A stretch of DNA of 64,000 nucleotides from positions 1,488,001-1,552,000 of the forward strand of contig NC_017455.1 of NCBI RefSeq assembly GCF_000165465.1, read 5' to 3'. Position numbers and translations under genes: made by a program. A model generated the notes under the pieces. It was not told where the DNA came from and did not search any database. It saw only the letters and a list, made by a program, of their open reading frames with translations. Shown piece by piece: positions 1-64,000 of the stretch (its first letter is position 1; the number at the start of each line of letters is the position of its first letter). The stretch is from Halanaerobium praevalens DSM 2228. Its GTDB lineage: Bacteria > Bacillota > Halanaerobiia > Halanaerobiales > Halanaerobiaceae.

Positions 1-1516
1 TAGTTTTAACTTCTAATTTTTCCTGCACAAGTTTTAAAGCTGTTAGAGTTTTTTCTATTGACTTAGGTTGAGCAGATACAGTTAAAGCCAAACAATCAAT
101 AATAATTTTATCTTTACTAATTTTTAATTCAACGGCTTTATTTACTATTTTTTCAGCAATTTTTAAGCGACCAGCAGCTGTTTCAGGTATACCATTTTCA
201 TCTATTGTAAGACCAATAACAAAAGCTCCATATTTCTTAGCTACAGTTAAAACCTTCTCTAAACTATCTTTTTTACCAGTAACTGAATTAATTATAGCAA
301 TTCCATTATAATTTCTTAAAGCTGTTTCAATAACCTCTAAATTGGTAGAATCAATTTGTAAAGGTTTAGTTATATTCTGCTGTAATTCTTGAATAAATTT
401 CAACATCATCTTTTTCTCATCTATTTCTGGTAAACCAAGGTTAATATCTAAAATATCAGCTCCAGCTTCTATTTCTGCTAAAGCAATTTTCAGCAAATAA
501 TCTAAATTACCTTTTTTAAGATTTTCTTTAAACTCAGCTTTACCTGTCGGATTGATTCTTTCTCCAACTACATTAATTCCACTTAAATCAGAATATTCTA
601 CAGCTGAACAAACTAAGTCTTTTTTTATTATCTTTCTTTTTTTTATTTTTTTTCCTTTTAACTTATCTGCAATCAAAGAAATATATTCTGGTGTTGTACC
701 ACAACAACCTCCAATTATTGCTAATCCTTGCTGATAAAGCCTAGCCAATGGTGTGTAATATGTGGCAGGAGATATTTTATAATTAGTTTTACCAGCTTCA
801 ATTACTGGTAAGCCTGCATTTGCTTGCAAAATAACAGGTAGTTTAGAATATTTAAGTATTTTTTCTACTAATACTTCTGCTTTTTTAGGTCCTAGAGAAC
901 AATTAAGACCAAGTGCATCTACGCCTAAACCTTCTAAAACTGAAATCATAGATCTTAGATTACAGCCAGTAAATGTTCTGCCACTTTCTGTAAAAGTCAG
1001 AGTACAAAAAATAGCTAAATCTGAATTTTCTTTAGCAGCTAAAACTGCTGCTCTAGCTGCTGCCAGTTGTGAAATAGTTTCAATCTGAATTAAATCAATC
1101 CCATTTTCTACTCCCAAAAGTACTTGTTTTTGATAAAGTTTATATGCTTTTTTAAAACTTAGTTTACCATTTGGTTCTATCAATTCTCCTAAAGGCCCTA
1201 AAGAGAGAGCTATATTTGCTGCAAATCCAGATTCAGCAACTGCTACTTTTGCATTTTTAACAGCTGCTGAAATAATTTGTTCAACTGAGTATTGACTACC
1301 CTTAAGTTTTAAAGAATTTGCTCCAAAAGTATTTGTGGTAATAATATCGGCTCCTGCCTTTAAGTAGCTTTTATGAATTTCAATAATTCTTCTAGGAGCT
1401 TCTAAGTTCAATTTTTCTGGAAATTTGCCAATTTCTAAACCCTGTTTTTGGAGAACAGTTCCCATGGCCCCATCAAATATAATAACTTCTTTTCCTAATT
1501 TAGACTTTAAGTTCAA
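1..1516 (-). CDS. metH: Methionine synthase, N-terminal modules (partial, runs off left edge)
   Basis: Cobalamin-dependent methionine synthase moves a methyl group from methyl-tetrahydrofolate to homocysteine. About 505 codons are visible. The first ~300 residues form a homocysteine S-methyltransferase barrel, opening with IIFDGAMGTVLQ and carrying the zinc-ligand motif GGCCGTTPEY. This is followed by a pterin-binding domain with VVGERINPTGK and ADILDINLGLPE. The order of the two domains is that of MetH; the cobalamin-binding part would lie beyond base 1. No ATG is available at the N-terminus. I chose TTG at 1516, which is preceded by AAAGGAAAG. I saw no S-box or cobalamin riboswitch upstream. 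It could also be a two-domain relative lacking the B12 module. Confidence 0.8.
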   Translation of the reverse strand, partial: MNLKSKLGKEVIIFDGAMGTVLQKQGLEIGKFPEKLNLEAPRRIIEIHKSYLKAGADIITTNTFGANSLKLKGSQYSVEQIISAAVKNAKVAVAESGFAANIALSLGPLGELIEPNGKLSFKKAYKLYQKQVLLGVENGIDLIQIETISQLAAARAAVLAAKENSDLAIFCTLTFTESGRTFTGCNLRSMISVLEGLGVDALGLNCSLGPKKAEVLVEKILKYSKLPVILQANAGLPVIEAGKTNYKISPATYYTPLARLYQQGLAIIGGCCGTTPEYISLIADKLKGKKIKKRKIIKKDLVCSAVEYSDLSGINVVGERINPTGKAEFKENLKKGNLDYLLKIALAEIEAGADILDINLGLPEIDEKKMMLKFIQELQQNITKPLQIDSTNLEVIETALRNYNGIAIINSVTGKKDSLEKVLTVAKKYGAFVIGLTIDENGIPETAAGRLKIAEKIVNKAVELKISKDKIIIDCLALTVSAQPKSIEKTLTALKLVQEKLEVKT

Positions 1517-1727
1517 AATAAAATCACTTTCCTTTTTAACAAAATTTTTTTAGTTTAATAATTTATAGCTAGTCAAAATATTATCTGTTTTGCTATAGTT
1601 TTGGTTTAATAATTAATATTCTAGTTAAGAATCTCTATCCCTTTTTAAAATATAAATAACTTATTTTAAATTTAGTATAATTTAATTAGACACTATTTTA
1701 ATATTTTAATAAATAAAAATATAATAG

Positions 1728-1844
1728 AACAAAATGTCCTTCGGACAATCTGTAATACAGTAAGGTTAAATTTTGTTGATGTCGGAAATTATGGAGCTAT
1801 AAATATTATCCACAACAAACCATTAGGTATAATTTCCTAGACAT
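1728..1844. other. Structured intergenic element, unknown
   Basis: Nested inverted repeats lie between the operon terminator and metH. An outer pair AACAAAAT/ATTTTGTT (1728-1735, 1770-1777) encloses two hairpins, GTCC-TTC-GGAC (1736-1746) and CTGTAATACAG (1750-1760). Next to it is a second long pairing: ATGTC+GGAAATTAT (1779-1792) with ATAATTTCC+GACAT (1829-1844). It could be an RNA leader of metH (minus strand) or a small repeat. I do not recognise a known riboswitch class. Confidence 0.45.
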
Positions 1845-1853
1845 TAAAAAAAT

Positions 1854-1900
1854 AAGCGGCTTAACCCCTTATATTTAGGGCACAGCCGCTTAATTTTTTT
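1854..1900. terminator. Intrinsic terminator after the branched-chain oxidation operon
   Basis: The stem AAGCGGCT (1854-1861) pairs with AGCCGCTT (1884-1891), with a smaller CCC/GGG pairing in the loop. T/A runs on both sides let it work in either direction. It lies just downstream of the operon's last stop codon. Confidence 0.8.
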
Positions 1901-1927
1901 ATCTATTTTAAAATTAATATACTTAAA

Positions 1928-2461
1928 TTAAATTTCATTTCCTTTAGCCAAAGCTTTTTCATTTATTGGAATTAAGCCATGTCTTCTTTCAGGCAAAACA
2001 TTTTCCAAAGAATTTTTAACTGTATCTAGACTTACTATTTCTTTTTTTGCAATATAGGCACCAAGCATTGCCATATTAGCAGCTTTATTATTACCTAGTT
2101 CATTAGCTATTTTATTTGCAGGAATTTTTACTACTTCAACATCATCTCTTTCAACTTCTTTACTGATAAGAGAAGAGTTGACAAATATAGTTCCACCTGA
2201 CTTAACTTTGGGAGCAAATTTATCTAAAGAAGGCAAATTCATAACTATAATTGAATCAGGCTTTGAAGAAAGAGGTGAAGGTATTTTTTTGTCTGAAACA
2301 ATAACTGTACAGTTAGCAGTACCTCCTCTCATTTCTGGTCCATAAGATGGCATCCAGGAAACCTCTTTGCTTTCTTTCATACCAGCATAAGAAAGCAATT
2401 TTCCAATCGACATTACTCCTTGTCCTCCAAATCCTGCCATAATCACTTCTTCTTTCATCAT
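1928..2461 (-). CDS. 2-oxoacid:ferredoxin oxidoreductase, gamma subunit
   Basis: Gamma subunit (177 aa) of a ferredoxin-dependent 2-oxoacid oxidoreductase. Family hallmarks are the N-terminal MAGFGGQGV nucleotide/CoA-site loop and SYGPEMRGGTANC. Its start overlaps the beta-subunit stop (TAATG), implying translational coupling, and it is the last gene of the operon. Neighbouring leucine dehydrogenase, ptb and buk suggest the substrates are branched 2-oxoacids (VOR type) rather than 2-oxoglutarate. That assignment is inference from context, since sequence alone does not separate VOR from KOR subunits. Confidence 0.87.
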   Translation of the reverse strand: MMKEEVIMAGFGGQGVMSIGKLLSYAGMKESKEVSWMPSYGPEMRGGTANCTVIVSDKKIPSPLSSKPDSIIVMNLPSLDKFAPKVKSGGTIFVNSSLISKEVERDDVEVVKIPANKIANELGNNKAANMAMLGAYIAKKEIVSLDTVKNSLENVLPERRHGLIPINEKALAKGNEI

Positions 2462-3207
2462 TATTCTACCTCCTCTGGCACATTTATTTGACCTAGAGGG
2501 TAAATAGGCATCATATTTTGATCAAGCCATTCTATTGCCTCAACAGGACTAATTCCCCAGTTTGTTGGACAAGTAGATAAAACTTCTACTAAAGAGTAGC
2601 CTTTACCCTCTAATTGCATTTCAAAAGCTTTTTTAATTGCTTTTTTAGCTTCTCTTATATATTTAGGTTTATGAACTGCAACTCTAGAAACATAAGCCGC
2701 TCCATCAGTTAAAGCTAACATCTCTGTTATTTTTATAGGATAACCAGCTTCTTTAGCATCTCTACCATAAGGAGAAGTAGTAGTTTTCTGTTTTATAAGT
2801 GAAGTCGGGGCCATTTGCCCACCTGTCATCCCATATATAGCATTATTAACAAAAATAGTGGTAATATTTTCTCCACGATTTGCAGCATGAACACTTTCGG
2901 CAGTACCAATAGAAGCAAAATCACCATCACCTTGATAAGTAAAAACTACTTTGTCAGGATGAACTCTTTTAATACCAGTTGCAACAGCTGGAGCCCTCCC
3001 ATGAGCAGCTTCATGCATATCACAATCAAAATATTCATAAGCAAGAACTGAACAACCAACTGGAGCAACTCCAATAGTTTGATCTTTTATTTCCAGTTCA
3101 TCTATAACTTCAGCTATAATCCGATGGATTACTCCATGAGTACAACCTGGACAATAATGAAACTCTTTATTTGATAATGAATCTGGATAACCTGCTATTT
3201 TCTCCAT
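2461..3207 (-). CDS. 2-oxoacid:ferredoxin oxidoreductase, beta (ThDP) subunit
   Basis: Thiamine-diphosphate-binding subunit, 248 aa, the usual length for the separate-subunit enzymes. It shows CPGCTHG near residue 19 and GDGDFASIG followed by NNAIYGMTGGQ, the Mg-ThDP motif. It catalyses oxidative decarboxylation of the 2-oxoacid with the alpha subunit and passes electrons to ferredoxin. The stop/start overlaps on both sides (3207 and 2461) show a coupled alpha-beta-gamma cluster. Confidence 0.88.
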   Translation of the reverse strand: MEKIAGYPDSLSNKEFHYCPGCTHGVIHRIIAEVIDELEIKDQTIGVAPVGCSVLAYEYFDCDMHEAAHGRAPAVATGIKRVHPDKVVFTYQGDGDFASIGTAESVHAANRGENITTIFVNNAIYGMTGGQMAPTSLIKQKTTTSPYGRDAKEAGYPIKITEMLALTDGAAYVSRVAVHKPKYIREAKKAIKKAFEMQLEGKGYSLVEVLSTCPTNWGISPVEAIEWLDQNMMPIYPLGQINVPEEVE

Positions 3208-4271
3208 TATCTATCACCTCCAAGATGTTTTTTAATTTCTGCATATATTTCTTCAGGAGAGGGTATCATACCACCAGTTCTTCCATAAAAATTAACTGGT
3301 TTTTTTCCTTCTACTGCTAATCTTACATCTTCAACCATTTGACCTGTACTCATTTCAACAGCTAAAAAAGATTCTACTTGATCTGCTGTCTCAGAAATGA
3401 TATCAGTTGGAAATGGGAAAAGGGTTATAGGTCTAATTAAACCAATTTTTAAGCCATCGTTTCTTGCCATTTCCATGGCACTAATAGCAATTCTGGCGGT
3501 TGTACCATAAGCTACAATTGCCAAATCAGCATCTTCAAGATTATAAGTTTCATATTTAACTTCATTTTCACGCATTTTATTATATTTTTCTTCTAACTTC
3601 CAATTATGATCTTCCAGTGTTTGAGGATCTAAAGCAAGTGAGTTTATAATATTTTTCTCTCTTCCCTCTGCACCATCTGTAGCCCATTCTTTTTTAGGTA
3701 ACTTTTCAGGATCAATTGCTTCTTTAAATTCAACAGGTTCCATCATCTGACCAATCATTCCATCTCCAAGAATTAAAACAGGATTACGATATTTATCTGC
3801 TATTGCAAAAGCTTCCATAGTCAGATCAGCTAATTCTTGAACTGATGAAGGTGCAAGTACATATAAGCGAAAATCTCCATGTGCCATACCTTTTGTAGCT
3901 TGAAAATAGTCTGCCTGAGATGGTTGAATACCTCCTAACCCTGGGCCACCTCTCATCATATTAACAATAACTGCAGGCAGCTCTGCTCCTGCAATATAAG
4001 AAATACCTTCTGCTTTTAGACTGATACCTGGACTAGATGAAGAAGTCATCACTCTTGCTCCAGAACCTGCAGCTCCATATACCATATTTATAGCTGCTAC
4101 TTCACTTTCTGCTTGGATAAATGTTCCCTTCACTTCTGGTAATCTGCGAGCCATATAAGCTGGTATATCATTTTGTGGTGTTATTGGATAACCAAAAAAA
4201 TAACGACATCCTGCTTTTATAGCTGCTTCACCAACAGCTTCATTTCCTTTCATTAAAATTTTTTCTCCCAT
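3207..4271 (-). CDS. 2-oxoacid:ferredoxin oxidoreductase, alpha subunit (VorB-type)
   Basis: Alpha subunit of 354 aa with the pyrimidine-binding fold: GNEAVGEAAIKAGCRYFFGYPITPQ at the N-terminus (first residues only quoted in part), SSSSPGISL and GGPGLGGIQPSQ, which bind substrate and CoA in this family. It pairs with the beta and gamma subunits just downstream and probably with the small ferredoxin just upstream. Genes annotated as 3-methyl-2-oxobutanoate dehydrogenase subunit VorB have this layout, which fits the leucine dehydrogenase-ptb-buk context. The ATG is preceded by GGGAGG. Confidence 0.85.
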   Translation of the reverse strand: MGEKILMKGNEAVGEAAIKAGCRYFFGYPITPQNDIPAYMARRLPEVKGTFIQAESEVAAINMVYGAAGSGARVMTSSSSPGISLKAEGISYIAGAELPAVIVNMMRGGPGLGGIQPSQADYFQATKGMAHGDFRLYVLAPSSVQELADLTMEAFAIADKYRNPVLILGDGMIGQMMEPVEFKEAIDPEKLPKKEWATDGAEGREKNIINSLALDPQTLEDHNWKLEEKYNKMRENEVKYETYNLEDADLAIVAYGTTARIAISAMEMARNDGLKIGLIRPITLFPFPTDIISETADQVESFLAVEMSTGQMVEDVRLAVEGKKPVNFYGRTGGMIPSPEEIYAEIKKHLGGDR

Positions 4272-4308
4272 AATTAATACCCTCCCTATTTTTGGAGTTA
4301 TCTATTTT

Positions 4309-4512
4309 TTATTTATATAAACTGATTACTACATCTGGACACATCTGAGCACACTGACCACAGCTAATACAGGCATCTTGATCTATAACTTCAGCTGGCT
4401 TATAGCCATGACTATTTATTTCATCTGCTATTTTTATAATTCCCTTGGGACAGACTGTAGTACACAATTTACAGCCTTTACACCTTTCTGTGTCAAAGAC
4501 TACTTTTTTCAT
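4309..4512 (-). CDS. Two-cluster 4Fe-4S ferredoxin (delta subunit)
   Basis: A 67-residue ferredoxin with two CxxCxxCxxxCP clusters: CKGCKLCTTVCP near residue 11 and CISCGQCAQMCP near residue 47. In VOR/KOR operons such a protein is the delta subunit or the electron acceptor of the oxidoreductase. It sits 37 bases upstream of the alpha gene and 48 bases after buk. An AGGAGG-like site precedes the ATG. Confidence 0.88.
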   Translation of the reverse strand: MKKVVFDTERCKGCKLCTTVCPKGIIKIADEINSHGYKPAEVIDQDACISCGQCAQMCPDVVISLYK

Positions 4513-4560
4513 ATATTTAAGCCTCCTTTAACTTAGATAAAGTTTCTAATAAAATAATTA

Positions 4561-5631
4561 TTAACCATATTTTTTTACTTGTTCTTCTCCTTTTAAGACT
4601 CTATAAGCTCCACTTGCTAGTGATTTTAATTCTTCTTCTCCTGGATAAATTTTAATTGGTGCAATAAATTTGACTAATTCTTTGACATGCTCAATAAAAT
4701 ATTTTGAATATGCTATTCCTCCTGTAAGAATAATAGCATCTATCTTCCCCTTATTTACTGGAGATAGTGAAGCAATTTCTTTGGCAGTTTGATAAGCCAT
4801 TGCTTTAAATACAAGCTCAGCTTTTTTATCACCAGTTTTGATTCTCTTTTCAACTTCACGCATATCATTTGTGCCAAGATAGGCTACAACTCCACCATTA
4901 CCTACTAATCTTTTTTTGATTTCAGAATAAGAATAATCATCATTATAACATAATTCAAAAAAGTCAAATGTAGGTAAGCCACCACTTCTATTTGGAGAAA
5001 ATGGTCCTTCACCACTTAAAGCATCATTAACATCTATTACTTTTCCTTTTTTATGAATTCCAACTGAAATACCACCACCTAAATGAGCTACTATTACAGT
5101 AATATCTTCATAATTTAAATTATTTTCTTTAGCATATTTACGGGCTACTGCTTTTTGATTAAGAGCATGGAAAATACTTGCTCTCTCTAGCTCAGGTATT
5201 CCAGAAAGGCGCGCTTCAGGCTGTAATTCATCAACAACTACTGGATCAACTATATATGCAGGAATATTAGTTTTATCAGCAATTGCTTTAGCAAGTAAAC
5301 CGCCTAAATTACTAGCATGCTCACCTTGAATGCCAATTTTAAGATCTTCAACCATTTTTTTATTAACTGCATAAGTTCCACCAGGAACTGATTTTAATAA
5401 ACCACCTCTTCCAACTACAGCAGAAAGTTTTCCCAACTTAATTTCTTTTTCTGACAGAAATTCGAGAATATAAGAAAGCCGAAGATCCATTTGATCAGTA
5501 ATTTTTTCAAATTCATTTAATTCTTTTGAAGAATGAGAAATATTTTCCACAAAAACTTCTTCTAGTTCTTTATACAATCCTAGTTTACTAGAAGTTGAAC
5601 CAGGATTTATAGCTAAAATCATTTCTGACAT
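4561..5631 (-). CDS. buk: Butyrate / branched-chain fatty acid kinase
   Basis: ASKHA-fold acyl kinase, 356 aa (normal for Buk). It begins ILAINPGSTSSKLG, the phosphate-binding loop, and contains VVAHLGGGISVG and ILTGGIAYS. It transfers phosphate from acyl-phosphate to ADP, making ATP and the free acid. With ptb in the same operon it completes substrate-level phosphorylation from isovaleryl-, isobutyryl- or 2-methylbutyryl-CoA. The ATG lies 14 bases after the leucine dehydrogenase stop and behind a GGAGG site. Confidence 0.92.
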   Translation of the reverse strand: MSEMILAINPGSTSSKLGLYKELEEVFVENISHSSKELNEFEKITDQMDLRLSYILEFLSEKEIKLGKLSAVVGRGGLLKSVPGGTYAVNKKMVEDLKIGIQGEHASNLGGLLAKAIADKTNIPAYIVDPVVVDELQPEARLSGIPELERASIFHALNQKAVARKYAKENNLNYEDITVIVAHLGGGISVGIHKKGKVIDVNDALSGEGPFSPNRSGGLPTFDFFELCYNDDYSYSEIKKRLVGNGGVVAYLGTNDMREVEKRIKTGDKKAELVFKAMAYQTAKEIASLSPVNKGKIDAIILTGGIAYSKYFIEHVKELVKFIAPIKIYPGEEELKSLASGAYRVLKGEEQVKKYG

Positions 5632-5645
5632 GAAATCAGCTCCTC

Positions 5646-6710
5646 CTATCTTGGAATATAATTTCTACGCACTTGAGCAATTTTTTTTATTCTTTCTTCT
5701 GCCATAATATCTGCTGCTTTATAAGTTGGTATATTATCTCTTTTACTGATTTCAATTACTTTTTTCATATTATCATAAATTTTACTTGCTCTACTAATAG
5801 CACGATCTCTGTTATATCCTTGTAATTCATCGTATACATTTATTAGCCCACCTGCATTTGCTACATAATCTGGTCCATATAAAATACCCATTTCATCTAA
5901 TTTTTCTCCATGTCTTGCTTCACTTAATATATTATTAGCTGGACCACAAACAATATCACATTGCAATTGTTCTATTGTATCATCATTAATAACGGCACCT
6001 AATGCACTAGGAGCAAAAATATCACAATCAACTCCAAAAATTTCATCTGGATCTACTACTTTAGCTCCAAAGTCTTTTACAACTTTATCAATATTTCCCT
6101 GCTTAATATCAGTTATTATTAAATTCCCGCCTTCTTCATTTATATATTTAGCCAGATGATAGCCAACATGACCTACTCCCTGAATAGCAACTGTTTTGCC
6201 ATTAAGATCAGGTGAACCATAGACTTCATCAGCAGTAGCTTTAATAGCTTTCCAAACACCAAAAGCTGTTACAGGTGATGGATCTCCACTTGTTCCAGGA
6301 AGACCAGTTACATAATCAGTTTCTTCTGCAACATACGCCATATCTTCTACAGTTGTATTAACATCTTCAGCGGTAATATAACGGCCATTTAAACTTTGAA
6401 CAAAACGACCAAAGGCTCTCCATAATTCTTCACTTTTAATTTTTTCTACATCACCAATTATAACTGTTTTACCACCGCCAAGATTTAAACCTGCTGCTGC
6501 AGCCTTATAAGTCATTCCTTTTGAAAGTCTCATAACATCTATAAAGGCTTCTTTTTCAGTTTTATAATTCCACAAGCGAGTACCACCAAGTGCAGGCCCA
6601 AGTGTAGTATCATGAATTCCAATAATTGCCTTAAGCCCTGTTTCTTTATCATAATTAACAACAATTTGCTCATGCTCGAATTCTTCCATTTTCTCAAATA
6701 TTTTTTTCAT
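5646..6710 (-). CDS. Leucine (branched-chain amino acid) dehydrogenase
   Basis: NAD-dependent amino acid dehydrogenase of the Glu/Leu/Phe/Val family, 354 aa. The catalytic part shows ALGGTRLW, SKGMTYKAAAAGLNLGGGK with the active-site lysines, and TAEDVNT. The Rossmann part shows VAIQGVGHVGYHLA. The length and the GGGKTVIIGD sequence fit leucine dehydrogenase rather than glutamate dehydrogenase (about 420 aa). It deaminates Leu, Ile and Val to the 2-oxoacids consumed by the oxidoreductase encoded downstream. Confidence 0.9.
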   Translation of the reverse strand: MKKIFEKMEEFEHEQIVVNYDKETGLKAIIGIHDTTLGPALGGTRLWNYKTEKEAFIDVMRLSKGMTYKAAAAGLNLGGGKTVIIGDVEKIKSEELWRAFGRFVQSLNGRYITAEDVNTTVEDMAYVAEETDYVTGLPGTSGDPSPVTAFGVWKAIKATADEVYGSPDLNGKTVAIQGVGHVGYHLAKYINEEGGNLIITDIKQGNIDKVVKDFGAKVVDPDEIFGVDCDIFAPSALGAVINDDTIEQLQCDIVCGPANNILSEARHGEKLDEMGILYGPDYVANAGGLINVYDELQGYNRDRAISRASKIYDNMKKVIEISKRDNIPTYKAADIMAEERIKKIAQVRRNYIPR

Positions 6711-6730
6711 TTTAAAATCCTCCTCATATT

Positions 6731-7654
6731 TTATAAATCTTTCTCTAAATTTTTATAACCTCTAGTAACCATTTTACCCAAAACAATAGAATTGAATTTT
6801 GTTTGAAAACTATCTGCTCTTGAAGTTAAAACGAGAGGAACTTTTGCTCCTAAAACAAGACTAGCAGCTGGTAAGCCTGCATAAAATACTAAGGCTTTAT
6901 ATAAAATATTTCCTGCTTCAATATCAGGAACTAATAAAATATCTGCCTTCCCAGCAACTGAACTATTTATCCCCTTATGTTTAGCTGCCTCGATACTAAT
7001 AGCATTATCAAAAGCTAAAGGACCATCAACTTCAGCTTTTAAAATCTGACCTCTATCAGCCATTTTTGCTAAATTAGCTGCATCAAGAGTACATGGCATT
7101 GCTGGATTAATTTTCTCAATAGCAGCTAAAGCAGCCACTTTAGGTTTTTTTATTCCAACTGCTTGTGCCATCTCCACAGCATTAATAATAATTTCTTTTT
7201 TATCACTTAAATCTGGATTTATATTCATTCCAGCATCAGTCATAAATATTATTTTTTCTTTTTTTTCAAGATACATCATTGTAACTAAACTCAAAAGCTT
7301 ATCTTTTCTCAAACCATATTCTTTGTTTAAAAGAGCCTGTAAAATTAGTTTTGTAGTTAAATATCCTTTCATTGGAAAATCTGCTTTTCTTTTTGCTATA
7401 AGTTCTATACACTTTTGAGCAGATTCTTGCTTTGAGTTAGTAGAGATTAATTCTCCTTTAAAATCATAGTTTAAATCATCTAAGACAAAGTTGATCTTCT
7501 TTTTATCACCAATTAAAATAGGTTTAATTATCCCTTCTTCATCAGCTTTTTTCACACTTTTTAAAACAATTTCATCTCCAGCTGCTGCAACAGCTAATTT
7601 TAAAGCTGGAGTCTTTTTTGCTTCAATAATTAATTCTTCTATGTTTTTAAACAA
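6731..7654 (-). CDS. ptb: Phosphate butyryltransferase (branched acyl-CoA)
   Basis: Phosphotransacylase of 307 aa that converts acyl-CoA and phosphate to acyl-phosphate. It has the PTA_PTB fold, with GFDNAIS-like GPLAFDNAISIEAA near the middle and a C-terminal VPDIEAGNILYKAL. It is the first gene of the operon. The start is TTG at 7654, supported by a strong AAGGAGGTGAT eight bases before it and no better ATG nearby. A sigma-54 promoter lies 55-70 bases upstream. Confidence 0.9.
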   Translation of the reverse strand: MFKNIEELIIEAKKTPALKLAVAAAGDEIVLKSVKKADEEGIIKPILIGDKKKINFVLDDLNYDFKGELISTNSKQESAQKCIELIAKRKADFPMKGYLTTKLILQALLNKEYGLRKDKLLSLVTMMYLEKKEKIIFMTDAGMNINPDLSDKKEIIINAVEMAQAVGIKKPKVAALAAIEKINPAMPCTLDAANLAKMADRGQILKAEVDGPLAFDNAISIEAAKHKGINSSVAGKADILLVPDIEAGNILYKALVFYAGLPAASLVLGAKVPLVLTSRADSFQTKFNSIVLGKMVTRGYKNLEKDL

Positions 7655-7708
7655 AATATCACCTCCTTCTTTATTGTAAAATAAATATTAGCTTGCATTA
7701 ATATTATT

Positions 7709-7726
7709 ATGCAATTTTTATTCCAA
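7709..7726 (-). promoter_or_regulatory. Sigma-54 (-24/-12) promoter of the ptb operon
   Basis: On the minus strand the sequence is TTGGAATAAAAATTGCAT. GG and GC are separated by exactly 10 bases, as required for -24/-12 elements. It lies 55 bases before the TTG start of ptb and next to a gene for a sigma-54 activator. Confidence 0.8.
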
Positions 7727-7869
7727 AATAATATCAATCTTTAGAACTTTCAGACAAATAAAACGATAATTAATGGTTCGCCTTTGTTAGTTAGGGAGGT
7801 TAGTGTTAAAATATTCTGATTATTAATAATTTAATTAAATTATTAATCTTAATTTTTAAGATTAATTAT

Positions 7870-7916
7870 CTGCAAAAAATTCATAACTGCAATGTTTTGC
7901 AGGCAATTTGTTGCAG
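7870..7916. promoter_or_regulatory. Upstream activator sites for the sigma-54 regulator
   Basis: Four half-sites: CTGCAA at 7870-7875 and 7887-7892, then TTGCAG at 7897-7902 and 7911-7916. The inner pair is a perfect palindrome with a 4-base gap; the outer pair flanks it. They are 145-205 bases upstream of the -24 element, a normal enhancer distance, and end two bases before the regulator's stop codon. Confidence 0.7.
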
Positions 7917-7917
7917 T

Positions 7918-9666
7918 TTATTCTATATTATATTTATCTATTTTATAATATAGACTTCTAACTGCAATATTAAGTAATTTAGCTGCTTCTTTACGGTTGC
8001 CATCATTTTTTTTCAAAGCTCTAATAATAGTATTTTTTTCAGTAGAGTTTATAATTTCTTTTAATGTATGGTTTTTAATTGATTTTTCTTCTAAAAGAAT
8101 CTTATTTGATTTTTCAACTTTATTACTATTTTCAACTAAAAGAGGTAAATGATTTTTATTTATAATTTCTTCTTCTAAATTCATATAAATCATTGATCTG
8201 CTTATAATATTTTCTAATTCACGAACATTACCAGGCCAATTATATTTAAAAAGTATTTGATATACATCATTGTTTATATTTTTAACAGAGCGTCCATATT
8301 CTTGATTAAGTTTTCTTATTATATGATGAATAAGAGCCTTTAAATCATCTTTTCTTTCACGAAGAGGAGGAATCCGGATTGGAAAAACATTTAAACGATA
8401 ATAAAGGTCTTCGCGAAACTCTCCCTCTTTAATTTGGTTCTCAAGATTAGTATTAGTAGCGACTATTACTCGCACATCTATTGAAATTGTTTTAGTACTA
8501 CCAACTCTAATAATTTCTTTTTCTTGTAAAACTCTCAGTAATTTTGCTTGTAGATTAAGACTTATTTTACCAATTTCATCAAGAAAAATAGTGCCTCCAT
8601 CAGCCTCTTCAAAAAGCCCAATTTTCCCACCTTTTTTTGCTCCAGTAAAAGCTCCTTCAACATAACCAAATAATTCACTTTCCAGAATATTATCTGCAAG
8701 AGCTGAACAATTAACTCTTATAAATTTATTATTTTTTCTTTTACTTGCATTATGAATAGCGTGAGCAAAAAGTTCTTTACCAGTTCCACTTTCTCCCCGT
8801 ACTAAAACAGTAACAGGAGTTCTTGAAGCTTTTTTGGCTTGTTTTATTACAGTTTCCATTTTATCACTTTTACCAATTATATCTGCAAAAGTATATTTTG
8901 CATTTAAATGCCTGATCATTCTTTTTGCTTCATTAAGTTCTTGAGTCAGCTTTTTTATTTCAGAAACATCTCTAATAACCCCTACACTACCCCTTAATTT
9001 ACCTTCAACTATTATTGGAGCAACATTAACAATAACATCTTTTTTATTAGGTCCTACTTTTATTCTTGCATTTTTTACAGGTTTTTTAGTTTTTAAAACT
9101 TTATAGTGCATACTTTTACCTTCAGCTATATCTACTGTAGCAGGTTTTCCAATAATATCAGATTTTGTTAGCCCAGTTAATCTTGTATAAGAAGGATTAA
9201 TTAAGATTCCTATTCCATCTTGATCCACAACTGAAATAGCATCTTGAGTTGAATTAATAATAGCTTCTAACATACCTCGAATTTCATTTAAATTAGTTAT
9301 TTTTTCAGCAAGTTTTTTTACTTCAGTAATATCTCTAAAAACAGATACAGCGCCTATTATTTCTCCTTGACGATCTCTAACAGGAACTCTATTTGTAATA
9401 ATTGTTGTTTCTCCAACATTTTGGACTTGATTTAATTCAGATTCACCAGTTTCTAAGATAACATGAAGTCTGGTATTAGGGATTACTTCCCTAACATCTT
9501 TACAAATAACATCTTCTTTATTTAAACCCATTATTTCAGCAGCAGCACTATTAAAAAGTTCTATGCTAGCCATTTTATCAATAGAAATAAGTCCATCATG
9601 AGTAGAATTTATAATAACATCTTTTTTCCTATTTAAATTGTTAATATATTTTAATCTATTTTTCAT
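7918..9666 (-). CDS. PAS-PAS sigma-54-dependent activator (BkdR/LevR-like)
   Basis: Enhancer-binding protein, 582 aa from the ATG at 9666, which follows AAGGTGGCTAAT. A longer frame to 9708 lacks such a site. The domains are two PAS folds (~15-120 and ~135-240), a sigma-54 AAA+ core with GESGTGKE (Walker A) and the sigma-54 contact loop GAFTGA, then a C-terminal Fis-type helix-turn-helix (GNRKEAAKLLNI). It lies directly upstream of the ptb operon, which has a -24/-12 promoter and enhancer palindromes. By analogy with BkdR it should activate branched-chain amino acid use; the PAS ligand is unknown. Confidence 0.9.
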   Translation of the reverse strand: MKNRLKYINNLNRKKDVIINSTHDGLISIDKMASIELFNSAAAEIMGLNKEDVICKDVREVIPNTRLHVILETGESELNQVQNVGETTIITNRVPVRDRQGEIIGAVSVFRDITEVKKLAEKITNLNEIRGMLEAIINSTQDAISVVDQDGIGILINPSYTRLTGLTKSDIIGKPATVDIAEGKSMHYKVLKTKKPVKNARIKVGPNKKDVIVNVAPIIVEGKLRGSVGVIRDVSEIKKLTQELNEAKRMIRHLNAKYTFADIIGKSDKMETVIKQAKKASRTPVTVLVRGESGTGKELFAHAIHNASKRKNNKFIRVNCSALADNILESELFGYVEGAFTGAKKGGKIGLFEEADGGTIFLDEIGKISLNLQAKLLRVLQEKEIIRVGSTKTISIDVRVIVATNTNLENQIKEGEFREDLYYRLNVFPIRIPPLRERKDDLKALIHHIIRKLNQEYGRSVKNINNDVYQILFKYNWPGNVRELENIISRSMIYMNLEEEIINKNHLPLLVENSNKVEKSNKILLEEKSIKNHTLKEIINSTEKNTIIRALKKNDGNRKEAAKLLNIAVRSLYYKIDKYNIE

Positions 9667-9933
9667 ATTAGCCACCTTTATTTTAAATATTCTGATTTTT
9701 AAATTCAAGATATGCTCTTTGCTTCTAGCTCATATTTTAACATAGAGGAATTATATAGTAAACATTGTAAATCAATGCACAAAGATGTTTTGAATTTATA
9801 ATTGAAAGCCTCCAAACAAGCCCCCTAAACTTTAACTCTGGCACAAAAGAAATTAAGACTCTCTTTACCATTATGACAGTAAGGATAGTTTTTGCTATTT
9901 TAAAAAATGGGGAAACTCATTTTTAATAATTTA
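9667..9933. other. Intergenic region with no gene recognised
   Basis: About 270 bases between the sigma-54 activator gene and the tRNA promoter. I see no open frame with a ribosome site and no clear hairpin; it probably holds the activator's own promoter. Confidence 0.5.
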
Positions 9934-9962
9934 TTGACATTAAACTAGAATTCTGTTAAAAT
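9934..9962 (+). promoter_or_regulatory. Sigma-70 promoter of tRNA-Arg
   Basis: TTGACA at 9934-9939, a 17-base spacer and TAAAAT at 9957-9962. The expected start is a few bases before the tRNA at 9975. Confidence 0.8.
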
Positions 9963-9974
9963 AATTTAGGTAAT

Positions 9975-10049
9975 GCCCCCGTAGCTCAGTGGATAGAGCA
10001 AAGGCCTCCGAAGCCTTGAGCGTAGGTTCGACTCCTACCGGGGGCACCA
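9975..10049 (+). tRNA. tRNA-Arg (anticodon CCG)
   Basis: A complete cloverleaf: acceptor GCCCCCG pairs with CGGGGGC, the D arm contains AGCTCAGTGGATAGAGC, the anticodon stem AAGGC/GCCTT holds the loop CTCCGAA (anticodon CCG), and the T arm contains GGTTCGACTCC. CCA is encoded at 10047-10049. Confidence 0.96.
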
Positions 10050-10085
10050 TTTGTTTAATTTGAGGTTGCTAATAGAAAAATCTCT

Positions 10086-10511
10086 TTAATTTAATTCTTG
10101 ATAAATGCTTTCTAACATCCGATTTAATAAATTACGAATTAATTTATTTTCTGCTTCTGTAAAATCAGCTGCTAATATTTTAGTAGTTTCTTTTAATATA
10201 TTGTTTATTTCATTTTCTAAATTCTTACCTTTTTTAGTTACATATAAATTTTTTATCCTTTTATCACTCTCATCTTTTCTTTTTATTACATAACCCTCTT
10301 TCACTAAACCATTTAAAAGCTTAGAAATTGTAACTTTATCTGATTTAAATACATTAGATAATTCTTCTTGATTAATCCCCTCTCTTTTATATAGACTCTT
10401 TAAAATATGAACTTGTTTAATATTTAAATTAAATTTGGCTGCCCTTTGATTAATGTAATAATTAATATATTTAGAAATTGAAGTTATATATCTTCCTAAT
10501 GATTCATGCAT
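10086..10511 (-). CDS. MarR-family transcriptional regulator
   Basis: A 141-residue winged-helix repressor: dimerisation helices at both ends, with the HTH at about residues 45-75 (NQEELSNVFKSDKVTISKLLNGLVKEG) and the wing KRKDESDKRIKNLYVT. GGGAGGA precedes the ATG. It is divergent from a MATE exporter, and a palindrome lies between them. This is the usual drug-responsive arrangement, so it probably represses the exporter. Confidence 0.88.
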   Translation of the reverse strand: MHESLGRYITSISKYINYYINQRAAKFNLNIKQVHILKSLYKREGINQEELSNVFKSDKVTISKLLNGLVKEGYVIKRKDESDKRIKNLYVTKKGKNLENEINNILKETTKILAADFTEAENKLIRNLLNRMLESIYQELN

Positions 10512-10623
10512 TAAAATTCCTCCCTAATAATATATTTAAATATAATTTTGTTTTAATTATATAATAATAAAATAAAAATAAAAAATAAGTTGCAAAATGA
10601 AACTAATTCTGTTAAACTTAATA

Positions 10624-10642
10624 TAGTTTCGATTAGAAACTA
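10624..10642. promoter_or_regulatory. MarR operator palindrome
   Basis: TAGTTTC (10624-10630), five bases, GAAACTA (10636-10642): a perfect 7-5-7 palindrome just before the exporter's ribosome site. A related GAAACTA occurs about 30 bases upstream. Confidence 0.65.
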
Positions 10643-10659
10643 AATAAGGAGATGATCAT

Positions 10660-12027
10660 ATGACAAAAATATCTGAGGCAAAACTAACAAAAGGGAAAAT
10701 AATACCTCAGTTGATAAAATTGACTTTACCAATGATTTTGGGAATGCTAGGAATGGTAATTTTTAATTTAACAGATACTTATTTTATCGGTAAACTAGGG
10801 GCTAATCAGCTTGCTGCTCTTTCTTTTACTTTTCCTGTAGTTCTGATAATTAATAGCTTTACTCAAGGAATAGGAATTGGAACGACTTCTATTATCTCTA
10901 AATATATTGGTGCTCGCAAAAACAATAAAGTTAAAAAAATTGCTACTGATAGTTTAATTCTTGGCTTAATAATTAGTGTTCTAGTCTTTATATTAGGTTC
11001 TTTAACAATCAGACCTCTATTTTCAATTTTAGGAGCAAGTGGAGTTATTTTAAATTATATTGAAGAATATATGACTATCTGGTACTTTGGCTCTTTTATG
11101 GTCGTGATACCAATGATTGGTAATAACATAATTAGATCTTTAGGAGATACCAAAATTCCTGGTTTAATTATGGGACTAAGTGCTTTAATAAATGTCATTC
11201 TTGATCCCATGTTAATTTTCGGTTATGGACCTTTACCTATACTTGGAATTAAAGGAGCTGCTATTGCTACAGTTTTGGCAAGAGCAATTACAACTTTAAC
11301 TGCCATTAGTATTTTGTATTTTAGAGAAAATATTATTTATTTTTCTAAATTCAAACTAAAGGATACTTTTAAATCTTGGAAACAAATAATTTATATTGGA
11401 ATTCCAAATTCTTTAGTCCAAATGGCTTTACCACTTAGTTCAGCTATTATAACTAAAATTTTAGCTACTTATGGTCCTAATGTAGTAGCAGGTTTTGGGG
11501 TTGCTACTAAAATCGAATTTTTTGCAATGTCTTTTATTATGGCTTTAAATTCAGTCATTGGGCCTTTTATTGGTCAAAATTTAGGTTCAAAATTATTTAA
11601 AAGAGTAAATAAAGGATTGAAATTTGGAGAATTATTTTCCTTAATAACAGGTTTTATTTTAGCAATTATTTTATCAACTTTTGCTAAAAATATAGCAGCC
11701 TTATTTAATCAAAATCCTGAAGTAATTAAAACTGTAACTAGCTATCTTTTAATAGTATCTTTTACTTATGGATTACAAGGAATTTTAAAAATTGATTCTA
11801 CAATTTTAAATGTATTAAATAAACCAATTCAGGCTGCCTTACTAATTTTTAGCCAAACTTTTTTAATCTATCTTCCACTAGCTTTAGTTGGATCTCATTT
11901 AATAGGTGTTTCTGGAATTTTTATTGCTTTATCTATTTCTTATTTAATTTCAGGATTTTTAGCCCATCTAATTGTGCAGAAAAACTTTAACTTATATAAA
12001 AAAAATTCATTAAAAAAAGTAAGCTAA
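10660..12027 (+). CDS. MATE-family multidrug exporter
   Basis: A 455-residue protein with about 12 hydrophobic helices and two internally similar halves, typical of NorM/DinF-type cation-coupled drug exporters. N-terminal LPMILGMLGMVIFNLTDTYF and the later ALINVILDPMLIFG are family motifs. An AAGGAGATGATC ribosome site sits 6 bases before the ATG. It is divergent from a MarR gene and so probably drug-inducible. Its 3' end overlaps the convergent neighbour by 4 bases. Confidence 0.9.
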   Translation: MTKISEAKLTKGKIIPQLIKLTLPMILGMLGMVIFNLTDTYFIGKLGANQLAALSFTFPVVLIINSFTQGIGIGTTSIISKYIGARKNNKVKKIATDSLILGLIISVLVFILGSLTIRPLFSILGASGVILNYIEEYMTIWYFGSFMVVIPMIGNNIIRSLGDTKIPGLIMGLSALINVILDPMLIFGYGPLPILGIKGAAIATVLARAITTLTAISILYFRENIIYFSKFKLKDTFKSWKQIIYIGIPNSLVQMALPLSSAIITKILATYGPNVVAGFGVATKIEFFAMSFIMALNSVIGPFIGQNLGSKLFKRVNKGLKFGELFSLITGFILAIILSTFAKNIAALFNQNPEVIKTVTSYLLIVSFTYGLQGILKIDSTILNVLNKPIQAALLIFSQTFLIYLPLALVGSHLIGVSGIFIALSISYLISGFLAHLIVQKNFNLYKKNSLKKVS

Positions 12028-12629
12028 ACTGATACTTTTTTTAAATGAATATCTTTTTTTATACAAAATAAACGAACTAATAAAGTAATTGCAAAAGCTA
12101 AATATAAGGCCATATTATTACCAATAAAATTATAGGTTATAATAAAAATAATTGCTCCTAAAATAGAGGCTACAGCATAAACTTCTTTATGAAATACATA
12201 AGGGATTGTATTTGCAAAAAGATCCCTTAAAGTTCCTCCACCTGTTCCTGTCAGTACAGCTAAAATTATTATCACAAATGGCTGTTCAAAACCATTAATA
12301 ACTGCTACCTCAGCTCCAATTGCTGTAAATGCTGCTAAACCAATTGCATCAAAAATATTTAAAATTTGATTAAAATGAATAATAGCTTGATAAAATATTA
12401 TTACTAAAAAAGCAGCTAAAATACTAACTATAATATAAATAGGATTAGCTAGAGAAACTGGCAATTCTTTATTTATTAAAATATCTCTAATAATCCCTCC
12501 TCCAACTGAAGTAGTTATTCCAAAAACTATAATCCCATAATAATCCATTTCTTTTTCTATAGCTCTTAATGCCCCAGACATTGCAAAAGCTATAGTACCA
12601 ATAAATTCTACAATTGTGATAAATGCCAT
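12024..12629 (-). CDS. TRIC/UPF0126-type cation channel protein
   Basis: A 201-residue membrane protein with seven helices and two UPF0126 repeats, each with a glycine-rich kink: GITTSVGGGIIRDIL and AVLTGTGGGTLRDLF. Bacterial TRIC homologues form trimeric potassium/cation channels. The start is the ATG at 12629 behind GGAGGTAAAA; an in-frame ATG at 12665 has no ribosome site. Physiological role not clear from context. Confidence 0.82.
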   Translation of the reverse strand: MAFITIVEFIGTIAFAMSGALRAIEKEMDYYGIIVFGITTSVGGGIIRDILINKELPVSLANPIYIIVSILAAFLVIIFYQAIIHFNQILNIFDAIGLAAFTAIGAEVAVINGFEQPFVIIILAVLTGTGGGTLRDLFANTIPYVFHKEVYAVASILGAIIFIITYNFIGNNMALYLAFAITLLVRLFCIKKDIHLKKVSV

Positions 12630-12816
12630 TTTTACCTCCAGAATTTTAATTTTTTTAATAAGCAAGCGATTAAATTATAGTATAGATCTTTAAAAAAATC
12701 CAGTTTCTTTTAAATTAAAATTAATTAATTTTAGGACAAAAATTAATTTTTTTGATTTTCCAGATTAAATTATCGATCTTTGCGAGCAAACTTTTGCTCT
12801 ATTACATAAAATAAGC

Positions 12817-12841
12817 CCAGAAAAGTTTAAACTTTTTCTGG
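12817..12841. terminator. Probable terminator
   Basis: CCAGAAAAGTTT pairs with AAACTTTTTCTGG. It lies downstream of the minus-strand oxidoreductase stop. The T run after it is short, so termination is probable but not certain. Confidence 0.5.
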
Positions 12842-12915
12842 ACTATAAATTCTAATTATTTTCAACTTTAAAAACAATTGGATAGTTCAAACTCTATTTT
12901 TTAAAATTAATAATT

Positions 12916-13854
12916 TTAAGATTTAACATTAATAATAATTTTTCCTCTGGCATGATGACTTTCACTTAATTTATGAGCATCTTTAAGCCCTTTTTCTGAA
13001 AATGGAAACTCTGAACCGACAATTGCTTTTAACTTTTCTTTTTCCATCATGTCAGCTAAAATTGCTAATTGATCACCATCAGGAATTAACCAGTGTAAAG
13101 TAGCTTCTACTTCTTTTTCTTTTACTACTTGCGGATCAGGTTCTTCAACAATTGAAACTAATTTTCCACCTTTTTTTAAGATACCAAGACTTTTAGTTTG
13201 AATTTCTCCACCTAAAGTATCAACTACTAAATCATAATCAGCAAGTATTTCAGCAAAATCAGCTTTAGTATAATCAATAACTTCATCTGCTCCTAATGAC
13301 TCTAAAAATTCTACATTTTTAGTGCTACCAGTGGTAGCCACATAAGCTCCTAAATTTTTAGCTATTTGAATACCAAAACTACCTACTCCTCCTGCACCAG
13401 CATGAATTAAAACTTTATCATTTTTTTCTAAATTACCAACATCAGTTAAAGACTGATATGCTGTTAAACCAGCAAGTGGTACTGCAGCTGCTTGTTTAAA
13501 ATTAATATTATCTGGTATTTTAGCTACCAAATTTTCTTTAGCAGTAGTATATTCAGCATAAGTTCCTCTATTAGTAAGTTCTGGTCGTACAAAAACCCGA
13601 TCACCAACTTTCAGACTCTCTACTTTATTTCCTTTTTCTTTGACTATTCCACTTGCATCCCAACCTAAAATAATTGGAAAATCAAAAGCAAACATTTCTT
13701 TTAGATAACCTTCTCTTAATTTCCAGTCGATTGGATTAACTGAAGCAGAATGGACTTCTATTAATATCTCATCAGCTTTTGGTTTAGGTTTTTTAATTTC
13801 TCTTTCTTTTAATTCTTCTCTATCTCCATATTGATCAATAACAATTGCTTTCAT
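12916..13854 (-). CDS. Medium-chain NAD(P)H oxidoreductase (quinone reductase-like)
   Basis: A 312-residue MDR-superfamily reductase lacking the structural-zinc cysteines: GroES-like N-terminus (VHSASVNPIDWKLREGYL, ILGWDASGIV), then the NADP-binding VLIHAGAGGVGSFGIQIAK. Members reduce quinones or enones. The ATG at 13854 follows AGAAGGTG; the GTG three codons earlier lies inside that site. A Fur-like palindrome about 50 bases upstream suggests metal or peroxide control. Exact substrate unknown. Confidence 0.85.
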   Translation of the reverse strand: MKAIVIDQYGDREELKEREIKKPKPKADEILIEVHSASVNPIDWKLREGYLKEMFAFDFPIILGWDASGIVKEKGNKVESLKVGDRVFVRPELTNRGTYAEYTTAKENLVAKIPDNINFKQAAAVPLAGLTAYQSLTDVGNLEKNDKVLIHAGAGGVGSFGIQIAKNLGAYVATTGSTKNVEFLESLGADEVIDYTKADFAEILADYDLVVDTLGGEIQTKSLGILKKGGKLVSIVEEPDPQVVKEKEVEATLHWLIPDGDQLAILADMMEKEKLKAIVGSEFPFSEKGLKDAHKLSESHHARGKIIINVKS

Positions 13855-13902
13855 TACTAACACCTTCTTTTAATTATTTATAATTCTTAATTAAAATTTA
13901 TT

Positions 13903-13917
13903 TGATAACGATTATCA
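13903..13917. promoter_or_regulatory. Fur-family operator
   Basis: TGATAACGATTATCA matches the 7-1-7 Fur box TGATAATNATTATCA with one difference. It lies 49 bases before the start of the MDR oxidoreductase. A PerR or Zur protein cannot be excluded from sequence. Confidence 0.65.
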
Positions 13918-14011
13918 TTATTGATGAATATATCATACTTTTATTAGAATATCAAAGGCAATTTTTAAAAATTTTACTTATTATTAAAATATAATTTAAA
14001 TTAAAATTAAA

Positions 14012-14509
14012 CTAAGAAGCTATTTTAAACAACTCATTGTTTTCATATTTTTCATAATCAGCTAAATCTAATTCTAAATAATAACGATCTAATCCTGCTC
14101 CATAAACATTTTCTTCATATTTTTCTTTTTTAAAACCTAATTTATCTTTATAAACATGAATTGCAGGTTTATTATCTGGATCAACAGTTAATTTGGCTTT
14201 AGAATATCCATCTTTTAGTAGTAATTCCATACCAGATTTAATCAATTTAGTTCCTAAACCTTGGTTGCGGTATTCTTCTTCTATAGCTAAAGCATAAACA
14301 TAAGCCGTATCTTTATTATCCCAATCATTCATCAGTTCTAACAAACCAACTGGTTCTTGCTTATCAAATAATACTAATAATTTACCATGTTCAATTAAAG
14401 GTACTAATTCCCATTTTGATAAACCACTGTCCCTAAAAGTCCTAGTCTCTAGTTCAACTAGCTTATCAAGTAATTTTTGGTCAAAATCTTTAATTACTTC
14501 AATTTTCAT
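14012..14509 (-). CDS. GNAT N-acetyltransferase
   Basis: A 165-residue acetyltransferase. The acetyl-CoA loop is EEEYRNQGLGTKLI (Q/RxxGxG/A), followed by the C-terminal strand with DPDNKPAIHVYKDKLGFKK. The family transfers acetyl from acetyl-CoA to small amines or protein N-termini; the substrate is not predictable here. The ribosome site AAAGGGGG precedes the ATG. A long hairpin lies in its 5' leader. Confidence 0.85.
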   Translation of the reverse strand: MKIEVIKDFDQKLLDKLVELETRTFRDSGLSKWELVPLIEHGKLLVLFDKQEPVGLLELMNDWDNKDTAYVYALAIEEEYRNQGLGTKLIKSGMELLLKDGYSKAKLTVDPDNKPAIHVYKDKLGFKKEKYEENVYGAGLDRYYLELDLADYEKYENNELFKIAS

Positions 14510-14540
14510 ATTATTTCCCCCTTTAGGTTTTAGATCACAA

Positions 14541-14590
14541 AAACTGTAATTTAAAACAATTCAAATTAGAATTGATTCAAATTACAGTTT
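14541..14590. other. Long inverted repeat in the GNAT leader
   Basis: AAACTGTAATTT (14541-14552) pairs with AAATTACAGTTT (14579-14590), with an inner AATTC/GAATT pair. Transcribed on the minus strand it would fold about 30 bases before the GNAT ribosome site. It could be an attenuator or an upstream terminator; there is only a short T run. Confidence 0.5.
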
Positions 14591-14799
14591 CAAATAATAA
14601 ACGATATTTTGTTTTTTAAAGTTGTGGCTTCTACTAAAAAATATTCTAATTCAAAACCAAAGTTCAATCTATATAGATTATAAGAAATATAAGCTAAAAT
14701 GTCAAGCATCTAAGAGCTATTATCTTTAAATCATTTCTTAGAACTCTAAATGGTTATAGAATCTCCCAAAAACTAATTTCTTAAAATAAAAAATCATTT

Positions 14800-14838
14800 T
14801 GATTGGTTATAGATTTTATCAGCAGAAAAACCAATCAG
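14800..14838 (-). terminator. Probable terminator of the DUF4153 gene
   Basis: On the minus strand CTGATTGGTT pairs with AACCAATCA around a 20-base loop and is followed by ATTTTTTATTTT. It sits 22 bases after the stop codon. Confidence 0.6.
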
Positions 14839-14860
14839 AGTCTTACGCAGAAAATTATTT

Positions 14861-16597
14861 TTATTTTAATTGAATAAAAATAAAAGAATTTAAACGATAT
14901 AATTGTAAATCTGAATTAGATTTAAGCTCTCCTGATAAATATTTAAACACAATTTTCATCTTTACAGCTTCATTTTCATATATATAATTTTGATTTAAAT
15001 CTTTTAGATCTTTTTCTGATGATTTTTGCAATTTTTGCTGCAGCTGAAGTAAATCATTTTTTAAGTTTTGCTTAAAAATAACTTTTTCAGCTTTAATTAA
15101 TTCAAGTTTAAATTGTTCTAAATTAAAATCTAAACTCAAATCATTTTCTAATTGATTTGAAGTTGAAATTTCCGAACCTTCAACTTGAAAATCTAACAAA
15201 TAATTATAATCTTCAAGTTGAAAAATTTTACCTTTAAAAGGGATTCTATAATAAAAATTATTATGATTACTATAATATCTTTGATATTTAAAACCAAATA
15301 CCTCTTCCATCTCAGTCTTTTTAAAATCAGTTGGTAAATAGTTAAGAGCTTCTAAACTGTGCTTATCAGTAAAATATTTAATAATTGAATTAATTTCTTT
15401 CTTGGCTGTAGTTGGAATTGGCTTTTTAACTATTTTATTATTTTCTAATAATTCATTTTCCCTTAATATATTTTCGAACCGTTGATTTTGACTTTTAGTT
15501 GCAAGTGAAAATCCACTCCAAGGACCAAAAACAGCTAAAATACTAATTATTGCTAAAGAAAAAACTACTATAGTATTTCTTTGTTTTTGACTAAAGTTAT
15601 AATAAAGCATTACTAAAAAAATCCAAATTCCTAACAAAAAAACATAATACCTATTTTCTGTGAGACCATAATCATTAATCCTGATAGAAAGTGCAAAAAA
15701 CATCATAATTAAAAGTGGCAAAATTATTTTAGGCATAATTAAAATAAATTTATTAACCCATTTATTTTCTTTTCTAAATGGTTTAATAAAAAAGATGACT
15801 AGAAAACTAAGCATTGAATACCAAAATACAAGTTGACCTACAATACTTTCAAGCCAAAGCTGAGTTTTAATAATTTTAATAAAATAAAGATATAAAATAA
15901 GACTATAAATTGTAAGTAAAGGCATAATTATATATAAAATTAATATTTTTAAAACTGATGAGTAATCATTTAAGTCAAAATCCCTCTTAAATAAAGGAAT
16001 TCCAGCTAACATAAAAATCGGTGCAAAAATACCTGCTGCTAAAAGCCAAGAACTAATATATAATTCTTTGGCTAATGAAAGCTCAAATAATTTATCTAAA
16101 GTAAATAAAATAGTTATTAAACCAATAAAAATTACAACAGTATAAACAATTGTTACAAAAAATTTACTAAAAATATGAGCTATATATAATTCATAATTTT
16201 TTCGCTTATAAAAATAATGGATTAATAATACTAAAAGGTAAAAACTAATATTTAGAGCAATAAAACGACTAATAGAAACTAATTCAAAGTCTTTAAAAAT
16301 AAATAAATGATAAATTAATAGAAATAAAAAAATTAAAAAATAAATTAAATGCTTTTTTATCTCTGGAAATCGTTCAAATATTAAGCTTGAACTTAAAAAT
16401 AAAGGGAAAGCAAGAGAAGTAGTTAAAGCTAACTCAATTAAAAGTTTAATTTTCTGATCAGAAAAAAGCGTATTATTATTAATAACTATCATTAAAATAA
16501 AAGTGGTAATAAAAGCTGCTAAAGCAGCTAAAGGAAATCTTTTAGTGCTTAATAGTAAATTATTAAAGATCTTTTTTAAATAATTAATTATTTTCAT
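14861..16597 (-). CDS. DUF4153-type integral membrane protein
   Basis: 578 residues. The first ~370 are about 11 hydrophobic helices starting with an N-terminal positively charged tail. The last ~200 are a soluble region rich in Lys/Glu/Asn with KKEINSIIKYFTDKH. This matches DUF4153 proteins, whose role is unknown. It is a single-gene unit between GNAT and pepD. The ATG follows AGCTGGGGG. No catalytic motif could be seen. Confidence 0.7.
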   Translation of the reverse strand: MKIINYLKKIFNNLLLSTKRFPLAALAAFITTFILMIVINNNTLFSDQKIKLLIELALTTSLAFPLFLSSSLIFERFPEIKKHLIYFLIFLFLLIYHLFIFKDFELVSISRFIALNISFYLLVLLIHYFYKRKNYELYIAHIFSKFFVTIVYTVVIFIGLITILFTLDKLFELSLAKELYISSWLLAAGIFAPIFMLAGIPLFKRDFDLNDYSSVLKILILYIIMPLLTIYSLILYLYFIKIIKTQLWLESIVGQLVFWYSMLSFLVIFFIKPFRKENKWVNKFILIMPKIILPLLIMMFFALSIRINDYGLTENRYYVFLLGIWIFLVMLYYNFSQKQRNTIVVFSLAIISILAVFGPWSGFSLATKSQNQRFENILRENELLENNKIVKKPIPTTAKKEINSIIKYFTDKHSLEALNYLPTDFKKTEMEEVFGFKYQRYYSNHNNFYYRIPFKGKIFQLEDYNYLLDFQVEGSEISTSNQLENDLSLDFNLEQFKLELIKAEKVIFKQNLKNDLLQLQQKLQKSSEKDLKDLNQNYIYENEAVKMKIVFKYLSGELKSNSDLQLYRLNSFIFIQLK

Positions 16598-16742
16598 AAA
16601 TTAACCCCCAGCTAGATAAATTACTATCATGATTATAATACAAAACAGTTTTAAAGTCTATTTTATATTTATAATAGCAATTTTTTTGAGCTGAGGGTTT
16701 AAATTTAAAGCTTTAAAAATTAATTTAGCTTTTATTAATAAA

Positions 16743-18185
16743 TTATTTTAATGTTTGAAGTAATTTTTTTAAATAATTATATGTTCTTTTTGTAGAAGAA
16801 ATACTTAATTTTTCTGCTGGTACATGTACATCGAAAATATCTGGCCCAAAAGATATAATATCTAAATCGGGATAGGTCTTTTTGAGAGCTCCACTTTCAA
16901 GCCCAGCGTGAATAACTATTACTTCCATTTCTTTTTCATACATTTTATTATATATTTCTACTGCTTTATTTCTAAGTTCAGATTCAGGTTTGTATTCCCA
17001 TTCAGGATAATGACCTGTAATTTTTGCTTTAGCAACTTTTTCTATATCAGCAGTAATCTTATTTCTCATTTCTTTTAAAACTTTTTCTTTAGCACTTCGA
17101 GTCGAAACATAAACTCTTATTTTATCTGTTTCTGTATTGATAATAGCTAAATTACTTGAACTTTCTACTGTCTCAGGTCTATCTTTTAACCAATTATTGA
17201 TTCCAGTTGGCAGTTTTTGTAAAAGATAAATAACAGCTTCTAAGTCTTGATCTCTTAAAACTTCAACAATTTCAGCCGACTTTTCTAAAATAATTTTTGG
17301 ATTTTCTTGTGGATAATTTTTTTTCAGCTCTTTTTCAATGGCTTCAATTTCTTTTTTTAGTTTTGGATAAGCTTCTGCCTTAATTCCCAGACTGATTTTT
17401 GCTTTTCTGGGAATAGCATTATCTTTAGTTCCACCATTTATATTAACTAATTTTAAATCTAATTTTTCTTTTAAATTTGTTAAAACTTTTAAAGCTATTT
17501 TTAAGGAATTTGCTCTTCCTTTATCTATTTCCATACCAGAATGACCACCACTTAAACCTGTAATTGTAATATTTACTTCTTGATAAGCAGTAGCTACTTC
17601 TTCTCTTTTAATATCTAAAATAGCCTGAATAAGCTCTCCTCCAGCTGAACCGACTGTTAAAAATCCTTCTTCTTCAGAATCAATATTTAAAAGTCTGCTT
17701 CCTTTTAGTAAATCTGGTTTAAGGCCGAGAGCTCCATCCATTTCTGTTTCTTCAGTTACAGTAAGCAAAAGTTCTAAATCAGGATGCTCAAGATTATCAT
17801 CTTCAAGAATCGCTAATCCCATAGCAATTGCAATTCCATTATCTGCACCTAAAGTTGTACCATTTGCTTTCAAAAAATCATCTTCAATTAGAACATCAAT
17901 GGGATCAGTTGAAAAATCATGTTCTATTCCTTCTTCTTTTTCACAAACCATATCCATATGTCCTTGAATAATTACTCCTGGAGAATTTTCATAACCTGGA
18001 CTAGCTTTTTTTCTGATTATTATATTATTCAATTCATCTTGGATTGTTTCTAATCCTAAGTCCTGACCAGTCTTTTTAAGATAATCACTAATTTTCTTTT
18101 CATCACCTGAGCATCTAGGAATTTTTGCTATTTCAGAAAAGTAATGAAATACTCGCTCAGGTTCTAAATTTTCTAAATTATTCAT
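16743..18185 (-). CDS. pepD: Aminoacyl-histidine dipeptidase (Xaa-His dipeptidase)
   Basis: M20-family metallopeptidase, 480 aa (E. coli PepD 485). Zinc ligands are visible in VIIQGHMDMVCEK, LGADNGIA and the catalytic TVTEETEMDGALGL; the lid domain is in the middle, with a GLSGGHSGMEI loop. It cleaves dipeptides in the cytosol. It starts 14 bases after pepT ends and shares an operon with a YfcC-type transporter, suggesting uptake and hydrolysis of small peptides. Confidence 0.9.
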   Translation of the reverse strand: MNNLENLEPERVFHYFSEIAKIPRCSGDEKKISDYLKKTGQDLGLETIQDELNNIIIRKKASPGYENSPGVIIQGHMDMVCEKEEGIEHDFSTDPIDVLIEDDFLKANGTTLGADNGIAIAMGLAILEDDNLEHPDLELLLTVTEETEMDGALGLKPDLLKGSRLLNIDSEEEGFLTVGSAGGELIQAILDIKREEVATAYQEVNITITGLSGGHSGMEIDKGRANSLKIALKVLTNLKEKLDLKLVNINGGTKDNAIPRKAKISLGIKAEAYPKLKKEIEAIEKELKKNYPQENPKIILEKSAEIVEVLRDQDLEAVIYLLQKLPTGINNWLKDRPETVESSSNLAIINTETDKIRVYVSTRSAKEKVLKEMRNKITADIEKVAKAKITGHYPEWEYKPESELRNKAVEIYNKMYEKEMEVIVIHAGLESGALKKTYPDLDIISFGPDIFDVHVPAEKLSISSTKRTYNYLKKLLQTLK

Positions 18186-18199
18186 CTTTATCAGCCTCC

Positions 18200-19432
18200 C
18201 TAATTAAAATCTATGTCTGAACTTTGAACTATATTTTCTGCAATTTTGACTATCAATTTTGAAGCCAGCTCCATGTTTTCTACTGGAATAAACTCAAATC
18301 TACCATGAAAATTATAGCCACCAGCAAAAAGGTTAGGAGTTGGAAGGCCCATATAAGAAAGTCTGGCTCCATCTGTTCCTCCTCTTATTGGTTTAATATC
18401 TACTTCTATTTCTAAGTCTTCCATTGATTTTTTAGCTAACTCTACTATTTGAAAATGAGGTTTTATCTTTTCTTTCATATTATAATAACTATCTTCTATA
18501 TTTACCTCTATTCTATTTTCATATTTTTTATTTAAAAAATCAACTATTCTTTGCATTTGTTTTTTCTTGTTTTCAAACTCTGTTAGAGAAAAATCTCTAA
18601 TTATATATTCTAAACTAGTTTGATCTACATTCCCCTCGATTTCATCAAGTAAATAAAATCCTTCATAGCCCTCTGTATGTTCTGGTACTTTTGCACTTGG
18701 TAACATGGAATCTAATTCCATTGCAATTTTAATTGAGTTGACCATTACATTTTTAGCTGTACCAGGATGAACATTTTTACCCTGTATTTTAAGACTAACA
18801 CTTGCTGCATTAAAGTTTTCATACTGTAATTCACCTAAAGGGCCACCATCTAAAGTATAAGCAAAATCGGCACCAAAACTTTCTAAATCAAAATGATCTG
18901 CTCCTCTACCAATTTCTTCATCTGGTGTAAAAGCAACTTTAATAGTTCCATGCTTAATTTCTGGATTTTCTACCAAATATTCCAAAGCAGTTAAAATTTC
19001 AGCTATTCCAGCTTTATCATCTGCTCCTAAAAGGGTAGTTCCATCTGTAGTAATTAATTTTTGGCCTTTCAAATTCTTTAATTCTGGAAACTCTTCTACA
19101 GTTAAACTATATTTATCATTTAATTTGATATCTCCACCCTTATAGTCTACAAACTTAGGGTTAAGAACTTTACCATCTAAATCAGGACTTGTATCAAGGT
19201 GAGCTATAAATCCTATTGTTGGGACTTCCTCTTCTATATTAGCTGCTAAAGAAGCATAAATATATCCTTTTTCAGTTTGAATTATATTTTCCAAACCTAA
19301 TTCTTTTAATTCTTCTATTAAAATCTTCCCTAGCTTTAGTTGGCCCTTAGTACTTGGTACAGTTTCTGAATTACTATCAGACCTTGTATCCACCGCTATA
19401 TATTTTTTAAATCTTTCTATGATTTTATTCAT
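18200..19432 (-). CDS. pepT: Peptidase T (tripeptide aminopeptidase)
   Basis: 410 residues, the normal PepT length. Zinc-binding motifs: GFIAHLDTSPD, TLLGADDKAGIAEI and AFTPDEEIGRGADHF; the C-terminal PIRGGTDGARLS completes the site. It removes N-terminal residues from tripeptides. Middle gene of the yfcC-pepT-pepD operon with gaps of 16 and 14 bases. Confidence 0.93.
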   Translation of the reverse strand: MNKIIERFKKYIAVDTRSDSNSETVPSTKGQLKLGKILIEELKELGLENIIQTEKGYIYASLAANIEEEVPTIGFIAHLDTSPDLDGKVLNPKFVDYKGGDIKLNDKYSLTVEEFPELKNLKGQKLITTDGTTLLGADDKAGIAEILTALEYLVENPEIKHGTIKVAFTPDEEIGRGADHFDLESFGADFAYTLDGGPLGELQYENFNAASVSLKIQGKNVHPGTAKNVMVNSIKIAMELDSMLPSAKVPEHTEGYEGFYLLDEIEGNVDQTSLEYIIRDFSLTEFENKKKQMQRIVDFLNKKYENRIEVNIEDSYYNMKEKIKPHFQIVELAKKSMEDLEIEVDIKPIRGGTDGARLSYMGLPTPNLFAGGYNFHGRFEFIPVENMELASKLIVKIAENIVQSSDIDFN

Positions 19433-19448
19433 CTAAATTATCTCCTTT

Positions 19449-20990
19449 TTAGACCATTGTTTGAATCACTAACATAATTATAGAAAAAACACCGATTATG
19501 CCCATTAAAGGTAAAACAAACTTTAACCATTTATCATAAGTTACTCCTACCATTTCTAAGGTTGCTAATACTAAACCTGTTGGAGTAATAAAGGACATCC
19601 AACCTTGACCCCAGTTATAAGCAGTTACTACTATATCTCTAGAAATATTTACAGTATCTGCTAATGGTGCCATAATAGGCATTGAAAGTACAGCTAGACC
19701 TGAAGATGAAGGTACAAAGAAACCTAAGAAACTAAATAGTACCATTTGTACACTTGCGAATAAACCTCCACTCATCCCCTCTACTATTGATGAAGTATAA
19801 AAAAGTAAGGTATCGGAAATCATTCCATTATCCATTACTATATTGATAGATCTAGCAACTCCAATAATGAGAGCAACTCCGATTAAGTCTGCAGCTCCTT
19901 CTACAAATGTATTTACAGCTTTTTTCTCGGAAAAACCTGATAAAAATGCTGTTAAAAAAGCCACTACTAAAAAGAGACCTGACATTTCAGCGAACCAAAA
20001 TTTTCCAGTGACTACTCCCCAAATCATAACTGGGAATGCTCCTAAAAATACGACTAACATTAACACTCTACGCCAATTAAATCTTTTAACCTCATCTGGA
20101 TCATAATCTTCTAAAAATCTTTTTTCTATTTTCTCATAGTCTTCATAGACTAAAGAGTTTTGAGGATCTTTTTTAATTTTTTTAGAGTACCAATATATGT
20201 ATAACAAGGTTATAATCATTGCTAAAATTAAACTAACTAGTCTAAATACTATTCCCTCTGTAAAGGCTATACCGGCTGCATCTGAGGCTATTACAACTGA
20301 AAATGGATTAACAGTAGAGAACATTGTTCCAACTGAACTACCTAAATAAATAGCAGCTATTGCCACAATAGCATCATAGCCATTAGCAAGAAAGATAGGC
20401 ATCAAAATTGGATAAAGAGCTATTGTTTCTTCGGCCAAACCAAAGGTAGTACCTCCAACTGCAATCAAGCCTGAAACTAAAATTACAAGTACAAATTCTT
20501 TACCTTCGGTTTTCTTTGAAAGAAATGCTATCCCTGCATCAAAAGCTCCTGACTTATTAATGATCCCTATAATTCCACCAAGAATTAAAACAAAAACCAT
20601 AATATCTACTGTATCCATTACACCTTCAATGGGAGCCATAATTATATCTAATGGGCCTTGTGGACTTTGCTTTATTTTTTGATAAGTACCTGGAATGGCA
20701 ATTGGTTTTTTAATACTTCCATCTCTAAACTTGCGTAAATCAATCTTAACATTAAGTTCATCTAACTTTTCTTGGGTAGCTGGAATCATTTCACTTCCAC
20801 CTGTTGAACTTTTAACTAAAAATGAATCATTTCCTGGTACATATTCTAAGTTTGAGTATAGTCCTGCAGGGACAATATAAGTTAATCCTGCTGCTATTAC
20901 TAAAATTATAAATAATACTGTAAAAGCCGTGGGAAAGCTAAATTTCTTTTTTGTTTGTTTTTCAGCTGTATTCTTTTTATTATCTGACAT
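19449..20990 (-). CDS. YfcC/DcuC-family transporter (peptide or amino acid uptake)
   Basis: A 513-residue carrier with ~12 helices. The charged N-terminal tail is followed by FTVLFIILVIAAGLTYIVPAG, typical of the YfcC (UPF, C4-dicarboxylate/arginine-ornithine antiporter-like) family. It contains GGTTFGLAEETIALYPI and FVPSSSGLAVLSMPI, re-entrant loop motifs. It is the first gene of an operon with pepT and pepD, so the likely substrate is a peptide or amino acid. The promoter is at 21158-21186. Confidence 0.82.
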   Translation of the reverse strand: MSDNKKNTAEKQTKKKFSFPTAFTVLFIILVIAAGLTYIVPAGLYSNLEYVPGNDSFLVKSSTGGSEMIPATQEKLDELNVKIDLRKFRDGSIKKPIAIPGTYQKIKQSPQGPLDIIMAPIEGVMDTVDIMVFVLILGGIIGIINKSGAFDAGIAFLSKKTEGKEFVLVILVSGLIAVGGTTFGLAEETIALYPILMPIFLANGYDAIVAIAAIYLGSSVGTMFSTVNPFSVVIASDAAGIAFTEGIVFRLVSLILAMIITLLYIYWYSKKIKKDPQNSLVYEDYEKIEKRFLEDYDPDEVKRFNWRRVLMLVVFLGAFPVMIWGVVTGKFWFAEMSGLFLVVAFLTAFLSGFSEKKAVNTFVEGAADLIGVALIIGVARSINIVMDNGMISDTLLFYTSSIVEGMSGGLFASVQMVLFSFLGFFVPSSSGLAVLSMPIMAPLADTVNISRDIVVTAYNWGQGWMSFITPTGLVLATLEMVGVTYDKWLKFVLPLMGIIGVFSIIMLVIQTMV

Positions 20991-21157
20991 TTTCTTCCTC
21001 CTAGTTTTTTAGTTAAAATTTTTAATTTAAAATCTAATTTTAGCTAAACTAAATTAAATCCCCCTTCCCATTTAAATACGATTTTAAAAATTAAGGTAGG
21101 CATAGTTAAAATAAGCAGAAATAGCCAATACCTCATTTTGCAAATATTCCAAGTATT

Positions 21158-21186
21158 ATTTTATTACTATCTGCTTTACTTGTCAA
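21158..21186 (-). promoter_or_regulatory. Promoter of the yfcC-pepT-pepD operon
   Basis: On the minus strand TTGACA, a 17-base spacer and TAAAAT. It gives a leader of about 160 bases before the ATG. Nothing else is recognised in the 20991-21375 gap. Confidence 0.7.
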
Positions 21187-21375
21187 ATAATAGAAAATAT
21201 TATATTAAGTTAACTTTACTGTGATAAAAAAGGAAAAACATGATCTGAAATTAACAAGCTTTAATAATTCTCTTTTTTATCTTATATTTTTAAATTGAAA
21301 ATTATAATCCAGTATATTTTTAGTTTTATTTTTAAACATAGATTGACAGCAATTTAATTTATTATAATAAAAATA

Positions 21376-21921
21376 TCAAAAAGATGAGCCTGGCTGAGAA
21401 AGAAATTCAATTTCTTCTGCAGTAGATTTTCTTCCAAGTATTTCATTACGATGGGGATATCGTCCGAACCTTTCTATTATCTGCTTGTGCTTTATTTCGT
21501 ATTTAAAATTTTCTTCCATTCCAGGCTCATTGAAAAGTTTAACTGCCGTTTCATGTATTTTTAAAGATTCACTATGCATAAAGGGCATATAAAAAAAACT
21601 ACGTTTTAAAGTTTCTACTTTTTTAGGGAAACCCTTGCTCAGAGCTTCTTGTGCTAAAACTAAAGCACCAAGGTCATTCTTAAATGCAGCTGGTTTTCCT
21701 CGATAAATATTGCGAGAAAACTGATCCAATATAATTATTTCTGCTAGGCTTCCTGCTGGGGTTTGCCGCCAAGCCTCAAGTTCTCCATTAGCTGCAGCCT
21801 CATGAATCTCACCAAATTGTTTATAAATCCTATAATCAAGCTCTTCAGATGAAATAAACCACTGTTTTGGCTTTAATTCTTCAAACCAAAATTTAATTAT
21901 TTCACTACTTTTATTATTCAT
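21376..21921 (-). CDS. DUF924-family protein
   Basis: 181 residues matching DUF924 (TPR-like helical fold): IIKFWFEELKPKQWF near the start, PAGSLAEIIILDQFSRNIYRG in the middle and RFGRYPHRNEILGR at the end. The family is common in proteobacteria and scattered elsewhere; its function is unknown. A GGAGG site precedes the ATG. Stands alone between the peptide operon and the cassette region. Confidence 0.85.
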   Translation of the reverse strand: MNNKSSEIIKFWFEELKPKQWFISSEELDYRIYKQFGEIHEAAANGELEAWRQTPAGSLAEIIILDQFSRNIYRGKPAAFKNDLGALVLAQEALSKGFPKKVETLKRSFFYMPFMHSESLKIHETAVKLFNEPGMEENFKYEIKHKQIIERFGRYPHRNEILGRKSTAEEIEFLSQPGSSF

Positions 21922-22012
21922 TTTTTACCTCCTTTAAATTTAACTAAAGCTAATCAAATAAAAGCTTTCAATAATAATTTCATATTCGACTAGCCTTAAT
22001 TATTTATCATAT

Positions 22013-22273
22013 TTAGTTTTTAAAAAAACTAATAAGAATGATAAAAATAATAATTGAAAAATAAGATATAAGTAATATCCAACTTTCAATTGATTTTAAA
22101 GTCACCCACATAAAACCATATTCAACATGTTTTCCAGTACTTTCAAAACCAGGAATATTAAGAACTGGAAAAGCTGCTAGACCTATAATCATTGAGATAA
22201 AAGGGACAGTAGTTAATGCAGTTATTGCACCGCCACTGACTAAACTAATCATTATTTTTAATATAATTTTCAT
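22013..22273 (-). CDS. Small membrane protein, unknown
   Basis: 86 residues with a hydrophobic N-terminal helix pair (KIMISLVSGGAITALTTVPF, then SMIIGLAAFPVL) and a C-terminal helix (SWILLISYFSIIIFIILIS). A GGAGAG-like ribosome site precedes the ATG. No family recognised. The 265 bases upstream hold nothing that I can identify. Confidence 0.6.
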   Translation of the reverse strand: MKIILKIMISLVSGGAITALTTVPFISMIIGLAAFPVLNIPGFESTGKHVEYGFMWVTLKSIESWILLISYFSIIIFIILISFFKN

Positions 22274-22537
22274 TTTTAATCTCTCCTTCCTTAATAATTA
22301 TATTTTACTAGTAATCATGAGATTATTATTTTATATAAGACTTTAGAGATTAAAAATTTTCTTATTGATAGATTAAATTATACTTTAATTTTAATAAGCT
22401 TGATTTACTTAATTACTTTTTATAATTTTATTTGTTTATAACTTTGATCGTATTTCCAGTTATCCTTATTATTTATGAATTAATAATTGAAATTAAATTC
22501 AACTAAATTATTTTGAATGAAAGAGAGGTAAAAATAG

Positions 22538-22669
22538 TTAAACTTCTCCTAATTCAATATGTCCACCAGGAATTATATATTGATTATTCCATTTATGAGA
22601 TTTACAGAGGAGTATTTTATTGTCTGGATTAAAAATAATAGCCCCAACAGTTGGTTCAGGATATTTCAT
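22538..22669 (-). pseudogene. Nudix hydrolase, truncated in the Nudix box
   Basis: 43 codons: ATG behind AAAGGAGAAA, then VGAIIFNPDNKILLCKSHKW and IIPGGHIELGE, which is the start of the Nudix signature (GX5EX7REUXEEXGU). The frame then ends after one more residue and the REXXEE part is absent, so it cannot be active. It lies just beyond the last attC, starting at that site's GTTATGTG box. I read it as the 5' part of a further cassette whose 3' half and attC were deleted. Confidence 0.75.
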
Positions 22670-22722
22670 TACTTTTTCTCCTTTCTTTTTCTTAAAAGAT
22701 TACTTTAATTTCAGACACATGT

Positions 22723-22852
22723 CACATAACGTCCCTGGGCTTCGCGACGTTCCGCTCCCCTTTTAACCTACATTTTAACTGCTAATTTCATAAGTCATCT
22801 CTAATCCCACTTCTAATCAATAAGCTCAATGTCGCTAACTCCATGTTATGTG
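22723..22852 (-). repeat. attC-like site 1 (type D)
   Basis: Boxes CACATAAC and GTTATGTG; core with CTTCGCGACG pairing with TGTCGCTAA. Closes the Fic cassette; last complete site of the array. Confidence 0.8.
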
Positions 22853-22876
22853 AAGTCAGAATATATTTTAAATTAT

Positions 22877-23608
22877 TTAATTGATTATTTCTAGATATAT
22901 ATCTAAACTTCTGTTTACAGATTCAGATACTAAATCAATAAAATCATTATAATCTCCAGTCGTATGTGCTTTATCTAAGCTTTCATAGTATTTAACCCTA
23001 TCTTCATTTTTAATTATTATTATTGGAAAACCAGCTTTTATTAATTCGAAATTTAATAAAATTCTAGCTGTTCGGCCATTTCCGTCAATAAATGGATGTA
23101 TTTTAACAAAATCAGTGTGTAATTTGGCGGCTCTTTCTATAGTATGAAGAGTTGAACCTTTATCATAATACCAATTAATTAGTTCTTCCATTTGATTATG
23201 AATAAAAACTGGTGCAGGAGGTACATGCTCAGCTCCACTTATTACTACTTTCTCATTTCTATATTTACCTGCGTTTTCATCATCTATTCCTTTAAGTATT
23301 AGGTAATGTATATTTTTTATTTGTCTTTCTGATAATTTTTCATTTTTATTAATTATGTCTTCCATGTAATTAATAGCTTCTTTATGATTTACAACCTCTA
23401 AATGTTCTTTTAATGTTTTTCCCCCTATAGTAATACCATCTTCTAATACTACTTTTGTTTCTGATAAGGTTAAAGTATTACCTTCGATTGCATTCGAATT
23501 GTAGGTCCATTCTAAAAAAAGTTTTTCTCTTAAGCTTTTTAATGTGTTTTTAGGCAGTGGTCTCTTTTCTTCAATCTTTTTCTTTTTTTCATCAAGAATA
23601 TCAAACAT
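22877..23608 (-). CDS. Fic-family protein (AMPylase)
   Basis: 243 residues. The Fic core HPFIDGNGRTAR matches HPFxxGNGRxxR, giving AMP transfer to a target hydroxyl. N-terminal SNAIEGN matches the inhibitory helix motif (S/T)xxxE(G/N), so the enzyme should be auto-inhibited (class II). Start at ATG 23608 behind AAGGAGC; the upstream in-frame TTG is unlikely. It is the sole gene of cassette 1. Fic proteins act as toxins or stress regulators; no separate antitoxin gene is visible. Confidence 0.9.
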   Translation of the reverse strand: MFDILDEKKKKIEEKRPLPKNTLKSLREKLFLEWTYNSNAIEGNTLTLSETKVVLEDGITIGGKTLKEHLEVVNHKEAINYMEDIINKNEKLSERQIKNIHYLILKGIDDENAGKYRNEKVVISGAEHVPPAPVFIHNQMEELINWYYDKGSTLHTIERAAKLHTDFVKIHPFIDGNGRTARILLNFELIKAGFPIIIIKNEDRVKYYESLDKAHTTGDYNDFIDLVSESVNRSLDIYLEIIN

Positions 23609-23731
23609 AATCAAGCTCCTTTCTTTAACTGAAAAACAAAAAATTAGATTCTATTTACATTATACCATTATATAGAGCTCCTATTAAGTAAAGATTCTTT
23701 AATTAATTTTTTAAGATTTATATTCTGATTT

Positions 23732-23837
23732 CACATAACGTACCAGGGGTTTAAGAAGTTCTTAAATTTTAGGACGACGCCCTTAATGAAGGAATTTGGA
23801 CGCAACGACAGTGGAATCTTAAACCCCATGTTAGGCA
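23732..23837 (-). repeat. attC-like site 2 (type C, short)
   Basis: Boxes CACATAAC and GTTAGGCA; stems AGGGGTTTAAGA and TCTTAAACCCC. Confidence 0.8.
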
Positions 23838-24148
23838 ATGGATCATGGCCCACATACTATACTGCCATAAAATTTATATTTGTTTTTTATTGTTTTTTAA
23901 ATGCCTTAGAATAACCAAAACATTCTTTAAACAATTTTCTTCCAACATATCCATAAAAATTATTATACTTATATCTGTAATATTCATTCCAATAACTAAC
24001 CATTCTATCATAACCTCTACAAATTGCTTGATTATTCTCCAAACAAAACTTTTTAAATAATTCTGTATCTTGATTCTTTAATTTTGACCCTCCCCCAATT
24101 TGTAGGACACTGAGTTAAGATATATAATAAACTCAGGAGGTGCCCAAA

Positions 24149-24448
24149 ATGGGAAAAAGAAGAAGTTACACTGAAGAATTCAAAAGAGATGCTGTTGAAC
24201 TTAGCATAAATTCAAATAAGACAGTACAAGAAATAGCTGATGATCTAGGAATAAATTACGGTAATTTAACCCGCTGGCGTAAAGAATATAGAGATAGTGG
24301 TGAACATGCTTTTCCTGGTAATGGAAAGCAAAAACTAACACCTGAACAACAAAAAATAAAAGAGCTTGAAGATGAACTTAGAGAAACTAAATTAGAGCGT
24401 GATATATTAAAAAAAGCAGTGGGCATCTTTTCGAAAAAACCGAAGTAA
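24149..24448 (+). CDS. IS3 transposase OrfA
   Basis: 99 residues from ATG 24149, which follows AGGAGGTGCCC; a GTG three codons earlier lies in that site. N-terminal HTH ([34 protein letters not shown]) binds the ends; the C-terminal leucine-zipper-like helix ([23 protein letters not shown]) mediates multimer formation. It ends in SKKPK at a run of six A (24434-24440), the likely -1 frameshift site to make OrfAB. Confidence 0.93.
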
Positions 24449-24486
24449 TATACGGTTTTATCCGGGACCACAGAGATCAATTTCCT

Positions 24487-25338
<852 letters not shown>

Positions 25339-25808
25339 TTTATTATAAATTGTTTCTAATATTTCTATAACATATTCATCACATAACTTTATAATATAAG
25401 GGATTGTCCAAACTGCATAATTCATATTAAGCAACAACTCAATATGCTTTTGGCGAACAAAACCATCACAATTTCTTGAATAAATACAATGTAATATCAT
25501 TTTTTGGGTTATACTTAATTCTTCTATATTATCATCTGGAATATCATCAAAATACATTCGATATGGAAATTCAATTAAATGACCATTTTGATAATATTTA
25601 ATAATTTCTTCTGTTGTACCTATACTAACATCATTATAAGTTTTGGTAGGAATCTGTTTGATTACTTTATACAAGTCTTCTCTTAAATTGACTGGAAATC
25701 CATCTTGAAACAATATAATAACCCCCATCATTTAAATTGTTTAAATGGTATAACGATACTCGCTTCATCTTAATTACAGTAAAAGATACACCATCTAACA
25801 TGGTCTTT

Positions 25809-25940
25809 CTCCTAACGTACCACAGCTTCGCGACGTCCCCGCTAATACTTTAACTTCTGATTAAATTACAATCTTACATAAGTTAGCTCAACTTTCATTT
25901 ATACTCTCAAACTGGGATGTCGCTAAGGTGTTGTTAGGCG
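25809..25940 (-). repeat. attC-like site 3 (type D)
   Basis: Boxes TCCTAAC and GTTAGGCG; AGCTTCGCGAC pairs with GTCGCTAA. The right box matches the RYYYAAC consensus. Confidence 0.75.
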
Positions 25941-25974
25941 ATGTACAAATTTGATCTTTAGTATTAATATATAG

Positions 25975-26484
25975 CTAAAAATCTTTTTTTTCATGAGCAA
26001 AATTACATTCTATGTCATTAGGTTCTGTATAGAATGGAACATCATTAATATCGATTTCATTTATATTTCTAACTCCATGTTTCAATACTGAATAATAAGT
26101 AAATTCTACTCTAAAAATTTCAGATAAATCTTCTGCTATTTGTTTGGCTAAATGTTCATTTAACTTTAAATCATTAAACTGATTACAAATTGGAAGATTA
26201 ACTAAATAACGCCCCCATTTAGTAAACTTTATATAATTTAATTTTACCAATATTCTTGAAATCTTATTTCTATTTGATCTTAAACAAGGAAATGATATTC
26301 CAGTGCCTTCTCTTTGTGTTATTTTAGGAAAAGATATATTTTGATATTTATTAAATAATTTATTTAATTTACCTTTTACTCTTTCTATATCTAAAGATGA
26401 TAAATTAAAATATGGATTTAGATTAAGTCTATGATCTTCAATTAATTTATTTAACTCTGATTTTTTATGTATTAATATTCTCAT
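25975..26484 (-). CDS. Cassette protein of unknown function
   Basis: 169 residues, basic N-terminus (MRILIHKKSELNKLIEDHR) and a small hydrophobic core near residues 85-115. Not recognised. It overlaps the end of the upstream AbiGi/DUF2971-like gene by 20 bases, so the two are co-transcribed and may form a two-component system. Second gene of cassette 3. Confidence 0.6.
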   Translation of the reverse strand: MRILIHKKSELNKLIEDHRLNLNPYFNLSSLDIERVKGKLNKLFNKYQNISFPKITQREGTGISFPCLRSNRNKISRILVKLNYIKFTKWGRYLVNLPICNQFNDLKLNEHLAKQIAEDLSEIFRVEFTYYSVLKHGVRNINEIDINDVPFYTEPNDIECNFAHEKKDF

Positions 26485-27297
26485 TTACATCTGGTAATAA
26501 TAAAATGTATGAATACAAATCTTGATCTATTTTTTTACTATCTACAAGCCACAAAATATCTCTTACTATCTTTTCAGCTTGTTTCTCATTTTTTACTAAT
26601 ATCCCTACTCCTTTTAAATTCGTTTTATCTAAATTAAGACCATAATCTTCAATCCGTTCCATTTCCCGTTTGTCAAGTAATTCTTCCATTTCTTCATCTA
26701 TTTCAGTAGATTCAAAATAATACTCATCGATACCATAATTAATGTAATCATAATTAGCCCATCTCCATTCTCTCTCATGAGTCCAATCAATAGGATATGG
26801 TTTTCTAGATAAATTAAAAGATATATATCTATACATTTCTTTTGAATGAAATAAATTAGGATCAAGTAATCTGTGTCCACCTTCGTCAAAATAATCCCTA
26901 CAAGATATACTAGTCCCATAAACAACTGGTCTAGCCCCTAAGTCAAACATTTGTTTTTTAGAAAAAATCAGTGCATAAGAACTAATTTTCTCTCCTCTTT
27001 TTAGTCTGTTAAAACTACTTTTTATAAAATCAGCTAATGGCATATCTGTAAAACAAACAGCAGGATACTTACCATATATTGTAGGTTTTCTGTTTCTATA
27101 AGACCAAGTAGATAAAATTTGACTTTTTCTTATAATTCTTCTAAGTATAAAAAAAAGGAGATATTACATCACCTCCCAATTCTTCATCAAACCCAAATTC
27201 TTTAGGAAACATTTCAGACATATGTAAATCATCACCTGATAAATTTATACTTCTAACAAAATGAATTAAGTAATCTGATAAATCATATCTTTCCAAT
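26465..27297 (-). pseudogene. AbiGi/DUF2971-like protein, frameshifted
   Basis: The intact downstream part (27043-26465, 192 aa) begins MPLADFIKSSF and has GARPVVYGTS and DWTHEREWRW, like DUF2971/AbiGi-type phage-resistance proteins. Upstream, in another frame, LERYDLSDYLIHFVRSIN runs to ISPFF, and after a one-base shift in the A8 run 27149-27156 continues FILRRIIRKSQIL...YPAVCFTDMPLA into it. The start is uncertain: TTG near 27297, or a lost ATG just upstream. Family assignment rests on the CFTDMPL and EREWRW motifs only. Confidence 0.55.
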
Positions 27298-27332
27298 ACC
27301 ATAATATTATCACTCCTAATTGATTTGTATGT

Positions 27333-27438
27333 CGCCTAACGTTACTGGGATTTAAGAAGTTCATGAGGCTCAGGGCGACTGCCCTTGCCGAATGAATTTG
27401 CATGGAGCGAAGCGGAATCTTCAATCCCATGTTAGACG
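27333..27438 (-). repeat. attC-like site 4 (type C, short)
   Basis: Boxes CGCCTAAC and GTTAGACG, the best consensus boxes of the array; stems TGGGATTTAAGA and TCTTCAATCCCA; one spacer base before GTT. Confidence 0.85.
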
Positions 27439-27459
27439 ACGTAGTAAAAATTATTATAA

Positions 27460-28324
27460 CTATTTATTTTCAATCAAACCTAGTTCTTCAGAAATATCTT
27501 TTGTTAATTTTGCAAATGCTTTTTTATTATAATTTTTTTCATCAATGTAATTATCTACAATCATTCTTATGATGTCTTCTTTACTATTAAAAAGTTCTCC
27601 ATAATATTGTTCATATAAATCATTAATTCTTGTATTGTTATATATTATTGATTTTTTTTATTAATTCAGCTATATGATTTTTATGTGAATTATACAATTC
27701 TTTAATTTTAAAAATTTCTGCATTATTTTTAGCTTTTCTAATTAAGTCTTTATCTGATTCCTTTTTTATACTTTCCTTAAAATTAATTTCAAATTGTTCA
27801 GAATCCCCATAAAAGAAATCTAAATCATATTTTAGGTCTTCATTATTTGTCTTTTGATTTTCTTTAATTTTGATTGTAAATTTCAAATTATCTCCAAACC
27901 CACTTTCATATGGATGTAAATTTTTTTTATATTTAAATTCTTTTGACCCCTTTAGATTTGAATTGCATACATGACAACTTGGAATTAAATTATAAAATGA
28001 TAATGCAAAGTATGGATGACGCTTTTTATCAAAAAAATGATCTAATTCTGCTCTTACTTTACCGCTAGAAGAATAATAAGTAGTAATATATTGTCGATTA
28101 CAATATGGGCATACATTTAAATTTAGTTCTTTAGTAAGTTGGTAAGCTCTCCACCTATTAGGTTTATTTTTTTTAGGACCTAGTCTACTAAATTTATCAT
28201 AATCAAATATTTTATTTAATTCTCTATTTATAGTAGAATTTTTCTTTTTTATTTTTTTTCTTATCTTTGGAAATTTATTATTGATTTTATTAATAAATTT
28301 ATTTAAAACATCAGGTCTCCCCAT
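27460..28324 (-). pseudogene. HNH endonuclease with C-terminal frameshift
   Basis: The 228-residue main frame (28324-27638) holds a zinc-HNH nuclease: CPYCNRQYITT, ELDHFFDKKRHPYFAL and IPSCHVCNSNLKGS, similar to the PtuB/retron-associated HNH nucleases. It stops after KKINNI. A shift within the T8 run 27652-27659 restores about 60 further residues (IYNNTRINDLYEQYY to LGLIENK, stop 27460). The catalytic part is unaffected, so the shorter product could still work. Single gene of cassette 4. Confidence 0.75.
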
Positions 28325-28418
28325 AATTACATCTCTTATATTACTTATAAGATAAGAATAAAATCTTTTTTCTACATTATTATCTTTTCCCTTTTTTGCT
28401 GATGTTTAATCATTATTG

Positions 28419-28553
28419 CACATAACGTTACTGGGATTTGCGCTCGTGCCTGGTTCCGCCAGGAACTGGCGTAAAGCTTGCTTTTTCATATTCATGATTG
28501 GTTAACCTGCAAGCTTTATGACAGAAGGCATGACGCTAATCCCATGTTATACG
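28419..28553 (-). repeat. attC-like site 5 (type A)
   Basis: Boxes CACATAAC and GTTATACG; TGGGATTTGCGC pairs with GCGC-type TGACGCTAATCCCA; inner GGTTCCGCCAGGAAC and AGCTTGC/GCAAGCT pairings. Confidence 0.85.
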
Positions 28554-28566
28554 CTGTAGCACAGCT

Positions 28567-29310
28567 TTACTTTTGTACTATCCAGAATCGGCACTCAGTT
28601 GAAAACTCTTTAACTTCTTTATTTTCTTTAAATAGATCTTCTCTATAAAAATCTTCTATTAGCTTCCAGCCTGTTTCTTCTAAACATTCTATTATCTCTT
28701 CTCGGTTTGGAAAATGTATAAATAAATCTCTATCATCATTATCCGATGGCAGGATCTTATCGCCATATTCATAAGTTCTTTTATCCTGTTTGCCTTCTTT
28801 CCAGGTCTTTTCTTCTTTTTCCCAGAACTCCTTAAAGTTCTCGTTATTTTCGCGATCATGAGTTGTAAAAATAAAAATACCATTTTCGGTCAAAACTCTT
28901 TTTATTTCTTTTAATGCTTTAATTCTATTTTTTCTCTCTGGTATCTGCATCAATCCATTAAATGAGAACAATGCTTGATCAAAAGAATTATCTTCAAAGT
29001 TTAAGTCAGTTGCATCTCCAACTATAAATTCAATTTCAGTCTTTTTTTCTTTATTTATTGTTTTAGCTGCAGATATCATTTCTGGAGTTAAATCTAAACC
29101 TATGATATTTTTATAACCCATTTCATAAAGGTTAAATGTTGTTCTTCCTGCTCCACAACCCACATCTAATATTGATTTATTCTTATCAAAATACTTATTG
29201 ATTACATATTTTTCTGATTCCCATAATCCAATATTTTCAATGGCATTACTATAGTTTTCTATAGCCTTTTCAAAAGATTTTTTAACAAAGTTCTTGGTTA
29301 TTTTCTGCAT
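28567..29310 (-). CDS. Class I SAM-dependent methyltransferase (copy 1, intact)
   Basis: 247 residues. SAM motif I ILDVGCGAGRTTFNL at about residue 48, acidic GLDLTPEM after it, and FIVGDATDLNFEDNSFDQALFSFNG. Type-11 methyltransferase fold; small-molecule or tRNA-like substrate not predictable. GGGGGATAAT precedes the ATG. Same cassette as at 48135 (a frameshifted copy), with the same attC flanks GTTATACG/CGTATAAC. Confidence 0.87.
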   Translation of the reverse strand: MQKITKNFVKKSFEKAIENYSNAIENIGLWESEKYVINKYFDKNKSILDVGCGAGRTTFNLYEMGYKNIIGLDLTPEMISAAKTINKEKKTEIEFIVGDATDLNFEDNSFDQALFSFNGLMQIPERKNRIKALKEIKRVLTENGIFIFTTHDRENNENFKEFWEKEEKTWKEGKQDKRTYEYGDKILPSDNDDRDLFIHFPNREEIIECLEETGWKLIEDFYREDLFKENKEVKEFSTECRFWIVQK

Positions 29311-29366
29311 ATTATCCCCCAGATTCAGTTAGTGTTTATGTAAAAGAAGCTCTTGCTGTGCTATTG

Positions 29367-29553
29367 CGTATAACGTCCTGAGCATTTGCGACGTGGCTGT
29401 CCTTGCTCTCTAAGGTTGGCGCATCTCTTGCCTTTCCTCTTCATTTTTAGCTTAAACAACTGCAAGAGATGTGACAAAAGCCATGTCCCGAAGGGCGACG
29501 GCCGTTTTAAAGAAATATTTTAGACTAAGTCAGCGCCAATGCTCTGGTATATG
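29367..29553 (-). repeat. attC-like site 6 (type B, long)
   Basis: Boxes CGTATAAC and GGTATATG, the second with a T-to-G change at the cleavage dinucleotide. GAGCATTTGCG pairs with CGCCAATGCTC; inner GCATCTCTTGC/GCAAGAGATG. The mutated box may block recombination. Confidence 0.8.
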
Positions 29554-29870
29554 CTGTAATAACTTGCCGCGTTAAAAACTATTCCCTACTTAAATTTACT
29601 GACTTCTGAAATTAACTTTTAACCAGCAAAAAAGTTCATAAATTCTGTACTATATTAAATCTTCACGAAGTGCGTGAAGATCGAACAGTGACTAATTTAC
29701 TCTCTGATATATGTAAATAACTTTGTAAATTATAATCGCCCAAGTCTATTGTTAAAACCACTGAAAACTTACAATTACTATTTCCTTCATTTGCAGGAGT
29801 AAATCCATGCCAGTTAGCGATGATCCAACCCTATCTCTTCTCTCTTTTTGCTGATGTTCAGTTATTATTG
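29554..29870 (-). other. Gene-less 330-bp cassette, copy 1
   Basis: No gene with a start codon. Hairpin ATCTTCACG/CGTGAAGAT at 29659-29681, TTGCAG-type repeat and the shared CATCAGCAA tail. On the minus strand an open frame of ~55 codons without a start (ANWHGFTPANEG, then LGDYNLQSYLHISESKLVTV) is unbroken here. Confidence 0.7.
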
Positions 29871-29967
29871 CATATAACGTCCCTGGGATTTAAGAAGTTT
29901 ATGAGGACTGCCCTTGCCGAATAAATTTGCATGGAGCGCAGCGGAATCTTTAATCCCATGTTATGTG
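29871..29967 (-). repeat. attC-like site 7 (type C, short)
   Basis: Boxes CATATAAC and GTTATGTG; TGGGATTTAAGAAG pairs with TCTTTAATCCCA. The shortest site (97 bp). Confidence 0.82.
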
Positions 29968-29989
29968 AAGTCGGTTTTTTTAAAAAAAT

Positions 29990-30736
29990 CTATAAGTCAC
30001 TAAAAGGATGTTTTGAAATATAGTTCATCATTCGGTTTAAAGATTCATTAATTGTAAATGCACCACCTTCATAATCAAACATTGTTGCAGTTATTTCTTT
30101 TAAAAAACCTGACTTTTCAATTCTTGTTAATAAAAATATTAGATCTTGTTCATCAATATGTAATTCTTCCATAACTTTTTCTTTAGCATTTATTCTATTG
30201 GATTTTTGTAAATCATTTTCTTCATTATCAAGATTATTATCTTTTTTGTAACAATTATAAAAGATATAAATAACTTTAACTTCAAGAGGAGATAATGATT
30301 CTAATGAATATATATATTCTTCAGGCCTAAATTCTCCATTATTCTTAACAGATATTATATTAGTTAAAATCATTACATTCATAATAATTTTTTCTCGACT
30401 TCGAGTTTTTATTGTTGAATCTATCGCACTGTTAAACATATCATGAAATTCTTCTGTTTCTGTCCATTTTAATTTTTCATTAAACTCTTTTTCATCCAGA
30501 CGGTTTTCGATTATTTTTAATGATTTATAAAATAATATCAAAAACATATGCATTCTTTTTTCTTTATATTTTGTACCAATTCTTGCTATGACTCCATCTA
30601 TTATTGGTCCCACAATAGGTATAAGTTCAACAATTGATCTTATAAGATCATCATCAGAATAAATTGAGGGAAGATTTTCCTCTGAAACTAAATCTTCAAA
30701 TTCTTTCTCTGACATATTTAAAATATTTTCTTTCAA
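29990..30736 (-). CDS. Cassette protein of unknown function
   Basis: 248 residues, start TTG at 30736 behind GGAGGAATAATT. A hydrophobic, glycine-containing stretch (IVELIPIVGPIIDGVIARIG, ~36-55) near the N-terminus is followed by charged helices, and the last third looks like a winged-helix fold (MEELHIDEQDLIFLLTRIEKSGFLKEI). No family recognised. The only gene of cassette 7. Confidence 0.6.
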   Translation of the reverse strand: MKENILNMSEKEFEDLVSEENLPSIYSDDDLIRSIVELIPIVGPIIDGVIARIGTKYKEKRMHMFLILFYKSLKIIENRLDEKEFNEKLKWTETEEFHDMFNSAIDSTIKTRSREKIIMNVMILTNIISVKNNGEFRPEEYIYSLESLSPLEVKVIYIFYNCYKKDNNLDNEENDLQKSNRINAKEKVMEELHIDEQDLIFLLTRIEKSGFLKEITATMFDYEGGAFTINESLNRMMNYISKHPFSDL

Positions 30737-30786
30737 AATTATTCCTCCAAACTTTTTATAATAATACTTATTTTCTTAACCGATTT

Positions 30787-30900
30787 CACATAACGTATCC
30801 GTATTGCCGAAGTCCATCAACCCTTAGATAGCTCCTATCTTGGGTTGATGGATTTGGGTGCAGTGACGAAGGAACGAAACCGGCAATATATTGTTATATG
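30787..30900 (-). repeat. attC-like site 8 (type E)
   Basis: Boxes CACATAAC and GTTATATG; stem TATTGCCG/CGGCAATA, then TCCATCAACCC/GGGTTGATGGA. Distinct sequence from all other sites but the same layout. Confidence 0.75.
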
Positions 30901-30995
30901 ATGTTGCACGCGGGCTATAGTAGCTAGATTTATATCTAAATAATTTTATAACTTCATCATTTTTTGTCTAATTTCTTTTGGTGTATAGATTTCTT

Positions 30996-31766
30996 TTATT
31001 TAATAACTTTCCCTACAATCTTATCAAATCTACTATCCATGCAGACACTAATATCAGTTGTAATAAATTTACCTTTATAAAAAAGACTAAATATTGTAGC
31101 TGGAGTGGGAGCATTTTTTGCTTCTTTCATTGTTTCAAGTTTTATTGTTTTTATTTTTAAATTTCTTTTTTCAGCTGTTTCAGTCAAAGATTTCTTGACA
31201 TGATATTCTGAATAAGGACAACGATTAGTATAATAAGCTACATATCCCTCTTTTTCAGAACACTCTCCACTTTTCACTGTTTCTCTAAACTTTGGGTTGT
31301 TAGCTTTTTTAGAAAAATCTAATGAAATTAGAATGAACCCGGAAGTGATTTCATCACATACTTCAAATCCCTGTTTAAGTAGCCATTTGCTATCACTCAT
31401 AAAATGAAATTTTTTCTTGCCAACAACAGTAACTAAACCATCTCTTCCCTGTTTTTTAGCATCCGTAATTGTTTGCTGTAGCAGGGCTTTTCCATGTCCA
31501 CTTTTTTTATATTTACCAGAAACCCAAAAACAGCCAATATGCATATAATTTGGAGCAATAATCGGTACCCAGGCTTTTTCTGCCGGTCCATATTCTATAA
31601 ATACTTTTGCTCGTTCATCTAATCGCAAAAAAGTATACCCATTATCAAATTGCTCCTCTAACCACTGTTTTTTTAGTTCATAACTTTCCGAACATTTTTT
31701 GTCCGAAAAAGCACAGCAAATATGTTCATTTTCAATATTATTTTGATCAAGTTTAATATACCCCAT
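30996..31766 (-). CDS. GNAT acetyltransferase with YoaP-like C-terminal domain
   Basis: 256 residues. An N-terminal acetyltransferase (HIGCFWVSGKYKKSGHGKALLQQ is the acetyl-CoA loop) is joined to a C-terminal YoaP-type domain with a NRCPYSEYH motif (~195), a thioredoxin-like cysteine region. YoaP proteins are uncharacterised. Third gene of the largest ordinary cassette, after the WYL regulator and a zinc-ribbon protein. Confidence 0.75.
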   Translation of the reverse strand: MGYIKLDQNNIENEHICCAFSDKKCSESYELKKQWLEEQFDNGYTFLRLDERAKVFIEYGPAEKAWVPIIAPNYMHIGCFWVSGKYKKSGHGKALLQQTITDAKKQGRDGLVTVVGKKKFHFMSDSKWLLKQGFEVCDEITSGFILISLDFSKKANNPKFRETVKSGECSEKEGYVAYYTNRCPYSEYHVKKSLTETAEKRNLKIKTIKLETMKEAKNAPTPATIFSLFYKGKFITTDISVCMDSRFDKIVGKVIK

Positions 31767-31810
31767 TTTTTTACCCCCATCTTCTTATTTAAGTCACCAA
31801 TCATTAACTA

Positions 31811-32074
31811 TTATTTTTTCCATCTCTCTAGTTTTGGAATACTCCGAGTAAATATCCAAGCAATAATTTTTGGCATTCCTTGTTCTTTCATTTTTTCAAT
31901 ACAGAATGATTGCATTTTTTGTGGAGTATCAATTTCAGGACTTGTAAATTCACCATTTTGATAGCAATAAGAACAGTATTTCTTACTTTTTGAACGGTTT
32001 TTTTCAGTTCCTCCTTTTTGAGGATCATTACTCATTGGCATACCACAGCTCTGACAATATTTGTAGTCTTTCAT
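31811..32074 (-). CDS. Zinc-ribbon protein
   Basis: 87 residues from the ATG at 32074 behind AAAGGTGGTGAC (a TTG seven codons upstream is less likely). Two cysteine pairs, CQSCGMPM and CSYCYQNGEF, form a treble-clef-like zinc ribbon typical of the PF12674 group. The function is unknown. It is often found beside WYL regulators or GNAT genes, as here. Confidence 0.75.
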   Translation of the reverse strand: MKDYKYCQSCGMPMSNDPQKGGTEKNRSKSKKYCSYCYQNGEFTSPEIDTPQKMQSFCIEKMKEQGMPKIIAWIFTRSIPKLERWKK

Positions 32075-32148
32075 TTTTGTCACCACCTTTAACAATTAGT
32101 TGTTAACTATATTATAAGGGAAGAAACCTGACAACACTATGTCAGGTA

Positions 32149-33081
32149 TTATTTATAAACATCAAAAACTCTTTTTCCTTGCTCTTTAATTATTTTTCGC
32201 AAATAAAATGGCTCTAATATCTCTATTTTATCACCAAAACTCAAAATAAAACTATAAAGCCATTCATCCTCTGTAAAACTCACCTTAACTAATAAAGTTC
32301 CATCTTCTTCAAATATAATATCATCTTCATTAAAATATTCCTCTATCTGCAACTTAACTTCAGGCTTAAATCTCATAACTAAGTTAATTGTTTTTCGTTT
32401 ACTTTGTATGTTTTCTGTCAAAAAACTTTCTTCAAACTCCCTATCTTTTCTCTTAAACTTTTCCTTTAAAATCTTTAGTTCCTTTATTCGATATATTTTA
32501 AAGAATCTATAATCCGCTCTTAATCTGCAATAGCCATAAAGATACCAGGAATTCCCCCTTAAAACTAAAGTCATTGCTTCAACTATTCTTGTCGTACTTA
32601 CTCCTTTTAAATCTGTATAAGAAAAATTTAAAAGTATATTTTTATCTATAGCTTTTTCTATCAAATCAATCTTATTTTTCTCTATATTATTAATTCCCCA
32701 AGGATTAAAATCAATAAAATATTTCTTGTTCTTCTCCATCCTTTCTTTTTCAAAATCAGGAATTAACACTTTTATTTTTTCTTTAATATCTTTAAATTCT
32801 CTTTTATTAAGTGTTGTATTTAACCCTTCTAAAGCAACTAAAATAGAATTCATTTCGTCACAATTTAAAATCTGCTTATCAATCTTATAATTATCAATAA
32901 TACTATATCCGCCATTAGAACCCTGATAAGAAATAATAGGAACGCCAGCCTGGTTAATAGCTTCTAAATCACGATAAATAGTCCTTACTGATACCTCAAA
33001 ATAATCTGCTAGCTCTTTAGCAGTGACTTTTTTGCGATTCATTAAATACATTACTATCGCTAATAACCTATATAATTTCAA
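32149..33081 (-). CDS. DeoR/YafY-type HTH regulator with WYL domain
   Basis: 310 residues, start TTG behind GGAGGAATAAAAA. N-terminal winged HTH (KVTAKELADYFEVSVRTIYRDLEAINQAGVPI) with a following WYL domain (SWYLYGYCRLRADYRFFKIYRI) and C-terminal extension. WYL domains bind nucleic acid or nucleotide ligands. First gene of the three-gene cassette 8, probably controlling the two genes below and itself. Confidence 0.88.
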   Translation of the reverse strand: MKLYRLLAIVMYLMNRKKVTAKELADYFEVSVRTIYRDLEAINQAGVPIISYQGSNGGYSIIDNYKIDKQILNCDEMNSILVALEGLNTTLNKREFKDIKEKIKVLIPDFEKERMEKNKKYFIDFNPWGINNIEKNKIDLIEKAIDKNILLNFSYTDLKGVSTTRIVEAMTLVLRGNSWYLYGYCRLRADYRFFKIYRIKELKILKEKFKRKDREFEESFLTENIQSKRKTINLVMRFKPEVKLQIEEYFNEDDIIFEEDGTLLVKVSFTEDEWLYSFILSFGDKIEILEPFYLRKIIKEQGKRVFDVYK

Positions 33082-33158
33082 TTTTTATTCCTCCATTAAA
33101 ATATATTAGTTCATTATCAAATATTAAATTTCATTTATATAAAATTAGTGTGCAATGT

Positions 33159-33292
33159 CATATAACGTTACTGGGATTTGCGCTTGTGCCTGGTTCCGTA
33201 GGAACTGGCGTAAAGCTTGCCTTTTCATATCCGTAATTGGTTAGCTTGAAAGCTTTATGACAGAAGGCATGACGCCAATCCCATGTTATCGG
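33159..33292 (-). repeat. attC-like site 9 (type A)
   Basis: Boxes CATATAAC and GTTATCGG; TGGGATTTGCGC core, GTTCCGTAGGAAC and AAGCTTGC repeats. Confidence 0.85.
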
Positions 33293-33306
33293 AAGTTTAT
33301 TTATTC

Positions 33307-34227
33307 TTATAATAAACCATAGCCAAATAAATCTTTTACTCTTTCTCTTTCCTTTTCAGTCATTTCTCTTAATACCTTTTGTCCTATTGCTGTAAAAAAA
33401 TGTTTAATTTTTCATCTGTAACATCAGTAATAATATTAGTATTATCCTTATAAATATTCATGATACCAAATAGATATCTTAAATATACTGTAGGTTTAAT
33501 TATATCACCAATATCTTCCCAAGAGCTTGTAAAACCAGAATCAACATAATTTTTTTCTAATTTTCTATCGCATTCACCCTTACAAGCCCAATATATATCT
33601 TTATAAATAGTTTTTTCTATTTCTGAATCTTCATTACGTTCAACTTTTTTTACAAAAACTATATTGCTTCCATATTGGTTATTATATAAATCAGGAAGTA
33701 GATCTTTACCACAAACACTACACTCTAAAGGTAAATATTCATCTACTATTAGATGTAAGGGTTTGATTTCTTTATAGTTTTCAGGTAAATACCTCATTAA
33801 AAGTTTTGAAAACCCTATTCTAATTAAATAGTTTTCAATAAGTTTATGATCAAATATTTTATAGTCTTTAATATTTTTATTATTTTTTAGATCAAATAAA
33901 CGCTTATTTAAATTAGAAGATGCTATAGTAGAATAAAAGCCAATAAAACCATCTGCTTTAAAACTTCTTACCCGTTCCAAAATATTTTGTTCATTACTTT
34001 TCATTTACTGCTCTATTACTATTAGCAAAGTTTTTACAACTAACTAACCATTTGAATTTATATTTACCTAAATTGCCTGATATTTCTTCAGATACAAGTA
34101 TATCTTTTCCATGATCATTTCCTCTATCTGGAGTTGATTCTATATAAAAACCTACTTCTTGAAGAAAATCTCGAGCAAATAACTCCCATACTTCTCCATC
34201 TGGATCCAATTCACTAAAATCAATCAT
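33307..34227 (-). pseudogene. Restriction endonuclease (Mrr-like), two frameshifts
   Basis: Three frame segments rebuild one protein. 34227-33994 (77 aa) gives the nuclease core: WELFARDFLQEVGF, PDRGNDHGKDILV and WLVSCKNFA (D...E/Q..K-type PD-(D/E)xK pattern). A lost A near 34000 leads into NEQNILERVRSFKADGFIGFYSTI (206-aa segment) with a CxxC...CxxxC zinc site (ECSVCGKDL, CKGECDRK). A second slip at the A7 run near 33395 leads to HFFTAIGQKVLREMTEKE and stop at 33307. Probably a lost type IV/II defence gene; the homology is clear, the substrate is not. Confidence 0.7.
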
Positions 34228-34256
34228 ATATTATGCACCTCATTTTAAATAAATTT

Positions 34257-34390
34257 CCGATAACGTCCCTGGGATTTGCGCTCGTGACTGGTTCCGTAGG
34301 AACTGGCGTAAAGCTTGCGTTTTCATACCCGTAATTGGTTAAATTGCAAGCTTTATGACAGAAGTCATGACGCCAATCCCATGTTATATG
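34257..34390 (-). repeat. attC-like site 10 (type A)
   Basis: Boxes CCGATAAC and GTTATATG; TGGGATTTGCGC core with GTTCCGTAGGAAC. Confidence 0.85.
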
Positions 34391-34526
34391 ATGCCGTAGC
34401 TTTATCTATTAATTTATCAATTATTAACTTACTTCATGCAAAAGAAAAAAATCCCTGCATTTATACAGTAAATGTTTTTATATAAACTTAATTTTAAATT
34501 TTTACTTCCTTTTATAACATATATGT

Positions 34527-34534
34527 GATATAAT
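34527..34534 (+). promoter_or_regulatory. Likely -10 region of the toxin-antitoxin promoter
   Basis: TATAATAA-like -10 about 30 bases before the toxin ATG; an ACATATATGT palindrome just upstream may be the antitoxin operator. No convincing -35 seen. Confidence 0.4.
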
Positions 34535-34561
34535 AAATTTAGAAATTGGAGTGAATAGATT

Positions 34562-34897
34562 ATGTATAAAATTAAGTATTATGCAAAAAATAATAAATCT
34601 CCAGTAATTGAATTTATTAAAAAACAGTCAGCTAAAGAAAAAGCTAAAATTCTAAGAGAAATAGAACTTCTAGAAGAATTTGGTCTATTCCTTGGTATGC
34701 CCCATCTTAAAAAGTTAAAAGGATATGATGATCTCTGGGAATTACGAATAAAGCATAGTTCTAATATATTTAGGGTTTTCTTTTTAAATTATCAGGATGG
34801 TATCTTCGTTCTTTTGCATATCTTTAAGAAGAAATCTAATAAAACTCCACAGAGAGAAATAGATATTGCGCTTAACAGACTTAATTCTATCAAGTGA
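34562..34897 (+). CDS. higB: RelE/HigB-type toxin
   Basis: 111 residues of the RelE/HigB ribosome-dependent mRNA interferase fold: KKQSAKEKAKILREIELLEEFG, LKKLKGYDDLWELRIKHSSNIFRVFF and FVLLHIFKKKSNKTPQREIDIA, the classical Gp49/HigB pattern. The start ATG follows TTGGAGTG. It runs opposite to every other cassette gene, with its own promoter and terminator, and precedes its antitoxin by 10 bases. Confidence 0.88.
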   Translation: MYKIKYYAKNNKSPVIEFIKKQSAKEKAKILREIELLEEFGLFLGMPHLKKLKGYDDLWELRIKHSSNIFRVFFLNYQDGIFVLLHIFKKKSNKTPQREIDIALNRLNSIK

Positions 34898-34907
34898 GGT
34901 GAAAAAA

Positions 34908-35186
34908 ATGGAACTTATAGATCATAAAGAACTTAAAAATGAACTTTTTGAATCTGAAAAAATTAAGGAAGAATATGAAAAACTGAATGTTATGTATGAA
35001 ATCAAAAAACAAATAATTAGGTATAGAATTGAAAATAATTTAACTCAGAAAGAATTAGCAGATAGAATAGGAACTAAACAGTCTGCTATTTCCAGACTAG
35101 AAAATGACGATTATAATCCGAGTGTTGAATTTCTTGATAAAGTTGCTCACGCATTTGGTAAAAAACTTGAAATCAGATTTAATTAA
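34908..35186 (+). CDS. higA: HigA-type HTH antitoxin
   Basis: 92 residues, start ATG 34908 behind GAGGTGAAAA just after the toxin stop; the longer frame from 34866 lies inside the toxin gene. A Cro/CI HTH (NNLTQKELADRIGTKQSAISRLENDDYNPSVEFL) binds DNA, and the N-terminal acidic helix (ELKNELFESEKIKEEYEK) probably contacts the toxin. It should neutralise HigB and repress the pair. Confidence 0.88.
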   Translation: MELIDHKELKNELFESEKIKEEYEKLNVMYEIKKQIIRYRIENNLTQKELADRIGTKQSAISRLENDDYNPSVEFLDKVAHAFGKKLEIRFN

Positions 35187-35219
35187 CAGTGCTGAAAGTT
35201 TTGTAGCACTGTTTTTTTA
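35186..35219 (+). terminator. Rho-independent terminator of the toxin-antitoxin pair
   Basis: ACAGTGCT pairs with AGCACTGT and is followed by seven T. It isolates the plus-strand pair from the array. Confidence 0.88.
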
Positions 35220-35259
35220 TTTGACAAGTTTTTAGTTATTAAAGCTTTTGCTACGGTTT

Positions 35260-35392
35260 CATATAACGTTCCTGGGATTTGCGCTTGTGCCTGATTCCGT
35301 AGGAACTGGCGTAAAGCTTGCTTTTTCATATCCATATTGGTTAGCCTGCAAGCTTTATGACAGAAGGCATGACGCCAATCCCATGTTAGCCG
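35260..35392 (-). repeat. attC-like site 11 (type A)
   Basis: Boxes CATATAAC and GTTAGCCG; TGGGATTTGCGC core. Confidence 0.85.
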
Positions 35393-35407
35393 AAGTTAGT
35401 TATGGAT

Positions 35408-36430
35408 CTAATCTAAATCTTCTTTAATTATATTTTGGCTAAAATATAAATTATCTGTTTTATCTTTTTGTATTTGATTTTTAATAATATATTCTATTTC
35501 TTTATCTGATTTCTCAAGGCTGAAAAAAACTATACACATATTTTTTCCATAATCTAAGTACTTTTGCAGATTAATTTTATAAACATATCTACTTTGTACG
35601 TTATTTAATAAAAAAGCTTCTTTTAATAAAAAATTCTCAAATCCTTTCTCTTCTTTTGGTTTTTGTTTAACTGTTATATTTGACATTAAAAAATCATCTT
35701 TATTAATAGTTATCTCAGTATTTTCTTTTTTATCTTTTTCTTGTGTAAAGTGTATAAAAGTCTCCTCTGGAATTTTGTTGTTATAAGTTATCTCTAAAAA
35801 TTCATCACTAAATTCTAAGATAATATTTCCATCAAATACATCTTGCATTAAGAAAACCCCGAAGTAAAAAACATAAACAGATAATAATAAGCAAAGTACA
35901 GTATATAAAATTAAATACCACTTATTTTTTAATACATCACTTGTTATATTAGTAATTGATTTTATAAATTTCTTCTTGTTGCAAATTAATATTATTAAAA
36001 TAATAATTATTGTTGATATTAAGATAATAATATTGAAGTATGTAAATAAATTATAAATAACAAATAAAATTAATATGGTTAAATTTAATATTATATATAG
36101 TTTAAAGACATTAAAAATTTCTATGAATTTTTCTTCAGCTTTTATTATTTTTTCTTTGTTTTTATTATCGTGGTTTAAAACTAAACCAGTTAATTCATAA
36201 TAACAATATTGTAATAATAAATATAATAAAATAAAACCAGAAGTAATAATAGTTGAAGTAATAATATGTTCAATACTAAACCCACTTTTTACATAAAATC
36301 TTTGTCGAAATATTTTCATTAAAAAAACAGATATATTTTTGTATATTACCCAAAAACCACCAAATGTTGTTATAACTAAAACTAACCTTGATAGTCGCTT
36401 ATTATAAGTTAGTACTTCTTCTTTTGACAT
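35408..36430 (-). CDS. Membrane protein of unknown function
   Basis: 340 residues from ATG 36430 behind GAAGGAGTTATA; a longer frame to 36532 only reads through the attC. TM helices near residues 17-36, 58-80, 115-160 (two) and 172-195, then a soluble, probably extracytoplasmic C-terminus (~200-340) rich in Glu/Lys and aromatic residues. No family recognised. Sole gene of cassette 11. Confidence 0.65.
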   Translation of the reverse strand: MSKEEVLTYNKRLSRLVLVITTFGGFWVIYKNISVFLMKIFRQRFYVKSGFSIEHIITSTIITSGFILLYLLLQYCYYELTGLVLNHDNKNKEKIIKAEEKFIEIFNVFKLYIILNLTILILFVIYNLFTYFNIIILISTIIIILIILICNKKKFIKSITNITSDVLKNKWYLILYTVLCLLLSVYVFYFGVFLMQDVFDGNIILEFSDEFLEITYNNKIPEETFIHFTQEKDKKENTEITINKDDFLMSNITVKQKPKEEKGFENFLLKEAFLLNNVQSRYVYKINLQKYLDYGKNMCIVFFSLEKSDKEIEYIIKNQIQKDKTDNLYFSQNIIKEDLD

Positions 36431-36456
36431 TATTATAACTCCTTCGTAACTAATTT

Positions 36457-36589
36457 CGGCTAACGTCCCTGGGATTTGCGCTTGTGCCTGATTCCTTAGG
36501 AACTGGCGTAAAGCTTGCTTTTTCATATCCATATTGGTTAGCCTGCAAGCTTTATGACAGAAGGCATGGCGCTAATCCCATGTTATATG
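36457..36589 (-). repeat. attC-like site 12 (type A)
   Basis: Boxes CGGCTAAC and GTTATATG; TGGGATTTGCGC/GCGCTAATCCCA. Confidence 0.85.
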
Positions 36590-36912
36590 ATGTAATAATT
36601 TGCTGCGTAAAAAGTTACTCACTACTTCAACTTACTGAATTCTGATATTAACTCTTAACCAGCAAATAAATTCATGAATTCTATACTATATGAAATCTTC
36701 ACGAAGTGCGTGAAGATTAAACAGTGACTAATTTACCTTCTGATATATGTAAATAATTATATAAATTATAATCGCCCAAGTCTATTGTTAAAGCCACTTG
36801 AAACCTGCAATTAGTATTTTCTTCATTTGCAGGAGTTATTTCATATCAGTTAGAGGTGCCCCAACCCTTCTTTTATCTCTTTCTCTTATTTGTTGATGTT
36901 TAATTATTATTT
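36590..36912 (-). other. Gene-less 330-bp cassette, copy 2
   Basis: Same family as at 29554. Hairpin ATCTTCACG/CGTGAAGAT intact; the residual frame has a TGA early on. A short frame KHQQIREKD-type (IIKHQQIRERDKRRVGAP) lies at its 5' end. Confidence 0.7.
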
Positions 36913-37091
36913 CATATAACGTCCCGAGCATTTGCGACGTGGCTGTCCTCCGGTTGGCACATCTCTTGCTATTAATCTGCATTTTAAGTTTAAGCAGCTG
37001 CAAGAGATGTGACAAAAGCCATGTCCCGAAGGGCGACGGCCGTTTTACTGCCAAATTTATAACTAAGTCAGCGCCAATGCTCTGTTATGTG
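36913..37091 (-). repeat. attC-like site 13 (type B, long)
   Basis: Boxes CATATAAC and GTTATGTG; GAGCATTTGCG/CGCCAATGCTC; GCATCTCTTGC-type inner arm (GCACATCTCTTGC here). The apparent 72-aa frame 36836-37054 merely crosses it. Confidence 0.82.
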
Positions 37092-37409
37092 CTGTAATAA
37101 TTTACTGCGTTAAAAGTTACTCACTACTTCAACTTACTGAATGCTGATTTTAACTCTTAACCAGCAGATAAGTTCATTAACTCTTTATTATATTAAATCT
37201 TCACGAAGTGCGTGAAGATCAAACAGTGACTAATTTACTCTCTGATATATGTAAATATCTTTGTAAATTATAATCATCCAAGTTAATTGTTAAAACCACT
37301 GAAAACTAGCAATTATTATTTTCTTCATTTGCAGGAGTTAATCCATATCAGTTAGCGATGAACCAACCCTATCACTTCTCTCTTTTTTGCTGATGTTCAA
37401 TTATTATTG
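37092..37409 (-). other. Gene-less 330-bp cassette, copy 3
   Basis: Same family; hairpin intact, several stops in the residual frame. Confidence 0.7.
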
Positions 37410-37541
37410 CACATAACGTCCCTGGGATTTGCGCTCGTGCCTGTTTCCACAGGAACTGGCGTAAAGCTTGCATCAATGTTTCTTGCTGCCTATATTGCAA
37501 GCTTTATGACAGAAGGCATGACGCCAATCCCATGTTATGTG
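37410..37541 (-). repeat. attC-like site 14 (type A)
   Basis: Boxes CACATAAC and GTTATGTG; core TGGGATTTGCGC and GTTTCCACAGGAAC. Closes the graspetide cassette. A 217-base noncoding stretch (37542-37758) separates it from the precursor gene. Confidence 0.85.
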
Positions 37542-37758
37542 ATGTTCTCCCTTATTATTTAATTTAATAATTAAATAATATAAATATTAGAAGATATATC
37601 TTTATAAATTAATATATACTATAAATAATCAGGTTTTATTTTAATAAACTTTATACTTAATATTTTTGTTTTCTCTATAAATTATTAATATATTCAATTG
37701 TTTTTCATTAACAAATTTTAGTCTAATAAATTATATTTTTATAATCCATGTTTCAATT

Positions 37759-38127
37759 TTAAATATTCAATTCATCTGGATCACTTGTCTCAATTTTAGC
37801 AGTTTTTTTAGTTCCAAAAAATAAGCTAACCTCGTCCTCATCGTCATTTTCAATTGTTTCACTATATAAAGTTGACTCGAGGCATTTAAATTCATCTTCA
37901 TCATCATTTTCAACATTTTCAGTAAGCGCTGTTGTCTCAAAACATTTAAACTCATCCTCATCCTCATTTTCAACAGATTTAGTTAGTCTAGTAGAACTTG
38001 AAAAATATTCCTTAATTACTTTTCTTTCATCAATAAAAGATACTTGTTCTTTTTTATTATAAGCAAATCTTTTAGTCTTATTAAAATTTTTTTCTTTTAT
38101 ATAATTAGCTATATAAGGCTTTTTCAT
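37759..38127 (-). CDS. Graspetide precursor peptide with four TxxTxxxExxDxD cores
   Basis: 122 residues: basic leader (1-42, MKKPYIANYIKEKNF) then four 20-residue repeats. Core residues are T46-T49-E53-D56-D58, T66-T69-E73-D76-D78, T86-S89-E93-D96-D98 and T106-T109-E113-D116-D118. Each fits TxxTxxxExxDxD, the core of thuringinin-type (group 2) omega-ester peptides, in which Thr/Ser side chains are esterified to Glu/Asp. The adjacent ATP-grasp gene supports this. ATG lies 2 bases after the membrane-protein stop, behind GAGGGGAAATAG. Two cysteines (62, 82) are repeated too. No known export motif seen. Confidence 0.85.
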   Translation of the reverse strand: MKKPYIANYIKEKNFNKTKRFAYNKKEQVSFIDERKVIKEYFSSSTRLTKSVENEDEDEFKCFETTALTENVENDDEDEFKCLESTLYSETIENDDEDEVSLFFGTKKTAKIETSDPDELNI

Positions 38128-38129
38128 TT

Positions 38130-39242
38130 CTATTTCCCCTCTCTATATATTGGTATTATATTAATAAATTTTTCTTTAGTCTCTAAACTTGAATCTAAAA
38201 TTGTTTGTGTTATTTTAATATTATTAACATTATATAATTTTATAGTATTAATTATATCATTATATTTTTCACTATTCGCATCTCCTCCTTTTAATATAAT
38301 TATTTCTTTTATCTCATTTTTAAGTAAATTTTTTTGTAAATTATTTATTCTAATTAAACTACTATTAAATTTCCTTTGATCATTTTTAGATAAGTCTATT
38401 AGTACCCTATTATTAATATAACCTTTATTTTCATTTATGGTACCAGTATAAAACACAAATAAATTATGGCAAATTATTAGTAAAAAAGCAAAAAAGAGAG
38501 CTTGTTTTATATAAGTTTCAATATTTAAAACATAAGTAACAAAAATACGAGCTTCTTCTTTTTTACAATACCAGTCCTTATAAAAACTACGAGCCATTTT
38601 TATTAGTAATTTTTTCTTTTCTTTAATTTCTTTAACTTCTTTTAAAATAAATCTTGAAAAACTATTAACTTTCAAAATATTATATAATAAAATTGTAACA
38701 TTCATTAAATTATAAAATATAACAAAAGCAAATATATAATATAGTGAGCTTCCCCAATTAGAAAAATTCAACAATGTTGGAATTGATATAGTAAATAATC
38801 CTAACAAAATAACTATATATGTATTTACTTTATTATAGCTTTTATCCTTTCTCTTATTTTCTTCCTCTAATTTATATTTTAATATTTCTATTTTTTTGTT
38901 GATATTTTCACTATCTTCTTCTTCAATTAGTTTTTCAAATTCGTCTGCTTTTCCTTCCACTTCTTTTTCTATTTTTTCTTTATGTTTTCTCAAATTCATA
39001 AAATATAAAATATCACTTAACTTTTTAACATTGAAAAAATTAAACCCTTCTTCTTGGTGGTATGTTAATATATATATTTTTATTATTCCTAAAGATATAA
39101 CAAATAAAGAAATACGCAACTTTAAATAATATTCTTTTTTCTTCTTTTTTTTCATTGTACCAAAATTACTATCATCAGCAACATTTAATATTGGTGACTT
39201 TGATAGTAATCTTAATAAATAATATAAAATATTATTCCACAT
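38130..39242 (-). CDS. Membrane protein of the graspetide cassette
   Basis: 370 residues from ATG 39242 (a GTG three codons earlier is inside the overlap with the ligase gene). TM helices near 42-62, 140-162, 165-190 and 245-270; a charged coiled-coil region (~85-135, EKIEKEVEGKADEFEKLIEE) lies between the first two. The last ~95 residues are probably outside the cytoplasm. No transporter ATPase or protease motif. Placement between ligase and precursor suggests export, immunity or delivery of the modified peptide, but this is inference. Confidence 0.65.
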   Translation of the reverse strand: MWNNILYYLLRLLSKSPILNVADDSNFGTMKKKKKKEYYLKLRISLFVISLGIIKIYILTYHQEEGFNFFNVKKLSDILYFMNLRKHKEKIEKEVEGKADEFEKLIEEEDSENINKKIEILKYKLEEENKRKDKSYNKVNTYIVILLGLFTISIPTLLNFSNWGSSLYYIFAFVIFYNLMNVTILLYNILKVNSFSRFILKEVKEIKEKKKLLIKMARSFYKDWYCKKEEARIFVTYVLNIETYIKQALFFAFLLIICHNLFVFYTGTINENKGYINNRVLIDLSKNDQRKFNSSLIRINNLQKNLLKNEIKEIIILKGGDANSEKYNDIINTIKLYNVNNIKITQTILDSSLETKEKFINIIPIYREGK

Positions 39243-40167
39243 TTTTATCACCTGCTAAAAAATTAATTATCGCGTTGGAAATATCTAAATTTAATTCATC
39301 TTCTAGCCAAGCCCATTGACCGTTAGCATTTATTTCTAAAAAAATATATTTTCCATCACTTACTATAAAATCAAATGCTCCGTAATTCAGATTAAAAATT
39401 TTCATAAATTCTAAACATTTTCTTTTAATATTATTTGGTAAACAAACAAATGAATATTTAATATCATCTGATTTTCTCCAATCTATATCATCATCTGTTT
39501 CTATTTTAATTGAATAAAATTTCTTATTAACAACTGTAACTCTTAATTCATAATCTTTAGTAATATAGCTTTGAAAATAAGCAGGAGATAATTCTAATCC
39601 ATCAAACTCTATATTTTTATTAACTAAATTAGTTTGTATTATTCCAATTTTATCTCTACCAGTTTTATCTTTATAATTAATCTTACCTACTGAAATTGGC
39701 TTAACTATAGCCTTACTCTTTTTAATAAATTCATCAGCAAATACATTAGAATTAGTAATAAGTGATTGAGGTATATTAAACCCAACTTTTTTAGCAGCTT
39801 TTAATTGTATAATTTTATTATCTGCTCTTTTCAATATTATTGGTTTAGTTAAACATTTACCTTCAAAAGAATTTACTATACCTTCAATTAAAGTTAATAT
39901 TTCTTTATACATCATTCTATGATATTTCTTAGGATAAAAGCTAATATCAGGTAGCACAGGTTTCCTATAATAAATACTAAGAGTTTCATTTTCACTTATT
40001 TTATAAAAATCATTACTTATTTTCCAACCATCATTATATACTTTAATATTATAGTCATCCAATTTGTCAGTATTTAGTCTAAAAAAATTGAGATTATCAT
40101 TAAATTTATCTATAATATAATCAACTGTTAAATCATAAGAACTAGTTATTACTAATATTTTTTCCAT
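39232..40167 (-). CDS. ATP-grasp ligase of graspetide (microviridin-type) family
   Basis: 311 residues, ATG 40167 behind GTGAGGTGAAAC (the upstream GTG is part of that site). N-terminal pre-ATP-grasp fold (ILVITSSYDLTVDYIIDKF, then FFRLNTDKLDD), ATP-grasp subdomain with AIVKPISVGK, and C-terminal LNYGAFDFIVSDGKYIFLEINANGQWAWLE. The EINxNGQWxWxE segment is typical of MvdC/MvdD-like ligases that form ester or amide links between Thr/Ser/Lys and Asp/Glu side chains. First gene of the three-gene graspetide cassette; its stop overlaps the next start. Confidence 0.88.
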   Translation of the reverse strand: MEKILVITSSYDLTVDYIIDKFNDNLNFFRLNTDKLDDYNIKVYNDGWKISNDFYKISENETLSIYYRKPVLPDISFYPKKYHRMMYKEILTLIEGIVNSFEGKCLTKPIILKRADNKIIQLKAAKKVGFNIPQSLITNSNVFADEFIKKSKAIVKPISVGKINYKDKTGRDKIGIIQTNLVNKNIEFDGLELSPAYFQSYITKDYELRVTVVNKKFYSIKIETDDDIDWRKSDDIKYSFVCLPNNIKRKCLEFMKIFNLNYGAFDFIVSDGKYIFLEINANGQWAWLEDELNLDISNAIINFLAGDKNVE

Positions 40168-40281
40168 ATGTTTCACCTCACAATATTATGTTATTGCCAT
40201 TTATTTAATTATTACTAAGTAAAAGTTAAATAAATTTTCTCTTTTCAAATCTGAATAATTTTTATATTTTGGGGAGAATGT

Positions 40282-40416
40282 CACATAACGTTACCGGGAT
40301 TTGCGCTCGTGCCTGATTCCGTTAGGAACTGGCGTAAAGCTTGCTTTTTCGTATCCGTAATTAGTTAAATTGCAAGCTTTATGACAGAAGGCATGGCGCC
40401 AATCCCATGTTATGTG
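40282..40416 (-). repeat. attC-like site 15 (type A)
   Basis: Boxes CACATAAC and GTTATGTG; TGGGATTTGCGC variant CGGGATTTGCGC. Flanks the graspetide cassette on its 5' side. Confidence 0.85.
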
Positions 40417-40742
40417 CTGTACTAACTTAGCTGCGCTAAAAAAGTTTAATTTTTCTTCAACCGGCTAATCACTGATATTACCTCTTAACCAGCAAGTACT
40501 TCGTAAATTATGTACTATATTAAGTCTTCACGAAGTGCGTGAAGATCAAACAGTGACTAATTTACCTTCTGATATATGTAGATATCTTTGTGGATTATAA
40601 TCCTTCAAGTTCATTGTTAAAGCCACTGGAGACCTGCAGTTATTATTTACTTCATTTGCAGGAGTTAATATATCTCAGTTAGCGGTGCCCCAACCTTTCT
40701 CTTATCTTTTTCCCTTATTTGCCGATATTTAAGTTAGTATTG
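40417..40742 (-). other. Gene-less 330-bp cassette, copy 4 (first block copy)
   Basis: Same family; identical to 43880-44205. Start of the four-cassette duplicated block. Confidence 0.7.
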
Positions 40743-40876
40743 CACATAACGTTCCTGGGATTTGCGCTCGTGCCTGGTTCCGTAGGAACTGGCGTAAAGC
40801 TTGCTTTTCCATATCCGTGATTGGTTAATCTGCAAGCTTTATGACAGAAGGCATGACGCCAATCTCATGTTATCCG
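40743..40876 (-). repeat. attC-like site 16 (type A)
   Basis: Boxes CACATAAC and GTTATCCG; TGGGATTTGCGC core, closing box preceded by TCTCAT. Confidence 0.85.
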
Positions 40877-42341
40877 ACGTTTTGTAGACTTTCGTATAAC
40901 ATAATAGCTGTTAATATTAGCATTATTGCTGTCATACTCATCATTGAAATTTGAATCCACATATTTCTTTTTGATAGCTTATCACTAATTATTGCTGATA
41001 TTAAATTAGAATTCGAATATAAAGATTTTTTAACATTTATATATTGATTTTCCAGCAATGCTAAGTTATCAATTATTAAATTAAATATATCTTTAAATAA
41101 ATTATCTTCATTATTTTTTTGATGATCCCAGTTAGGAATAAATTCAAAAATATCATCTTCAAAGGGAATAGTATCTATCTTTTTATACCGCTCAAATTCT
41201 TTTATAAAATATGGTATGTTGCTTTCTAATTTAATAAAATCTTTTTTAATATTTTTTATTTTTTCAATTGCAATTGAACTATCTAGAAAATTAACTTTTG
41301 CTATTTCATCTCTCAGTTTTGATAAATGATATTTATATGTATTTAATAAAGTATAAAATACCCATATTATTAATGTGTGATCTATATATCTTAAGTAATT
41401 TGTAAGGCCAAATTTATTTTTGCCACCATAAAAACGTATATTTTCTATTGAAGAAAAAAGATTTTTAACATTTCCTGTTAGCATAATATTTGAATTGATA
41501 TTATTTTTATCTGGTAATAATTTAAGATATAAGCCAGGCAATTCATTGCATACCCATGAATTACTATTAACATCTAAATCTAATATATTTAAATAATTTC
41601 CATAATCAAATTTCTTGTCATTAAATGGCTCTTCCTTAGTTAAAGTTATAAAATCACATGTAGGTAAATCGTAATTAATTTCAGAAAACATTCCAGGAAA
41701 ATTAATTTTTATCCAATTAAAACACTTATTATGTATTTCTCTTTTAATATCTTTAACTTTTTTCTTTTTTGGTTAATAGGAGTTACGTACTGATATGTTT
41801 TATTTCTTTTTTTGATATAAGTTTTATAATTCTCTGAGATTGATTTTTGAAGTCTTGTTTCTTCATTATCATCTAATACGAATTGATAAGATAAAACAGT
41901 AATGCTAGGGATATATTGATGTATTTTTAGATAAATTTTTGAAATACCATCAGGCAATTCCATAGAACAAGTATGTGGTTGATCATTATTAAAAGGTACT
42001 AGTAAACCTATATTTATCCATCTAGTTGAAGACCCCTGTCTGCTATTTCTTATTATATTAATTAAATCTTTTTGATTAGACTTATTATAAAAAACATCTA
42101 TTTTGTTACTTTTTATCCCATTTATTAAATTTTCTATGTAATTTGGTGTATATGCTTCATAAATCCAAATACTTTTCATACTTATTTCTTCATCATCAGG
42201 TGGAGTAGAAACTAAATTTTTTTCAGGATCTTCTTCATTATGATAATATGTAAGACCTTCTTTAACTTTTTCAGGTATATCATTTTCCTTTTTTAAGTTT
42301 TCATCAATAAAATCATTAACTTTTTTTAAAATATTTTTCAT
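40870..42341 (-). pseudogene. 490-aa cassette protein, copy 1 (one-base deletion)
   Basis: Identical to the intact copy at 44333-45805 except for one T missing from a T run (six T at 41765-41770 instead of seven), giving separate frames 42341-41709 and 41691-40870. True start is ATG 42341 behind GAGGAGG; frame extension to 42515 only reads an attC. The encoded protein is unknown, with a C-terminal membrane anchor (WIQISMMSMTAIMLILTAIM). Confidence 0.85.
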
Positions 42342-42361
42342 TGCAAACCTCCTCAAAATGT

Positions 42362-42545
42362 CGGATAACGTCCCGAGCATTTGCGACGTGGCTGTCCTGT
42401 TCTTTAGGTTGGCGCATCTCTTGCTATTCATCTGCATTTTTGACTTGAATTGCTGCAAGAGATGTGACAAAAGCCATGTCCCGAAGGGCACGGATATTTC
42501 ACAGCCACATATCATACCCAGTTAGCGCTAATGCTCTGTTATGTG
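42362..42545 (-). repeat. attC-like site 17 (type B, long)
   Basis: Boxes CGGATAAC and GTTATGTG; GAGCATTTGCG/CGCTAATGCTC. Confidence 0.82.
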
Positions 42546-42862
42546 CTGTAATAACTTGCCTCATTAAAATTTGTACTCAACTTCAACTTACTGAATTCTG
42601 ATATTAATTCTTAACCAGCTCAAAAAGTTCATTAACCCTTTACTATATTAATTCTTCATGAAGTTCGTGAAGATCTAACAGTGACTAATTTACTTTTTGC
42701 TATATGTAAAAACCTTTGTAAATAGTAATTTCCCAAATTTATTGTTAACATCTACTAAAAAATATTACTTAATATTTCCTTAATGGAGAAAGTTAATGAA
42801 TTATAGTTAGCGATATCCAAACCTTATCTTTTATCTTTTTAGCCGATTTTTAGTTATTATTG
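42546..42862 (-). other. Gene-less 330-bp cassette, copy 5 (divergent)
   Basis: Most divergent member; hairpin stem altered (ATTCTTCATGAAGTTCGTGAAGAT), residual frame broken. Identical to 46010-46326. Confidence 0.65.
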
Positions 42863-42992
42863 CATATAACGATTCTGGGATTCGCGGTGTGCCCGGTGTC
42901 CACAGACCTGGAGCAAAGTTAGCTATCATATCCACAATTGTTTAAGTGCTGACTTTGTGCCAGAGGGCATGCCGTTAATCCCATGTTATCTG
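42863..42992 (-). repeat. attC-like site 18 (type F)
   Basis: Boxes CATATAAC and GTTATCTG; TGGGATTCGCGG core with GGTGTCCACAGACC and a distinct AGTTAGC/GCTGACT arm. Confidence 0.8.
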
Positions 42993-43286
42993 TCTGTTAT
43001 GACAATATCGACTCTACTGCTTATCATTTATCTTCAAACTCCGAACCTCTATCTTCTTTTTTGCCACGGGCTTCCCGCAAAAAACCTTAACCATCAGTCG
43101 GAAGTTTTGAAGATAATGCTATAACCTATCATAAGATTGATCATGATCTTCCTCAGAGCACCAGGCTGAGATAAAAACTCTGCAGTTTCTATTTATCTTC
43201 CCCGAAGAAAGCTTAAAAATATCATCCACCGATGACCAAAAACCCTTCTCTTGGTCTTATTAGCTGCAGTGACATTGTCATAATGT
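42993..43286 (-). other. Structured gene-less cassette, second family, copy 1
   Basis: About 295 bases with no plausible gene but strong pairing: TATGACAAT near the left end with ATTGTCATA near the right; ATCTTCAAA..CTCCGA with TCGGAAGTTTTGAAGAT; GACCA...TGGTC. More GC-rich than its surroundings. A structured RNA or folded DNA element is possible. Identical copy at 46457. Confidence 0.55.
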
Positions 43287-43421
43287 CAGATAACGTCCCT
43301 GGGATTTGCGCTCGTGACTGGTTCCGTCAGGAACTGGCGTAAAGCTTGCTTTTTCATACCCGATCCAGGTTAAATTGCAAGCTTTATGACAGAAGTCATG
43401 ACGCCAATCCCATGTTATACG
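43287..43421 (-). repeat. attC-like site 19 (type A)
   Basis: Boxes CAGATAAC and GTTATACG; TGGGATTTGCGC core. The frame 43346-43558 crosses it and is not a gene. Confidence 0.85.
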
Positions 43422-43743
43422 CTGTAATGATTTGCTGCGTAAAAGTTATTCCCTTCTTCAACTTACTGACTTTTGATATTAACTCTTACCCAGCAAAAAA
43501 GTTCATAAATTCTGTACTATATTACATCTTCACGAAGTGCGTGAAGATTGAACAGTGACTAATTTTCTTTCTGATATATGTAAATAATTTTGTAAATTAT
43601 AATTCTCCAAGTTCATTGTTAAAGCCACTTGAAACCTGCAATTATTATTTTCTTCATTTGCAGGAGTTAGTTCATGCCAGTTAGCGATGATCCAACCCTT
43701 CTCTTATCTTTTTCTCTTATTTGCTGATGTTTAATCATTATTG
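43422..43743 (-). other. Gene-less 330-bp cassette, copy 6 (best preserved)
   Basis: Minus-strand start-less frame open for ~60 codons: GWIIANWHELTPANEENNNC, FQVALTMNLENYNLQNYLHI, then SERKLVTVQSSRTS ending in the hairpin. In another frame MIKHQQIREKDKRRVGSSLT has an ATG. Separates the two copies of the duplicated block. Confidence 0.7.
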
Positions 43744-43879
43744 CGTATAACGTTACTGGGATTTTGCGCTCGTGCCTGTTTCCGCCAGGAACTGGCGTAA
43801 AGCTTGCGTTTTCATATCCGTTATTGGTTAACCTGCAAGCTTTATGACAGAAGGCATGGCGCCAATCCCATGTTATGTG
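43744..43879 (-). repeat. attC-like site 20 (type A)
   Basis: Boxes CGTATAAC and GTTATGTG; TGGGATTTTGCGC core. Confidence 0.85.
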
Positions 43880-44205
43880 CTGTACTAACTTAGCTGCGCT
43901 AAAAAAGTTTAATTTTTCTTCAACCGGCTAATCACTGATATTACCTCTTAACCAGCAAGTACTTCGTAAATTATGTACTATATTAAGTCTTCACGAAGTG
44001 CGTGAAGATCAAACAGTGACTAATTTACCTTCTGATATATGTAGATATCTTTGTGGATTATAATCCTTCAAGTTCATTGTTAAAGCCACTGGAGACCTGC
44101 AGTTATTATTTACTTCATTTGCAGGAGTTAATATATCTCAGTTAGCGGTGCCCCAACCTTTCTCTTATCTTTTTCCCTTATTTGCCGATATTTAAGTTAG
44201 TATTG
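43880..44205 (-). other. Gene-less 330-bp cassette, copy 7 (second block copy)
   Basis: Identical to 40417-40742; start of the second copy of the four-cassette block. Confidence 0.7.
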
Positions 44206-44339
44206 CACATAACGTTCCTGGGATTTGCGCTCGTGCCTGGTTCCGTAGGAACTGGCGTAAAGCTTGCTTTTCCATATCCGTGATTGGTTAATCTGCAAGC
44301 TTTATGACAGAAGGCATGACGCCAATCTCATGTTATCCG
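44206..44339 (-). repeat. attC-like site 21 (type A)
   Basis: Boxes CACATAAC and GTTATCCG; identical to site 16. Confidence 0.85.
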
Positions 44340-45805
44340 ACGTTTTGTAGACTTTCGTATAACATAATAGCTGTTAATATTAGCATTATTGCTGTCATAC
44401 TCATCATTGAAATTTGAATCCACATATTTCTTTTTGATAGCTTATCACTAATTATTGCTGATATTAAATTAGAATTCGAATATAAAGATTTTTTAACATT
44501 TATATATTGATTTTCCAGCAATGCTAAGTTATCAATTATTAAATTAAATATATCTTTAAATAAATTATCTTCATTATTTTTTTGATGATCCCAGTTAGGA
44601 ATAAATTCAAAAATATCATCTTCAAAGGGAATAGTATCTATCTTTTTATACCGCTCAAATTCTTTTATAAAATATGGTATGTTGCTTTCTAATTTAATAA
44701 AATCTTTTTTAATATTTTTTATTTTTTCAATTGCAATTGAACTATCTAGAAAATTAACTTTTGCTATTTCATCTCTCAGTTTTGATAAATGATATTTATA
44801 TGTATTTAATAAAGTATAAAATACCCATATTATTAATGTGTGATCTATATATCTTAAGTAATTTGTAAGGCCAAATTTATTTTTGCCACCATAAAAACGT
44901 ATATTTTCTATTGAAGAAAAAAGATTTTTAACATTTCCTGTTAGCATAATATTTGAATTGATATTATTTTTATCTGGTAATAATTTAAGATATAAGCCAG
45001 GCAATTCATTGCATACCCATGAATTACTATTAACATCTAAATCTAATATATTTAAATAATTTCCATAATCAAATTTCTTGTCATTAAATGGCTCTTCCTT
45101 AGTTAAAGTTATAAAATCACATGTAGGTAAATCGTAATTAATTTCAGAAAACATTCCAGGAAAATTAATTTTTATCCAATTAAAACACTTATTATGTATT
45201 TCTCTTTTAATATCTTTAACTTTTTTCTTTTTTTGGTTAATAGGAGTTACGTACTGATATGTTTTATTTCTTTTTTTGATATAAGTTTTATAATTCTCTG
45301 AGATTGATTTTTGAAGTCTTGTTTCTTCATTATCATCTAATACGAATTGATAAGATAAAACAGTAATGCTAGGGATATATTGATGTATTTTTAGATAAAT
45401 TTTTGAAATACCATCAGGCAATTCCATAGAACAAGTATGTGGTTGATCATTATTAAAAGGTACTAGTAAACCTATATTTATCCATCTAGTTGAAGACCCC
45501 TGTCTGCTATTTCTTATTATATTAATTAAATCTTTTTGATTAGACTTATTATAAAAAACATCTATTTTGTTACTTTTTATCCCATTTATTAAATTTTCTA
45601 TGTAATTTGGTGTATATGCTTCATAAATCCAAATACTTTTCATACTTATTTCTTCATCATCAGGTGGAGTAGAAACTAAATTTTTTTCAGGATCTTCTTC
45701 ATTATGATAATATGTAAGACCTTCTTTAACTTTTTCAGGTATATCATTTTCCTTTTTTAAGTTTTCATCAATAAAATCATTAACTTTTTTTAAAATATTT
45801 TTCAT
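44333..45805 (-). CDS. 490-aa cassette protein, copy 2 (intact), tail-anchored
   Basis: 490 residues from ATG 45805 behind GAGGAGGTTTGC; the frame continues to 45979 but that part only translates the neighbouring attC. Mostly soluble; two hydrophobic segments at about 315-335 (LIIWVFYTLLNTY) and the C-terminus 463-483 (WIQISMMSMTAIMLILTAIML), so probably membrane-anchored by its tail. Acidic N-terminus. No family recognised. The first copy has a one-base deletion. Confidence 0.75.
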   Translation of the reverse strand: MKNILKKVNDFIDENLKKENDIPEKVKEGLTYYHNEEDPEKNLVSTPPDDEEISMKSIWIYEAYTPNYIENLINGIKSNKIDVFYNKSNQKDLINIIRNSRQGSSTRWINIGLLVPFNNDQPHTCSMELPDGISKIYLKIHQYIPSITVLSYQFVLDDNEETRLQKSISENYKTYIKKRNKTYQYVTPINQKKKKVKDIKREIHNKCFNWIKINFPGMFSEINYDLPTCDFITLTKEEPFNDKKFDYGNYLNILDLDVNSNSWVCNELPGLYLKLLPDKNNINSNIMLTGNVKNLFSSIENIRFYGGKNKFGLTNYLRYIDHTLIIWVFYTLLNTYKYHLSKLRDEIAKVNFLDSSIAIEKIKNIKKDFIKLESNIPYFIKEFERYKKIDTIPFEDDIFEFIPNWDHQKNNEDNLFKDIFNLIIDNLALLENQYINVKKSLYSNSNLISAIISDKLSKRNMWIQISMMSMTAIMLILTAIMLYESLQNVG

Positions 45806-45825
45806 TGCAAACCTCCTCAAAATGT

Positions 45826-46009
45826 CGGATAACGTCCCGAGCATTTGCGACGTGGCTGTCCTGTTCTTTAGGTTGGCGCATCTCTTGCTATTCATCTGCA
45901 TTTTTGACTTGAATTGCTGCAAGAGATGTGACAAAAGCCATGTCCCGAAGGGCACGGATATTTCACAGCCACATATCATACCCAGTTAGCGCTAATGCTC
46001 TGTTATGTG
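45826..46009 (-). repeat. attC-like site 22 (type B, long)
   Basis: Boxes CGGATAAC and GTTATGTG; identical to site 17. Confidence 0.82.
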
Positions 46010-46326
46010 CTGTAATAACTTGCCTCATTAAAATTTGTACTCAACTTCAACTTACTGAATTCTGATATTAATTCTTAACCAGCTCAAAAAGTTCATTAAC
46101 CCTTTACTATATTAATTCTTCATGAAGTTCGTGAAGATCTAACAGTGACTAATTTACTTTTTGCTATATGTAAAAACCTTTGTAAATAGTAATTTCCCAA
46201 ATTTATTGTTAACATCTACTAAAAAATATTACTTAATATTTCCTTAATGGAGAAAGTTAATGAATTATAGTTAGCGATATCCAAACCTTATCTTTTATCT
46301 TTTTAGCCGATTTTTAGTTATTATTG
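46010..46326 (-). other. Gene-less 330-bp cassette, copy 8 (divergent)
   Basis: Identical to copy 5 at 42546. Confidence 0.65.
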
Positions 46327-46456
46327 CATATAACGATTCTGGGATTCGCGGTGTGCCCGGTGTCCACAGACCTGGAGCAAAGTTAGCTATCATATCCACA
46401 ATTGTTTAAGTGCTGACTTTGTGCCAGAGGGCATGCCGTTAATCCCATGTTATCTG
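46327..46456 (-). repeat. attC-like site 23 (type F)
   Basis: Boxes CATATAAC and GTTATCTG; identical to site 18. Confidence 0.8.
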
Positions 46457-46750
46457 TCTGTTATGACAATATCGACTCTACTGCTTATCATTTATCTTCA
46501 AACTCCGAACCTCTATCTTCTTTTTTGCCACGGGCTTCCCGCAAAAAACCTTAACCATCAGTCGGAAGTTTTGAAGATAATGCTATAACCTATCATAAGA
46601 TTGATCATGATCTTCCTCAGAGCACCAGGCTGAGATAAAAACTCTGCAGTTTCTATTTATCTTCCCCGAAGAAAGCTTAAAAATATCATCCACCGATGAC
46701 CAAAAACCCTTCTCTTGGTCTTATTAGCTGCAGTGACATTGTCATAATGT
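46457..46750 (-). other. Structured gene-less cassette, second family, copy 2
   Basis: Identical to the copy at 42993, within the second copy of the duplicated block. Confidence 0.55.
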
Positions 46751-46885
46751 CAGATAACGTCCCTGGGATTTGCGCTCGTGACTGGTTCCGTCAGGAACTG
46801 GCGTAAAGCTTGCTTTTTCATACCCGATCCAGGTTAAATTGCAAGCTTTATGACAGAAGTCATGACGCCAATCCCATGTTAGACG
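46751..46885 (-). repeat. attC-like site 24 (type A)
   Basis: Boxes CAGATAAC and GTTAGACG; last part of the second block copy, ending at the cleavage box. Confidence 0.85.
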
Positions 46886-46895
46886 AAGTGATTAT

Positions 46896-47942
46896 TTAAG
46901 AAATTATTGAAATGTTATCTGTCTCAAAATTTTCATATCTTCCTTTAATGTTTGCAGAAAAAGAAACTGTTAATTCTATATTCTTAATTTTTCCTGTTTG
47001 AGCATTAGCAACAGATCCATCGTCACGTTCTTTAAACATATTCTTGCTTATCCAACATTCAGTTATAAAATTACAAGAAACTATTATTTCGTTTCCTATT
47101 AAATCTTTTTCCCAATTATTAATATCTTTAATTATTACATTATCTAATGTTATAACTGTATCTTCATATTTATAAACTGACATATCAAATAATGAAGAAC
47201 TAATTTTTATTATATAATCAAATAGTTCTGATTTATAAGATTTCTTTTGATCATTTAAAAGCTTTGCTAATTCTTTATCTGTAAATATAATTTCATTAAA
47301 TAATTCTTTTAATCTTTTATTTTTCATTTTTGAAATCAAATCTTCTTCGTTTTGAATAAGGTATTTAGAAATTTTATATAAAGTAAATTTACTTGAGTCT
47401 TTTCTTAATTCTGGATGTAATGATTCATTATCACTATCATAAAAATCAGAAACATTATTGGTTATAAAAAAACAATTATCTAAATTATCTCTTTCTGCTA
47501 TTTCAGAATATGATAACCAAATTAAACAATCTCTAAATTCTTGTTTATTTCCAGGGGCAAAAGGTTTTTTTCTTTGTATAGCTCTTTTAACTACTTCAGG
47601 TAAATAAGAATTTTTATAATCAACAATTTTAACCAAATCTCTACTTTCTAAATTTTTATAATAATTTTCGAAATCTTTAACATGTTGATCTATACTTTTT
47701 AAATCATTTTTTATATCAATTTTAGAATTAGAATATTTATTAAATTCTCTTATATCTTTCAAGAGATTATTTTGAGCTTTTTCTAAATTTTTTTTAAGGT
47801 TTTCTTTGGATTCTTCTAATACTACTTTTGATATAAATATTTTACCATTCAAACCATCAACTAATTGCAATAGATTTCTATTATAATTATTCTTTAAAAA
47901 AGGATCAGTATAAAGTAAAGTAGTGTCAATAAAAATATTCAT
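46896..47942 (-). CDS. PIN-domain (DUF4935-like) putative nuclease
   Basis: 348 residues from ATG 47942 behind GGAGGAAATAATT; a longer frame to 47984 has no ribosome site. N-terminal PIN fold with acidic residues in MNIFIDTTLLYTDPF, a central E-rich helical region (VVLEESKENLKKNLEKAQ), then FRDCLIWLSYSEIAE and CFFITNNVSDFYDSD. The C-terminal ~150 residues are not recognised. PIN proteins cleave RNA. Sole gene of cassette 24; possible defence or toxin role. Confidence 0.75.
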   Translation of the reverse strand: MNIFIDTTLLYTDPFLKNNYNRNLLQLVDGLNGKIFISKVVLEESKENLKKNLEKAQNNLLKDIREFNKYSNSKIDIKNDLKSIDQHVKDFENYYKNLESRDLVKIVDYKNSYLPEVVKRAIQRKKPFAPGNKQEFRDCLIWLSYSEIAERDNLDNCFFITNNVSDFYDSDNESLHPELRKDSSKFTLYKISKYLIQNEEDLISKMKNKRLKELFNEIIFTDKELAKLLNDQKKSYKSELFDYIIKISSSLFDMSVYKYEDTVITLDNVIIKDINNWEKDLIGNEIIVSCNFITECWISKNMFKERDDGSVANAQTGKIKNIELTVSFSANIKGRYENFETDNISIIS

Positions 47943-47986
47943 AATTATTTCCTCCATGTTTATGTCTATAAATTTCAAAATCATTT

Positions 47987-48121
47987 CGTCTAACGTTACT
48001 GGGATTTGCGCTCGTGCCTGGTTCCGTCAGGAACTGGCGTAAAGCTTGCTTTTTCGTATCCGTTATTAGTTAGCCTGCAAGCTTTATGACAGAAGGCATG
48101 ACGACAATCCCATGTTATACG
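47987..48121 (-). repeat. attC-like site 25 (type A)
   Basis: Boxes CGTCTAAC and GTTATACG; TGGGATTTGCGC core. Confidence 0.85.
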
Positions 48122-48134
48122 CTGTAGCACAACG

Positions 48135-48877
48135 TTACTTTTGTACTATCCAGAATCGGCACTCAGTTGAAAATTCTTTAACTTCTTTATTCTCTTTAAA
48201 TAGATCTTCTCTATAAAAATCTTCTATTAGCTTCCAGCCTGTTTCTTCTAAACATTCTATTATCTCTTCTCGGTTTGGAAAATGTATAAATAAATCTCTA
48301 TCATCATTATCCGATGGCAGGATCTTATCTCCATATTCATAAGTTCTTTTATCCTGTTTGCCTTCTTTCCAGATCTTTTCTTCTTTTTTCCAGAACTCCT
48401 TAAAGTTCTCGTTATTTTCGCGATCATGAGTTGTAAAAATAAAAATACCATTTTCGGTCAAAACTCTTTTTATTTCTTTTAATGCTTTAATTCTATTTTT
48501 TCTCTCTGGTATCTGCATCAATCCATTAAATGAGAACAGTGCTTGATCAAAAGAATTATCTTCAAAGTTTAAGTCAGTTGCATCTCCAACTATAAATTCA
48601 ATTTCAGTTTTTTTTCTTTATTTATTGTTTTAGCTGCAGATATCATTTCCGGAGTTAAATCTAAACCAATGATGTTTTTATAGCCGATTTCATAAAGGTT
48701 AAATGTTGTTCTTCCGGCTCCACAACCAACATCTAATATTGATTTATTCTTATCAAAATACTTATTGATTACATATTTCTCTGATTCCCATAATCCAATA
48801 TTTTCAATGGCATTACTATAGTTTTCTATAGCCTTTTCAAAAGATTTTTTAACAAAGTTCTTGGTTATTTTCTGCAT
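48135..48877 (-). pseudogene. SAM methyltransferase (copy 2, frameshifted)
   Basis: Near-identical to the gene at 28567-29310 but one base shorter: a T8 run at 48608-48615 replaces TC plus T7. The frame splits into 48877-48590 (95 aa, SAM motif) and 48521-48135 (C-terminal part). The SAM-binding half is cut from the rest, so it is probably inactive. Cassette boxes are the same as for the intact copy. Confidence 0.88.
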
Positions 48878-48933
48878 ATTATCCCCCAGATTCAGTTAGT
48901 GTTTATGTAAAAGAAGCTCTTGCTGTGCTATTG

Positions 48934-49068
48934 CGTATAACGTTACTGGGATTTGCGCTCGTGCCTGGTTCTACCAGGAACTGGCGTAAAGCTTGCTTTT
49001 TCATATCCGTTATTGGTTAAACTGCAAGCTTTATGACAGAAGGCATGAAGCCAATCCCATGTTATGTG
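48934..49068 (-). repeat. attC-like site 26 (type A)
   Basis: Boxes CGTATAAC and GTTATGTG; TGGGATTTGCGC core, GGTTCTACCAGGAAC arm. Confidence 0.85.
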
Positions 49069-49087
49069 AAGTCTAGCCTTAACTTGA

Positions 49088-50170
49088 CTAACTATTGTCC
49101 TCATTTCTTAATTTAAGACTGGCATTATGTATTTGATTTATCATATACGAAAAAACATTTATAGCTTCAGACGCCAAATCTTCATTAGAAAAGATAGGAT
49201 CTTCTGAAGGATTATTATTATTTAAAATAGTTTCTAATGGAGAAACATGAACAATTCTGTGTCGATATTTAATAAACTGTCTTAATTCATTTATTTTATT
49301 AGTATCTTCAATAATATCACCAAATATTAAGTTATATGCTTTATTAAATGCTCTTTTGCATTCATCAAAATTTTGAAAATTGATTTTTTCTTGTGCAATC
49401 ATTTCAAGATGTGACACACCTTTTTCCTCTGCTTTTTCTTTAAGTTTATTTGGCAAATCTATTTCATTTTTTTCATATGAAGAAAATATTCTATCAATAA
49501 GTTCATCTATATTTGGGTTAATTCCTTCCTTTTCTAATTCAATAAATCTTTTTTTACTATAAGTTTCAAATCCTGTTACTAAAGAAGAAATAATAAAATT
49601 ACATACTACTACTTCATAGATATATCCTTCATCTGATTTTCCGGTTTTTAAAATATCTATAGCTCTTAATGTATCTTGCCAAGAATTTATAGCGGTCGGG
49701 TCCAATATCTTTTCACCTCCCACAATAATTTGGGGTTGCATAATTTCTACCCCTTCATCTCCTAGCTGAATTATATTACCATTTCTATCAACTTGAAAAC
49801 TTTTATTAGCTACATTTCCTTCACTCTTTATTAATTCATATCCTTCAACCAATGGATGTACATATAAATTAATTTTTCTCTCATTCCAAGTAATAGCATA
49901 AGACATTTTATTGGTCTCGGGAATATTTTCTAAATTTATTGTTGCAACTCTAGTACTCGTTCCAGGAGAAGAATGATAAAAGTTAATAGTCATATTTTTA
50001 TCTCTTTCTAAAATAAATATTTGAGCTCCAGTTACTACTTCAAAAATCTTAATCTTTGAAACATTAGGATTAAATAATTCTTCGCATGTAAATTTAAATT
50101 CAAGTGTTCCTTCTGGACGTTTCATCGCCTTTGTAATTTGCTTCATTATATTATCTGGAATATTGTGCAT
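49088..50170 (-). CDS. HEPN-like cassette protein (RX4H motif)
   Basis: 360 residues, ATG 50170 behind AAGGAGGAATTATAAT. The N-terminal ~170 residues are a beta-rich region with no recognised family. The C-terminal ~180 residues are helical, ending LRQFIKYRHRIVHVSPLETIL; R-H-R-I-V-H fits the RX4H signature of HEPN ribonucleases. Such domains occur in abortive infection and toxin systems. Assignment is by motif only. Sole gene of cassette 26. Confidence 0.6.
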   Translation of the reverse strand: MHNIPDNIMKQITKAMKRPEGTLEFKFTCEELFNPNVSKIKIFEVVTGAQIFILERDKNMTINFYHSSPGTSTRVATINLENIPETNKMSYAITWNERKINLYVHPLVEGYELIKSEGNVANKSFQVDRNGNIIQLGDEGVEIMQPQIIVGGEKILDPTAINSWQDTLRAIDILKTGKSDEGYIYEVVVCNFIISSLVTGFETYSKKRFIELEKEGINPNIDELIDRIFSSYEKNEIDLPNKLKEKAEEKGVSHLEMIAQEKINFQNFDECKRAFNKAYNLIFGDIIEDTNKINELRQFIKYRHRIVHVSPLETILNNNNPSEDPIFSNEDLASEAINVFSYMINQIHNASLKLRNEDNS

Positions 50171-50215
50171 ATTATAATTCCTCCTTAAATGATTCATATG
50201 CAATTAGCTAGATTT

Positions 50216-50348
50216 CACATAACGTCCCTGGGATTTGCGCTCGTGCCTGATTCCGCAGGAACTGGCGTAAAGCTTGCTTCAATATTTCTTGCTGCCTAAT
50301 ATTGCAAGCTTTATGACAGAAGGCATGACGCCAATCCCATGTTATCTG
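50216..50348 (-). repeat. attC-like site 27 (type A)
   Basis: Boxes CACATAAC and GTTATCTG; TGGGATTTGCGC core. Confidence 0.85.
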
Positions 50349-50368
50349 AAGTTCGGCACTCTTTTGAT

Positions 50369-51369
50369 CTATATTTCTCTACTTTCCCAACTACTATAAA
50401 GAAATTCTGAAATAGTTTTTGCACTATTCACAGCCAAAATAGCATGCCTATAGTCTGGCTTATAACTCTTTCTTTCTGATTTACCATGAGCATCACTTAA
50501 TTCATTTCTTAAACTTGCTAACCCATTTATTATTGTAAAAAAACCAGAACTTATTTGTTTTAAAAAGTCTTCATTATAAATGCTAGGATCCATTTTTAAT
50601 ACTTCACTAACTCTTTTATATAGTTTAATTAAATTACCATCTTCAGAAAATTCAGTGTTACTATCATCTAAAATATAATAGCAAACACTTTCTACAAGAG
50701 ATCTAGCATTTGTGATTGCACCATCATAATCTTCATTTTGAAGTTTACTTTTACATTTTTTTATTTGATCATTAATATAGTTTGAATTTAATTCACTAAT
50801 TTTTTCTGCTTTTACATCATTAATTTCAATTATTTTAATATCTAATTCTTTATCTATATCAATTATAATTTCTTCTTTTACGTTAAATAATATCTCCTCT
50901 ACATAAACTCTTTTACTATCTGTTACTTCTTTTTTATCAAAATCTAATCCATATCCACCTAGAAATACATTTATCTTTGTTGTAGAGTAATAGCAATATC
51001 TGAAATGATTTCTAATCGTTTAAGATTAGATAACTTAGGTTCTTCGATATCTTTATTATTTTTTAATCTTTTCTCAACTTTTTTAATATATTCTTCAAGA
51101 TCATCAATGATTGGAGTAATTTCAGTATGAACTTCATAAACACTATGAATATCGTTAAAATCAAGATTAATTTCATCCATTTTATTTTTTAAAAATACAG
51201 CTCCAATATAGTCTTTAAAATAAAAAATATTTTTAACTAAGCCTTTATAAGAATATATTACAGAAGTTTTTTTATCTGGATCAGAACTTGGGCTTACTAG
51301 TTTAAAATCACGAAATTCTTGTATCAATTCTTTAATTTTTTTACATTTTTTTAAAGTTAAACTGCTCAT
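50369..51369 (-). pseudogene. Abi_C-domain abortive infection protein, frameshifted
   Basis: ATG 51369 behind GGAGGAATAAAAC opens a 132-residue segment ending SDIAITLQQR at 50971. A one-base shift near 50978 continues TTKINVFLGGYGLDF without any stop to 50369, passing through ITNARSLVESVCYYIL and ending in LASLRNELSDAHGKSER, HAILAVNSAKTISEFL. That C-terminus matches the Abi_C family (abortive infection, HEPN-related). The rebuilt protein is about 333 aa. A late ATG would give only a 74-aa fragment. Confidence 0.72.
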
Positions 51370-51409
51370 GTTTTATTCCTCCATAAAACACTAAGTTATA
51401 GCCGAATTT

Positions 51410-51544
51410 CAGATAACGTTCCTGGGATTTGCGCTCGTGCCTGTTTCCATCAGGAACTGGCGTAAAGCTTGCTTTTGCGTATCCGTGATTGGTCAGCCTG
51501 CAAGCTTTATGACAGAAGGCATGGCGCTAATCTCATGTTATACG
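51410..51544 (-). repeat. attC-like site 28 (type A)
   Basis: Boxes CAGATAAC and GTTATACG; first attC from the right end of the array. Confidence 0.85.
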
Positions 51545-51869
51545 ATGTAATAACTTGCTGCGTAAAAAGTTTCTCTTTGCTTCAACTTAATTAAATATCA
51601 ATATTCTTCCTTAACCAGCAAAAAAGTTCATCAACCATGTACTATATTAAATCTTCACGAAGTGCGTGAAGATCAATCAGTGACTAATTTATTTTCTGCT
51701 ATATGTAAATAATTTTTGTAAATTATAATTGCCCAAGTCCATTGTTAACGCCGCTGGAGACTTACAATAATTATTTCCTTCATTTGCAGGAGTTAGTTCA
51801 TGCCAGTTAGCGATGATCCAACCCTTCTTTTATCTCTTTCTCTTATTTGCCGATGTTCAGTTATTATTT
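51545..51869 (-). other. Gene-less 330-bp cassette, copy 9 (first in array)
   Basis: Same family, hairpin intact, residual frame shifted in its 3' half. Right boundary box CGTATAAC at 51870-51877 pairs with GTTATACG at its left, with no attC core to the right. Confidence 0.7.
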
Positions 51870-52009
51870 CGTATAACTTATCTCTTTGTGAATTTAATTT
51901 CATTAAAACCTAAAAAGCTTGATCTTCACGTCGGTTATTTCATTAATATTAACAATATATCTCTGTATTAGTAATTCAATAAAATAATTGCTTTTCCTTT
52001 ATTAAACAA

Positions 52010-52061
52010 AAAAAAAAGCTACTTCTAGATCTCAATTAAGAGATTCTAAATGTAGCTTTTA
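52010..52061 (-). terminator. Terminator of the EamA gene
   Basis: On the minus strand AGCTAC...GTAGCT with an inner stem TAGA/TCTA and GAGAT/ATCTC region, then about ten T. Confidence 0.85.
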
Positions 52062-52115
52062 AATTTCAGCTATTTACAAATTTAAATTTGAAATTGAAAT
52101 TAAAAAGTAATTAAT

Positions 52116-53009
52116 TTAAGCTGATTTTGCTTTTCTTCTTTTGAGTTTTTCTTTTTCTTCTTTTTTAACTTTTTTGGTTCCAAAGTAGTTAATAAAAGCT
52201 GCACTAATTATTAAAGCTCCACCAAAAAAGCTTAAAGCATCTGGCATTTCATTAAATAAAACGATACCAAATATTGCTGAAAAAACAATATTAGTATAAG
52301 CATATATAGAAACTTCTCCTGCTTCAGCAAAACGATAGGCCTGAGTTATAAAAAATTGGCCAAGAACTGCAAAAATTCCTAAAGAAAATAAGGCAATGAT
52401 TTCATGTAAACTTGGTATAACAAAATTACCTGTTAACAAAAAAGGAAGTGAAGCTAAAGTAGAAAAAGTACAAAACGACAGAACTATTGTCTCTGATGAC
52501 TCAGTCTTTCTTAAATGTCTTAAAAGGGTATAAGATATGCCAGATAATACTCCAGCACTCAATGCAATCAAAGCAGGAATTATACTTGAATTAAAACTCG
52601 GTTTAATTACAAAAAGAGCACCAGTAATCGCAAACAGTAAAGAAAATAGATGGACTTTCTTTAATTTTTCATTTAAAAATATTGAGGCCAAGATAATCAC
52701 AAAAAACGGTGATGTTTTATTTAAAATAACTGCATCTGCCATTTTCATTTGAGAAATAGCGTAAAAATAAGTAGCTATTGCAATAAACCCCGCTAAATTT
52801 CTAATTAGCACTATTTTTAGATTATTTGTTTTAACACTCTTATTATTTTTAATTACCAAAAATAGTCCGAAAAATATACCAACTAAATTTCTAAAAAATA
52901 TTTTTTCTGCTAAAGGAAATTCTCCTAAAAACTTTACTGTCACTGCCATTAATGCGAAAAAAACTGAAGACATAATCATATAAATTATACCCTTTTGATC
53001 ATCATCCAC
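52116..53009 (-). CDS. EamA/DMT-family transporter
   Basis: About 297 residues, ten helices in two EamA repeats (DQKGIIYMIMSSVFFALMAVTVKF start; second repeat ALIALSAGVLSGISYTLLRHL). Lysine-rich tail. Exporters of amino acids or metabolites; substrate unknown. The start is GTG at 53009, seven bases after GAGGTG, in preference to the overlapping GTG at 53018. First chromosomal gene right of the array. Confidence 0.85.
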   Translation of the reverse strand: MDDDQKGIIYMIMSSVFFALMAVTVKFLGEFPLAEKIFFRNLVGIFFGLFLVIKNNKSVKTNNLKIVLIRNLAGFIAIATYFYAISQMKMADAVILNKTSPFFVIILASIFLNEKLKKVHLFSLLFAITGALFVIKPSFNSSIIPALIALSAGVLSGISYTLLRHLRKTESSETIVLSFCTFSTLASLPFLLTGNFVIPSLHEIIALFSLGIFAVLGQFFITQAYRFAEAGEVSIYAYTNIVFSAIFGIVLFNEMPDALSFFGGALIISAAFINYFGTKKVKKEEKEKLKRRKAKSA

Positions 53010-53230
53010 CTTTAACACCTCTAGTTATAAAATTATTGTTAATCATTTTTATCGTCAATAATTATACATCTGTGAGGTGTGCTTGTAAAGGGTTATTTGG
53101 AAATTAATAAAATTAATTTTTTAACAATATTTTTGCTTAAAAAAGACCTTTTAAATTTCTACAATTATTGTTATTTATTTACTTAAAAACAGTCTTTTTT
53201 TAGTCAATTTTTAATTTTCTAAAACTAATT

Positions 53231-53953
53231 CTAACTATTTGATTTCAAATCCTCAGCAATATCTTCTTTCTTAGTTGCTATAGAATCAGCCAAATGAAGT
53301 AATCTAACATCAGGGTAAAGTTCTTCAGCTTTAGACCTCTTTCTTTCATCAAAAGGGCCATAAGGTCCCATATGGTAAGTTATTGCCAGAATATCTCTTT
53401 CTTCTAGTTCAATAAACTTTGTAGACTCTATAATTGAGCGCATTGAATGATTTAAAGGTAAATTATTTTCATTATAATTCCAATCACTTCTAACATCTGG
53501 TGGAGCAATATTTCTGCCATCTTTAAACCACTTAATTAAATCACTTGCATACTCCTTTGAAATAATAAATTCTTTGTCTTCAACATATTTATCTAAACCA
53601 TAGGTATTATACAAATCCATATTATCTCGAACTAAGCTTCTCAAAAAATTATTTTGACCTGGGGTAATTGTATGCTGCATTTCTGAAGTATAAGCAAAAC
53701 ATTTTTCTAAATCATGTAAAGAAGCTTGAATGATTATATTTTCCCAAGCTATACCAGCATTTATTTCTTGGTTAAGTTTTAAATATTCTCTTTTAACATT
53801 TTCAGTATGCTCTAATAAACCTCCAGTTACATTTAAATGATGTCTAATACTAGCTGGTTTTTTATAAAAATCAATTTCTTCTAAATAATCTAACAATTTT
53901 TTTATTCCTTCTTTTTCAGTCTTTTTTAAATCATTAATAAAATTATCTTTCAT
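53231..53953 (-). CDS. HD-domain phosphohydrolase
   Basis: 240 residues. Metal-binding HD residues in RHHLNVTGGLLEHTENV and ASLHDLEKCF, with a later HLADS near the C-terminus (VRLLHLADSIATK). HD proteins hydrolyse phosphate esters or nucleotides; the exact substrate is unclear. AGGAAGGTG precedes the ATG. Stand-alone gene. Confidence 0.8.
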   Translation of the reverse strand: MKDNFINDLKKTEKEGIKKLLDYLEEIDFYKKPASIRHHLNVTGGLLEHTENVKREYLKLNQEINAGIAWENIIIQASLHDLEKCFAYTSEMQHTITPGQNNFLRSLVRDNMDLYNTYGLDKYVEDKEFIISKEYASDLIKWFKDGRNIAPPDVRSDWNYNENNLPLNHSMRSIIESTKFIELEERDILAITYHMGPYGPFDERKRSKAEELYPDVRLLHLADSIATKKEDIAEDLKSNS

Positions 53954-54100
53954 TTTGGCACCTTCCTATATCTTAAAATTTAGTAATTATTTCTCTACTT
54001 TCTGATAAAATTTTAACATTTAATTTCTAATAAGACAAGTAAGAGCTGTTTTTCTACCAGATGCTTTTAAATAAAATAATTTTTAGCTAAAAAGAAAATA

Positions 54101-54134
54101 AAAAACCCAATCAACTATAAGTTAATCAGGTTTT
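54101..54134 (-). terminator. Terminator of the oxidoreductase gene
   Basis: On the minus strand AAAACCTGATTAACT pairs with AGTTGATTGGGTTTT and is followed by T-rich DNA. Confidence 0.75.
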
Positions 54135-54155
54135 AATTATTAATTTATTTTTTAA

Positions 54156-55142
54156 CTATAATTTAACAACAAATCTACCTTTAGCATTACCTGCTAACAT
54201 TTTATCAATCTGTTTATTTAAATCTTCTAATCTTATTTCTTGAGAAAATTCATCAATTTGCTCTAATTTCCATTCAGAAGCAATTTTTTTCCATAATTTT
54301 TGCTTTAATGCTTGTGAACACTTAACAGAATCAATTCCAATTAAACTTACTCCTCTTAGAATAAAAGGATATACATTCAGATCTAAATTAGCAGAAGCTG
54401 CATTTCCACAACAAGTTACTATTCCGCCATATTTAGTTGATTTAATAGCAGTAGATAAAATATTTCCACCAACTGTATCAATAACTCCATCCCATTTTTT
54501 TTCTAATAACATTTTACTAGAATTATCAGCTGCTTTTTTCCTCGAAATAATATTTTTTACTCCTAAATTATTAAAATAATATCTAGCTCCAGTTTTTCCA
54601 GTAACTGCAGTTACCTTATAACCTAATTTAGCCAAAATTGCACAGGCAAAACTACCGACTCCACCAGAAGCTCCAGTAACTAAAATATCTTCTTTACTTT
54701 TATCTTTTGCCAAAAGTTTATAAATTGAGAGAGCTGCTGTAAAACCAGCAGTTCCATAAATCATACTTTCTTTTAAACTTAAATTAGCAGGTAATCTTAC
54801 TGCCCATTGACTGGGAACTCTAATATACTTTTCAAAACCACCAGCAGTATTCATTCCAAAATCATGCCCTGTAACAATTACTTTATCACCTTTTTGATAT
54901 TTACCGCTCTCATCTTCTACAACTACTCCAGCTGCATCAATACCTGGGGTATGAGGATATTTTTTAGTAACACCTCTATTACCTGAAGCAGAAAGAGCAT
55001 CTTTATAATTTAAAGAAGAATATTTAACTTCAACGATCAACTCTCCTTGAGGTAGATCATTGATTTCTTTTTTTATAATCTCTCTTTTAAATTCACCATC
55101 TACTTCACGAACTTCAAGTGCTTTAAATTTAATATTTTCCAT
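54156..55142 (-). CDS. YhdH/AcuI-type NADPH oxidoreductase (acrylyl-CoA reductase family)
   Basis: 328 residues of the MDR superfamily, YhdH/YhfP branch: SSLNYKDALSASGNRGV, HTPGIDAAGVV, then VTGASGGVGSFACAILAKLGY (cofactor site) and the C-terminal GNAKGRFVVKL. AcuI members reduce acryloyl-CoA; whether this one does is not shown by sequence. GGAGTG precedes the ATG. Confidence 0.85.
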   Translation of the reverse strand: MENIKFKALEVREVDGEFKREIIKKEINDLPQGELIVEVKYSSLNYKDALSASGNRGVTKKYPHTPGIDAAGVVVEDESGKYQKGDKVIVTGHDFGMNTAGGFEKYIRVPSQWAVRLPANLSLKESMIYGTAGFTAALSIYKLLAKDKSKEDILVTGASGGVGSFACAILAKLGYKVTAVTGKTGARYYFNNLGVKNIISRKKAADNSSKMLLEKKWDGVIDTVGGNILSTAIKSTKYGGIVTCCGNAASANLDLNVYPFILRGVSLIGIDSVKCSQALKQKLWKKIASEWKLEQIDEFSQEIRLEDLNKQIDKMLAGNAKGRFVVKL

Positions 55143-55242
55143 TATTTAATAATCACTCCTATTAATTAAACTTTGCTTAATAAAATATTAGTTTCTACTA
55201 TTTAAATTATAGTTTAACATAAGAGTTAGTAAAATAAAAATA

Positions 55243-56262
55243 TTATAGCTGACCAATAAATAATTGCACTGTAAATGAGACTATAACAACTAAAGAAGAA
55301 ATTATAAAACCATGAAATAATGGTTTGATACCCGAATCAGATACTTCACTAAAATTAGTTGTTAAACCAATAGAACCTAAGGCCATAACCATCATAAACT
55401 TAGAAATAACAGAAATATTATGACTTAATTCAACTGAAATCAGACCTGTGCTTTTTATAGCCACCATTACTAAAAATAATAAAATAAAATAAGGAAAAAT
55501 ATCTCTGACTTTCACTTTTTCACTCTCATTATTTACTTCTATTCCCAGTTTCTTATTTTCTTTAGCATTTATAAATGAAAAAATCATTACAATTGGAATT
55601 ATCGAAAGAGTTCTTGTTAATTTAACTATTACTGCAAAAGCACCAGCTGCATCAGAAAAAGCATAACCTGCAGCTACAACTGATGATGTATCATTAACTG
55701 CTGTTCCTGCCCAAAGTCCAAAACCTAAATCACTCATTCCAAAGTATTTACCTGCTAAAGGAAAAAGAATTACCATTAAAACATCAAAAATAAAAGTAGC
55801 GGAAATAGCATAAGCTATATCACTATTTTTAGCTTCAATTGTAGGAGCCATAGCTGCAATTGCAGAACCTCCACAAACTCCTGTTCCAGCAGAAATTAAA
55901 CTTGATAATTTCCAGTTCATATTAAATAAACGTCCCACTAAATAACCTCCACCAAAAGCTGTCATTAAAGTAAAACTCATTACTATTAATGAATAGCCTC
56001 CAACTGATAAAACTTGAGAAAAACTTAAAGTTAGACCCATTAGAACAATTGAGGTTTTTAAAATTTTCTTAGATACAAAATTAATTCCTAAATTAAATAT
56101 AGAAATTTCTCTAATAATAGGATTTAATAACATTCCTAAAATAAGAGCAAAAACCCCAGCACTAATAAGATGCATTGGTATGTAAGTACTTATTGCTTTA
56201 GCAGCTAAAGCCAGTACTATTGTCAGCATAACACCTGCTAAATAATCTTTGATCTTTATCAT
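55243..56262 (-). CDS. YeiH-family putative sulfate/organic-anion exporter
   Basis: 339 residues with about 10 helices; family motifs TGVCGGSAIAAMAPTIEAKN and GLWAGTAVNDTSSVVAAGYAF. The family (UPF0324) is annotated as sulfate exporters without firm evidence. It is divergent from a LysR gene, the common arrangement for YeiH and its regulator. GGAGGAGATAAG precedes the ATG. Confidence 0.85.
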   Translation of the reverse strand: MIKIKDYLAGVMLTIVLALAAKAISTYIPMHLISAGVFALILGMLLNPIIREISIFNLGINFVSKKILKTSIVLMGLTLSFSQVLSVGGYSLIVMSFTLMTAFGGGYLVGRLFNMNWKLSSLISAGTGVCGGSAIAAMAPTIEAKNSDIAYAISATFIFDVLMVILFPLAGKYFGMSDLGFGLWAGTAVNDTSSVVAAGYAFSDAAGAFAVIVKLTRTLSIIPIVMIFSFINAKENKKLGIEVNNESEKVKVRDIFPYFILLFLVMVAIKSTGLISVELSHNISVISKFMMVMALGSIGLTTNFSEVSDSGIKPLFHGFIISSLVVIVSFTVQLFIGQL

Positions 56263-56339
56263 CTTATCTCCTCCTTATAATTTCTTTCTTGATTTTATAA
56301 TAAAATATAGATAAAATAAAATTATAATAATTTATTAAT

Positions 56340-56358
56340 CTATAATTTTAAATTATAG
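56340..56358. promoter_or_regulatory. Palindrome between yeiH-like and lysR genes
   Basis: CTATAATTT, one base, AAATTATAG: a perfect 9-1-9 palindrome with the LysR-type T-N11-A layout, in the divergent intergenic region. It may be the regulator's binding site, or partly a -10 region. Confidence 0.5.
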
Positions 56359-56396
56359 TTATTCATTTTAGCTTAAAATACTAAAGGAGGGAAAAA

Positions 56397-57212
56397 ATGA
56401 TAGACTTTAGACATCATACTTTTTTACATCTCTGCCAAATAAAAAATTATACAAAAACAGCTAAAAAATTACATATTACTCAACCAACTGTAACTCAGCA
56501 TATTAAATATTTAGAAGATTACTATAAAGTTAAATTATTTAATTATAAAGCAAAAAACTTAAAAATTACTAAAGCAGGTAAAAAACTTTATACTTATACA
56601 GAAAGAATGATTGCTGATAGTAAAGAAGTAAAGAAAAATATAAGCCAAAAATCAAGTATTCAAAACATTAAATTTGGAGCAACTCTTTCCATTGGCGAAT
56701 TTGTAATGCCAGAACTTCTAAATAGAGTTATGAATACTCAAAATAATATAAATTTAGATATGTTAGTGGAAAATACAGAATCACTGCTTAATAAATTAAA
56801 AAATGGTAAAATAAACTTTGCTATTCTTGAAGGTTTTTTTGATAAGTCTAAATTTGGTTATCAACTTTTTAGTAAAGAAAAATTTATTGGAGTTTGTTCT
56901 CCTAAATCAAAATATGCTAAGCTAGCAATCAAACTTGAAAATCTGCTTGATTGTAATTTAATTTTAAGAGAAAAAGGTTCAGGTACTAGAGATATTTTAG
57001 AGCAAATTTTATATACAAATAATTTAAGTAAAGAAAGTTTTGCTTCTACAATGGAAATTGGTAATTTAAATGTTATTAAAGAATTAGCTGCTCAAAATAA
57101 AGGAATTTCTTTTATGTATCAAGCTGCTGCTCAGAGATATTTAGAGAATAATCAACTTTCAATTTTAAAAATCAAAGATTTTGATATAATTAGATTTCTC
57201 ATTAAATTTTAA
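56397..57212 (+). CDS. LysR-family regulator
   Basis: 271 residues. N-terminal winged HTH (FLHLCQIKNYTKTAKKLHITQPTVTQHIKYLEDYY) and a substrate-binding domain in two lobes. AAAGGAGGG precedes the ATG. Divergent from the YeiH-like exporter, which it probably activates. Slightly shorter than the usual ~300 residues but with all regions present. Confidence 0.9.
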   Translation: MIDFRHHTFLHLCQIKNYTKTAKKLHITQPTVTQHIKYLEDYYKVKLFNYKAKNLKITKAGKKLYTYTERMIADSKEVKKNISQKSSIQNIKFGATLSIGEFVMPELLNRVMNTQNNINLDMLVENTESLLNKLKNGKINFAILEGFFDKSKFGYQLFSKEKFIGVCSPKSKYAKLAIKLENLLDCNLILREKGSGTRDILEQILYTNNLSKESFASTMEIGNLNVIKELAAQNKGISFMYQAAAQRYLENNQLSILKIKDFDIIRFLIKF

Positions 57213-57297
57213 TTTGTATCAATTATAATTATAATGTAGAATTATAATATAAAGATAAATTAAAATAGAAAGAGTTATTAATTAAGGAGGCCAAATA

Positions 57298-58134
57298 ATG
57301 CACCGCATAAAAACATTTTTATTAATGTTTAGTTTAATAATTATATTTATGTTCTTTGGAGGAATGATTGCTGGTGAAAATGGAGTTGTGATGGCTTTTG
57401 TTTTTGCACTTGCAATTAATTTTATTAGCTACTGGAACAGTGACAAACTTGCTATCAAAATGACAAAATCAAAACCTTTAAGTGAAAGTGAAGCTCCTGA
57501 AATTTATAAAATAGTCCGTAAACTCAGCCAAAATGCTAAGTTGCCTATGCCGGATATTTATCTGACACCATCAAATCAGCCAAATGCTTTTGCAACTGGT
57601 AGAAACCCCGAGAATGCTGCAATAGCAGTAACTAAGGGCTTAATTAGATTGCTAAATGCAGATGAATTAGAGGGAGTAATAGCCCACGAACTGGCTCATG
57701 TTAAAAATAGAGATACTCTGATCAGCACCATGGCAGCTGTAATGGCTGGAGCTTTAGCTTTTTTGGCCAGGATGGGTAGATTTAGAATGCTTTTTGGTGG
57801 CCGACGCAACAATAATGGAGCTGGAGCTCTGCTGCAATTAGTTGCTATCATTTTTGCTCCGCTAGCAGCAATTTTAATTAAAATGGCAATTTCCCGCTCT
57901 AGAGAGTATATTGCTGATGAAACAGGTGGCAAAATATCTGGTAATCCAGAAGGACTGGCAAGTGCTTTAGAAAAAATGGAAACTTACAGCCAGAGAGGAC
58001 AGCAGATGCAAATCAATGAAGCAGCAGCCCATATGTTTATTTTAAATCCACTTTCTAGTAAGGGAATGGCAAAACTATTTAGCTCTCATCCACCAACTGA
58101 AGCAAGAATAAAAAAACTGCGCCAGCTAAGATAA
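57298..58134 (+). CDS. htpX: HtpX-family M48 zinc metalloprotease
   Basis: 278 residues (normal size). Two N-terminal TM helices, active site IAHELAHVKNRD (HExxH), third zinc ligand in REYIADE, and two helices between. Membrane quality-control protease. AAGGAGGCC precedes the ATG. A strong terminator follows. Confidence 0.93.
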   Translation: MHRIKTFLLMFSLIIIFMFFGGMIAGENGVVMAFVFALAINFISYWNSDKLAIKMTKSKPLSESEAPEIYKIVRKLSQNAKLPMPDIYLTPSNQPNAFATGRNPENAAIAVTKGLIRLLNADELEGVIAHELAHVKNRDTLISTMAAVMAGALAFLARMGRFRMLFGGRRNNNGAGALLQLVAIIFAPLAAILIKMAISRSREYIADETGGKISGNPEGLASALEKMETYSQRGQQMQINEAAAHMFILNPLSSKGMAKLFSSHPPTEARIKKLRQLR

Positions 58135-58171
58135 AAGCTGAGGCAGTTTTTTAATAAAATATTTTTATAAA

Positions 58172-58211
58172 GTCAGTATTTTTCTTTGAAGAAAATACTG
58201 ACTCTTTTTTT
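58172..58211. terminator. Bidirectional terminator between htpX and trkH
   Basis: GTCAGTATTTTTC pairs with GAAAATACTGAC, followed on the plus strand by seven T and preceded by A-rich DNA. Confidence 0.88.
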
Positions 58212-58256
58212 ATATTTAATTTTACTCTATTTGATTAATTTATAAAATAAAATATA

Positions 58257-59738
58257 CTATTTTTTTACTATATATATTCCATCCTTAGCTAATTTAATTC
58301 CTGCATAAAGAATAATAAAAAACTCTAATCTTCCTAAAAACATACCTATAGTCTGAGTCCAAATAATACCTGTTGGGGCAGTTGGAGAAATCAGACCAAT
58401 TGAAAGCCCAACTGTTCCTAAAGCAGAACCAAATTCAAACATACTATCTAAAAGAGAATAGCCATAAGCTGTATGAATTGCTACTCCAACAAAAAAAGTA
58501 AATAAATATAAGATTATATAATTTGCTACATCTTTAATATGTTGATCTTTGACATAAAACTTATTTTCTCCCCGCCAAAGATAATTACTGCTCACACTTC
58601 TCCGAGGTAAAAACTGTTCTTTAATTTCCCAAAAGATTGATTTGAAAATCAAATAAATTCTATACTGCTTAATACCACCAGCAGTTGAACCTGTTCCACC
58701 ACCAACAAGCATAATTAAAATTATAATAAAATTAGCAAATATAGGCCAACCTGCAAAAGCAATTGTAGAAAATCCAGTTGTAGATAAAGCTGTAATAATT
58801 TGAAAAAAAGTAATCCTAAAATTCTCACCTAACTTAGGATAGAGAGAATTTAAAGAAAAGAACATTAAAATAGGTGTTAATAAAGTAAATAAAGTAATCA
58901 TTAAACGAATCTCTGCATTCTTAAAAAATGTATTTATTTTACCTTTAATCAATGTATAATGAGTAGCAAAGTTAATTGTACCCAAAAACATTAAAATTAT
59001 AGTAACTACTTCAATTGAAAGACTATTATAATGGCCTATACTATCTGGTTGAGTAGAAAATCCTCCAGTAGAAATTGCAGCCATTGAGTGATTAATTGAA
59101 TCAAACATTGGCATTCCAGAAAAATAATACAAAAATATTCCAGCAACTGTATAAAAGGTATAGATCTTCATAATCATCATTGTTGATCTCTTAACATGAG
59201 GTAGTAATTTATCACTTCTAGCTTCTGCCATATAAAGTCCCATTCCATGAACTGGAAGTAAAGATGATAAAGCAATTACTGCTAAGCCAGCTCCACCAAA
59301 AAATTGCATAATACTCCGCCAAATTAAAATTAATTTCGGAGCTTTTGTAACATCTACCAATGATAAACCAGTAGTTGTCCAACCACTTACAACTTCAAAA
59401 ATGGAGTGTGACCAACTCATATCTAATATTGTCACAAAAGGAATAGCAGAAAAGAAAATAGCACCAAGCCAAGAAAATATGACTATTATACTTCCTTCAT
59501 TTAATGATAGCTCAACATCTTCTTCTTGATGTTTATTCCCATAACTATAAAGAGCTAAACCAACTAATACAGAAAGTCCAGCTGCTAATAAAAATTGAGG
59601 TGCTAAAAATGACTCTTCTGGATAAGCTGTTAAAAATAAAAGTGGTGAAGCAATAGCTGCTCCAGCAAACATAATAATAACTCCAATATATTTGGAAATT
59701 AAAAAATAACGGGAAATAATTAAATTTTTATATTTCAT
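58257..59738 (-). CDS. trkH: Trk potassium uptake protein TrkH
   Basis: 493 residues from ATG 59738; the upstream TTG overlaps the trkA gene. Four M1-P-M2 repeats with selectivity-filter loops such as VVSGWTTTGLSLVD, AISTGGFSTQP, ALSTTGFSTI and SALGTVGLSIG. It forms the membrane pore; the two TrkA genes just upstream make the cytoplasmic gating ring. Potassium uptake is central to osmotic balance, fitting a salt-adapted host. Confidence 0.92.
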   Translation of the reverse strand: MKYKNLIISRYFLISKYIGVIIMFAGAAIASPLLFLTAYPEESFLAPQFLLAAGLSVLVGLALYSYGNKHQEEDVELSLNEGSIIVIFSWLGAIFFSAIPFVTILDMSWSHSIFEVVSGWTTTGLSLVDVTKAPKLILIWRSIMQFFGGAGLAVIALSSLLPVHGMGLYMAEARSDKLLPHVKRSTMMIMKIYTFYTVAGIFLYYFSGMPMFDSINHSMAAISTGGFSTQPDSIGHYNSLSIEVVTIILMFLGTINFATHYTLIKGKINTFFKNAEIRLMITLFTLLTPILMFFSLNSLYPKLGENFRITFFQIITALSTTGFSTIAFAGWPIFANFIIILIMLVGGGTGSTAGGIKQYRIYLIFKSIFWEIKEQFLPRRSVSSNYLWRGENKFYVKDQHIKDVANYIILYLFTFFVGVAIHTAYGYSLLDSMFEFGSALGTVGLSIGLISPTAPTGIIWTQTIGMFLGRLEFFIILYAGIKLAKDGIYIVKK

Positions 59739-59739
59739 G

Positions 59740-60402
59740 TTATTCTTCACCACCAAAAACTTTAATTGCCTCTGCCTGCTCTTCAGGTAAAGAAATAATA
59801 ACTATTTTATCCCCAGCCTGAACTTGAGAGCCACCACGAGGGATTGTTATATCTCCATTACGAACTATACCACCTAAAACTATAGTTAAAGGTAAATCAA
59901 TTTCTTTAATCTCCTTGCCTACAGCATCAGATAAGGGAGAAACTTCAACTTGGAAAATACTTAATTTTCCCTCTTCAATCATAGTCAAATTACTAACATC
60001 TTCTGAAACTACACTCTGCTCGATTATAGAGCTAATTAAATCAGTAATATTAAAAATACCAGTAATACCTAAATTATTAAATAATTCTTCATTTTCTGGA
60101 TTATTAACTAAAGCAGTTGTTCTTTCAACTCCAAAATATCCCATTGCCATTTTACAAATAAAAAGGTTATCATGGTCTTTTTGAGTCAAAGAAACTAAAT
60201 TATCAGCCTTATAAGCTCCAGCATCTTCTAAAACAGATTTATTTGTCGCATCACCATAAACAACTGTTGCATTAATTTTTCTTGCTAAATCTTCAGCTAA
60301 TTTTTGATCTTTATTAATAATAGTCAAAAAATGACCTTTTGAAATAAGTTTTTTGGCAAGGTGATAAATTAATTTACCTCCACCAACTAATATTATATCC
60401 AC
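59740..60402 (-). CDS. trkA: TrkA-type K+ gating protein (RCK_N + RCK_C)
   Basis: 220 residues. Rossmann NAD-binding RCK_N (IILVGGGKLIYHLAKKL, NATVVYGDATNKSVLEDAG) and C-terminal RCK_C (EVSPLSDAVGKEI...RGGSQVQAGDKIVIIS). GTG start overlaps the previous stop (TAGTG). Together with the shorter neighbour and TrkH it completes the uptake system. Confidence 0.9.
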   Translation of the reverse strand: MDIILVGGGKLIYHLAKKLISKGHFLTIINKDQKLAEDLARKINATVVYGDATNKSVLEDAGAYKADNLVSLTQKDHDNLFICKMAMGYFGVERTTALVNNPENEELFNNLGITGIFNITDLISSIIEQSVVSEDVSNLTMIEEGKLSIFQVEVSPLSDAVGKEIKEIDLPLTIVLGGIVRNGDITIPRGGSQVQAGDKIVIISLPEEQAEAIKVFGGEE

Positions 60403-60818
60403 TATAAACTCATCCCTTCTTGCTCAATTTTACTAATCATATTATCTGCTAAAAGAGAAATTTGAGAAAAACTTTCAACTTTATTTTCATTTTTATACAT
60501 TTTTTCTACAGCTGGATCAATTGTTCGAACCATTATTCTAGGCACATCAAAATTTATTTTTGCCATTTGTGAAACTAGATAATTTATTTGATCATTACCA
60601 GTACTTACAATTACTAAATCAGCTGATTCTATTTTTCCCTCTTTTAAAATATCATTTTCAGCTGCATCTCCCTCAATTTGAAAACCAGAAAAATCAACTG
60701 GAAGTAAAGAAAAAGATTCTGCATTATTTTCAATCACAACTACTTCATGACCTGAACGAGATAGGTTACCAGCTAATAAAGAACCAGTCCTGCCACAGCC
60801 AATAATTACTATAAACAT
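60402..60818 (-). CDS. Single-domain TrkA (RCK_N only)
   Basis: 138 residues covering only the NAD-binding RCK_N fold (FIVIIGCGRTGSLLAGNL, VVVIENN, GDAAENDILKEG). Half the length of a usual TrkA; there is no RCK_C, and the adjacent gene supplies one. The two probably form one gating ring, a split layout. GAGGAGG-type site before the ATG. Confidence 0.85.
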   Translation of the reverse strand: MFIVIIGCGRTGSLLAGNLSRSGHEVVVIENNAESFSLLPVDFSGFQIEGDAAENDILKEGKIESADLVIVSTGNDQINYLVSQMAKINFDVPRIMVRTIDPAVEKMYKNENKVESFSQISLLADNMISKIEQEGMSL

Positions 60819-61514
60819 TTAATTTTCCTCCTCATCATCTCCAAAGTTAATCTTATCTAAATTAATAGATCCCATTGACTCACCAGCTCTTTCAATATTA
60901 TCATTTGCTGGTTTATAAGCTGGATTTAAAGCAAGAGCAGCTCTATACATTTTCATAGCTTCTGCCTGTTTATGCTGCATTTCATAAATAATTCCTAAAA
61001 GATTAAAAGGCTCTGGCTTTTGAGAGTCTAAAGAAGTTGCTTGCCGTAGCATTTTCTTTGCTTGAGTAAAATCTCTTTTATTAATAGAATTTTTAGCAAG
61101 CATTATATATTCCTCAAAACTTTCTACTTCCTCACCACTATTTTCAACTTTATAACGTTCAAATACATCTTCTACTATTCCAATTATTTCTTCTGGTTTA
61201 AAAGGTTTTCTTAAATAATCAACAGCACCTAATTTTAAAGTTTCAACTGCTGTTTCTACACTACCATAACCAGTAATCATAATAACCTTAGTTTCAAAAT
61301 TATCATTAGCAATTTCTTTTAAAAATTGAATTCCATCCATTCCTGGCATTTTCATATCAAGCAAAATAACGGGAATTTCTTCTTCCTTTAAGATACTTAA
61401 CCCATCTTCACCATTCACAGCGGTTTCTACTTGATAACCAGCTTTTTTCAAAGCTGTTTTTAAAGTTAAACGAATATTTTTTTCATCATCTACAATTAAT
61501 ACTTTATTCTTCAT
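60819..61514 (-). CDS. Response regulator with tetratricopeptide tail
   Basis: 231 residues, start ATG 61514 behind AAGGAGGTTAATAAT; the frame extends upstream over the previous gene. Receiver domain 1-120 (VLIVDDEKNIRLTL, phospho-acceptor Asp in PVILLDMKMPGMDG, MITGYG, Lys in LRKPF), then ~90 residues with TPR-like helices (EPFNLLGIIYEMQHKQAEAM...YKPANDNIERA). No DNA-binding domain, so it probably acts by protein contact. In one unit with the kinase and another receiver. Confidence 0.85.
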   Translation of the reverse strand: MKNKVLIVDDEKNIRLTLKTALKKAGYQVETAVNGEDGLSILKEEEIPVILLDMKMPGMDGIQFLKEIANDNFETKVIMITGYGSVETAVETLKLGAVDYLRKPFKPEEIIGIVEDVFERYKVENSGEEVESFEEYIMLAKNSINKRDFTQAKKMLRQATSLDSQKPEPFNLLGIIYEMQHKQAEAMKMYRAALALNPAYKPANDNIERAGESMGSINLDKINFGDDEEEN

Positions 61515-61911
61515 TATTATTAACCTCCTTCTTATTTTCCTCATTCTTTTCTGAAAAAGCTTCTTCAACTGAAGCCAATAGATCACCTTGACTGATTGGT
61601 TTAACTAAAAAGTCTTCTGCCCCCAAAGAAATAGCCTTCTGTACATCATCTTCCTCTGATAAAGCAGATAATATAATTACAGGGATCTCTTCTGTTGCTG
61701 CATTACTTTTAAGTGCTTCTAAAACTAAAAAACCATTCATTTTTGGTAATCTTAGATCAAGTAAGACTAAATCAGGATTAGATTCATTTGCTTTTTCAAC
61801 TGCTTCCAATCCATCAATGGCATAAACAATATCAAAACCTGATTTTTCAAGACTCTTACCAACTACTAGTCTAATATTTTTTTCATCATCTACTACTAAT
61901 ATTTTATTCAT
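61504..61911 (-). CDS. Stand-alone receiver-domain response regulator
   Basis: 135 residues from ATG 61911 behind AGGAGGGAAATA; the frame upstream belongs to the kinase gene. Receiver signature: ILVVDDEKNIRLVV, LVLLDLRLPKMNG (Asp), LSALSEED and FLVKPIS (Lys). No output domain. Overlaps the next regulator by 11 bases and the kinase gene by 8. Likely partner of the kinase. Confidence 0.88.
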   Translation of the reverse strand: MNKILVVDDEKNIRLVVGKSLEKSGFDIVYAIDGLEAVEKANESNPDLVLLDLRLPKMNGFLVLEALKSNAATEEIPVIILSALSEEDDVQKAISLGAEDFLVKPISQGDLLASVEEAFSEKNEENKKEVNNNEE

Positions 61912-63730
61912 TATTTCCCTCCTGATAACCAAAGCGAGGAATATAAAAAGAGAAAGTAGAACCATTACCTTCTTCACTTTCCACCCAGATTCTACCATTA
62001 TGAGCAGTTATAATTTCCTTTGAAATAGCAAGACCAAGTCCTGTACCACTTTTCTCATTTTTATCATTACCAGCTCTTACAAATTTATCAAAAATCTTTG
62101 ATTGATATTCCTTTGGAATTCCAGGACCATCGTCAGTTACTGAGACCAAAACCCTTCTTCCTTTTACCTCTGCCTTAATTTCTATTTCACCATTATCTGC
62201 ATAGCGAAGTGCATTTCCAATTAAATTAGAAATAACCCAACTAACTTTAGTAGGATCAGCCCAAGCAAAAATATTATTCTCTTGCTTATTAAAATTTAAA
62301 GCTATCTCTTTTTCTTTTGCTTGTTTATAAAATGGATCTAAGGTTTTTTCTACAATTTCATTAATATTAACCTTATCAAATTCCATCTCAATTCTACCAG
62401 ATTCAATTTTTGATAAATCAAGCAGATCATTTACTAATCCAGTTAACCTCTCAACATCTTCATAAGCAGCTTCTAATAGTTCTCTCTGTTCTTCATTCAG
62501 TTTTCCTGTATCTTCATTAATTACCATGCTTAACCCCATATTCATCGAAGTTAAAGGAGTTCTAAATTCATGTGAAACAGTGGAAACGAATTCAGATTTC
62601 ATATTATCAATCTCTTTTAAATTAGTAATATCTTCTAAAAGAGTAACAGTAAACTGATATTCTTCATCCTCATCTACTACTTTGTTAGTAGAAATACGAT
62701 AATGTTTTTCTTTTCCATCTTTTGTGAAATTAAAAATATTTTTTTCTTTTTCTTCCGGATTTTTTATATATTCAAATATTTCTTCTGCTTGAATAACTTC
62801 TAAAAAATGAGTGTTTATTATATCTTTATTAAGAGAGAACAACTTTTTTGCTACTTCATTAATTAAAACAATTTTATGATCATGATCAGTCACAATCAAA
62901 GGATTATTTAAATTATTAACTACTGCTTCTGATTTTTCTTTTTCCATTAGTAACTTCTTTATATTTATTTTTTCATATTCTTTTAATTTTGAAATCATCT
63001 CATTAAATTCATTTGCTAAAGAACCAATCTCATCTTCAGATGCCACTTCAACATGTTGTTGAAAATTTCGATCTGCAACTTCTTTAATTCCTTTTTCTAA
63101 TTCTTTAATTGGTTTTAAAATTTGTTTTGTTAAGTAAAATACAAAAATCAAAGAAAAAATGATTACAGTTGAAGCTAAAACTAGAGTATAAATTATTGCC
63201 TGATTAGCCCTACTATTAGCATTTTTTTGAGCATCAACCATCGCTTGTCTATTAAGTTCTCTTAATTCTCTAATATCATTTTTAATTTCATTAAAATAAG
63301 GAAGTAAATTTTCATTATATATTTCCCAGCGTTTTTCTTCTTTAGAATTATGAAATTCATCAAAATTAGAAATAAATTTAAAATATTTGGTATTAATTTT
63401 ATTTAAAATTTCTCCTTCACCTGCTATAGTTATATTATCTTCTGCTCTAGCTAACCAACTATAGAATTCTTTTTCATTAATTCTAAATATTTCTCTACCT
63501 TTTTTTTCATTTGATCTCAAAAGTAAAAGTAAAGAACTATCTTGTCTTTCAATAGATTCTACCATACTATCACTAGCTTTAATACTTCTATAATTTTCAA
63601 CTAAAATATCATTAATTGCATTTGACAGGGTTTCAAAATTATAAATACTCCACCCAACAACTCCAGTTATAATTATAATCATAACTGCAAAACCTAAAAG
63701 TATCTTTGCTTTTAAAGTTTTAAAATTCAT
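61904..63730 (-). CDS. Membrane sensor histidine kinase (HAMP-PAS-HisKA-HATPase)
   Basis: 608 residues. Signal-anchor helix ~10-30, helical extracytoplasmic sensor ~31-180, second helix ~183-203, HAMP ~204-257, PAS ~270-385, HisKA with SHEFRTPLTSM (phospho-His), HATPase_c with NLIGNALRYA, DDGPGIP and GTGLGLAISKEI. AGGAAGTG before the ATG. Followed by two receiver proteins and the trk genes in one direction; the signal is unknown but osmotic or potassium sensing is plausible. Confidence 0.9.
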   Translation of the reverse strand: MNFKTLKAKILLGFAVMIIIITGVVGWSIYNFETLSNAINDILVENYRSIKASDSMVESIERQDSSLLLLLRSNEKKGREIFRINEKEFYSWLARAEDNITIAGEGEILNKINTKYFKFISNFDEFHNSKEEKRWEIYNENLLPYFNEIKNDIRELRELNRQAMVDAQKNANSRANQAIIYTLVLASTVIIFSLIFVFYLTKQILKPIKELEKGIKEVADRNFQQHVEVASEDEIGSLANEFNEMISKLKEYEKINIKKLLMEKEKSEAVVNNLNNPLIVTDHDHKIVLINEVAKKLFSLNKDIINTHFLEVIQAEEIFEYIKNPEEKEKNIFNFTKDGKEKHYRISTNKVVDEDEEYQFTVTLLEDITNLKEIDNMKSEFVSTVSHEFRTPLTSMNMGLSMVINEDTGKLNEEQRELLEAAYEDVERLTGLVNDLLDLSKIESGRIEMEFDKVNINEIVEKTLDPFYKQAKEKEIALNFNKQENNIFAWADPTKVSWVISNLIGNALRYADNGEIEIKAEVKGRRVLVSVTDDGPGIPKEYQSKIFDKFVRAGNDKNEKSGTGLGLAISKEIITAHNGRIWVESEEGNGSTFSFYIPRFGYQEGNNE

Positions 63731-63758
63731 ATTTTACACTTCCTTATAGAAATATTAT

Positions 63759-64000
63759 CTAATTACCAAAATTCTTCATTTTTTCTAAATTTTCATTTTT
63801 ACCCATTAAAACAAGCTTATCTCCTTCTAATATTTTATCATTTGCTCCAGGAGATATATATAATTGTTCACCTCTTTTGATAGCCATTACATTAACATCA
63901 AAATTAGCCCTTAATTCTAATTCTTTTAAAGTCTTGCCAATCATTTTTCCACTAGCTAAGATTTCAATCACTCCATATTCTGGGGCAAATTCTATATAAT
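63759..64000 (-). CDS. TrkA/KtrA-like protein, C-terminal part (runs off right edge)
   Basis: 80 codons are visible: EFAPEYGVIEILASGKMIG, then ELRANFDVNVMAIKRGEQL and GDKLVLMGKNENLEKM, an RCK_C domain. The frame is open to the window edge, so the N-terminal RCK_N lies outside. A third gating protein next to the trk cluster; the C-terminal sequence resembles KtrA. Confidence 0.75.
   Translation of the reverse strand, partial: YIEFAPEYGVIEILASGKMIGKTLKELELRANFDVNVMAIKRGEQLYISPGANDKILEGDKLVLMGKNENLEKMKNFGN

Follow-up and report, generated by a model that had tools for sequence, protein, structure and literature searches.

A putative graspetide pathway carried as a single attC-bounded cassette in an integron-type array of Halanaerobium praevalens

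Most integron cassettes contain one gene only, with a role in resistance or of unknown function. One cassette of Halanaerobium praevalens DSM 2228 raises the question of whether a complete pathway for the synthesis of a graspetide (omega-ester RiPP) can be carried in this form. In the stretch of DNA analysed here (the window; 64,000 nucleotides), three minus-strand open reading frames (ORFs) lie between two near-palindromic attC-like repeats, as read from the sequence over 37.4-40.5 kb. The original prediction of a graspetide pathway contained in one integron cassette is supported by ligase homology, the leader and core motif of the precursor, and the cassette boundaries. At a probability of roughly 0.7, we read the locus as a mobile pathway of this kind, whose product is likely a repeat protease inhibitor or antagonism factor. 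The features of the cassette and of the array that holds it are as follows:

22717..51548, minus strand: attC cassette array holding the graspetide cassette; 26 strong covariance-model matches in the window, all minus
37404..37545, minus strand: attC-like site downstream of the genes (in gene orientation, the attC that belongs to the cassette), 154.3 bits with a covariance model built from 15 sites that include this one
37759..38127, minus strand: precursor of 122 aa with leader MKKPYIANY... and four 20-residue repeats, whose cores lie at residues 46, 66, 86 and 106
38130..39242 (or 39251), minus strand: membrane protein, 370 aa from ATG, 373 from GTG at 39251
39232..40167, minus strand: graspetide-type ATP-grasp ligase of 311 aa; its ATG start follows GAGGTG
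40276..40420, minus strand: attC-like site upstream of the genes, 168.3 bits with the same model, of whose 15 sites it is also one

In integron cassettes, pairing takes place between the outer half-sites of one cassette and not between the halves of an individual attC. A pattern search found 22 attC-like sites in the window, and the consensus fold of the sites is an imperfect palindrome. Of 21 pairs of neighbouring sites, 14 have half-sites that match 8/8 across the cassette, and several of the pairs that fall short of 8/8 have further attC-like sites between them; the two halves within a single site match 8/8 in only 3 of the 22. For the graspetide cassette itself, the outer half-site CACATAAC of the upstream site and GTTATGTG of the downstream site are paired at 8/8 positions. 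Because half-sites pair across cassettes rather than within sites, the flanks of the graspetide cassette are true cassette boundaries, and a covariance-model scan between the two detected no further attC. On the whole genome, the same model finds 53 sites, all minus, which form two arrays (1.160-1.186 Mb and 1.511-1.540 Mb). Of 11 further genomes in the genus, 9 contain matches to it; the two that lack one are only 75% and 83% complete.

An IS3 element splits the tyrosine recombinase that adjoins the first array. The graspetide cassette resides in the second array, far away; the same IS3 element also occurs in the window, at 24487-25320. An intact homologue of the recombinase was found in Orenia:

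2389-4731 (locus L012): tyrosine recombinase that adjoins the attC array, IS3-split
174-1217 (locus L037): tyrosine recombinase of Orenia, intact

The nearest recombinase scores below the TIGR02249 (IntI) cut-off. The 347-aa protein of Orenia can be aligned with XerA-like enzymes as well as with IntI4, of which it skips residues 179-239, which we take to be the place of the IntI-specific region; neither protein was found to be an IntI integrase with this extra region. An N-terminal extension is similar in both recombinases, with a weak HARP match in one of them. As the recombinase is split and its Orenia homologue lacks the IntI4 stretch, the label "attC cassette array" is safe, whereas "canonical integron with IntI" is not. 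The chromosomal integrons of Treponema and Vibrio are similarly attC-bounded cassette arrays of mostly unknown genes, and the Treponema recombinase is oriented as its cassettes (PMC3607928). In contrast to both, the recombinase here carries a HARP-like extension at its N-terminus, with no counterpart of the IntI4 stretch, and the cassettes carry up to five genes.

The ORF reading confirms the gene order that had been claimed for the cassette, which spans approx. 2.9 kb: the ligase comes first, followed by the membrane protein and, last, the precursor, all on the minus strand. Translational coupling is likewise borne out, since the ligase ORF overlaps the membrane-protein ORF from either of its possible starts (ATG 39242 or GTG 39251), and the precursor ATG lies 2 nt past the membrane-protein stop with a strong Shine-Dalgarno sequence (GAGAGGGG) ahead of it. 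A promoter scan returned 33 sites against 26.4 expected, none of which stands out, and neither a terminator nor a protease gene was found in the cassette. The membrane gene or a close ligase is absent from all 60 relatives, which suggests that the cassette is an accessory trait. Weak ligase matches in two relatives (G006 and G012) are partial and low-scoring, and another (G013) is a RimK/MptN-like gene adjoining an mch-like gene.

The identity of the ligase is indicated by both profile and structural comparisons. The NCBIfam models that match it best all describe RiPP ATP-grasp ligases (TIGR04187, 182 bits; MvdC, 159 bits; MvdD, 147 bits; grasp-with-spasm, 88 bits), with all scores below the strict cut-offs. 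Among PDB entries, it aligns over its full length with CdnC (7mgv, E 5e-31) and with enzymes of the MdnB/MdnC type (5ig8, 5ig9, 7m4s). The concern that active-site residues might be missing is answered by these alignments, in which the ATP/Mg residues are all kept (K123, K156, R209, D229-W230-R231, D266, E278, and N280); they are also invariant across five homologues. Viral contigs searched with the ligase and with the membrane protein gave no match, and plasmids yielded distant ligases only and no relative of the precursor or the membrane protein.

The precursor was predicted to contain four 20-residue repeats, each with an exact TxxTxxxExxDxD motif (one with Ser), and this stands. TxxTxxxExxDxD is probably also the core consensus of thuringinin. 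The four cores (TRLTKSVENEDED, TALTENVENDDED, TLYSETIENDDED, and TKKTAKIETSDPD) are spaced exactly 20, 20 and 20 residues apart, and TxxT/SxxxExxDxD is found in 4/4 repeats, compared with a mean of 0.003 matches per sequence in composition-preserving shuffles. As in other graspetide cores, Ser/Thr precede Asp/Glu. The leader segment PYIANY fits the published Phhx(1,2)h signature, a general motif that occurs in about half of graspetide precursors (PMC8939145). Two details of the original prediction need to be revised. The Cys said to follow each DEDEFK is present, as FKC, after repeats 1 and 2 only; repeat 3 ends in DEDEVSLFF and repeat 4 in DPDELNI, and the Spirochaetes homologue described below has no Cys. 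Moreover, three esters per core (up to 12 in all) had been expected; however, thuringinin, which is trivalent, and plesiocin both have two esters per repeat (PMC12291112), so that eight esters (-144 Da) are the better forecast. Thus, the precursor probably receives about two esters per repeat and eight as a whole.

The genome scan revealed one close relative of the set, in Spirochaetes MAG.183 (JAKSBL010000620.1), in which a ligase, a membrane protein, and a precursor occur in the same order. Identity to the window proteins is 51-52% for the ligase and 31-36% for the membrane protein, the latter pair aligning nearly end to end (31%, E 1e-24). The precursor of the MAG has five repeats, all of which (5/5) match TxxTxxxExxDxD, at a spacing of 19; shuffles of both precursors give 0.003-0.005 motif matches per sequence. 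In the ligase tree, computed without a misframed Algibacter row, the window and Spirochaetes enzymes group together (100/99). This shared gene content, order, and motif demonstrate that the three-gene set is conserved. We regard the graspetide pathway as real and conserved, and as probably working. Unlike the window cassette, the Spirochaetes operon starts with a TIR-domain gene (508-1578), which ends 5 nt before the ligase (from 1584), and a ThsB-type TIR gene (4218-4548) lies behind the set. No attC of the window type was found on this 4.5-kb contig.

The membrane protein matched no Pfam or NCBIfam family, and a profile search that covered 299 genomes from the phylum of the window, together with 393 from that of the Spirochaetes MAG, recovered two copies only. 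It consists of an N-terminal domain, a charged, coiled-coil-like stretch, a transmembrane (TM) hairpin, a further TM segment, and a C-terminal alpha/beta-like tail. The four-helix protein that had been proposed agrees with its hydropathy, which displays four segments (42-60, 143-161, 167-185, and 239-257); however, the first of these was not recovered in the Spirochaetes homologue, and a core of three TM segments between N- and C-terminal domains is therefore the more likely architecture. Structure models are of low confidence (pLDDT 43 and 48), too poor for a fold search. A SLATT-like or ExbD-like identity was considered and rejected, as neither had family or PDB support. Nor is a membrane partner a new component, as had been suggested, for 3-TM partners are usual in graspetide loci of Bacillota (PMC8939145). 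In the window, however, the protein is 370 aa long, compared with roughly 200 aa for these partners, to which it has no clear sequence similarity: a profile comparison with the 3-TM partners of other loci gave a weak match only (21 columns, E 0.0026, probability 11%). With no family assignment and models of this quality, a role in export or display is a guess.

The closest known systems are thuringinin of Bacillus thuringiensis (TgnA/TgnB) and related graspetides of groups 3/5/6 (Makarova precursor cluster 13). Thuringinin-type loci and the window have in common a single ATP-grasp ligase and tandem core repeats (PMC12291112), as well as a related leader rule and a membrane protein in the locus; the uncharacterised membrane proteins of Makarova cluster 18 are specific to thuringinin loci and have been proposed to be peptide transporters (PMC8939145). 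The window differs in its four 20-residue repeats, in the position of the ligase at the start and the precursor at the end of the set, and in carriage by an integron cassette.

Six further full-length ligases were found in 398 genomes of the phylum, and that of Orenia metallireducens MSL40 is a seventh. Each of the seven has short precursors and a membrane-protein gene as neighbours; the membrane proteins have at most three TM segments, and two of the seven are split or cut in the assembly. The Orenia locus (NZ_PVNB01000010.1, 6454-10916), from the same class of bacteria, comprises three precursors, a ligase, and a membrane protein inside one integron cassette. The attC model, built from window sites only, matches the Orenia contig just upstream of these genes (6454-6599, 33.5 bits, E 2.8e-6), and half-sites there pair across successive cassettes at 8/8, 8/8, 8/8, and 7/8. 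An IS110-family transposase gene disrupts the attC that belongs to this cassette, which agrees with the known preference for attC sites among IS1111-group elements (Post and Hall 2009, as cited in PMC11208160). One neighbouring attC of the contig contains a group II intron-type reverse-transcriptase gene. As in the window, the Orenia membrane protein has three TM segments and overlaps the ligase, and the whole set lies in one attC-bounded cassette. However, the three precursors come first and have single cores (...TSDESTDR), and the ligase is only 33% identical to that of the window and belongs to another subclade (94/94). Since ligase and precursors are of different groups, the two cassettes look like separate captures; the presence of the Orenia locus in a cassette as well shows that such carriage is recurrent.

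On the basis of these comparisons, a possible course of biosynthesis can be proposed. The ligase would bind the N-terminal PYIANY leader and phosphorylate Asp/Glu side chains in each repeat, which would then be joined to the two Thr/Ser of the same repeat, probably as two esters. The membrane protein, produced together with the ligase, may hold the modified polypeptide at the membrane and export or display it. The product would be likely to act as a repeat protease inhibitor or antagonism factor, an accessory trait given to the strain by the cassette. Every graspetide that had been characterised by 2022 is a protease inhibitor (PMC8939145).

Three other explanations were weighed against this one. 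The cassette might instead be a defence module, in which the membrane protein is a pore or membrane effector, which the modified peptide senses or restrains, or in which this peptide acts as the inhibitor of a phage protease. Phage-defence cassettes are abundant in integron arrays; the neighbouring cassettes of the window (22877-50203) encode Fic, PIN, HEPN, and Gp49/RelE-like proteins, several of them of toxin or defence types, and the two TIR genes around the Spirochaetes set point in the same direction. However, the Spirochaetes contig is so short that its context is thin, neither the window nor the Orenia cassette contains a TIR gene, and PADLOC gives no match for the ligase or the membrane protein. 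We consider a defence function unlikely, and protease inhibition or antagonism is favoured over it. Much less probable still is an enzyme that adds amino acids such as Glu to the acidic repeats in the manner of RimK, with no macrocycles being formed. A RimK-like domain is the sole Pfam match of the ligase above cut-off, and the repeats are strongly acidic (net charge -12), yet the RimK model reaches 50 bits compared with 147-182 bits for the MvdC, MvdD, and SAV_5884 models, and glutamylation would not need a conserved Thr/Ser register.

A graspetide pathway could also be present as a silent passenger, intact but barely expressed and retained by chance after recombination of the array had ceased. 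Such a fate would fit the IS3-split recombinase, which lies by the other array, far from the cassette, and the lack of a terminator and of a clear promoter. In contrast, the three intact ORFs, their good ribosome sites, and a motif kept in all four repeats argue for recent selection, and we regard mere persistence as improbable, slightly more so than defence. Hence, a mobile graspetide pathway that provides a protease inhibitor or antagonism factor is the preferred reading.

A literature search, from whose coverage most subscription journals fell outside, returned no paper on graspetides and integrons together, and among works on integrons, attC, and biosynthetic gene clusters, none describes a RiPP cassette in its title or abstract. 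Whole peptide-making pathways seem to travel as integron cassettes, as three- and five-gene pathways of different graspetide types occur as single cassettes in two genera; no earlier report of this was found. If so, integrons would have a part in moving natural-product pathways between strains, which would help to explain the jumps of graspetide loci between distant bacteria. More tentatively, and with more doubt than confidence on our part, integron arrays of Halanaerobiia might be a platform on which whole RiPP pathways, each with precursor, modifying enzyme, and membrane partner in one cassette, are regularly exchanged, served by a recombinase that lacks the IntI-specific region and has a HARP-like N-terminus. 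The 2.9-kb set is small enough for direct testing in E. coli.

Elsewhere in the array, two short inter-attC stretches, 36593-37404 and 40420-40737, are cassettes without a convincing ORF. Approximately 3.46 kb of the array is duplicated in tandem (window 40300-43763 and 43763-47227, 97-99% identity), and a 548-aa ORF of the second duplicate (44333-45979) is broken in the first copy into 41709-42515 and 40870-41691. Finally, a methyltransferase cassette occurs twice, at 28405-29341 and 47973-48908, with the copies 19.6 kb apart, 93-97% identical, and the ORF of the second shortened.
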